Origin: a virus
DNA length: 27,385 bases
Reading direction: 5' to 3' (one strand)
Virus record (IMG/VR): IMGVR_UViG_3300009159_000255
Coordinates: 1 to 27,385 of that record
Below, piece after piece: positions 1 to 27,385 of this stretch (positions are counted from its first letter, which is position 1; each line of letters opens with the position of its first letter). The notes under the pieces were generated by a model. That model saw nothing but the letters and a program-made list of their open reading frames with translations. It did no database searches and was not told where the DNA came from. The position numbers and the translations under genes were made by a program.

Positions 1-462
1 AAGACGAACACTCTGCCCAATTGGATAACGACCGCCGGCCTTCTTATATGCTTCGAGTAGACTTTCCATGGCATCATAGCACATCTTAGCAAACATTTCA
101 CAGCCTACACCCGGTACAATACGTAGATCACAGATTGCCCCACGCTCATGTGGAACACCCCTTGTTATACCATCATATCCAATGTCATTCATCTTCTTAA
201 AGAACTTAATATGTGGATCATCAGCAGCAATTACAAGTGTATGATCGAACATAGATTCAGACCAATCTTTAAACTGCTTTAGGCCACCAAAGTCAAAGAC
301 CCAATTACGGTCATCTAGTGTTTCGCTTTCGAATACTAACTTAATACCGAGACTATATCCGTGTAGTGTACTGCAATGGCTATGTGTGGCACGCCACTGA
401 CGAAAGCAACAACTAAGCCCTCTGTCTGTGCCATATGTCTTAGTTGAATAATACTTGCTCAC
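1..462 (-). CDS. queD: 6-carboxy-tetrahydropterin synthase QueD (3' end beyond window)
   Basis: QueD converts 7,8-dihydroneopterin triphosphate to 6-carboxytetrahydropterin, the second step of preQ0/7-deazaguanine synthesis after FolE. The visible 154 residues run off the window edge without a stop. They show the family's zinc and active-site segment at about 27-36 (HSHC then LHGY, i.e. CxxxHGY with Tyr where many homologues have His), a VFDFGGLK segment at 55-62, and FDHTL at 72-76. GTG at 462 was chosen as the start because it overlaps the TGA of the upstream gene in a GTGA arrangement used repeatedly in this genome and keeps the N-terminus short. It sits in the operon folE - 69 aa - 106 aa - queD. 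Family identity is recognised from motifs; coupling to the dpdA gene further upstream is an inference. Confidence 0.9.
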   Translation of the reverse strand, partial: MSKYYSTKTYGTDRGLSCCFRQWRATHSHCSTLHGYSLGIKLVFESETLDDRNWVFDFGGLKQFKDWSESMFDHTLVIAADDPHIKFFKKMNDIGYDGITRGVPHERGAICDLRIVPGVGCEMFAKMCYDAMESLLEAYKKAGGRYPIGQSVRL

Positions 463-779
463 CTTGTGATTCCTTTACGCATCATTTCCATAGTGATTGC
501 ATGTGCTACACGCTCTTCAAAGTTTTCATTTTGACTGATGACATGTAAGGCATATTCACTACGATCTTTAACCATGTCATAATGTCTAAATTCCAATACT
601 GTGCCGCCATCAGCACCGTAGATACTCAGTGTAAGTCCATGACTATCTAAACTTCCGTGCCCTGCATATTTTGCACTTGCAACTACTAGATTACTGGTAT
701 ATGGGGTTGATGGCTCATCATCACGAGTCTCCCACGCTTCTTTACACTTTTTTCTAAACCAATTATCAAACCACTTCAT
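459..779 (-). CDS. Conserved phage hypothetical protein, 106 aa
   Basis: I do not recognise a function. The 106-residue product starts at an ATG that overlaps the TGA of the preceding gene by 4 bases, and it ends in a TGA that overlaps the GTG of queD. It is therefore translated within the folE-queD operon. It has a charged, Trp-rich N-terminus (KWFDNWFRKK), a central beta-like region (LTLSIYGADGGTVLEF at about 49-64) and a helical C-terminus with several Met residues. No cysteine cluster, membrane segment or signal peptide is visible. It resembles small hypothetical proteins common in marine T4-like phages (recollection, not a search). Its position alone suggests co-expression with 7-deazaguanine synthesis, not a proven role in it. 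Confidence 0.75.
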   Translation of the reverse strand: MKWFDNWFRKKCKEAWETRDDEPSTPYTSNLVVASAKYAGHGSLDSHGLTLSIYGADGGTVLEFRHYDMVKDRSEYALHVISQNENFEERVAHAITMEMMRKGITR

Positions 780-985
780 TGTTCAATCTCCGTAATTGTT
801 TTTCTTCCCATTGTGTGATTTACTCTTGCACGAATATGTGCGTTCTCCCACGTCCAACATTCTCCAGTATCATCTTGAAAACATACCCACTGAAGATCAT
901 GTTCCGGACCGTAATCAATAATAAAGTGTGCTAACGCACGACCTTTAGGAGTCATTAATGGAATTGGTGGATCTAATCTAGTCAC
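776..985 (-). CDS. Small conserved phage protein, 69 aa
   Basis: A 69-residue protein between folE and the 106-aa gene, overlapping both by 4 bases. It begins with GTG at 985, inside the GTGA overlap with the folE stop. The sequence has features I associate with a widespread small protein of marine T4-like phages: a PPIPLMTPKGRALAHF segment, IDYGPEHDLQWVCF, and DDTGECWTW followed by Asn and Arg. The mix of aromatic residues, one GEC motif and little charge clustering suggests a compact beta fold. No function is known to me. The tight overlap suggests translational coupling between folE and queD. Confidence 0.75.
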   Translation of the reverse strand: MTRLDPPIPLMTPKGRALAHFIIDYGPEHDLQWVCFQDDTGECWTWENAHIRARVNHTMGRKTITEIEQ

Positions 986-1665
986 CGAGCATATTCCTGT
1001 TGTAGCTTAATGTTGTCAAAGAATTCCTTCTTTGTGCCAGCATCTTCATTGAATGCACCCTTAAGCACTGTAGTTTGTGTTAGCGAACTATGTGCCATAA
1101 TGCCTCTGTTCTCACAACAGCCGTGAGTTGCCTGTATATAAACAGCAACATTTTCACTGCCAGTTGCCTTTTGAATCTCACGAGCAATATCATTGCACAG
1201 TTCTTCCTGCAATGTACCACGTCGAGCACACCACTGTGCAATACGTGTATACTTGCTAAGTCCAATCAACTTGGTAGCAGCAATGATACCAATGTATGCA
1301 ACGCCAGTTACTGGCTGATGATGATGACTACACATCGACTTTAGTTCACTACGAACAACAAGCATACCGGTATATGCATCATTTCCGTCATTCGGAAAAC
1401 TAGTTGCATCTGGCGCTGGATTATAACGCCCACTCATTACTTCATTGAAGTACATCTTAGCAAGACGCTTTGCTGTGCCTTTACTATTTGGATCAGTCTC
1501 ACGATCAATTACAAGAGCATCCAATACATGTTCAAATGCTTCAGTTGTTTCTTCAATTAACCTGTCATATTCATCAAAATAGATATATTGTGAGATGTTA
1601 TCTCCAGCCCAATAACGGCCCCCGTCAGATTTAATACGATTACGAATAGTTTCTGAAACGCTCAT
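982..1665 (-). CDS. folE: GTP cyclohydrolase I (FolE)
   Basis: FolE converts GTP to 7,8-dihydroneopterin triphosphate, the entry step shared by folate and 7-deazaguanine (queuosine/preQ0) synthesis. All key motifs are present in order: SMCSHHHQP with the zinc Cys and catalytic His region (about 110-118), IGLSKYTRI (134-142), RRGTLQEEL (148-156), and HGCCENRG (about 179-186) with the second zinc Cys pair. The 227-aa length fits the family with a modest C-terminal tail. The ATG at 1665 has a strong upstream AAGGAAAT about 6 bases away. A sigma70-like promoter lies at 1709-1737. It leads an operon ending in queD, so here the enzyme most likely feeds 7-deazaguanine base synthesis for DNA modification rather than folate; that purpose is inferred from context. 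Confidence 0.95.
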   Translation of the reverse strand: MSVSETIRNRIKSDGGRYWAGDNISQYIYFDEYDRLIEETTEAFEHVLDALVIDRETDPNSKGTAKRLAKMYFNEVMSGRYNPAPDATSFPNDGNDAYTGMLVVRSELKSMCSHHHQPVTGVAYIGIIAATKLIGLSKYTRIAQWCARRGTLQEELCNDIAREIQKATGSENVAVYIQATHGCCENRGIMAHSSLTQTTVLKGAFNEDAGTKKEFFDNIKLQQEYAR

Positions 1666-1708
1666 TTAATTTCCTTATGATCACGCAGTAGGTATTGCGA
1701 TATGTTTT

Positions 1709-1737
1709 AATATACTTTATTTAGGCCTGTACTTCAA
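1709..1737 (-). promoter_or_regulatory. Sigma70-like promoter upstream of folE
   Basis: On the minus strand TTGAAG (1737-1732) is followed after exactly 17 bases by TATATT (1714-1709). Both boxes are close to the sigma70 consensus, with 4/6 and 5/6 matches. The -35 box overlaps the end of the sulfotransferase-like gene. Predicted transcription would begin near 1702, giving a leader of about 37 bases that contains the AAGGAAAT ribosome-binding site of folE. The same 17-base spacing and TATATTAA context recur in the promoter at 5570-5598. No start site has been mapped. Confidence 0.5.
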
Positions 1738-2372
1738 TATTTAAAATTCTGATCTGTAAAAATATCTGGATATTCGTTTTGATATTTTTTAAAGATAGCA
1801 TTACCTATGTTTTTAAGATTTTCTAGAGGTTCTAACTTATCCCATTTATTAAATGGTTGAGGTTTTGCGTTCATATTTAGTTTAAATCTTAAAGTAAATT
1901 TAATGTTTAAAATATTACATGCTTCTTCAATATTAATAACTTGGGGATAATTTAATACAATTGAAGTTTCCATTAGATCTTTAATGTTAACATACCAATT
2001 GCATATTTCTTTTACTTTAGTTGCAAAATATATTGGATTAATTACAAATTTTGTATCTTTATATTTGTTAACGTATTCTTCTACAGAAGTTGAATGAAAA
2101 TGATAAGTTCCTGTTTGTTCTGCTAACATAAAACTTGCTGCGATTTCAACTGGATTTCTAGTTATAATAATAGTTTTTCTTGATGGCAAATAAGATTCTA
2201 CTAATTCTCTATGGTGGGAATGTATTATATTTGATATATTTTCATCGAAAACAGTATCCTTATCGAGATGAATAAATTCAGAATTGCCAAAATGAAAAAT
2301 ACAATAGTTTTTAAGATAACTTGACAATTGTACACTACCGGCTCTGCCAGGACTTAATACAATAAAACTCAT
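1734..2372 (-). CDS. Sulfotransferase-like P-loop protein
   Basis: The 212-residue product looks like a PAPS-dependent sulfotransferase. The N-terminus (residues 3-20) has a beta strand followed by SPGRAGSVQLSSYL, a plausible 5'-phosphosulfate loop. Residues 67-80 (TIIITRNPVEIAAS) match the RxPxxxxxS 3'-phosphate-binding segment of sulfotransferases. The start ATG overlaps the TGA of the glycosyltransferase gene in an ATGA. Upstream in the same operon lies an APS-kinase-like enzyme that could supply PAPS. The acceptor is unknown and could be a glycan, a virion component or DNA. The gene seems more AT-rich than its operon partners, which hints at separate acquisition, though I did not compute this. 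A generic P-loop fold without sulfotransferase activity is the main alternative. Confidence 0.65.
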   Translation of the reverse strand: MSFIVLSPGRAGSVQLSSYLKNYCIFHFGNSEFIHLDKDTVFDENISNIIHSHHRELVESYLPSRKTIIITRNPVEIAASFMLAEQTGTYHFHSTSVEEYVNKYKDTKFVINPIYFATKVKEICNWYVNIKDLMETSIVLNYPQVINIEEACNILNIKFTLRFKLNMNAKPQPFNKWDKLEPLENLKNIGNAIFKKYQNEYPDIFTDQNFKY

Positions 2373-3448
2373 AGTGTATCTTTAATTACGTTGTATAGAT
2401 TATTTCCATTAAAGAAATTTCCAGTTGATGCATTATTTAAATTCTTTATAGTTCCAGGCAAGTCAGCATTATTACTACCCATTATATTACGAATTCTTTC
2501 CATTAAACGATTCTTATTACGCAGATAACTATCCCAATCTTTAGTCCAATCACTAGGATATTTAAAGAATGTGTCCCACATTTCATCATAACTTAAACGA
2601 TTTGGTACAAGTGGATATGTACCAACAATGGCACCTTCATATACTGAGATACCAAGAGTTTCTTGCAAATTAGCACTAAAAACAATCTTGCTCTCTGCTA
2701 GATGTGTGTGGTATTCGTGCTTGCTCAACTGATGGTCTTGTGCAACGAACCAATCGTATTCTGGCATTAATGCAGCAAGATCTCTGAAGATCTCCAATTG
2801 CTTCTCAGGAGCAAGACGATGGGGGAAAATAATCTTATCTTTCTTTACTGTATTGACATATGGCTCAAGTATATCATTTAGATATTCCATAGGCCAACCA
2901 ACAATATGAATCTTATCTGGATGCCATTCAATCATTGCATCACTTGAAGGTTCATCAAACAAATTAAGACAAAACATATCGAGATGGAATTTAGTAGCAA
3001 AGAAGTTGTGATCATAGCAATAGAACATACTAGATTCGGCATTGCGAACCCAGGGAGTATCGCCAATCAATCGTCCTAAGAAATCCTGGGGATCATAGGA
3101 TCCTGCATGCCACATTCCGCCTAGTTTAACTGGAATACCTAGCAATTCGCTCATATATTTCACTTGAATAACAGTTGGGTTCCACGCATCTGTATATAAG
3201 AAATAGTCTCCTGCTTTAACAGTTCCGTCTGCAAATAACTTAGAAATTTCAAGTAATTGCTGACTTTTGTAACTGTTAGTACCAGCAAAATTAAGGAACG
3301 CTCCGGGTGTTGTAGCCTGCGGAACATCGCCTCCACTAATAACAACTACACCCATGCCAGCAGACTTCATCTGCTCTGGAAGATACTGCTTCCATTGTGC
3401 GGTATAACGTGTTTCAACTGCTTCTAAATCAACTAGATAAACTGTCAT
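2369..3448 (-). CDS. GT-B family glycosyltransferase (GT4-like)
   Basis: A 359-residue protein with the layout of a GT-B glycosyltransferase. The C-terminal half carries FPHRLAPEKQ (208-217), AESKIVFSAN (251-260) and QETLGISVYEGAIVG (262-276). These match the nucleotide-sugar-binding region with the EGxxxG signature typical of GT4-like enzymes, followed by PLVPNRLSYDEMW. The N-terminal half starts MTVYLVDLE and has an acceptor-domain-like alternation of strands and helices. It lies between the 94-aa gene and the sulfotransferase-like gene, overlapping each by 4 bases. The sugar donor and acceptor cannot be read from the sequence; both DNA-base glycosylation and surface-glycan synthesis are possible. 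Confidence 0.8.
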   Translation of the reverse strand: MTVYLVDLEAVETRYTAQWKQYLPEQMKSAGMGVVVISGGDVPQATTPGAFLNFAGTNSYKSQQLLEISKLFADGTVKAGDYFLYTDAWNPTVIQVKYMSELLGIPVKLGGMWHAGSYDPQDFLGRLIGDTPWVRNAESSMFYCYDHNFFATKFHLDMFCLNLFDEPSSDAMIEWHPDKIHIVGWPMEYLNDILEPYVNTVKKDKIIFPHRLAPEKQLEIFRDLAALMPEYDWFVAQDHQLSKHEYHTHLAESKIVFSANLQETLGISVYEGAIVGTYPLVPNRLSYDEMWDTFFKYPSDWTKDWDSYLRNKNRLMERIRNIMGSNNADLPGTIKNLNNASTGNFFNGNNLYNVIKDTL

Positions 3449-3729
3449 GCTCGTTCCTTATAATAGTTACTGGACATCCATTGCATTAAACAGATAAGCC
3501 CTTGGCCTTCGTCTTTAAATTTTACTGTAATCATACGATAATCTTTGTACTCAGGATTAGCAATAATAACATAGTCTTCATACATCTTCAAATTTTCTCT
3601 TTGAAGTAATGCTTTTAATCCTGTTAAAGTAGCATTGCGATTGTGCCATTTACCTAAACTGGCATTGACCAATGGAAAATCAACTGCTTCCCAAGTTTCA
3701 CTTAACCATTTTTCAACGGTCCTACTCAC
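3445..3729 (-). CDS. Hypothetical protein, 94 aa, in sulfation/glycosylation operon
   Basis: Not recognised. The 94-residue protein begins with GTG at 3729 within a GTGA overlap with the upstream kinase/nucleotidyltransferase gene, and its TGA overlaps the ATG of the glycosyltransferase. It has an aromatic N-terminus (VEKWLSETWEAVDFP), a central helix with Lys/Arg, and a beta-rich stretch with DYVIIANPEYKDYRMITVKF. No metal-binding cluster, membrane segment or nucleotide-binding loop is seen. Its fixed place between the activation enzyme and the transferases makes an accessory or carrier role conceivable, but this is only positional. Confidence 0.7.
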   Translation of the reverse strand: MSRTVEKWLSETWEAVDFPLVNASLGKWHNRNATLTGLKALLQRENLKMYEDYVIIANPEYKDYRMITVKFKDEGQGLICLMQWMSSNYYKERA

Positions 3730-4511
3730 ATGCCCATTTCCTTACGTATATTAGTAGCACTAATCGAAGTTACCGATTCGTCAAAAGTTTCTTCGCCACT
3801 TGTATATCCAACACCTCTGCCCCAACCAATATGTACAATGTTTGGAACAACTTGTATCTCGTACTTGCCTTGATATAGAGGATCGAGATCTTTTCGGATA
3901 AATCGCTTTACTTGCTCAATCTCAAATGGATTACTACCCTGCCATCCTTGTACATCGCGCACTTGGATAATAACTTGTCCAGTACGCTCTAATAGACGCT
4001 TAAACAATGCACGATGCCCATCATGCCACGGTTGCCAACGTCCAAGCATTTGTACAGTTTCCTTTCGCCAATCAAATATTGGGCGGCGACGATTAGCACA
4101 GATATGATCCCAAATAAAAGCAGCCCATTTAATAGCATTCTGTTCCGGCACACGGAAATCATATAGATCAGGTTCGATAAATGCTTTGTTAGTATCTTCG
4201 TAGCGACCGCGATCAATGGTATCAACCCATATGATCCAATCTGCTTTGAAATTATTGCGCATCTCAACTAGTGGAGCAACAAAGTCAGCAATTACAAAAT
4301 CCATCGTGCTCTTATCTGCTAGTTCACGCATACGGATACTTTGACGTATACGTCCGCTGTCACTAAAGTCCCAATCATTGTATTGCTGGCGAACAGCATC
4401 AGCATTAAACCAATCTACAGTATAGAAATCTGTTTCCATACGCTTTTTAAGTTCTTGAGCAAGTGTAGTCTTTCCTGCTCCTGGTAGTCCCATAATTAAA
4501 ATCTTTTGCAT
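3726..4511 (-). CDS. APS-kinase-like P-loop kinase fused to HxGH nucleotidyltransferase
   Basis: A two-domain 261-residue enzyme. Residues 1-140 resemble APS kinase: Walker A GLPGAGKT (8-15), NADAVRQQYNDWDFSDSGRIRQSIR (split here as NADAVR at 36-41 and DWDFSDSGRIRQ at 46-57), and ADFVAPLVEMR at 75-85, the counterpart of the FISPYR region. Residues 152-261 form a small cytidylyl/adenylyltransferase with GRWQPWHDGH (157-166) and ISATNIRKE (250-258), the two signature sites of NMNAT/PPAT-type enzymes. By analogy with PAPS synthase, which also joins an APS kinase to an adenylyltransferase, it might activate sulfate; however, the second domain is closer to NMNAT-type than to classical ATP sulfurylase. 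It heads the operon that includes a glycosyltransferase and a sulfotransferase-like protein. The start has a good AAAGGAAAT ribosome-binding site. Confidence 0.8.
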   Translation of the reverse strand: MQKILIMGLPGAGKTTLAQELKKRMETDFYTVDWFNADAVRQQYNDWDFSDSGRIRQSIRMRELADKSTMDFVIADFVAPLVEMRNNFKADWIIWVDTIDRGRYEDTNKAFIEPDLYDFRVPEQNAIKWAAFIWDHICANRRRPIFDWRKETVQMLGRWQPWHDGHRALFKRLLERTGQVIIQVRDVQGWQGSNPFEIEQVKRFIRKDLDPLYQGKYEIQVVPNIVHIGWGRGVGYTSGEETFDESVTSISATNIRKEMGM

Positions 4512-4534
4512 TTAATTTCCTTTTAATAAAGAGA

Positions 4535-4554
4535 GGCTAGTTTTTACACTAGCC
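4535..4554 (-). terminator. Terminator-like hairpin after the 4584-5563 operon
   Basis: A perfect 7-bp inverted repeat (GGCTAGT ... ACTAGCC) with a 6-base loop lies in the 72-base gap between the 73-aa gene and the kinase/nucleotidyltransferase gene. Read in the minus direction it is followed by the T-rich TCTCTTTATT. This is a reasonable intrinsic terminator for the operon entering from 5563. The T-tract is interrupted by C, so efficiency may be partial and allow read-through into the next operon. Confidence 0.55.
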
Positions 4555-4583
4555 CCACAACTCTATCCTGGCAGTATGTAGAA

Positions 4584-4805
4584 TTAGTGACGGCTTACTC
4601 GACGAGGAGCAACATTAGCATAGTTAGCATCCTCTGTCCAGTTGTTAATAACCCTATCCCCTCGACGGATACGTTCAAATTGACCGTATACGGTATTACG
4701 CTTGTAAAGATCAGACTCGTTAAAGACATGACCATATTCTACACAAAATTCACGATATGCATCTAATTCGTCAAACACACGAGCAACATTGCGATTCTTA
4801 ATCAT
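4584..4805 (-). CDS. Small conserved phage protein, 73 aa
   Basis: The 73-residue protein starts at ATG 4805, one base after the TAA of the T-fold-like gene, with GGGAAG just upstream. A longer in-frame start at 4841 would overlap the previous gene and is less likely. The product (starting MIKNRNVARVFDELDAYREF) has a helical N-terminus, then VEYGHVFNESDLYKRN, and a basic region FERIRRGDRVINNW. I recognise the pattern as a common small protein of marine T4-like phages with no known function. The many charged residues suggest a soluble protein, possibly nucleic-acid or protein binding. It is the last gene before the terminator-like hairpin. Confidence 0.75.
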   Translation of the reverse strand: MIKNRNVARVFDELDAYREFCVEYGHVFNESDLYKRNTVYGQFERIRRGDRVINNWTEDANYANVAPRRVSRH

Positions 4806-4806
4806 A

Positions 4807-5229
4807 TTAGACTTCCCATTTGATGTTACAACCATTTTCATTATCTTCGCTTACTTCAATCTCTACTGCCCTGCCAGGATATCGAGTTGAAATTAGTTTA
4901 TACAAGTCTTCTGCTATCATTTCGCAACTCTTGTAATCAAGTTGTAGTGTAGCAGTATTATACAAACTTGTCAACCAGCGTTTAAACTGGATAAACTCAA
5001 TGTCCCTGTCATCATGAAATACCTCAATGGCAACACGGAAATGGAAGATGTGACGATGAGGATATCCAAGAAAACTGACATCATACTCATCGCCTGTAGC
5101 CAACTTTGGATCATCCAAAGCGGCAGGATACTTGTGGATACCTTCACGGGCAAAAGTCACCCAAATCATACTCTTGCGTGTAATTGGCATTCGATCAGTC
5201 ACCATCTTCTTCTTTTTAAAGGGGTTCAT
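4807..5229 (-). CDS. T-fold-like (QueD/PTPS-related?) conserved phage protein
   Basis: With the ATG at 5229 (one base past the previous gene's stop) the product is 140 residues, beginning MNPFKKKK. Longer in-frame starts at 5244 and 5358 would overlap the previous gene and add an unlikely hydrophobic leader. Residues 55-70 (GYPHRHIFHFRVAIEV) recall the His-rich strand of QueD/6-pyruvoyl-tetrahydropterin synthases. DIEFIQFKRWLTSLY follows at the place of the DFGxLK segment. SCEMIAEDLYKLI (101-113) and VEIEVSEDNENG (122-133) recall the PTxExLAxxL and VxVxET(P)xxG regions. This makes a divergent tunnelling-fold protein plausible. Catalytic zinc ligands are not complete, so it may be a non-catalytic relative or a coincidental likeness. 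It shares the operon with the 110-aa and 73-aa genes. Confidence 0.6.
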   Translation of the reverse strand: MNPFKKKKMVTDRMPITRKSMIWVTFAREGIHKYPAALDDPKLATGDEYDVSFLGYPHRHIFHFRVAIEVFHDDRDIEFIQFKRWLTSLYNTATLQLDYKSCEMIAEDLYKLISTRYPGRAVEIEVSEDNENGCNIKWEV

Positions 5230-5230
5230 A

Positions 5231-5563
5231 TTAATTACTACCATTTTGAGTCTCTTCGTTATAATCTTTATAATCTTCAATATAGTTGTCAAGTACTCGC
5301 TTAAGATTAACAACATCATCATGATTAGGAATAACATCATGCCATTCAATACTACCACGACCGATAAGGAAGCCGGTAGCCATCTTTAGACGCTCCCAAA
5401 AATTGAGATGTCCTTTATCAGCCTGTAACATGAAGTAAAGTTCTGGTTCATCAGTACCAGTAGAGTCAAAATATTTGACTTGGATGATGTGCTCGGGACC
5501 GTGACATTGACAGCCAATGTAGATCTTTTCGCTCTTGTCAGTGTAGTCGGTGCGTGTGCTCAT
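5231..5563 (-). CDS. Conserved phage protein, 110 aa, first gene of a promoter-led operon
   Basis: A 110-residue protein with IYIGCQCHGPEHIIQVKYF near the N-terminus, EPELYFMLQADKG in the middle and FLIGRGSIEWHDVIP followed by a helical acidic end. I recall similar sequences in marine T4-like phages but know no function. The paired CxC and nearby His residues (CQCHGPEH) could bind a metal. The start at 5563 has no Shine-Dalgarno sequence, and the predicted transcription start falls within a base or two of the ATG, so the message may be leaderless. The start codon also lies inside one arm of a perfect 13-bp palindrome. Two small genes follow with 1-base gaps. Confidence 0.75.
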   Translation of the reverse strand: MSTRTDYTDKSEKIYIGCQCHGPEHIIQVKYFDSTGTDEPELYFMLQADKGHLNFWERLKMATGFLIGRGSIEWHDVIPNHDDVVNLKRVLDNYIEDYKDYNEETQNGSN

Positions 5564-5587
5564 AGTGTTAATATACTATGAGCACAC
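5554..5587. repeat. Perfect 13-bp inverted repeat overlapping promoter and start codon
   Basis: Arms at 5554-5566 (gtgtgctcatagt) and 5575-5587 (actatgagcacac) pair perfectly across an 8-base spacer; a G-T and a T-A pair could extend the stem inside. The repeat lies between the -35 box and the start codon, covers one edge of the -10 box, and one arm contains the ATG of the 110-aa gene. As DNA it resembles an operator for a dimeric repressor. As RNA, a leaderless transcript would contain only one arm, so start-codon sequestration would apply only to read-through messages from the upstream gene. There is no T-tract on either side to make it a classic terminator. Confidence 0.75.
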
Positions 5588-5598
5588 TGGTTTGTCAA
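5570..5598 (-). promoter_or_regulatory. Near-consensus sigma70 promoter, likely leaderless
   Basis: On the minus strand a perfect TTGACA (5598-5593) is followed after exactly 17 bases by TATATT (5575-5570). The -35 box lies immediately after the stop codon of the outer-membrane protein gene. The expected start site, about 7 bases past the -10 box, is at or next to the A of the ATG at 5563. This is the best bacterial-type promoter I see in the window and should be active with unmodified host polymerase, consistent with early expression. Confidence 0.7.
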
Positions 5599-7614
5599 TT
5601 AAAAGTTTATTCTAAGACCTATAGTTCCTGATACACCAGTTAGGTTAGAACTCTTATCTATACCAACTGAAGCATTTAGGAATATGCCTTTTTCAATTTC
5701 AGTGTTTGCTGTAGCACGGATGCTGCCAACAGTTTTGAAATCTTTGCTCTGTGTAACACGACCTTCAACACCAAAATTCTTATCAAAGTCATATCTCAAA
5801 CCAACATATGGATTGAAAGCAGTACTTGATTTTGCAGTTGGAATTGTTGAAAGGAATGGGCTACCACTTTCACTTATTCCGCTGATTGAACTGCTTACTA
5901 CAGTTACACCAACTAGTGGGCGGAAGTCATAGTATGTGTCTGCACTATAAACAGTTACATCGCCATATAGGATCTTTTGATTAAACTTAGCACTGTTTGA
6001 TAATGCAAAGATTGGGAGACTTGTAGTTCCGTTATACTTGCTATAACCAAATCCTACAGCAGTCTTAACCCAAACATCCTTGTCTTTGATGAAAGCGTAT
6101 GCAGTTGCATCATAACTATCGTTTTCAACTTTACTATTGCTTAAGCCACCGCTTTTAGCACTGCCATAACTAACAGCAACTCCAAACTTATTAGCATCAG
6201 CAGTCCATTGATAACCAGCAACTGTGCCGCCATTTGTCATAGTACCTACAGTCTTGTAGTAACTAGCAGTCGGACTAATCCAAGCACCATCATTCTTATT
6301 AATTGGATCAATTAGGAATGGATTAAATGAACGCAACTTAACAGCATTGGCGAATCCAGCATTGTTAAAAGTAGCATTGCTTGAACTTGTGCTACCTAGA
6401 CGCTGCTCACTTGGCTTAACAGTATCTTCATCATATACAGTACCATTAGTCTTCACAACAGTGCTATCACTCATGTCTTGATTAGTAACAGGAGTAACAG
6501 CAACTCTGCTAGTAACTGCCCTTGCATCATACTTGTCAATTGTGCGAGTAACAACGCCAGTTGTGGCAACATTTGTTCTTGCATCTGTTTGTACAATTGC
6601 AATCTGTGTCCATGCACCATAAACAAAGAATGGTGTGCCTTTAATATAAGTTAAGTATGGAGCACCGACTGGAGTTGGACCTGTAGGAACAACAGGAGTA
6701 ACACCGGGCATTGTACAATCTACTGTACACCCCGGGACAGTTCCTGGAATTCCGCCGCCTGCGCCAGAAGTAACAGCAGTAGTTCCTGCGGCTAATGTGC
6801 TTGGCCCAAAAATATAAGCATATTCAAAAGTTACTGATGCACCGGCAGCAAGTGTTGGTAGATAGAACCCAAGACCAATGGTATTATCACCATCGCCAAT
6901 GTTAGTTCCACTATAGTAAGTAACAGGATCTGTAGTCCACCCCGTAACGCCTGCACCTGCGTTAGTTGCAGCAGTATAAAGACCTAGTGCATACTTACTA
7001 ATTAGTGCTTCACTAAACACAACGTTCTTAACACCAATTGGACTAAAGCCCAAAGTGTTTGTAGTTGCTGAACTATCTCCTGTTGCTGCTCTTGCATCCG
7101 GATCTGTAAAACGACCAAAGTATAGATTAGTCATATTAACAGTTGTAGTAAGTTTTGTTTTGATATCTACAACTTTGTCGGGATTATTAAATCTAACATC
7201 GTTAGTTAATGAAAAGTCAGTTGTAGAACCAGTCCATACAACACGATTGTCAAATGTAGCACCACCATAAGCAATACCACTATAGTTTGTTAGAATGCCG
7301 CCAGTAATAGCAACAGCGCCAGTATTATTATTTGTTTTACTAGTAGTTACTCCAGCATCGTTAGTATATTTTACAGTAAAGCCTTCAAACGGACTTCCTG
7401 GTGTTAGATAATCGTATGCTGGGTTAAATGTTCTTGTTCCGGTATTATCATATAAGATACCTGGGGCAGTATTTCCTTTACTGCCAATAGTTCCATAATC
7501 ACTTGTGCCAATTTTAACATAGTCACCGGTTAATGTAAAAACCGTGCCAGTTGTTTGAGCATATGCAGAGGAAGCAAATAGAATTCCTACTGCTGCTAAC
7601 AGATTTTTAATCAC
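5599..7614 (-). CDS. Secreted autotransporter-like outer-membrane beta-barrel protein
   Basis: The 671-residue protein starts with a clear Sec signal peptide: a Lys, a hydrophobic core, and SAYA|Q with cleavage near residue 19-20. A Thr/Gly/Asn-rich beta passenger of about 260 residues follows, then a Gly/Pro-rich linker with two Cys (about 287-320). The C-terminal part of about 230 residues has alternating strands ending in GTIGLRINF, the terminal-Phe signature recognised by BAM. This fits an autotransporter or outer-membrane porin-like protein for a Gram-negative envelope. GTG at 7614 is preceded by GGAGA, and an ATAAATA element lies at 7677-7684. Phages use outer-membrane proteins to block rival phages or alter the surface (for example Lom of lambda); a virion adhesin is the alternative, but the signal peptide argues against that. 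It may have come from a host. Confidence 0.85.
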   Translation of the reverse strand: MIKNLLAAVGILFASSAYAQTTGTVFTLTGDYVKIGTSDYGTIGSKGNTAPGILYDNTGTRTFNPAYDYLTPGSPFEGFTVKYTNDAGVTTSKTNNNTGAVAITGGILTNYSGIAYGGATFDNRVVWTGSTTDFSLTNDVRFNNPDKVVDIKTKLTTTVNMTNLYFGRFTDPDARAATGDSSATTNTLGFSPIGVKNVVFSEALISKYALGLYTAATNAGAGVTGWTTDPVTYYSGTNIGDGDNTIGLGFYLPTLAAGASVTFEYAYIFGPSTLAAGTTAVTSGAGGGIPGTVPGCTVDCTMPGVTPVVPTGPTPVGAPYLTYIKGTPFFVYGAWTQIAIVQTDARTNVATTGVVTRTIDKYDARAVTSRVAVTPVTNQDMSDSTVVKTNGTVYDEDTVKPSEQRLGSTSSSNATFNNAGFANAVKLRSFNPFLIDPINKNDGAWISPTASYYKTVGTMTNGGTVAGYQWTADANKFGVAVSYGSAKSGGLSNSKVENDSYDATAYAFIKDKDVWVKTAVGFGYSKYNGTTSLPIFALSNSAKFNQKILYGDVTVYSADTYYDFRPLVGVTVVSSSISGISESGSPFLSTIPTAKSSTAFNPYVGLRYDFDKNFGVEGRVTQSKDFKTVGSIRATANTEIEKGIFLNASVGIDKSSNLTGVSGTIGLRINF

Positions 7615-7675
7615 AATTTTTCTCCAAATTGATTAAATTTTTCGAAATACTATGATTAATTGAAAAAATACTCTA

Positions 7676-8131
7676 TTATTTATTGCTCTGCATATAATAG
7701 GTTTGTGGGAATATATCTTTCTTAATTACACCATAATCGTTTGGTCCGTGCTTAACAATATAATCATTGCCAGCAGTGTAATTAAGTGGTTCGCCCCAAC
7801 TTGTATTAACAACTCCATCGTGGTCAGCCAACTTAGCTATCTTGATAATTTTCTTTGGTGTTGCTGTGCCATCGCCATTATCGTCATATAGCCCAGCAAA
7901 CTTCTCAGGCGGAATAGGATACTGCTCGCCTTTTGGCCCAGTAATGATCTTATAGCCTGCTTCATACTTAACAGGACCTTCTAGAGTATCTAGTGTTCCT
8001 GCTGAGTCCGCAGTTGTATATTTTACTGGATTGGCTTTCTTATATGTTTCAAACGCACCAGTATCAAACCAGTTGTCGTTAATCGATTCACTTAACATAT
8101 CAAGATACTTTCTGAAAAATTTAGGATCCAT
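7676..8131 (-). CDS. PGDYG-like protein with two related repeats
   Basis: A 151-residue protein whose N-terminus (MDPKFFRKYLDMLSES) resembles a leader seen on several cyanophage proteins. Two related segments follow: residues about 56-86 (YEAGYKIITGPKGEQYPI then FAGLYD) and about 117-146 (YTAGNDYIVKHGPNDYGVI then FPQTYY). The second fits the PGDYG domain pattern of GDYxVxxPxxxYxVxxxxFxxxY, though PGDYG itself reads PNDYG here. Function of PGDYG proteins is not established. The ATG at 8131 has no ribosome-binding site and lies 5 bases from an AATAAATA element, so it may be leaderless. LSES near residue 14-16 fits an (I/L)xE|x prohead-protease site, suggesting virion packaging (inference). Confidence 0.7.
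   Translation of the reverse strand: MDPKFFRKYLDMLSESINDNWFDTGAFETYKKANPVKYTTADSAGTLDTLEGPVKYEAGYKIITGPKGEQYPIPPEKFAGLYDDNGDGTATPKKIIKIAKLADHDGVVNTSWGEPLNYTAGNDYIVKHGPNDYGVIKKDIFPQTYYMQSNK
7677..7684 (-). promoter_or_regulatory. T4-late-promoter-like element AATAAATA upstream of the outer-membrane protein gene
   Basis: The minus strand reads AATAAATA, 7 of 8 matches to the T4 late consensus TATAAATA, 62 bases upstream of the GTG start. It overlaps the stop of the PGDYG-like gene. The spacer is AT-rich and could hold other promoter elements. In an AT-rich genome such matches arise by chance, so this call depends on the recurrence of the core ATAAATA before four other genes. Confidence 0.4.
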
Positions 8132-8136
8132 GTTAA

Positions 8137-8144
8137 TATTTATT
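8137..8144 (-). promoter_or_regulatory. T4-late-promoter-like element AATAAATA adjacent to the PGDYG-like gene start
   Basis: AATAAATA on the minus strand ends only 5 bases before the ATG at 8131, and it includes the stop codon of the upstream gene. If used as a late -10 element, transcription would start at or within a base or two of the ATG, giving a leaderless message. That agrees with the lack of a Shine-Dalgarno sequence here. Confidence 0.45.
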
Positions 8145-8661
8145 TTACTTCGGTGTCTTTAGTATACTGATCCCAATATGTATACTTGTCTTTAGACATA
8201 AGATCATGTAGTTGATGTGTCCATACTCCTGGATTAGTAGCGCCCCAAGTACGGTCGTCTATCTTGATAGTGGTGTTATAGTTAAGCAGACTGATGTAAG
8301 GCAACTTTACGCTGAGCATTGGGACAAAGCGATCATGTTCGCAAAGCCCTGATTCCAGCAAGCCTTCTGCTTGTTTAACATCTAAATCCAAGGTGCACCA
8401 ATAACCTGTATCCAAGCAAGCCTTAATAACATCAGCCCATTTATTCCATTCATCAGCATCATTTACAGCAATATCTGGAAAACTTTGACTTGTGCCAAAA
8501 TAGATATGCTTTACAATATGTAATGATGCTTGCTCCAGAATCTCGTCAATAGGAGGTGTTCCCACAACAAATAATGTAAACATACCGTGACAGATAGTAT
8601 GCTCAACTTCATATCCGGTGAAATATACTACGTTCTGTCGTTCTTCTGTATTCAGTCCCAT
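8140..8661 (-). CDS. Conserved phage protein of unknown function, 173 aa
   Basis: I recall similar proteins in marine T4-like phages but know no function. Visible features are YEVEHTICHGMFTLFVVG (18-35), a HIYFGTSQSFPD stretch, an amphipathic helix around EWNKWADVIKACL, YWCTLDLDVKQAE (107-119), and a strongly conserved-looking C-terminal half with FVPMLSVKLPYI and TIKIDDRTWGATNPGVWTHQLHDL. The Asp/His content and the TLDLDV segment would suit an enzyme or a metal-binding fold, but no named motif is present. Its ATG overlaps the end of the alcohol-dehydrogenase-like gene by 10 bases, placing it in the dpdA operon and making a role in the same pathway plausible. Confidence 0.75.
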   Translation of the reverse strand: MGLNTEERQNVVYFTGYEVEHTICHGMFTLFVVGTPPIDEILEQASLHIVKHIYFGTSQSFPDIAVNDADEWNKWADVIKACLDTGYWCTLDLDVKQAEGLLESGLCEHDRFVPMLSVKLPYISLLNYNTTIKIDDRTWGATNPGVWTHQLHDLMSKDKYTYWDQYTKDTEVK

Positions 8662-9566
8662 ACTAAGTAGCCCCTACTGTATCCTGCCGAACGATTCGCA
8701 CCATCTTCAAAAGCCTGCTGCCATTCTGTATTGCGATTATAACCCCTAGTCCATAATCCGTCAACCTTCAATCCACAGTTTGTCATATATGTTACTGCTG
8801 TAGTCATTGCGGTATAGAATTCTTCATTACGAGGACTTGGACATATTATTGTACAATTCTTCCAAAGTAGATTAGCAAATGAAGTTGTAATTGCAGGATG
8901 CTTCTCTGCTGCCAGCACAACTATGGCGTTATTCTTCAGTACATCTTTTGTGAATACTGTATCATCCTGCTTGAGATCAATTACAACATCATACTGTCCT
9001 GTAGGCTCTTTGGATAGTTCAATGTGATCTTGCCAAAGATGTCGATTGCTATTTCCAACTACGGTAATTGCGCCGTCATATGAATGTATCAGCATAGTTT
9101 GAAACACAATCCAAGATAGGAAACCTGAACCTAGAATTAGCAAACGCTTGTTCTCAGTATTGTATGTAGGGAACCCTTCTGTGGCTACATTGATTCCACA
9201 AGCAATAGGTTCAATAATCCATTTTGGATCAAGTTCTGGAACAACTACAAACTCAAATCTGCCAGTATTGTAGTAATCGCTATATGCTGGTTCGCCACGA
9301 GTTGCTACAAAGTCGCCAACTTTTACAGGCTCTAACCCCTGTCGATTAACCTTTGAGCCAACCTTAGTAACAATGCCTAAGCCTTCGTGCCCCTGCATAT
9401 GAATAGGCAATGGACCAAAGTTACCCTGCATCATATCAATATCGCTGCGACAAATACCTGTCATTGCAGCCTTTACCTCAATCTCATTATCTGTAGGTTC
9501 AGGCTTATCCCATGACGTTTCTACAAATTTACCATCACCTGCTGTATAAAGAATTCTACTTCTCAT
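8652..9566 (-). CDS. Zinc-type alcohol dehydrogenase-like (MDR) oxidoreductase
   Basis: A 304-residue medium-chain dehydrogenase/reductase. GICRSDIDMM (37-46) carries the catalytic-zinc Cys39. MQGHEGLGIVTKVGSKV (57-73) carries the GHE zinc motif (His60, Glu61). KVGDFVATRG follows, and the cofactor domain has LLILGSGFLSW at about 151-161. The structural-zinc four-Cys loop of classical alcohol dehydrogenases is missing and the protein is shorter than the usual 340-350 residues. The substrate is unknown. It lies immediately after a Gfo/Idh/MocA-type dehydrogenase and downstream of dpdA, with an 11-base overlap, so the two probably act in one pathway, such as making a sugar or tailoring a modified base (inference). 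Confidence 0.85.
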   Translation of the reverse strand: MRSRILYTAGDGKFVETSWDKPEPTDNEIEVKAAMTGICRSDIDMMQGNFGPLPIHMQGHEGLGIVTKVGSKVNRQGLEPVKVGDFVATRGEPAYSDYYNTGRFEFVVVPELDPKWIIEPIACGINVATEGFPTYNTENKRLLILGSGFLSWIVFQTMLIHSYDGAITVVGNSNRHLWQDHIELSKEPTGQYDVVIDLKQDDTVFTKDVLKNNAIVVLAAEKHPAITTSFANLLWKNCTIICPSPRNEEFYTAMTTAVTYMTNCGLKVDGLWTRGYNRNTEWQQAFEDGANRSAGYSRGYLVWD

Positions 9567-10446
9567 CGTATGGCCCTAACATATTGTGTATCCAAAGATC
9601 CTGTTCCAGTTGATCTCGCCACCACACTGGATTACTGATGTTTTCGAATGCTGTTTCAATCATCTTCTTATATGCTGAAACAGGACATAGCCCAAGTTCA
9701 AACCGACGTTCCCTGTCGCCAATAAAAGCAATACTTTGATCATCTTGTTCTAAACTACGCCAATTAGCAGTTAGATTATAATGTACTTTTCCAACTCTTA
9801 ATTCAATATTAGCATAATCATCCACGTCGTATAGCCCATCAGGATTGACATTGCCGTATGTTGTATCTAATAGATCTACTAACTTCCACCGCTGTTCTTT
9901 TACAAACTTCAATACATTAGAGTCTTGATATATTGTGGGATTTAATACTGCAACCCAACTAAGCAAATGCGGCATTAGATCTCTGCTAACTCCACCGAAG
10001 CTATAATGACTATTAGTAAACCAACTACCTGGATTTGGTACGCGATTGTAATTGATCCAGTTAATGTTTACATTAGTACTGACATTATTCAACGCCTTAA
10101 AGAATACAAGTTCTTCACGATATTGATTGTTCTTTACCATGATAAACTTAGTTTCGGGACAAGAATCAACCATGATTTTCCAATCGTGTGCTGTCTTAAC
10201 TCCTGGCTTTTCAACAAACACAATTTTGCTATGCGCTGCAACAAAATAAGCAATTTGTTCATGTGTATGATTTGGCGTGCAGATAAAAGCAGCATCAAAT
10301 TTTGGATGAATATCCAATGCTAATCCTATACTTTTAAAGTCAGCAGCGCGATTACCTGTATCAACTGTAACAACTTCGTGTCCTAAATCTTGGAGAACTT
10401 CTTTATAAAGTTCTCCAATGCCCATTCCAATAATTAAACTTTTCAT
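9556..10446 (-). CDS. Gfo/Idh/MocA-family NAD(P)-dependent oxidoreductase
   Basis: A 296-residue protein with a Rossmann N-terminus: LIIGMGIGELY (4-14) as the dinucleotide loop, then DAAFICTPNHTHEQIAYFV (51-69) and IVFVEKPG (75-82), the family's hallmark EKP motif. YSFGGVSRDLMPHLLSWVA (148-166) corresponds to the GGxxxDxxxH region that holds substrate-contacting His in Gfo/Idh/MocA enzymes. The glycine loop is GMGIG rather than GxGxxG with a following Ala, a small variation. Members oxidise or reduce sugars and inositols. The gene begins 3 bases after the dpdA stop and overlaps the MDR gene, so the three are co-transcribed. The actual substrate cannot be deduced. Confidence 0.88.
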   Translation of the reverse strand: MKSLIIGMGIGELYKEVLQDLGHEVVTVDTGNRAADFKSIGLALDIHPKFDAAFICTPNHTHEQIAYFVAAHSKIVFVEKPGVKTAHDWKIMVDSCPETKFIMVKNNQYREELVFFKALNNVSTNVNINWINYNRVPNPGSWFTNSHYSFGGVSRDLMPHLLSWVAVLNPTIYQDSNVLKFVKEQRWKLVDLLDTTYGNVNPDGLYDVDDYANIELRVGKVHYNLTANWRSLEQDDQSIAFIGDRERRFELGLCPVSAYKKMIETAFENISNPVWWRDQLEQDLWIHNMLGPYDEK

Positions 10447-10449
10447 GTC

Positions 10450-11877
10450 TCACTCAAATAGTGCATTAAATTGTGTATTAGCGTTAATTGTCTTCTTACC
10501 AGTATAACCCCGTTGACCTATAATGTCAATCCAAAACTTATTATGTTCGTCAATAAGATCCAAACTGCGTTGGTTGCCGGCATTTTTAATAATTTCATCT
10601 ACAAGTTCACGGAATCTAATTCCCGTATTCTTGCGAATAAGCATGCCTGGTACAACACCCATATCGTACTGTTCATTAGCAGTAAGTACAGCATTGATAT
10701 GCATCCAAACATTATGTGCCATTTGGATAGCATAACTAAAACTATCCCAACTGGTTTTTCCTTCTTTACCTATTAGATTAAGATCGCCTGGAGCGTAGCA
10801 ACAGACGTCATTAACTGTCATATGTTTAGATATATGGCTATCCATAAAGGTAGGGATAATACCGTCACTGCGAGCCACATCTCCATATAGCCTAGTGTCC
10901 GTTGCATATTTCTTGTTGTCGATGCCGGCTTCCATGCCGTAGGTCCATTTTTTGCCATGCTCTATCCTTAGTTGATCATAAACAAGACCTTTAGCATTAG
11001 CCATGAATGGACTTGCACAATCAAAACTAATAGTAAAGTTCTCATTATGGTATTTACGAACAGAACGCTGAATATCAGTTAGCAGTGTAGCCCACTCTAA
11101 CTTACTTGTTCCAAGAAAATGCATCCAATCGTGTGTGCCTTTTTCAAGTAATCCATCACGAATCATTTGTACAATACGACGTAGCACAAGATGAATGTCA
11201 CACATATTCTGACCGCCCATAGCCCACCCATTGAAGTGTGTTTGGGGATACAGTTTTGGATCATTGAAGTCCTTCATTTGATTATACCAATCATCTGCTT
11301 CAGTGTGATTCTCACCCTGTAGCACGTTAAGGAACTTACACTTGCCTGTACGATGCTTCATCCAGTATTCGTTATTGATACGAGTACCTTTTACTGCTTC
11401 CGCGTAAGTACTAATGCCAGTGGCAGCAGCACCAGCAGGACTGCGAGCAACCCAAGCGGGAATATCAAGCACCATACCATAATCCATATAAGCGTCCATC
11501 CAACGCAGAACACCGTCACGCTTAGAATGTGCCTTAGGGCAATTAGGATCTCGCCAATCGCCTGCCCATACTCCCTTACCAATTTGGAATCCACCACTAT
11601 CCCCCAATACAAAACTATTTGGATTACGATTTCGAACCATTTCTTCTTTTTCGTCTGGCCCGACTTCTAGAATTGCGTGACCAGCAGAATACAGACACCA
11701 AGGATAATAAAAGTAACTAATATCCGGATCAAGAAAATCGAGGCCTCTAATACCATTTTGCATTGCTGCTGGTACACGACTTGCTTTCATCTTCTTTCCA
11801 TACTTGCAAATTTGGAAAGTATAAAAACTACTCAGTGCTGGTAAGAATACTGCGTAATCTTTCTGTCTTAGAGACAT
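10450..11877 (-). CDS. dpdA: DpdA-like 7-deazaguanine DNA transglycosylase
   Basis: The 475-residue protein is a tRNA-guanine-transglycosylase relative of the DpdA type, which exchanges guanine in DNA for a 7-deazaguanine. TGT landmarks appear in order: LGDSGGFQIG (91-100) with the base-binding Asp93, FLNVLQGEN (182-190), FNGWAMGG (215-222) and TISFDCASPF (282-291) with the putative nucleophile Asp286. The classical TGT C-terminal zinc site (CxCxxC...H) is not apparent, only Cys359-Cys360, which separates it from cellular TGT. ATG 11877 has AGGA 4 bases upstream; a TTG at 11895 overlapping the previous stop as TTGA also has GAAGGA, so 6 extra residues are possible. It follows gp43 and gp45 and leads into two oxidoreductases. 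folE and queD elsewhere in the window support the role. Confidence 0.9.
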   Translation of the reverse strand: MSLRQKDYAVFLPALSSFYTFQICKYGKKMKASRVPAAMQNGIRGLDFLDPDISYFYYPWCLYSAGHAILEVGPDEKEEMVRNRNPNSFVLGDSGGFQIGKGVWAGDWRDPNCPKAHSKRDGVLRWMDAYMDYGMVLDIPAWVARSPAGAAATGISTYAEAVKGTRINNEYWMKHRTGKCKFLNVLQGENHTEADDWYNQMKDFNDPKLYPQTHFNGWAMGGQNMCDIHLVLRRIVQMIRDGLLEKGTHDWMHFLGTSKLEWATLLTDIQRSVRKYHNENFTISFDCASPFMANAKGLVYDQLRIEHGKKWTYGMEAGIDNKKYATDTRLYGDVARSDGIIPTFMDSHISKHMTVNDVCCYAPGDLNLIGKEGKTSWDSFSYAIQMAHNVWMHINAVLTANEQYDMGVVPGMLIRKNTGIRFRELVDEIIKNAGNQRSLDLIDEHNKFWIDIIGQRGYTGKKTINANTQFNALFE

Positions 11878-11891
11878 ATTATCCTGGGGTA

Positions 11892-12248
11892 TCAAATATA
11901 CATTCCTTCTTCGCCTATTTTATCCATATCTTCTTCGTTTATTTTATCAGTCGGAGAGTTTGACTCAGTCATTGCAGCAGATGCATAACTATGAAATGAT
12001 TTAGACCTATCGCCTTTGCCGTTTATCTTCTTTCCACATTCTTTACATTCCCAAAAATAAGTTTTACTTACGATTGGTTGATACCCATTCCATTTTGGCG
12101 TCCTTGTTATTTCATGTGAACTTGGAGCAAACTTATTTAGACATTGGTTGAAGGAACAAACAATTTGCTCCTCCTCAACCAATCTAATAAATCTAATATC
12201 ATTTTTTAATGGTTTAAGTTGATATTCTTTCTTTTCTTTTTTAGGCAT
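11892..12248 (-). CDS. Small zinc-ribbon-like protein between clamp and dpdA
   Basis: A 118-residue protein starting MPKKEKKEYQ at ATG 12248, which is right after the clamp stop; an earlier in-frame ATG at 12329 would overlap the clamp and is rejected. Four cysteines form two pairs, C31 and C36, then C68 and C71 (WECKECGKK), consistent with a zinc ribbon. The N-terminus is very basic and the C-terminus acidic. No homology is recognised. Its end overlaps the alternative TTG start of dpdA, so it is probably translated with dpdA. A nucleic-acid-binding or replication-accessory function is possible. T4 gp33/gp55-type late factors act with the clamp, but I see no specific similarity to them. Confidence 0.7.
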   Translation of the reverse strand: MPKKEKKEYQLKPLKNDIRFIRLVEEEQIVCSFNQCLNKFAPSSHEITRTPKWNGYQPIVSKTYFWECKECGKKINGKGDRSKSFHSYASAAMTESNSPTDKINEEDMDKIGEEGMYI

Positions 12249-12249
12249 T

Positions 12250-12978
12250 TTACTTGCTCTGTGCTGGCAATATGTACTCGTATACAATAAGCCCACTGTC
12301 AACTGTAATCTGTGCTGCACCTTCGTCACTGAAATTTACAGTCTTATCGCCTGCAAGAGTTAGAATGCCTAAAAATTGAATGATTGGCCAATTCCAACCC
12401 TTTGCAATATTTCCCTTTACACCAGACTGGAATACAAAGTTTCCTGCATGAGTACTATGATCTCCAAAGTAAAATTTTAGATCAGTACCTTCTGTCTTAG
12501 CAATAAACACAGTCTCATCGCTATTGGCTGCTGTCTGAAACTTAAATCGCTGGATATTGGCAATTGTTGGTTCAAAAGAAACATCCCAATTAACACCCTT
12601 AAACTTTACACTCTTCAATTTCTCATTAATAATTTCTGTACTCATAAAACGATAATCATTCTTAAAATCGCCTGATTCATTTTCGAAATGAAGTCCAGTT
12701 GGGACTGTCTCGCCGTTACGATCTTGAGTTTGCAAATCAATCTTTGCATTTTCCTTGTACTCGGGAATATTTAGAATTGTATTCAACTTTTGCATATTTG
12801 GCATTCCGAACACTCCATTAAAATTAGCATTTGGTGTCTTGAATGTACCTTTTAAAATTACACTGCGGTCGTCAGCAGTTGCTTCTACAATAGTACTGGA
12901 ATCATCTCCTGTAATCTTGACTAGAGAGATAGTTAATGGTAGAGTATGCGACACAATGTCGAGTAGAAAATCTTTCAT
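12250..12978 (-). CDS. 45: Sliding clamp (DNA polymerase processivity factor, gp45-like)
   Basis: The 242-residue product fits the T4 gp45 clamp (T4 is 228). It shows a helical start FLLDIVSHTLP followed by strands, a central LKSVKFKGVNWDVSFEPT segment, and DLKFYFGDHSTHAGNFVFQSG. The end ILPAQSK is typical of marine phage clamps. gp45 forms a trimeric ring that tethers the polymerase to DNA and in T4 also activates late transcription. ATG 12978 has AAAGGA upstream, and TATAAAAT about 33 bases from the start could be a -10-type element without a clear -35. It lies two genes after the polymerase, in the same direction, as expected for a replication module. The ATAAATA motifs found elsewhere would match clamp-dependent late transcription. 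Confidence 0.87.
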   Translation of the reverse strand: MKDFLLDIVSHTLPLTISLVKITGDDSSTIVEATADDRSVILKGTFKTPNANFNGVFGMPNMQKLNTILNIPEYKENAKIDLQTQDRNGETVPTGLHFENESGDFKNDYRFMSTEIINEKLKSVKFKGVNWDVSFEPTIANIQRFKFQTAANSDETVFIAKTEGTDLKFYFGDHSTHAGNFVFQSGVKGNIAKGWNWPIIQFLGILTLAGDKTVNFSDEGAAQITVDSGLIVYEYILPAQSK

Positions 12979-13002
12979 AATTTGTCCTTTACTTTCTTTA
13001 TT

Positions 13003-13842
13003 TTATAGTAATTCTTCAGTAGTTGCAATAACTTTTGCAAGTATACTTGATAATTTTGGTGAATCTAACTCGCCAGGCTTCTTACAAATAATATAAGCCA
13101 TTTTTCTTGGAGATCGGTTTATTTTCTCAACTTCGAACCCCATTGATTGTAAGTTATTAACAAGGTCATCTGTTATTGCACCATATCCAAATTGTGTTAT
13201 GTTTTGCTCTACTCCCCAGTATCTATCCAAAGGATTGTAGTTGAACAAATAAACACCACCCGGCAATAACACATTATAAGCACTTCTTGCTATTTCAGTA
13301 AGTCCATTCAAACTTTCAAACACTGTCCAATTAACACTTGTTACTAATCCAAATGCTTGCTGTGGCAACGGCGACAGATCGTAATTAGAAATTTTGTATT
13401 GCATTAAACGTCTTGTGCTGTAAAATTTATTGAATAAACTAGCACAATGTTCTAAAACTTCGTCACATGTATCCACAATGTAAAGTGGTTCTGAACTTAC
13501 CATATTATGTAAAACATTACCCACTCCAGGAAATAATACCAATCCTGGATAATTCCATCCTGAAAATCTTGTTAAAATATCAGCAAAAAAAGAAATTTCT
13601 GCATGATTATAATTGTGACTTTGAAAAAACTGTAATCGATTTGCCCCCGGTAAACTTATTCTACGTTGTAGTAAACTTTCAGCAGCAATATTAATCTCAT
13701 CAATATGTACTTTTAACCTATTCTTAACTTCTGCTAATATAGGCAGAAGCATATTAGATATTTCTTGATTGTCTGTATCTTTTGTTGAATTGATACAATT
13801 TTCAATATAGTCCTTTACTTTTGCTAATTCTACTGTATTCAT
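13003..13842 (-). CDS. Class I SAM-methyltransferase-like protein
   Basis: The 279-residue protein has an N-terminal helical region (1-95) and then a Rossmann-like methyltransferase core. LVLFPGVGNVL (101-111) fits the SAM-binding glycine loop, YIVDTCDEVLEHC (121-133) has the acidic residue ending strand 2, LVTSVNWTVFESL (166-178) fits motif IV, and NVLLPGGVYLFNYNP (190-204) is the LxPGGxxxF motif common after strand 5. There is no DPPY or PC motif, so it is not a standard adenine or cytosine DNA methyltransferase. It is inserted between polymerase and clamp with a strong AAGGTGAT ribosome-binding site. It could methylate a small molecule, a protein or a modified base; the target is unknown. 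Confidence 0.65.
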   Translation of the reverse strand: MNTVELAKVKDYIENCINSTKDTDNQEISNMLLPILAEVKNRLKVHIDEINIAAESLLQRRISLPGANRLQFFQSHNYNHAEISFFADILTRFSGWNYPGLVLFPGVGNVLHNMVSSEPLYIVDTCDEVLEHCASLFNKFYSTRRLMQYKISNYDLSPLPQQAFGLVTSVNWTVFESLNGLTEIARSAYNVLLPGGVYLFNYNPLDRYWGVEQNITQFGYGAITDDLVNNLQSMGFEVEKINRSPRKMAYIICKKPGELDSPKLSSILAKVIATTEELL

Positions 13843-13851
13843 GATATCACC

Positions 13852-16500
13852 TTAAAAACTGAATAAAGATTCGAATGTGTTGGTAATGTTAGTATTACTT
13901 GCAAGATCCCATTCTAACACACCCAATAAGTTTTCTACTTTCTGTGTTATAATACCTTCTTCCATTAAATTACTATCAAACGGCATATCTTTGTACCATT
14001 GTGGTAATCTTTGCTCATCTGTTGGATAAGCAATACTTGTCATACCCAATGGATTTGGACGTAATTTACAAACAATTGCCTTCATACCATCAGTAATTTT
14101 CATACTACGATTATCACTATGCATACGCAACATATTATTCCAATTAATAGCAGCGCGAACATGCCCTGGCATATTTGTCTTGCCATTCTTTATTTCTAGA
14201 TCACCATAATATGTTAACTTATTAACACGCTTTGGTGTACCTTTTTCCCATGCTGGGCGTAGTTTAAAAAGTTCTTTAAACTCTTTAATCTTATCGATCA
14301 CTTGCTCTCTTGTACCGCCTTCTAGTACTTGTTGTAGAATGCTACTTAGAAATTCTTGTACAACTTTTGGAGTATCGCTACGTTTAAGATCAAGTCCCAT
14401 TGCTTTGATCTTACCTGTCTTGCCCTCACGATCTAAACGCTTGCCTTCTAAGTCAATAATTAATGCTGCATAACGCTTCTTAGTAATAAACAAACTCTTA
14501 CTGGCAACAAGTTCGCGCCCGCCTTTAATAATCTTTCCATTTTCATATGGAACATGGAATGCCTTTTCCATGAATGGTGGGAAACTAATATTAACTTGAT
14601 CAGCAATTTTATCATATAGTTGAATACAAATATCACTATTCCATTCCATTCGTCCTGCTAATACATCATCCTTAATAACAGGCCATGCACTAAAGTAAAC
14701 AGAATCGGTATCGCCGTAAATTACACTCTTACCAATATAATCATAATCTCCAGTTAAGCATTCATTAACAGTTGCATCCATATGTCTTGCAATAACACGA
14801 CCACTTAGCGTAGTTGACTGTCCAATACGTTTATCGAAAAATCTACAGCCTGGATTCAAAATTGCACCATATAGACTATTTAGATTAATCTTCTTTACCA
14901 ACTGCCTTTTATCCCAGAAAGCAGACTCTTTTTGATCCTTAGATTCTTTCTTTTTGGCTTGGAGTTCCTGTCGCTCTTTGTACCATTGCTCAAGCAAGCC
15001 TGGAACAACACCCTGCTTGTCAAGAGTAAACAGCGTCCCGTTGGCGCTAAGACTCCATGTCTGGTTGCTGTCGAACACCAACCTATATATTTGGGATGCA
15101 CTGTACGTTTCACTATTACCATCCTCCCAATCAATTGTAATCTCAGTACCAATTTCCTGATTCATAACTGCGGTATATTCAATTGTGCCAAACATACCTT
15201 CCCATGCGTCTGCAAAACTGCTACCTTTATCCATCTTGTTCTTGATATAAGCATCAGTCATTATTGGACGTAACTGTCCGATAATAGTTTCAACGCTCAT
15301 GTTTAATGCACGAATTGCCGAAGGATATAGTGAGTTAATGTCAATTGCACCAATCCATTCATGAATGCCTTTCTTAGGATAAGCAACATAAGCACCTGCT
15401 GCTTGAACACCGTCATCGTATCCTTTACGAGAAGGAACAACCATACCTCGTGCATGAGCAGCATTAATAATTGCTTGCTCAGTTACAGCAACAGCACCCA
15501 TTGTAGTTTGTAGCAGCACGGTATTAGAATGAGCAAGTTCGTTTGCAAGATCAAGAAACTTCAACTTCTTATCTAACTTGTCTAGTAGTGCAGTATCCTG
15601 TCTGTTATACTCGAGGAACTTTTTAAAGTCATCATTGTATAACTGATCGAGAGATCCTTCATATGGAATCTTACGTTCGTTAAGTTCGTACTCGCCGATG
15701 GCATCCAGTGCATAACTATGGCGCTCTTCGTAAGTATACTTGCGATACAAATTCATATAATCCATATGAACTCTTCCAACAAGATCAAAAGTTTGACGCT
15801 CTAGTCCATACTTCTCGTAGGTACGATCTTTTGGCATCTGTCCCCAAAGACAATATCGACGTGTATCGTCTTTGCTGAGTACTCTAGAAGTGCGATTAAT
15901 CATGTAGGGAATATCAAAACCCTCACTGTTCCACCCACTTAAGATGTCTGCATCTTCAATAAGATCCATAAAGGTCTTGAGAAGTTCTGCTTCGTCTTCA
16001 AACAAATAACAGTTTGAAATACCATCACAAATTGCCTGTGCGTCTTCCTGCGACATGTTAGGGGGAGCAATACACAATGTAATTAATTGATCTAGCCAAT
16101 TAAGAAATACTGTTACTGCGGTTACTTTAGTAAAAGGATCTTCTGGGCTACTATATCCACGGACCTTATCAAAGTCCGTTTCAATATCGAAAAATGCAAC
16201 ATTAAGTTCTGGAGCATCTTGACCTAGATAGTTGTCTGCTAAACAACGAAAGATTGGATTAATATCACTTTCGTATATTTGCTTACCCTTAAAAGCAGCC
16301 ATTTCCTTACGGAATTCTTTACTGCTGCGGGTACTTACACGTTGACATGGTTCTCCCCAAAGAGTGCGGAACTTGCCGCGCTCATCGGGGTAATAGAACA
16401 CATAGTTTGCAGGATAATCATGGTAAACTCTTTTACCATCTTTACGTTCCACAACATGGATACGCTCTTTCTCTCTATCAATGATAGCATCTACGTACAT
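13852..16500 (-). CDS. 43: Family B DNA polymerase, T4 gp43 type
   Basis: An intact 882-residue replicative polymerase with 3'-5' exonuclease. Exo I is FFDIETDF (103-110, Asp105 and Glu107), Exo II is WNSEGFDIPYM (190-200), and Exo III is YNRQDTALLDKL (298-309). Motif A is AIDINSLYPS (385-394), motif B is KKINLNSLYG (536-545), and motif C is YGDTDSVYF (595-603). Length is near T4 gp43 (898 residues). An additional beta-like segment between motifs A and B, about residues 440-500, ends in GVVPGLLEQWYKER. It starts at ATG 16500 behind AAGGAATG and is not interrupted, unlike split gp43 genes in some phages. It copies the phage genome with the clamp encoded two genes downstream. Confidence 0.97.
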   Translation of the reverse strand: MYVDAIIDREKERIHVVERKDGKRVYHDYPANYVFYYPDERGKFRTLWGEPCQRVSTRSSKEFRKEMAAFKGKQIYESDINPIFRCLADNYLGQDAPELNVAFFDIETDFDKVRGYSSPEDPFTKVTAVTVFLNWLDQLITLCIAPPNMSQEDAQAICDGISNCYLFEDEAELLKTFMDLIEDADILSGWNSEGFDIPYMINRTSRVLSKDDTRRYCLWGQMPKDRTYEKYGLERQTFDLVGRVHMDYMNLYRKYTYEERHSYALDAIGEYELNERKIPYEGSLDQLYNDDFKKFLEYNRQDTALLDKLDKKLKFLDLANELAHSNTVLLQTTMGAVAVTEQAIINAAHARGMVVPSRKGYDDGVQAAGAYVAYPKKGIHEWIGAIDINSLYPSAIRALNMSVETIIGQLRPIMTDAYIKNKMDKGSSFADAWEGMFGTIEYTAVMNQEIGTEITIDWEDGNSETYSASQIYRLVFDSNQTWSLSANGTLFTLDKQGVVPGLLEQWYKERQELQAKKKESKDQKESAFWDKRQLVKKINLNSLYGAILNPGCRFFDKRIGQSTTLSGRVIARHMDATVNECLTGDYDYIGKSVIYGDTDSVYFSAWPVIKDDVLAGRMEWNSDICIQLYDKIADQVNISFPPFMEKAFHVPYENGKIIKGGRELVASKSLFITKKRYAALIIDLEGKRLDREGKTGKIKAMGLDLKRSDTPKVVQEFLSSILQQVLEGGTREQVIDKIKEFKELFKLRPAWEKGTPKRVNKLTYYGDLEIKNGKTNMPGHVRAAINWNNMLRMHSDNRSMKITDGMKAIVCKLRPNPLGMTSIAYPTDEQRLPQWYKDMPFDSNLMEEGIITQKVENLLGVLEWDLASNTNITNTFESLFSF

Positions 16501-16541
16501 TTACATTCCTTCGCTGCTTAGGGCCAGCATTGCCACTACAT

Positions 16542-16557
16542 GCCGAATAAGGTCGGC
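16542..16557 (-). other. Small stem-loop upstream of DNA polymerase gene
   Basis: In the 70-base gap before gp43, GCCGA and TCGGC (16542-16546 and 16553-16557) can pair around a 6-base loop, with a flanking wobble pair. There is no T-tract afterwards, so it is not a good terminator. T4 gp43 is known to autoregulate by binding a hairpin upstream of its own start, and this one lies 41 bases before the ATG. The structure is short, so an RNA operator is only a possibility. Confidence 0.25.
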
Positions 16558-16570
16558 GACCTGCATATAC

Positions 16571-16843
16571 TTATTCGTCCTCGTGACGTAGATTATCTGT
16601 GCTGTTTAAGATACTTTCAATCATGTCAAGATCATCACGCACACGATCATAATCACGCTTCTGCGCCATCTTAATTGCTCGCTTGAGCAAACTTGGCTTA
16701 ATTTCCATTTCCTCAGCAATGTGCTTAATTGTATCATTAAGACCTTCAGTTAATGTTTCAACTTCGGTCATAACTGTTGAACTCTCGCTGATGAGATTTT
16801 TCAACTTAGCCTTTTCTTCTGCGTTAAAATTACGAGTTGTCAT
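16571..16843 (-). CDS. DsbA-like late double-stranded DNA-binding protein
   Basis: The 90-residue, highly charged and helical protein resembles T4 DsbA (89 residues), a double-stranded DNA-binding factor linked to late transcription. It has an N-terminal EEKAKLKNLISESS helix, a second helix around LTEGLNDTIKHIAEEMEIK, then KPSLLKRAIKMAQKRDYDRVRDD, which recalls the T4 pattern LxxxMFNRLLxLYHK followed by an acidic tail. The identity is based on layout and length rather than strong motif matches. The start overlaps the upstream gene by 14 bases, and the gene precedes gp43. If correct, it fits the presence of T4-like late promoter motifs in this window. Confidence 0.55.
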   Translation of the reverse strand: MTTRNFNAEEKAKLKNLISESSTVMTEVETLTEGLNDTIKHIAEEMEIKPSLLKRAIKMAQKRDYDRVRDDLDMIESILNSTDNLRHEDE

Positions 16844-17297
16844 TTTTTTCCTCTGTTATTAATGCTTCAAGCAACTTAAATTGATGATATGCTGCTTTGA
16901 ATTCTTCGCTATTATAGCGTGGTTCGATATGTTTTGCACTATCATATTGCACAAATGCATCCATTAGAGTAGGATGATTTTCAAATTTATTGAAATCTGG
17001 TACAATAATATGAAACATTTCATTTATGATCTGTAGATTTTCATATACTTTATCAATGTCAATTTTATGCTTTTTAGTATTGATGCATGGTGTGTCACCG
17101 TCTAAAATAACATTACCTGTTAGTGTAATACTACCCTGTGTAATGGGGCTATTTGATATTACAGAAGTCCATCCACTCGTACCTAAATATTGACCAGCAC
17201 CGCCGCCCCCGCCGCCCCCAGTAATAGTAACAGTTGACGGGTTTGAATTTGAAGATGGGTAGTTATAAACTGTTGAATTTTTAGTAGACCAAAACAT
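16830..17297 (-). CDS. Hypothetical protein with polyglycine linker, 155 aa
   Basis: The 155-residue protein has a Ser/Thr/Asn-rich N-terminus, a run of seven glycines followed by Ala-Gly (about 27-35), then a beta-like region SPITQGSITLTGNVILDG. From residue 75 it is mostly helical (IDIDKVYENLQIINEMFHIIVPDF, then LMDAFVQYDSAKHIEPRY and FKLLEALITEE). The N-terminal part resembles phage tail-fibre or adaptor tips, but I do not recognise the family. The glycines use GGC, GGG and GGT codons, creating a G-rich island in an AT-rich genome. It starts at ATG 17297, and its ribosome-binding site AAGGG can pair with CCCTT just upstream. Confidence 0.7.
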   Translation of the reverse strand: MFWSTKNSTVYNYPSSNSNPSTVTITGGGGGGGAGQYLGTSGWTSVISNSPITQGSITLTGNVILDGDTPCINTKKHKIDIDKVYENLQIINEMFHIIVPDFNKFENHPTLMDAFVQYDSAKHIEPRYNSEEFKAAYHQFKLLEALITEEKNDNS

Positions 17298-17302
17298 ATG
17301 AG

Positions 17303-17318
17303 CCCTTTATGTCAAGGG
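17303..17318 (-). promoter_or_regulatory. Hairpin enclosing the ribosome-binding site of the polyglycine gene
   Basis: CCCTT and AAGGG pair around a 6-base loop directly after the stop codon of the 117-aa gene. The AAGGG arm is the ribosome-binding site for ATG 17297, so folding could hide it until the upstream gene is translated through to its end. The stem is only 5 bp and its effect is unproven. Confidence 0.35.
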
Positions 17319-17672
17319 TTAGATCTTTTTTGGCTGACCTTCTCTTGACTTCTTATAGTTTATAGCATAATCATCAGGAGTGCAATTAAATTTTTGAATA
17401 AACATATCGTGTAATTTTTTTGGTTCAATTCTAAACTTTTCGCATATACTCTGCATTAACATGTCAATATGATCGTAATCAGTTTTTGGAATATACTTTA
17501 AATTGTGTTCGAGTTGTTCAACGGCATTCTTATCGCTATCTTTCACATTATCTTCCACAGCACGATCATAGCGGAAACGTGCGCCCATAAGTCCACGAGC
17601 ACCTGCACTAATTGGATGTTTAGATTGTACACCAACTGACATTACTGCTTCTTTAATTTCTTTTAAACGCAT
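17319..17672 (-). CDS. Hypothetical protein, 117 aa, with MRLKEIKEA leader
   Basis: Not recognised. It begins MRLKEIKEAVMS, one of several proteins in this region sharing the start MRxxE(I/L/F/V), and includes IKE|A, a match to the (I/L)xE cleavage pattern of T4 prohead protease. Next comes GARGLMGARFRYDRAVED with Gly and Arg, then an acidic helix and MLMQSICEKFRIEPKKLHDMFIQKF, which looks like a small helical domain. The ATG overlaps the last base of the upstream gene's stop. Being next to virion-type genes, it may be an internal head protein, but that is an inference from the leader alone. Confidence 0.7.
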   Translation of the reverse strand: MRLKEIKEAVMSVGVQSKHPISAGARGLMGARFRYDRAVEDNVKDSDKNAVEQLEHNLKYIPKTDYDHIDMLMQSICEKFRIEPKKLHDMFIQKFNCTPDDYAINYKKSREGQPKKI

Positions 17673-18043
17673 TAGATTTTTCCGTTTGCTTGTAGTTTAG
17701 GTGGCCCACTATTACTTACCTTAAACCCCATTTTGGCTGCTTGCTTCTTATCCTCGCCCGGCTTAATATCAACAGTTAAAGCATTGGACCACCTTGGATC
17801 ATTTGCTTCTTCATCATTGACTGGAATATGTCCACTGGCTTCGTCCATGTCATCCTTTGGCTTCTTACCATGCTTTTTCATATTAATAGCAATGGCTGCT
17901 TGTTGTGCAGGGTTGGCTGCTTCTGGTACACAGTTAGGCACAGTTTTGCCATTCTTCTTTTTAGTACCAACAGGATAATAACCTTTCCAGCAAGGATTGT
18001 CTTTAGGGTCCTTTAAACCTTCTAGGATTTCTTTAATTCTCAC
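17672..18043 (-). CDS. Hypothetical protein, 123 aa, with CWKGYxxVGxKxKNGKxVPNCVP motif
   Basis: The 123-residue protein begins with GTG at 18043 (overlapping the TGA of the 49-aa gene) and starts MRIKEILEGL, with ILE|G fitting a prohead-protease site. Residues about 17-40 contain CWKGYYPVGTKKKNGKTVPNCVP, a Cys-bounded motif I have seen in many marine phage structural or hypothetical proteins. The rest is Lys/Asp-rich and low in hydrophobic residues, with ANDPRWSNALTVDIKPGEDKKQAAKMGFKV near the end. The two Cys may form a disulfide or bind a metal. No function is known. It fits a packaged protein, which is an inference. Confidence 0.7.
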   Translation of the reverse strand: MRIKEILEGLKDPKDNPCWKGYYPVGTKKKNGKTVPNCVPEAANPAQQAAIAINMKKHGKKPKDDMDEASGHIPVNDEEANDPRWSNALTVDIKPGEDKKQAAKMGFKVSNSGPPKLQANGKI

Positions 18044-18189
18044 GGCTTGCCTTGTCCTCTATATTTCTTAAAACTACGTTTAGTATGCTTGTTCATTGAA
18101 CTCATTTTGAGATTACCAATACCTTGGCTAGTCTTCTTGTTATTCTTGATGCGCTCTACTTTAACTTCTTTGATTGCTTTACTTGCCAT
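18040..18189 (-). CDS. Very basic small protein, 49 aa
   Basis: A 49-residue ORF with ATG at 18189, a good ribosome-binding site (AGGGAGAA, about 8 bases away) and a TGA at 18040 that overlaps the GTG of the next gene. The product starts MASKAIKEVKVERIKNN and ends KKYRGQGKP; about a third of its residues are Lys or Arg. Similar Lys-rich proteins with a terminal KYRGQG occur in marine T4-like phages (recollection). Likely roles are nucleic-acid binding or capsid interior neutralisation. It is the only good gene for this gap and is shorter than usual annotation cut-offs. Confidence 0.75.
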   Translation of the reverse strand: MASKAIKEVKVERIKNNKKTSQGIGNLKMSSMNKHTKRSFKKYRGQGKP

Positions 18190-18202
18190 AATTGATTCTC
18201 CC

Positions 18203-19336
18203 TTATGCTATTGCGAGTTCTTGTTTTAGATGTGCTATTAACTTCTGTTTGTCAGCAGGCTGTAAACTCTTAATTTGCTGTGATACAGTATTAAATGTTT
18301 TACTTGGTACAAAATCTCTGAACTTATCGGCTACTGCACCAGCAGCACCTTTAACTGCTCCTGCTGCTTTTCCTGCTAATCCGCTAGCGGCTGCACCAGC
18401 AATGCCAGCACCGGCAATTTTTTTAATTTGATCAATTGTTGCGCTTAATGCATCATTGAAAGCAGCAATTCCTTTTGCTTGTTCCATATATGAATCCCAC
18501 GCTGCTTTTGCGGCTGCTTTACCAGCAGTATTTGCAGCAATGAGTTTCTCTGCCGCTTTTGGCATTTGATCTGCTAGAGTTTGCATCTGTTGAATTAGAC
18601 CTGCTGCTTTTTTTGGATCATCATCAAGTAGATTAAATGCCTGAGTTTGCAATTCATTAAACTTAGAAATCATATCTTCTGGGCCTATAAGTTTAAAGTG
18701 CCCAAAAACAGTACTATCAACAGTTAATGTTAAAAGCCCTTTTACGTCATATGGCCTTGGACCACTTGGTATAGCATGACGCAATTCAGAACCAATTTGA
18801 TCGAGTCCCATGTTTGCTAACGCACCTAATCCTGCACCTACTGCCATTGTCTTAGCACTTGATGCCATTGCAGATGAAAGTTTTTCACCCTTCATATACT
18901 TGTTTGTTGTCTGTAAAATAAAGCCAACACCTGCTGCACCAAAACCACCGGTTACTAATGCAGCAATAGCAGTTATTGCACCAATGATCAACCCTTGTTT
19001 AATAGGGTTTTTCTTAGCCCACTCAACATACTTTTCCATTGTTGCTGCTACTTTAGGATTTAACTTTCCCTTAAGATTTGCTACAATTTGATCTGCTTTA
19101 GCATCAAAATTTTCTACAGGCTTTGTATTTCCTGCCAATCGACCAAGTTTGTTAACAGCATCATCGGCAGACTTAATGCCTTTCATTACGCCGCCTACAG
19201 TTCCTTTAACAATATCCCACACACCTGCTTCGTCTAACTGACCTTCTAAAAGCATAGTTTGACGAAGAGCAAGTGCCTGAAATAATTGACTTGTTTCTTC
19301 AATATATGAATAAGTTACTACTTCGTTAAATCTCAT
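18203..19336 (-). CDS. Ala/Gly-rich virion-type protein with hydrophobic segment, 377 aa
   Basis: The product begins MRFNEVVTYSYIEETSQLF and has two likely (I/L)xE sites, YIE|E and MLLEGQLDEAG (28-38). A Gly-rich region follows, then a strongly hydrophobic stretch at 113-142 (two possible membrane-spanning helices), another Ala/Gly-rich part, and a long amphipathic region with LLDDDPKKAAGLIQQMQTLA. The C-terminus is again Ala/Gly-rich with GAAASGLAGKAAGAVKGAA, then a short charged tail. I do not recognise it; the composition suits an ejected internal head protein or a membrane-interacting ejection protein, but holin-like action is also possible. Start ATG overlaps the stop of the 349-aa gene by one base. 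Confidence 0.65.
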   Translation of the reverse strand: MRFNEVVTYSYIEETSQLFQALALRQTMLLEGQLDEAGVWDIVKGTVGGVMKGIKSADDAVNKLGRLAGNTKPVENFDAKADQIVANLKGKLNPKVAATMEKYVEWAKKNPIKQGLIIGAITAIAALVTGGFGAAGVGFILQTTNKYMKGEKLSSAMASSAKTMAVGAGLGALANMGLDQIGSELRHAIPSGPRPYDVKGLLTLTVDSTVFGHFKLIGPEDMISKFNELQTQAFNLLDDDPKKAAGLIQQMQTLADQMPKAAEKLIAANTAGKAAAKAAWDSYMEQAKGIAAFNDALSATIDQIKKIAGAGIAGAAASGLAGKAAGAVKGAAGAVADKFRDFVPSKTFNTVSQQIKSLQPADKQKLIAHLKQELAIA

Positions 19337-20385
19337 TATGCATCTCCAACCATTTTCTTGCCTGGAGTCTTTTTATCGTTGCCCTTCCAGTAGCCAGTAA
19401 AAGTTGGTTCATCTTTTTCTACAGTTTCTTCACCAATCTTCTTTTTCTTACGTTTCTGCATACCAATACCGCCACTGGCAAATCCAGTTGGACTTCCGCC
19501 CATTGCCCCTGCACTACTTGCACCGGCACTTGCATCTTCAGCAACTATTTTCATACCTTTATGATCTTTACAATGACTAAAACCTGTCTGATGCGGAGCC
19601 TTTAATCCACTCCCGCTAAATCCTTTGCCACATTGACTGCAATGAACTACTTTCTTTTCTTCTTTTGCTTCGCCAATTACAAAGAACCCTTGTTTCTGTT
19701 TAGAAATAATATCTGCTGCTTTAACCATTAACGGTGTGCCTGATGGTTTCTTATTTTGATCTAACTTAGACATCTTTACCATACCAGGACTTGTTGAACC
19801 GGGAGTTGAACCGCCTGCTGGAGGAGTTGCACTCTGCTGACCAGGTTGCATGGCATTTGGATTTTGTTGTGGAGCACCTGGTGCTTGTGGGTTTGCTGGT
19901 TGTTGACTGGCGTTGGGATCGTCTCCAGGTCCATATGCTGCAATTGCTTCATCAACATCATGCTCATTATTCATTTCATACTCTAAGTAATGATAAACAC
20001 TGTCTAGATAATCAGCAGCCTTAGTAATCTTAGCCTGTACCCAACCTTCTAATCCCTGCTCTTCGCTAATTCTTTCAAGTAGTTTTCCTAGTGCAATAGA
20101 AGCGTGAGCAGCACGATGTAATTCAGCGCGGGCCATATCTACTTCATGATCTGGTTCTTTGTGATGGTGTCCCATTTCATGATCATTACTATTATCTCTT
20201 GATGGAATACTAAGTTCGACGACTTCTGAACTTTCATTAATTCTATCTAAGGTAGCATATAGTTTAGCAAGCAATGCGTTTGCTGCTGATCTATTTGATT
20301 CTGATATTGTTGTACTTTGTAGTTCACGAATGCGTTGTTCAACAGCATAACGCTGAGTAAGAAGTTTAACGTGTCGCTCGTTCAT
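19336..20385 (-). CDS. Helical virion-associated protein with Pro/Gln linker and zinc-finger-like domain, 349 aa
   Basis: Three regions are visible. Residues 1-150 are helical, with ISES and INES (28 and 50), both (I/L)xE sites, a His-rich stretch (MGHHHKEPDH) and WVQAKITKAADYLDSVYHYLEYEM, a pattern I have seen in marine T4-like phages. Residues 155-200 are a Pro/Gln/Gly/Ser linker. Residues 248-276 hold C249, C252, then His265, His271, C272 and H275, a likely zinc site. A Gly/Ser stretch and a Lys-rich tail end the protein. ATG 20385 has an AGGA ribosome-binding site, and GATAAATA lies 22 bases upstream. Role unknown; a head-core or ejected DNA-binding protein is plausible. Confidence 0.65.
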   Translation of the reverse strand: MNERHVKLLTQRYAVEQRIRELQSTTISESNRSAANALLAKLYATLDRINESSEVVELSIPSRDNSNDHEMGHHHKEPDHEVDMARAELHRAAHASIALGKLLERISEEQGLEGWVQAKITKAADYLDSVYHYLEYEMNNEHDVDEAIAAYGPGDDPNASQQPANPQAPGAPQQNPNAMQPGQQSATPPAGGSTPGSTSPGMVKMSKLDQNKKPSGTPLMVKAADIISKQKQGFFVIGEAKEEKKVVHCSQCGKGFSGSGLKAPHQTGFSHCKDHKGMKIVAEDASAGASSAGAMGGSPTGFASGGIGMQKRKKKKIGEETVEKDEPTFTGYWKGNDKKTPGKKMVGDA

Positions 20386-20407
20386 CGGGAAAATCCTGTG
20401 TTGAAAA

Positions 20408-20415
20408 TATTTATC
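20408..20415 (-). promoter_or_regulatory. T4-late-promoter-like element GATAAATA upstream of the 349-aa gene
   Basis: GATAAATA matches TATAAATA at 7 of 8 positions and lies 22 bases before the ATG at 20385, a typical distance that leaves room for the AGGA ribosome-binding site. It overlaps the 3' end of the upstream gene (stop at 20411). It would give a late transcript starting with the virion-associated cluster down to 16830. Confidence 0.5.
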
Positions 20416-20701
20416 GTAATTCGAAAGATTGGACTAAAGTGTTTAAATCTCGATATGCTGTATCGTTAATAACAAGAGCATTTATAACTACTGGAGTATC
20501 CATCTCTAAGTTTTCAAGCTTTACATTGTGTATTCCTGGAGGTAATTTAACATAAACTGTTTCTTCCAGTTGCAAATGACTACCAATTTCAATAGGATAG
20601 ATACGCTCAATCAACATGAATTGATTAAGCCAAAGTCTATATCTACCATCTTTAGTTGATGTTTCGGGTATTTTAATTCTAACTCTAAGTATCGATTTCA
20701 T
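20411..20701 (-). CDS. Small beta-rich protein, 96 aa
   Basis: The 96-residue protein is made mainly of alternating strands: ILRVRIKIPE, YRLWLNQFMLIERIYPIEIG, ETVYVKLPPGIHNVKLENLEM, and VINALVINDTAYRDL. This layout resembles a small carbohydrate-binding or jelly-roll domain, as does the 156-aa protein at 25726-26196, but I recognise no family. ATG 20701 sits 7 bases after the upstream stop with only a weak ribosome-binding site. Context suggests a minor virion or tail-associated component. Confidence 0.65.
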   Translation of the reverse strand: MKSILRVRIKIPETSTKDGRYRLWLNQFMLIERIYPIEIGSHLQLEETVYVKLPPGIHNVKLENLEMDTPVVINALVINDTAYRDLNTLVQSFELR

Positions 20702-20708
20702 TAATTAC

Positions 20709-20975
20709 TTAGTAATTAAAAACGCTTAGAAGTTGTTTTTCTAATTCAAGGCCTCTAGCACGCTCTTCCTTCTTCGTGCTATTTTTCATTTTATGTGCTT
20801 TGCTTAATAAGGATCTTAATTCGTGTTTGTTTAATTTGTGATGATTATCGATGCCCAAGTATTCCACTGCCTGGCGTTTTACTTCCACAGTCTTTATATT
20901 GATAGGTTCTATTAAGGAGAAATTCTCCCATATTGTAAAGATTTGATCCCAGTCTCTATCATTGGTGCAACGCAT
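20709..20975 (-). CDS. Small basic helical protein, 88 aa
   Basis: The start at ATG 20975 is supported by GAGGAG 7 bases upstream. An in-frame ATG at 21116 would overlap the 1185-aa gene and add a Leu/Met-rich leader, so it is rejected. The 88-residue product starts MRCTNDRDWDQIF, then IWENFSLIEPINIK, VKRQAVEYLGIDNHHKLNKHELRSLLSKAHKM and a Lys/Glu-rich end. Several charged helices suggest a small soluble DNA- or protein-binding factor. No homology is recognised. The gene begins 10 bases after the 1185-aa ORF. Confidence 0.65.
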   Translation of the reverse strand: MRCTNDRDWDQIFTIWENFSLIEPINIKTVEVKRQAVEYLGIDNHHKLNKHELRSLLSKAHKMKNSTKKEERARGLELEKQLLSVFNY

Positions 20976-20985
20976 GTCACGCTCC

Positions 20986-27385: not shown

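What the first reader, a model, noticed from the sequence alone, without database searches (positions are those of the whole stretch)
1..11877. Likely 7-deazaguanine DNA hypermodification system (folE, queD, dpdA)
The sequence shows a DpdA-type transglycosylase (TGT motifs DSGGFQ, LQGEN, GWAMGG, SFDCASP) together with FolE and QueD, the first two enzymes toward preQ0. In known phages such sets replace part of the genomic guanine with 7-deazaguanines, protecting against restriction. Here the genes are in separate operons: dpdA follows gp43 and gp45 directly, while folE and queD are near the other end. queE and queC are not in this window, so either they lie outside or the host supplies the intermediate. 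The T-fold-like gene at 4807-5229 could be a diverged member of the same pathway.
Basis: partly seen in the sequence, partly recalled or inferred. Interest (0 to 1): 0.8.

Follow-up and report, generated by a model that had tools for sequence, protein, structure and literature searches.

The report
Phage DNA deazaguanine system with glycosyltransferase
This uncultivated virus carries genes to swap guanines in its DNA for a look-alike base, and next to them a sugar-adding enzyme resembling one that decorates the same class of base in transfer RNA, which hints at an undescribed sugar-coated DNA letter.

Summary
FolE (982-1665), the start of a QueD (1-462, cut by the contig end) and a TGT-fold protein (10450-11895) are there. 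Pfam, PHROGs and NCBIfam miss the last, but its AlphaFold model matches only tRNA-guanine transglycosylases at E<=0.001 (33 of 33). In two close relatives QueE follows QueD.

The glycosyltransferase tracks DpdA: 19 of 19 phage records, 4 on weak DpdA hits; 14 of 15 GTDB loci. In alphaproteobacterial islands a YhhQ-like transporter gene sits directly upstream of it (9 of 9). Its profile aligns with queuosine mannosyltransferase (97.9%), though a pooled generic GT4 profile also matches (95.9%).

Best reading: DpdA inserts a phage-made 7-deazaguanine and the glycosyltransferase adds a sugar. No base has been measured. Ten paper searches listed no description, but the key paper (Cui 2023) and a 2024 review are not held. 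New variant of a known kind.

The parts
10450..11895 (-). DpdA-like DNA-guanine transglycosylase (481 aa from TTG; 475 aa from ATG at 11877), a subfamily that the Pfam TGT model does not recognise
   Evidence: AlphaFold model matches TGTs only at E<=0.001; D99, D144, D292 invariant; 35% identical to a Pseudomonas phage PA5oct protein
9556..10446 (-). Gfo/Idh/MocA-type oxidoreductase, EKP motif kept
   Evidence: PF01408 1.1e-9; DpdA upstream and ADH downstream in 16 of 17 loci found with it
8652..9566 (-). medium-chain zinc alcohol dehydrogenase-like protein, zinc ligands kept
   Evidence: PF08240 3.4e-10; homologue between those of MocA and fam2 in PA5oct
8140..8661 (-). fam2, 173 aa, unknown function
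   Evidence: downstream of dpdA in 61 of 61 loci with 2.5 kb or more of downstream sequence; 13 phage records, the PA5oct group and ACP17; model pLDDT 86.9 without a clear PDB match
4807..5229 (-). fam3, 140 aa, possible diverged T-fold (QueD/PTPS-like) enzyme
   Evidence: 51 of 51 loci with 4 kb or more downstream; 26 phage records; near FolE in 9 of 10 inspected; hhalign against QueD only 15%
2369..3448 (-). GT-B (GT4-like) glycosyltransferase with E-x7-E (263/271), queuosine mannosyltransferase (QTMAN) being the best match tried
   Evidence: PF00534 8e-12 in the X1 homologue; hhalign to QTMAN 97.9%, E 3.8e-13; controls; motifs
982..1665 (-). FolE, GTP cyclohydrolase I
   Evidence: PF01227 3.2e-39, phrog_2197 5.6e-45
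1..462 (-). QueD (6-carboxytetrahydropterin synthase-like), 3' end cut by the contig end
   Evidence: PF01242 5.3e-12

Best explanation
This is part of a large virus's system for replacing guanine in its own DNA with a 7-deazaguanine and then decorating that base with a sugar. FolE, QueD and (just outside the window, judging by relatives) QueE make 7-carboxy-7-deazaguanine from GTP. DpdA exchanges it, or a form altered by fam3, for guanine in DNA. The GT-B enzyme then glycosylates the inserted base, as QTMAN does with queuosine in tRNA. MocA and ADH probably prepare or alter the sugar or the base side chain. The bulky base would block restriction enzymes. Shown: the genes, the TGT fold, the linkage, the family matches. 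Inferred: the exact base, the glycosylation, the roles of fam2, fam3, MocA and ADH, and protection. My estimate is about 0.9 for a DpdA-type DNA modification and about 0.55 for glycosylation of that base.
For: TGT fold. FolE and QueD in the window; QueE next in two close relatives. GT downstream of dpdA in 39 of 40 loci with 6.5 kb or more of downstream sequence. GT in 19 phage records, all with a DpdA: 12 by tblastn hits over at least 80% of the window protein, ACP17 x2 and X1 with a DpdA2, 4 only by weak hits. Seeded with the GT alignment, 14 of 15 GTDB loci carry a DpdA. YhhQ-like gene directly upstream of GT in 8 of 8 alphaproteobacterial islands, plus G089. Among 148 genomes of one order GT occurs in 2 and DpdA in the same 2, one being the query genome. 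GT profile against QTMAN: 97.9%, E 3.8e-13, 281 columns; 7 of 7 single QTMANs at 91.9-97.7%, 12 of 12 single generic GT4s at 29.1% or less. QueF: 0 of 17 records; QueC over the cut-off in none of ACP17, X1, BUCT-ZZ01, PA5oct, Phosso.
Against: No nucleoside has been measured. A pooled profile of 12 generic GT4s also matches the GT (95.9%, E 5.7e-9) and QTMAN (98.0%); X1's GT reaches only 40% against the QTMAN profile; one accessory second-GT sequence matches the GT profile at 85% (all). So membership in QTMAN is not shown. The sugar, the acceptor atom and the donor are unknown; 7-carboxy-7-deazaguanine lacks the cyclopentenediol that QTMAN acts on (recalled). In PA5oct MocA lacks EKP and ADH lacks the zinc ligands, so a catalytic role is not universal. 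Vibrio phage 2.275.O has the same DpdA subfamily with QueC and QueF but is not among the GT records. Many counted loci are close relatives and not independent. QueC-like PP-loop frames exist in some relatives, so preQ0 could be the base there.
Confidence: 0.55

Rival explanations
1. Ordinary DpdA system: an unglycosylated 7-deazaguanine (7-carboxy-, 7-deazaguanine itself, or preQ0 with host help) is put in DNA; the glycosyltransferase, MocA and ADH do something else, such as altering host surface sugars.
For: The bases reported in the parts of PMC6884629 that I read (dG+, dADG, dPreQ0, dPreQ1) carry no sugar. phiST, RHph_I1_18, D479 and Ahp1 have fam3 and proteins that I take from memory for DpdA3-like, yet are not among the 19 GT records; Vibrio phage 2.275.O has the window's DpdA subfamily and is not among them either.
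Against: The GT follows DpdA across lineages and in bacterial islands where a transporter gene is the main other shared gene, and its profile is near QTMAN.
Confidence: 0.33
2. The TGT-fold protein modifies host or phage tRNA, boosting queuosine, and DNA is untouched.
For: The fold matches tRNA TGTs; the first enzymes are shared with queuosine synthesis.
Against: No CxCxxC motif in 36 distinct family members; no PF01702 match; distant similarity, through PA5oct, to ACP17's enzyme (E 0.004), whose search finds nt-1, presumably the protein that Hutinet et al. name DpdA2; the gene lies in a replication gene cluster.
Confidence: 0.07
3. The glycosyltransferase acts on DNA but on another base (for example a hydroxymethylated pyrimidine), and its link to DpdA is that both are anti-restriction genes.
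For: Phage T4 glucosylates hydroxymethylcytosine (recalled; start of an abstract in the listing); anti-restriction genes may cluster.
Against: GT is next to DpdA and a YhhQ-like gene in bacterial islands. Pyrimidine hydroxymethylation genes were not searched for.
Confidence: 0.05

Closest known systems
Phage DpdA2 systems (Vibrio phage nt-1; Hutinet et al. 2019, PMC6884629)
   Same: FolE, QueD, QueE and a TGT-fold transglycosylase outside the Pfam TGT model; ACP17, X1 and BUCT-ZZ01 use a DpdA2-type enzyme and carry fam3 and a GT like the window's
   Different: window DpdA is 16-17% identical to these three in alignment A7, and the ACP17 search reaches only two Pseudomonas records, both pf16, so not the PA5oct group; adds GT, MocA, ADH and fam2; in the relatives searched no QueF, and QueC over its cut-off in few; ArcS and Gat-QueC were not searched
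QTMAN, tRNA-queuosine mannosyltransferase (PF12038; function recalled)
   Same: GT-B enzyme, profile match 97.9% over 281 columns
   Different: no PF12038 hit in any of 34 members; expected substrate is DNA; pooled generic GT4 profile also matches
Bacterial dpd islands (dpdA-K; PMC11888242, passages read)
   Same: chromosomal DpdA with, in about 9% of islands, YhhQ
   Different: the islands here have GT, mostly protein X, in four of nine a second GT, in six of nine a small recombinase-like gene; dpdB-K were not searched for
T4 DNA glucosyltransferases (recalled; search listing)
   Same: sugar added to modified phage DNA (proposed here)
   Different: T4 acts on hydroxymethylcytosine; here the acceptor would be a 7-deazaguanine; not compared by sequence

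Membership tests
TGT/DpdA transglycosylase superfamily | TGT-like fold | tested here: met
   33 of 33 PDB matches at E<=0.001 are TGTs; TM-score at most 0.44 by query length, 0.55 by target length
TGT/DpdA transglycosylase superfamily | conserved aspartates in DSGGFQ and in the nucleophile motif (SFDC) | tested here: met
   D99 and D292 invariant in A1, 33 sequences, and in A7, 8 sequences; assignment to TGT catalytic residues is recalled
TGT/DpdA transglycosylase superfamily | Pfam PF01702 match | tested here: not met
   no match in the window or in any of 33 members; the DpdA2-type proteins of X1 and ACP17 also fail
tRNA TGT | CxCxxC zinc motif (recalled) | tested here: not met
   absent in 36 distinct sequences, 33 in A1 and 8 in A7, five shared
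DpdA (DNA-acting) | inserts a 7-deazaguanine into DNA | not testable with these tools
   needs nucleoside mass spectrometry
DpdA2 subfamily | direct sequence similarity to nt-1 type DpdA2 | tested here: inconclusive
   only weak: PA5oct relative against the ACP17 protein, blastp E 0.004; the window protein itself E 6.1
GTP cyclohydrolase I (FolE) | PF01227 over the cut-off | tested here: met
   134.6 bits against a cut-off of 27
QueD | PTPS domain | tested here: met
   PF01242 46.2 bits against 22.4; TIGR03367 equivalog cut-off not reached on the truncated frame
QTMAN | QTMAN_N (PF12038) match | tested here: not met
   none in 34 members at E<=1
QTMAN | closer to QTMAN than to other GT4 enzymes | tested here: inconclusive
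   single sequences separate cleanly, a pooled generic profile does not
GT-B / GT4 glycosyltransferase | Glycos_transf_1 domain and E-x7-E | tested here: met
   PF00534 8e-12 over the cut-off in X1; weaker in 15 of 34 members of A4 (best 7e-4) and 0.11 in the window protein; E-x7-E in 6 of 7 GTs listed, not BUCT-ZZ01
bacterial dpd island | dpdB and dpdC beside dpdA | not tested
   no search for dpdB-K was made

The most novel reading that the evidence does not exclude
A glycosylated 7-deazaguanine exists as a DNA base. Large tailed phages make it from GTP (FolE, QueD, QueE) with DpdA and a QTMAN-like glycosyltransferase, some adding a MocA/ADH pair to alter the sugar. Alphaproteobacteria carry a stripped-down module, YhhQ-GT-DpdA, mostly with protein X and in some a second GT and recombinase genes, that makes it from an imported precursor, perhaps as a self-mark in defence.
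Probability: 0.5. Interest if true: 0.88.

Novelty: new variant of a known kind. Interest (0 to 1): 0.74.

Why it matters
7-deazaguanine bases in phage DNA are known, but in what I could read none carries a sugar. A glycosylated one would join two strategies known apart (base replacement by DpdA, DNA glycosylation as in T4) and mirror queuosine glycosylation in tRNA. It also points to bacterial islands that may use the same base.

Tried and rejected
The Pfam, PHROGs and NCBIfam scans did not identify DpdA, nor did PDB sequence searches; only the fold did. fam2: no PDB match by sequence (best E 0.76); Foldseek best E 0.025; VIA-align Z at most 7.3, with STAS-type proteins first and, over 126-127 residues, QueE at Z 6.1, inside the noise range that the tool states. 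fam2 against DpdA by hhalign: 0.2%. fam3 against PDB: none. GT against PDB: best E 0.43 and 0.11. Two viral-contig scans with the PA5oct and Vibrio DpdA found nothing. QueC-like PP-loop frames were seen in L085 and L088; Pfam QueC matched 8 of 23 records at E<=0.001 but was over its cut-off in only 2, so QueC is not claimed. The name DpdA3 for the phiST, RHph_I1_18, D479 and Ahp1 proteins (related to each other) and the findings of Cui et al. 2023 (7-carboxy-7-deazaguanine, 7-deazaguanine and a decarboxylase DpdL in phages) are recalled; that paper and a 2024 review are not held, so whether fam3 is DpdL could not be checked. In one search several generic GT4 controls were read in wrong frames (L167, L170, L173 and L178; of these only L173 entered the comparison); one search repeats all twelve in the frame of the match. 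An earlier count said 13 of 15 for DpdA in GTDB loci; a recount gives 14 of 15.
Full report
What the window is. A 27,385-base IMG/VR virus fragment. The main genes lie on the minus strand. A family B DNA polymerase (13852-16500, PF00136 1e-35) is nearest to those of Sinorhizobium phage Phosso (51%), Agrobacterium phage Atu_ph07 (48%) and Vibrio phage 2.275.O (44%), all with records over 340 kb, so the source is probably a large tailed phage (inference).

The observation. FolE (982-1665) is certain. QueD (1-462) is a PTPS-family protein cut by the contig end. The 10450-11895 product has no match in Pfam, PHROGs or NCBIfam. Among 33 members D99, D144 and D292 are invariant, and none of 36 distinct sequences has the CxCxxC motif of tRNA TGTs (motif recalled). 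The AlphaFold model (pLDDT 78.6, from 55 fairly close sequences) matches tRNA-guanine transglycosylases in 33 of 33 PDB hits at E<=0.001, best 1.7e-5. Cultured relatives are eleven Pseudomonas records of the PA5oct group (35%), Vibrio phage 2.275.O (33%) and Phosso (29%); five more records give only weak hits, E 7e-3 to 8e-3. In Vibrio 2.275.O genes annotated as QueF, a YhhQ-type transporter, QueC and FolE lie within about 6 kb of it (QueC confirmed).

The pathway. In two close relatives (L001, L002) the DNA beyond QueD encodes a QueE with CNLACSFCDTYFD; in one of them (L100) an HhH-GPD protein (PF00730 1.6e-9) lies between. QueE of either type is present in 33 of 35 relatives with 9 kb or more downstream of dpdA. 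QueD reaches the Pfam cut-off in 9 of 23 records searched; most are fragments. QueC exceeds its cut-off in 2 of 23 (8 of 23 at E<=0.001) and in 0 of 7 in a second set, two of them shared with the first, that includes ACP17, X1, BUCT-ZZ01, PA5oct and Phosso (1 of 7 at E<=0.001). QueF: 0 of 17, a set without Vibrio 2.275.O. So several of these phages can make 7-carboxy-7-deazaguanine and apparently not preQ0 without the host (inference from the pathway given in PMC13329287, passages).

Downstream of dpdA in L001-L080, counted only where the locus reaches far enough: fam2 61 of 61, fam3 51 of 51, the glycosyltransferase 39 of 40, FolE 34 of 35. The exceptions: L005 has a 948-aa ORF inserted and ends with its contig; L001 has FolE further on, in L100. 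These loci share 61-93% DpdA identity and are not independent. In the window MocA (9556-10446) and ADH (8652-9566) stand between dpdA and fam2; this pair is in only 3 of the 80 loci. A scan seeded with MocA found 17 loci (three on contigs already held as L001, L002, L005); ADH is in 17 of 17, fam3 in 17, DpdA, fam2 and GT in 16 each (the contigs of L121 and L123 end before DpdA and GT could show; L119 shows no fam2). In PA5oct three adjacent genes are MocA (33%, 1e-41), ADH (37%, 3e-61) and fam2 (47%, 8e-52), about 25 kb downstream of its DpdA-GT-fam3 run. EKP in MocA and the zinc ligands in ADH are kept in 22 of 23 rows each and lost in PA5oct (three contigs appear twice).

The glycosyltransferase. 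In 50,697 phage records tblastn finds it in 19. All 19 have a DpdA: 12 by near full-length hits of the window type, ACP17 (two records) and X1 as DpdA2 type, and PhiXhv-12, -15, -16 and Ep032 only by weak hits at E 7e-3. By my grouping these are about five lineages. ACP17 has QueD-FolE-fam2-DpdA2-GT-fam3-QueE in one run; X1 has FolE, GT, DpdA2, fam3, QueE; cyanophage BUCT-ZZ01, not among the 19, has QueE, QueD, FolE, a second GT, DpdA2, fam3 and a diverged GT (blastp 2e-13). The ACP17 enzyme finds nt-1 and KVP40, presumably the DpdA2 named by Hutinet et al. (the accession was not compared).

Bacterial islands. A scan of GTDB genomes with the GT alignment gave 15 loci; 14 also hold a DpdA of the window's type. 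The exception, L138, is a 4.6 kb contig whose sister contig from the same MAG (L149) has DpdA. L135 to L137 look like phage contigs in MAGs (gp43, gp45 and FolE present). Eight are alphaproteobacterial (L139-L146; class recalled from the names). There a YhhQ-like gene lies directly upstream of GT in 8 of 8, plus G089; of five tested, all five match PF02592 and two exceed its cut-off. Of these nine, eight have a protein related to X (585 aa in Shimia, no Pfam match; fragmentary or weak in some), four a second GT and six a small recombinase-like protein. Of eight host genomes three have a strong QueC (E 1.2e-54 or better); a fourth passes the cut-off weakly (4.4e-5) and the other four do not, which suits an imported precursor in some. 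In 148 genomes of one order GT occurs in 2 and DpdA in the same 2, one of them the query genome.

What the glycosyltransferase may act on. Its profile (11 sequences) aligns with seven bacterial QTMAN proteins at 97.9%, E 3.8e-13, over 281 columns; the window-type members alone give 95.6% over 58 columns. Singly, seven of seven QTMANs reach 91.9-97.7% and twelve of twelve generic GT4s stay at or below 29.1%; conversely ten of eleven GTs reach 87% or more against the QTMAN profile, X1's 40%, generic enzymes at most 45.5%; three column shuffles give 0.1-0.3%. Against this, a pooled profile of the twelve generic enzymes reaches 95.9%, QTMAN matches that pool at 98.0%, and one of two second-GT sequences reaches 85%. 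So it is a GT4-like enzyme for which QTMAN is the best match tried, not a proven QTMAN.

Mechanism and limits. I take it that DpdA inserts a phage-made 7-deazaguanine and that the GT adds a sugar. The identity of the base, the sugar, and the roles of MocA, ADH, fam2 and fam3 are inference. fam3 may be T-fold-like (weak) and could be the decarboxylase that I recall from Cui et al. 2023, which I could not read.

Literature. Ten searches (the lists of 20, 59, 68 and 139 were capped) listed no paper whose title and start of abstract describe a glycosyltransferase acting with DpdA or a glycosylated 7-deazaguanine in DNA; the library lacks most subscription papers. Read in part: PMC6884629 (abstract, first two of three parts of Results, passages). 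Passages only: PMC13282480, PMC9025141, PMC9301287, PMC12783734, PMC13329287, PMC11888242, PMC12028318.

Verdict.

Noticed in passing
X has no Pfam match (one tested).
   Followed up: partly
L100:14940-15383 (-): HhH-GPD DNA-glycosylase-like gene between QueD and QueE in a close relative. An enzyme that may handle modified or damaged bases.
   Followed up: no
window 5599-7614 (-): 671-aa ORF with a signal-like start and, by eye, an ending like that of outer membrane beta-barrels; no Pfam match. L001, L003 and L005 also have large ORFs (659-948 aa) near this place or next to dpdA.
   Followed up: no
window 3726-4511 (-): Kinase-like domain (PF01583 6e-9) with a weak cytidylyltransferase-like C-terminal match (PF01467 0.016); phrog_10255 2.9e-48.
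   Followed up: no
L061:4189-4638, L033:7582-8370, L053:8433-9263: Many relatives carry a nucleotidyltransferase-like, a HAD-like and an NAD-epimerase-like gene (families 6, 11, 13; 54, 44 and 40 of 81 loci) just upstream of the clamp gene: possible sugar-nucleotide synthesis. Functions read by eye.
   Followed up: no
L085:1075-1680, L088:958-1713: PP-loop proteins with a QueC-like C-terminal cysteine cluster, below the Pfam QueC cut-off.
   Followed up: partly
window 20986-24543 (-): 1185-aa ORF whose N-terminus looks like a nucleotidyltransferase, with further domain-like stretches and a HAD-like C-terminus (by eye).
   Followed up: no

Follow-up and report, generated by a model that had tools for sequence, protein, structure and literature searches.

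The closest described counterparts of the locus analyzed here are the animal PAPS synthetases PAPSS1 and PAPSS2, in which an APS kinase domain is followed by an ATP sulfurylase domain, the ATP sulfurylases of the Sat (PF01747) and CysDN families, the NadM-type NMN adenylyltransferases, and the PAPS-dependent sulfotransferases (SULT, Stf0, and Sulfotransfer_3). In freshwater phages, 62 cysC and 167 cysH genes have been reported and read as assimilatory sulfate reduction (PMC10914622). Here, we analyzed a window of 27,385 nt, the whole stretch taken from IMG/VR virus record IMGVR_UViG_3300009159_000255, which encodes KN, a fusion of a kinase (K) and a nucleotidyltransferase (N), and the sulfotransferase-like protein ST. 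KN shares its domain order with PAPSS1/2 and, if our reading is right, their overall reaction as well. Set beside KN by description, the phage cysC genes are probably genes of the same sort under a kinase-only name, and the sections of that report covered here mention neither a nucleotidyltransferase half nor sulfotransferase partners. The first-pass annotation had been aware of no described phage pathway of this kind; phage cysC genes were in fact already on record, and our literature search found no paper describing a K-N fusion.

Organization of the locus

Four ORFs on the (−) strand, KN, SM94, GT, and ST, follow one another with each neighboring pair overlapping by 4 bases (Table 1), as had been proposed at the outset. 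Because their relatives in other IMG/VR contigs keep both length and order (KN, 95% identity; SM94, 80%; GT, 89–92%; ST, 49% and 31%), we regard the four ORFs as genes rather than chance reading frames. The motifs named initially were also located, namely, the P-loop GLPGAGKT, FVAPLVEMR, and GRWQPWHDGH in KN and RNPVEIAAS in ST.

Table 1. Coordinates of the features discussed, numbered from the first nucleotide of the window
Feature	Position	Strand	Description
KN	3726..4511	−	261 aa, ATG start; fusion of a P-loop kinase with a predicted APS-kinase fold and a compact HxGH nucleotidyltransferase; proposed minimal PAPS synthetase
SM94	3445..3729	−	94 aa, GTG start; conserved neighbor of GT, whether or not KN is present
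GT	2369..3448	−	359 aa; putative GT-B glycosyltransferase; adjoins FolE in jumbo phages
ST	1734..2372	−	212 aa; predicted sulfotransferase-fold protein; SPGR(A/C)xS loop and RNPxEIA(A/L)S motif
FolE, GTP cyclohydrolase I	982..1665	−	Directly downstream of ST; member of the conserved block, outside the sulfation module
QueD-like 6-pyruvoyl-tetrahydropterin synthase	1..462	−	Runs off the window; in the conserved block with FolE

GT scored 12.5 bits against Pfam Glycos_transf_1 (cut-off, 26.4), and two of its GenBank relatives are annotated as glycosyltransferases. Among 20 contigs with GT in these surroundings, 5 carry KN and 15 have records without it; an ST-like gene was found in 4 of the 5 contigs with KN versus 0 of the 15 others. 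GT and SM94 are thus members of a block from which KN and ST are usually missing. These records do not support one dedicated four-gene pathway, and a four-gene sulfoglycosylation operon was rejected as an established fact. We suggest instead that KN and ST may be an optional cassette, placed within a block that jumbo phages conserve (GT, FolE, and QueD). The same 15 records, together with a sulfotransferase-K-N triple fusion and the tie of N to aprMBA in loci without K (see below), make it very improbable that K and N prepare a nucleotide-activated alcohol or sugar for GT with the sulfotransferase as an incidental neighbor, even though pairs of a kinase and an HxGH enzyme commonly make such products, GT lies two genes downstream of KN, and some KN loci are flanked by genes of the polysaccharide type.

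Folds and sequence relationships of KN

The kinase half K comprises residues 1–142 of KN, which matched Pfam APS_kinase (PF01583; residues 4–89) with 36.5 bits against a cut-off of 21.1, and phrog_10255 ("kinase"; 2.9e-48). The structure model of KN (pLDDT, 90.4) found APS kinases as its best Foldseek rows, and each of the first 30 PDB rows of VIA-align was an APS kinase or an enzyme that includes an APS kinase (Z = 16.0–19.1 over 128–142 residues; rmsd of 1.7–2.8 for isolated domains). These include the kinase domain of animal PAPS synthetase (2ofw and 2pey; Z = 18.6–18.7), and the first row of another kind was a gluconate kinase (Z = 14.7). In the predicted structure, K has an APS-kinase fold, which agrees, along with the Pfam match, with the APS-kinase-like domain originally assigned to the fusion. 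As an APS kinase, K would convert APS and ATP into PAPS and ADP.

An alignment of 6 K sequences with 6 kinases from KN genomes, 4 of the latter being divergent, showed that the P-loop, the Asp and Arg of DGD-R, and the following Arg fall in conserved columns, with the DGD of canonical APS kinases reading NAD or NGD in K. All 6 K sequences have a gap where canonical enzymes carry the lid segment with GLYKKA/FTGID. This missing segment, the NAD-R in place of DGD-R, and a score of 32.0 bits against the NCBIfam apsK equivalog (TIGR00455), far under its cut-off of 138.7, are observations that count against an APS kinase reading. The comparison with animal PAPS synthetase differs on both sides of the fusion, as the animal enzyme has a large Sat domain, whereas N (about residues 150–261) spans only ~110 aa without Sat similarity and K is without the canonical lid.

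In N, the G-R-Q-P-H-G-H positions of the HxGH-type motif are invariant among relatives. The nearest solved relatives by sequence are NadM-type NMN adenylyltransferases (1.7e-7), which share the GR-QP-H-GH and NPF motifs with N but align well only along its first half; N then continues with a short invariant segment, GR-VGY ... IS-T--R. The HxGH-type and IS-T-IR motifs are in turn common to N and Sat. No Sat family (PF01747) appeared among the best 25 of the 35 Pfam families found for KN, and an N profile aligned with 5 SAR11 Sat proteins at an hhalign probability of 4%, over the IS(G/A)T-IR motif alone. As far as its sequence goes, N is unrecognizable as an ATP sulfurylase, and it appears unrelated to both Sat and CysDN; its proximity to NadM and the missing Sat profile match count against a sulfurylase reading. 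The VIA-align rows listed for KN held none for N alone, as the kinase fills the list.

Such affinities invite a NadR-like salvage role, in which K would phosphorylate nicotinamide riboside and N would adenylate NMN to NAD, for example, to counter an NAD-depleting defense. Phage NadR proteins with a HIGH domain and a P-loop kinase have been described (PMC9503650 and PMC7824862), and KN does match NCBIfam arch_NMN_Atrans (NadM, TIGR01527). However, this match reaches 25.1 bits, far below the cut-off of 181.2, K best matches APS kinase folds, and the kinase of KN is N-terminal, whereas NadR carries its NMN adenylyltransferase before the kinase; an HTH domain is also absent from KN. Given, in addition, the distribution of NadD and of N without K described below, we consider this role unlikely.

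Genomic context of KN and N

Homologues lie on the chromosomes of SAR11, SAR86, and further bacteria, with K and N encoded by separate adjoining genes in many of them, and in several lineages they are fused to, or lie beside, sulfotransferases or CysQ. In Rhizobium BK376, a single protein of 555 aa combines a sulfotransferase, K, and N, scoring above the cut-off for Sulfotransfer_2 (31.3 bits) and 55.1 bits (1.2e-14) for APS_kinase in Pfam. The cysQ gene immediately adjoins K-N in 8 of 50 KN genomes, all of one clade, and was found at −1/−2 of K-N in 16 of 80 loci. Four of the 50 genomes carry a Sulfotransfer_3 gene no farther than 5 kb from KN (about 0.6 expected). In a Pfam tally that set 75 neighbor families against 75 distant ones, at least 2 neighbor families had Sulfotransfer_3 among the first 25 Pfam families listed for each side.

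Known ATP sulfurylases are seldom found in the 50 KN genomes (Sat in 5, CysD in 3, and both in none), leaving 42 with neither, although these whole-genome searches carried no completeness figures and gene absences may be assembly gaps. A Sulfotransfer_3 protein exceeded the cut-off in 27 of these 42 genomes. NadD was present in 41 of the 50 at E ≤ 0.001 (32 over the cut-off), so that an NMN adenylyltransferase is not missing, contrary to what a NadR-like role would suggest.

Next, N was linked to APS reductase. In one SAR11 family of 147 genomes, N occurs in 82, aprA (over the cut-off) in 66, and both in 59 (Fisher, 2.5e-14), with Sat in 5. Since clade members inherit the co-occurrence with aprA, as they do that with cysQ, these genomes are less independent than the Fisher value implies. 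N lies no more than 10 kb from aprA in 31 of the 59 genomes having both, and in 18 of these 31, K was not found near N within the fetched region of the aprMBA (APS reductase) locus. The gene order in the K-less loci is TenA-like/N/aprM-like/aprB/aprA. Because N sits in apr loci without K, it is N itself, not K alone, that is tied to APS, which also argues against NAD salvage. The genome context is thus more informative than the sequence on the function of N, and together with the predicted APS-kinase fold, the links of N to APS reductase, CysQ, and sulfotransferases support the initial proposal that the fusion activates sulfate. In many SAR11 genomes, K-N lies inside a GcvT-like/M24/Rieske gene cluster in which a sulfation role is not obvious, an observation that counts against sulfation.

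The presence of N in apr loci despite its undetectable Sat similarity would also fit a different division of labor, in which K would be an APS kinase fed with APS by the phage host, while N would work on some other sulfur-linked substrate, for example, as an ADP-forming enzyme that degrades APS (APS + Pi → ADP + sulfate), or would adenylate an oxyanion other than sulfate. ADP-forming APS-degrading activity exists in sulfur oxidizers. However, HxGH enzymes as a class use an NTP and release PPi, and most KN genomes lack another ATP sulfurylase to feed APS to K, so we think this arrangement improbable.

Of 158 viral loci, only 7 have a sulfotransferase-like gene at ±1 of KN, a count by phmmer that is biased because its seeds came mainly from near KN; of 6 such neighbors tested, 2 reached E < 0.001 in Pfam. 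An earlier regular-expression search missed known sulfotransferases, matched 3 TctC-like proteins, and was replaced by phmmer. Few viral sulfotransferase neighbors is a further observation that counts against sulfation. Across 82 phage loci, no conserved partner gene for KN was found besides that of a 67-aa membrane protein, which we take to be DUF2061-like (18 of the 82 loci overall; at +1 in 15). An 8-bp overlap joins KN to a gene labeled NADAR-type after the Bhz60 record in three Casjensviridae phages, Bhz60, Clavibacter 33, and Suzuki; this would fit NAD metabolism and speaks for a NadR-like role over sulfation. No NADAR relatives were listed among all ORFs of the loci covered by that search, and the Suzuki KN retrieved no relatives from viral contigs.

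The sulfotransferase-like protein and a proposed sulfation cassette

The predicted structure of ST (pLDDT, 75.5, with two weak stretches at 23–42 and 164–169) has a sulfotransferase fold: the top 50 VIA-align rows were all sulfotransferases (Z = 9.6–10.9 over 163–190 of 212 residues). The first-pass annotation had called this protein sulfotransferase-like and named structure prediction as the check; at the level of the fold, the model, a predicted PAPS sulfotransferase, does not refute this proposal. ST also has the loop and the RNP motif in common with PAPS-dependent sulfotransferases. In contrast, it falls below every Pfam cut-off (Sulfotransfer_1, 14.2 bits against 22), and its assignment therefore rests on the predicted fold. 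An ST profile matched no sulfotransferase among PDB sequences, and this missing match to a structurally solved enzyme counts against the assignment. The family is small, with 2 relatives in viral contigs, where a first scan had returned none.

The analysis shows the gene content, the predicted folds of K and ST, and the genomic linkage, whereas all reactions, their direction, and the acceptor are inferred. Taken together, we conclude that KN probably works as a minimal PAPS synthetase in which N serves as a compact ATP sulfurylase of a non-Sat kind: N would convert sulfate and ATP into APS and PPi, the reaction proposed for it in common with Sat and CysDN. That KN acts as such a bifunctional enzyme, that ST uses its PAPS, and that both form an optional cassette is the account we consider likely; here, ST would move the sulfuryl group from PAPS onto an acceptor, for which glycans, glycosylated bases, and small molecules are all candidates. 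Between the DNA base and the surface glycan suggested at the outset, the data favor neither. Beyond the window, we lean toward the view that N represents a third, previously unrecognized kind of ATP sulfurylase of about 110–130 aa with a NadM-like HxGH core. In SAR11 and other marine bacteria, N by itself would complete sulfite oxidation together with AprBA, in SAR11 probably by running the sulfurylase reaction from APS to sulfate, and paired with or fused to K, it would supply PAPS for sulfation; phages would have acquired the K-N fusion and would pair it with sulfotransferases.

SAR11 bacteria are among the most abundant in the sea. Incomplete sulfate pathways have been reported for them (PMC12636525). 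Should N prove to be an ATP sulfurylase, SAR11 would gain the step that has been missing next to its APS reductase, and phage genes called cysC may be whole PAPS synthetases that serve sulfation rather than sulfur assimilation.

Distribution and gene layout of the fusion protein

Homologs of KN, the 261-aa fusion of an APS-kinase-fold domain (K) and a ~110-aa HxGH nucleotidyltransferase domain (N), were found in at least 600 stretches of viral contigs, with tblastn confirming 600 of 600 (80 loci were retained), and a second scan with the alignment as query confirmed at least 590 of 600. Only 5 of 50,697 GenBank phage records contained matches. Among 84,980 species genomes from bacteria and archaea, at least 570 of 596 stretches were confirmed, and the 80 cellular loci retained belonged mostly to SAR11, plus SAR86, SAR116, other alphaproteobacteria and Rhizobium (by record titles); because of these cellular homologs, KN is no phage curiosity. 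The K–N fusion is optional. By our own ORF calls, the two domains formed one ORF in 18 of the cellular loci and two adjoining ORFs in 44, with 18 unresolved, including L230, where K is present and masked by an antisense ORF. A 67-aa membrane protein, presumably DUF2061-like, directly follows KN (+1) in 15 of 82 KN loci.

The window, a viral fragment of 27,385 bases, encodes a DNA polymerase whose closest counterparts come from the jumbo phages Phosso and Atu_ph07. Gene calls bore out the four overlapping genes of the first-pass annotation. The DpdA-like protein, named for a DSGGFQ motif that we take as a mark of DpdA, together with FolE and QueD suggests that 7-deazaguanine DNA modification is likely. 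The 671-aa protein had no PHROG or Pfam match, and the position of the dehydrogenase-like pair beside replication genes is unusual.

Features of the window and of an apr locus in SAR11
Feature	Position	Strand	Remarks
ST (212 aa, sulfotransferase fold)	1734-2372	-	4-base overlap with neighbor
GT (putative glycosyltransferase)	2369-3448	-	4-base overlaps with neighbors
SM94 (94 aa)	3445-3729	-	4-base overlaps with neighbors
KN (261 aa)	3726-4511	-	4-base overlap with neighbor
FolE, two small genes, QueD			in this order, after KN-SM94-GT-ST
671-aa protein	5599-7614	-	signal-peptide-like start, outer-membrane look; relatives in 12 loci
Two adjoining dehydrogenase-like genes	8652-10446	-	ADH_N; GFO_IDH_MocA
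DpdA-like protein	10450-11895	-	DSGGFQ motif
1185-aa protein	20986-24543	-	PHROGs matches: cytidyltransferase, ParB-like, deoxyribonucleotidase
Stand-alone N gene, SAR11 apr locus (L287-L316 set)	L285:2206-2586		example; upstream of aprM-like, aprB, aprA

Predicted kinase and sulfotransferase

The structure model of KN (mean pLDDT 90.4) ranked APS kinases first in both Foldseek and VIA-align. In the latter, 30 APS-kinase rows reached Z scores of 16.0 to 19.1, followed by gluconate kinases at 14.7; three of these rows (1x6v, 1xjq and 1xnj, human PAPS synthetase) say nothing about N, since they are forced two-domain alignments with an rmsd of 17 to 20. Alignment with six kinases from the same genomes revealed that K retains the P-loop, both Asp and Arg from the DGD-R motif and one Arg after it, with the lid segment absent, and its score lies under the strict NCBIfam cut-off. 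Given this fold and these residues without the lid, K probably works like an APS kinase, as a divergent relative.

Only two relatives of ST were found in viral contigs (49% and 31% identity), both following GT on KN-bearing contigs. AlphaFold, run on a three-sequence alignment, gave a best mean pLDDT of 75.5 (57 to 39 for the other four models). The top Foldseek match was SULT2A1 (9e-4), the best 50 VIA-align rows were all sulfotransferases, and the ST profile matched six other Stf-type neighbors of KN with 60% probability over 95 columns. The earlier description of this protein as sulfotransferase-like agrees with the predicted fold, and we take ST to be a putative sulfotransferase.

Sulfur genes, NAD metabolism and the N domain

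The closest solved relatives of N are NMN adenylyltransferases, and profile comparison with Sat proteins of the same bacterial family (SAR11) gave no match. N is an HxGH nucleotidyltransferase whose sequence does not reveal its substrate. G-R-QP-H-GH, R41, N80, GR-VG and S-T--R are among the features invariant across 30 N domains. Sat also carries an Arg at both of two comparable positions, which is no test of N.

One possibility is that KN serves NAD metabolism in an NMNAT-type role, and excerpts of PMC9503650 and PMC7824862 describe phage NadR/NadM. The best fact for it is an NADAR-type gene overlapping the KN start by 8 bases in three Casjensviridae phages (Suzuki, Bhz60 and Clavibacter 33). 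However, 41 of 50 KN genomes contain a NadD match at E ≤ 0.001 (32 over cut-off), so that NMNAT is not missing, making a role in NAD metabolism less likely.

Sulfur genes accompany K and N in some genomes. A single Rhizobium BK376 protein combines a sulfotransferase with K and N. Of the same 50 genomes, 4 have a Sulfotransfer_3 protein no more than 5 kb from KN versus ~0.6 expected at random placement (69 sulfotransferase places). CysQ, which clears the PAP remaining after sulfotransfer, adjoins K–N in 8, all of one kind. Sat occurred in 5 genomes, CysD in 3, both in none and neither in 42, of which 38 also lacked another APS kinase above 60 bits. Since these genomes were hand-picked from the 80 loci and are partly single-cell, without completeness figures, single absences mean little; the overall pattern weighs more. 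An M24 peptidase-like gene precedes K–N (−1) in 27 of 80 loci, and in L246, L259 and ~25 other SAR11 loci the cluster holds M24 peptidase-like, GcvT-like (801 aa) and methyltransferase genes, for which sulfation gives no explanation.

Among 147 automatically drawn genomes of one SAR11 family, 82 contain N and 66 contain aprA (over cut-off), with 59 containing the two together, and 5 contain Sat; of the 63 that have aprA and no Sat, 56 also have N. In 31 of the 59 genomes with both genes, the distance from N to aprA is at most 10 kb, usually 1.8 to 4.3 kb, although these gene orders are inherited and represent fewer than 31 independent events. All 31 loci were retrieved: K adjoins N in 13, and in 18 no K (E ≤ 1e-6) was found within the 6 to 10 kb retrieved, N standing directly upstream of aprM-like, aprB and aprA (aprM and TenA at these loci are our own readings). 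Ten other N loci of the family divided evenly (5 with K, 5 without), and one more KN locus, L286, came from a different group. The occurrence of N next to aprBA without K weighs most with us in reading N as probably a compact non-Sat ATP sulfurylase, because, with K absent, the metabolite common to N and AprBA is APS. Pelagibacter AprBA is treated in excerpts of PMC2211403, and those of PMC12636525 report strong purifying selection on SAR11 aprAB and incomplete sulfate pathways. In two SAR11-family genomes (G090 and G087), N-like matches fall inside open reading frames 1796 and 465 aa long, possibly further fusions.

The GT block and the N family

In the jumbo phages Phosso and PAC2, GT has the sliding clamp on one side and FolE or QueE on the other, which places it in a block around 7-deazaguanine genes. 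Twenty GT contigs were judged (the window and 19 records; two more, ending at GT or SM94, were excluded). KN was present in five, four of which carry an ST-like gene (the window, L002, L087 and L003, where the gene is a distinct, Stf-like one) versus none of the 15 without KN, within the loci examined (Fisher 0.001, from related contigs, biased seeds and fragments). Thus, KN and ST resemble a cassette that has joined the GT block.

Phage cysC is reported from freshwater in excerpts of PMC10914622; the open-access literature, with subscription papers and preprints outside its scope, yielded no description of the KN fusion and none of N acting as a sulfurylase. The first-pass annotation's proposal of sulfate activation by KN is likely right, for reasons stronger than its own: the APS-kinase fold of the K model and the genomic context of N and K with sulfur genes. 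The wider point of the finding is the N family.
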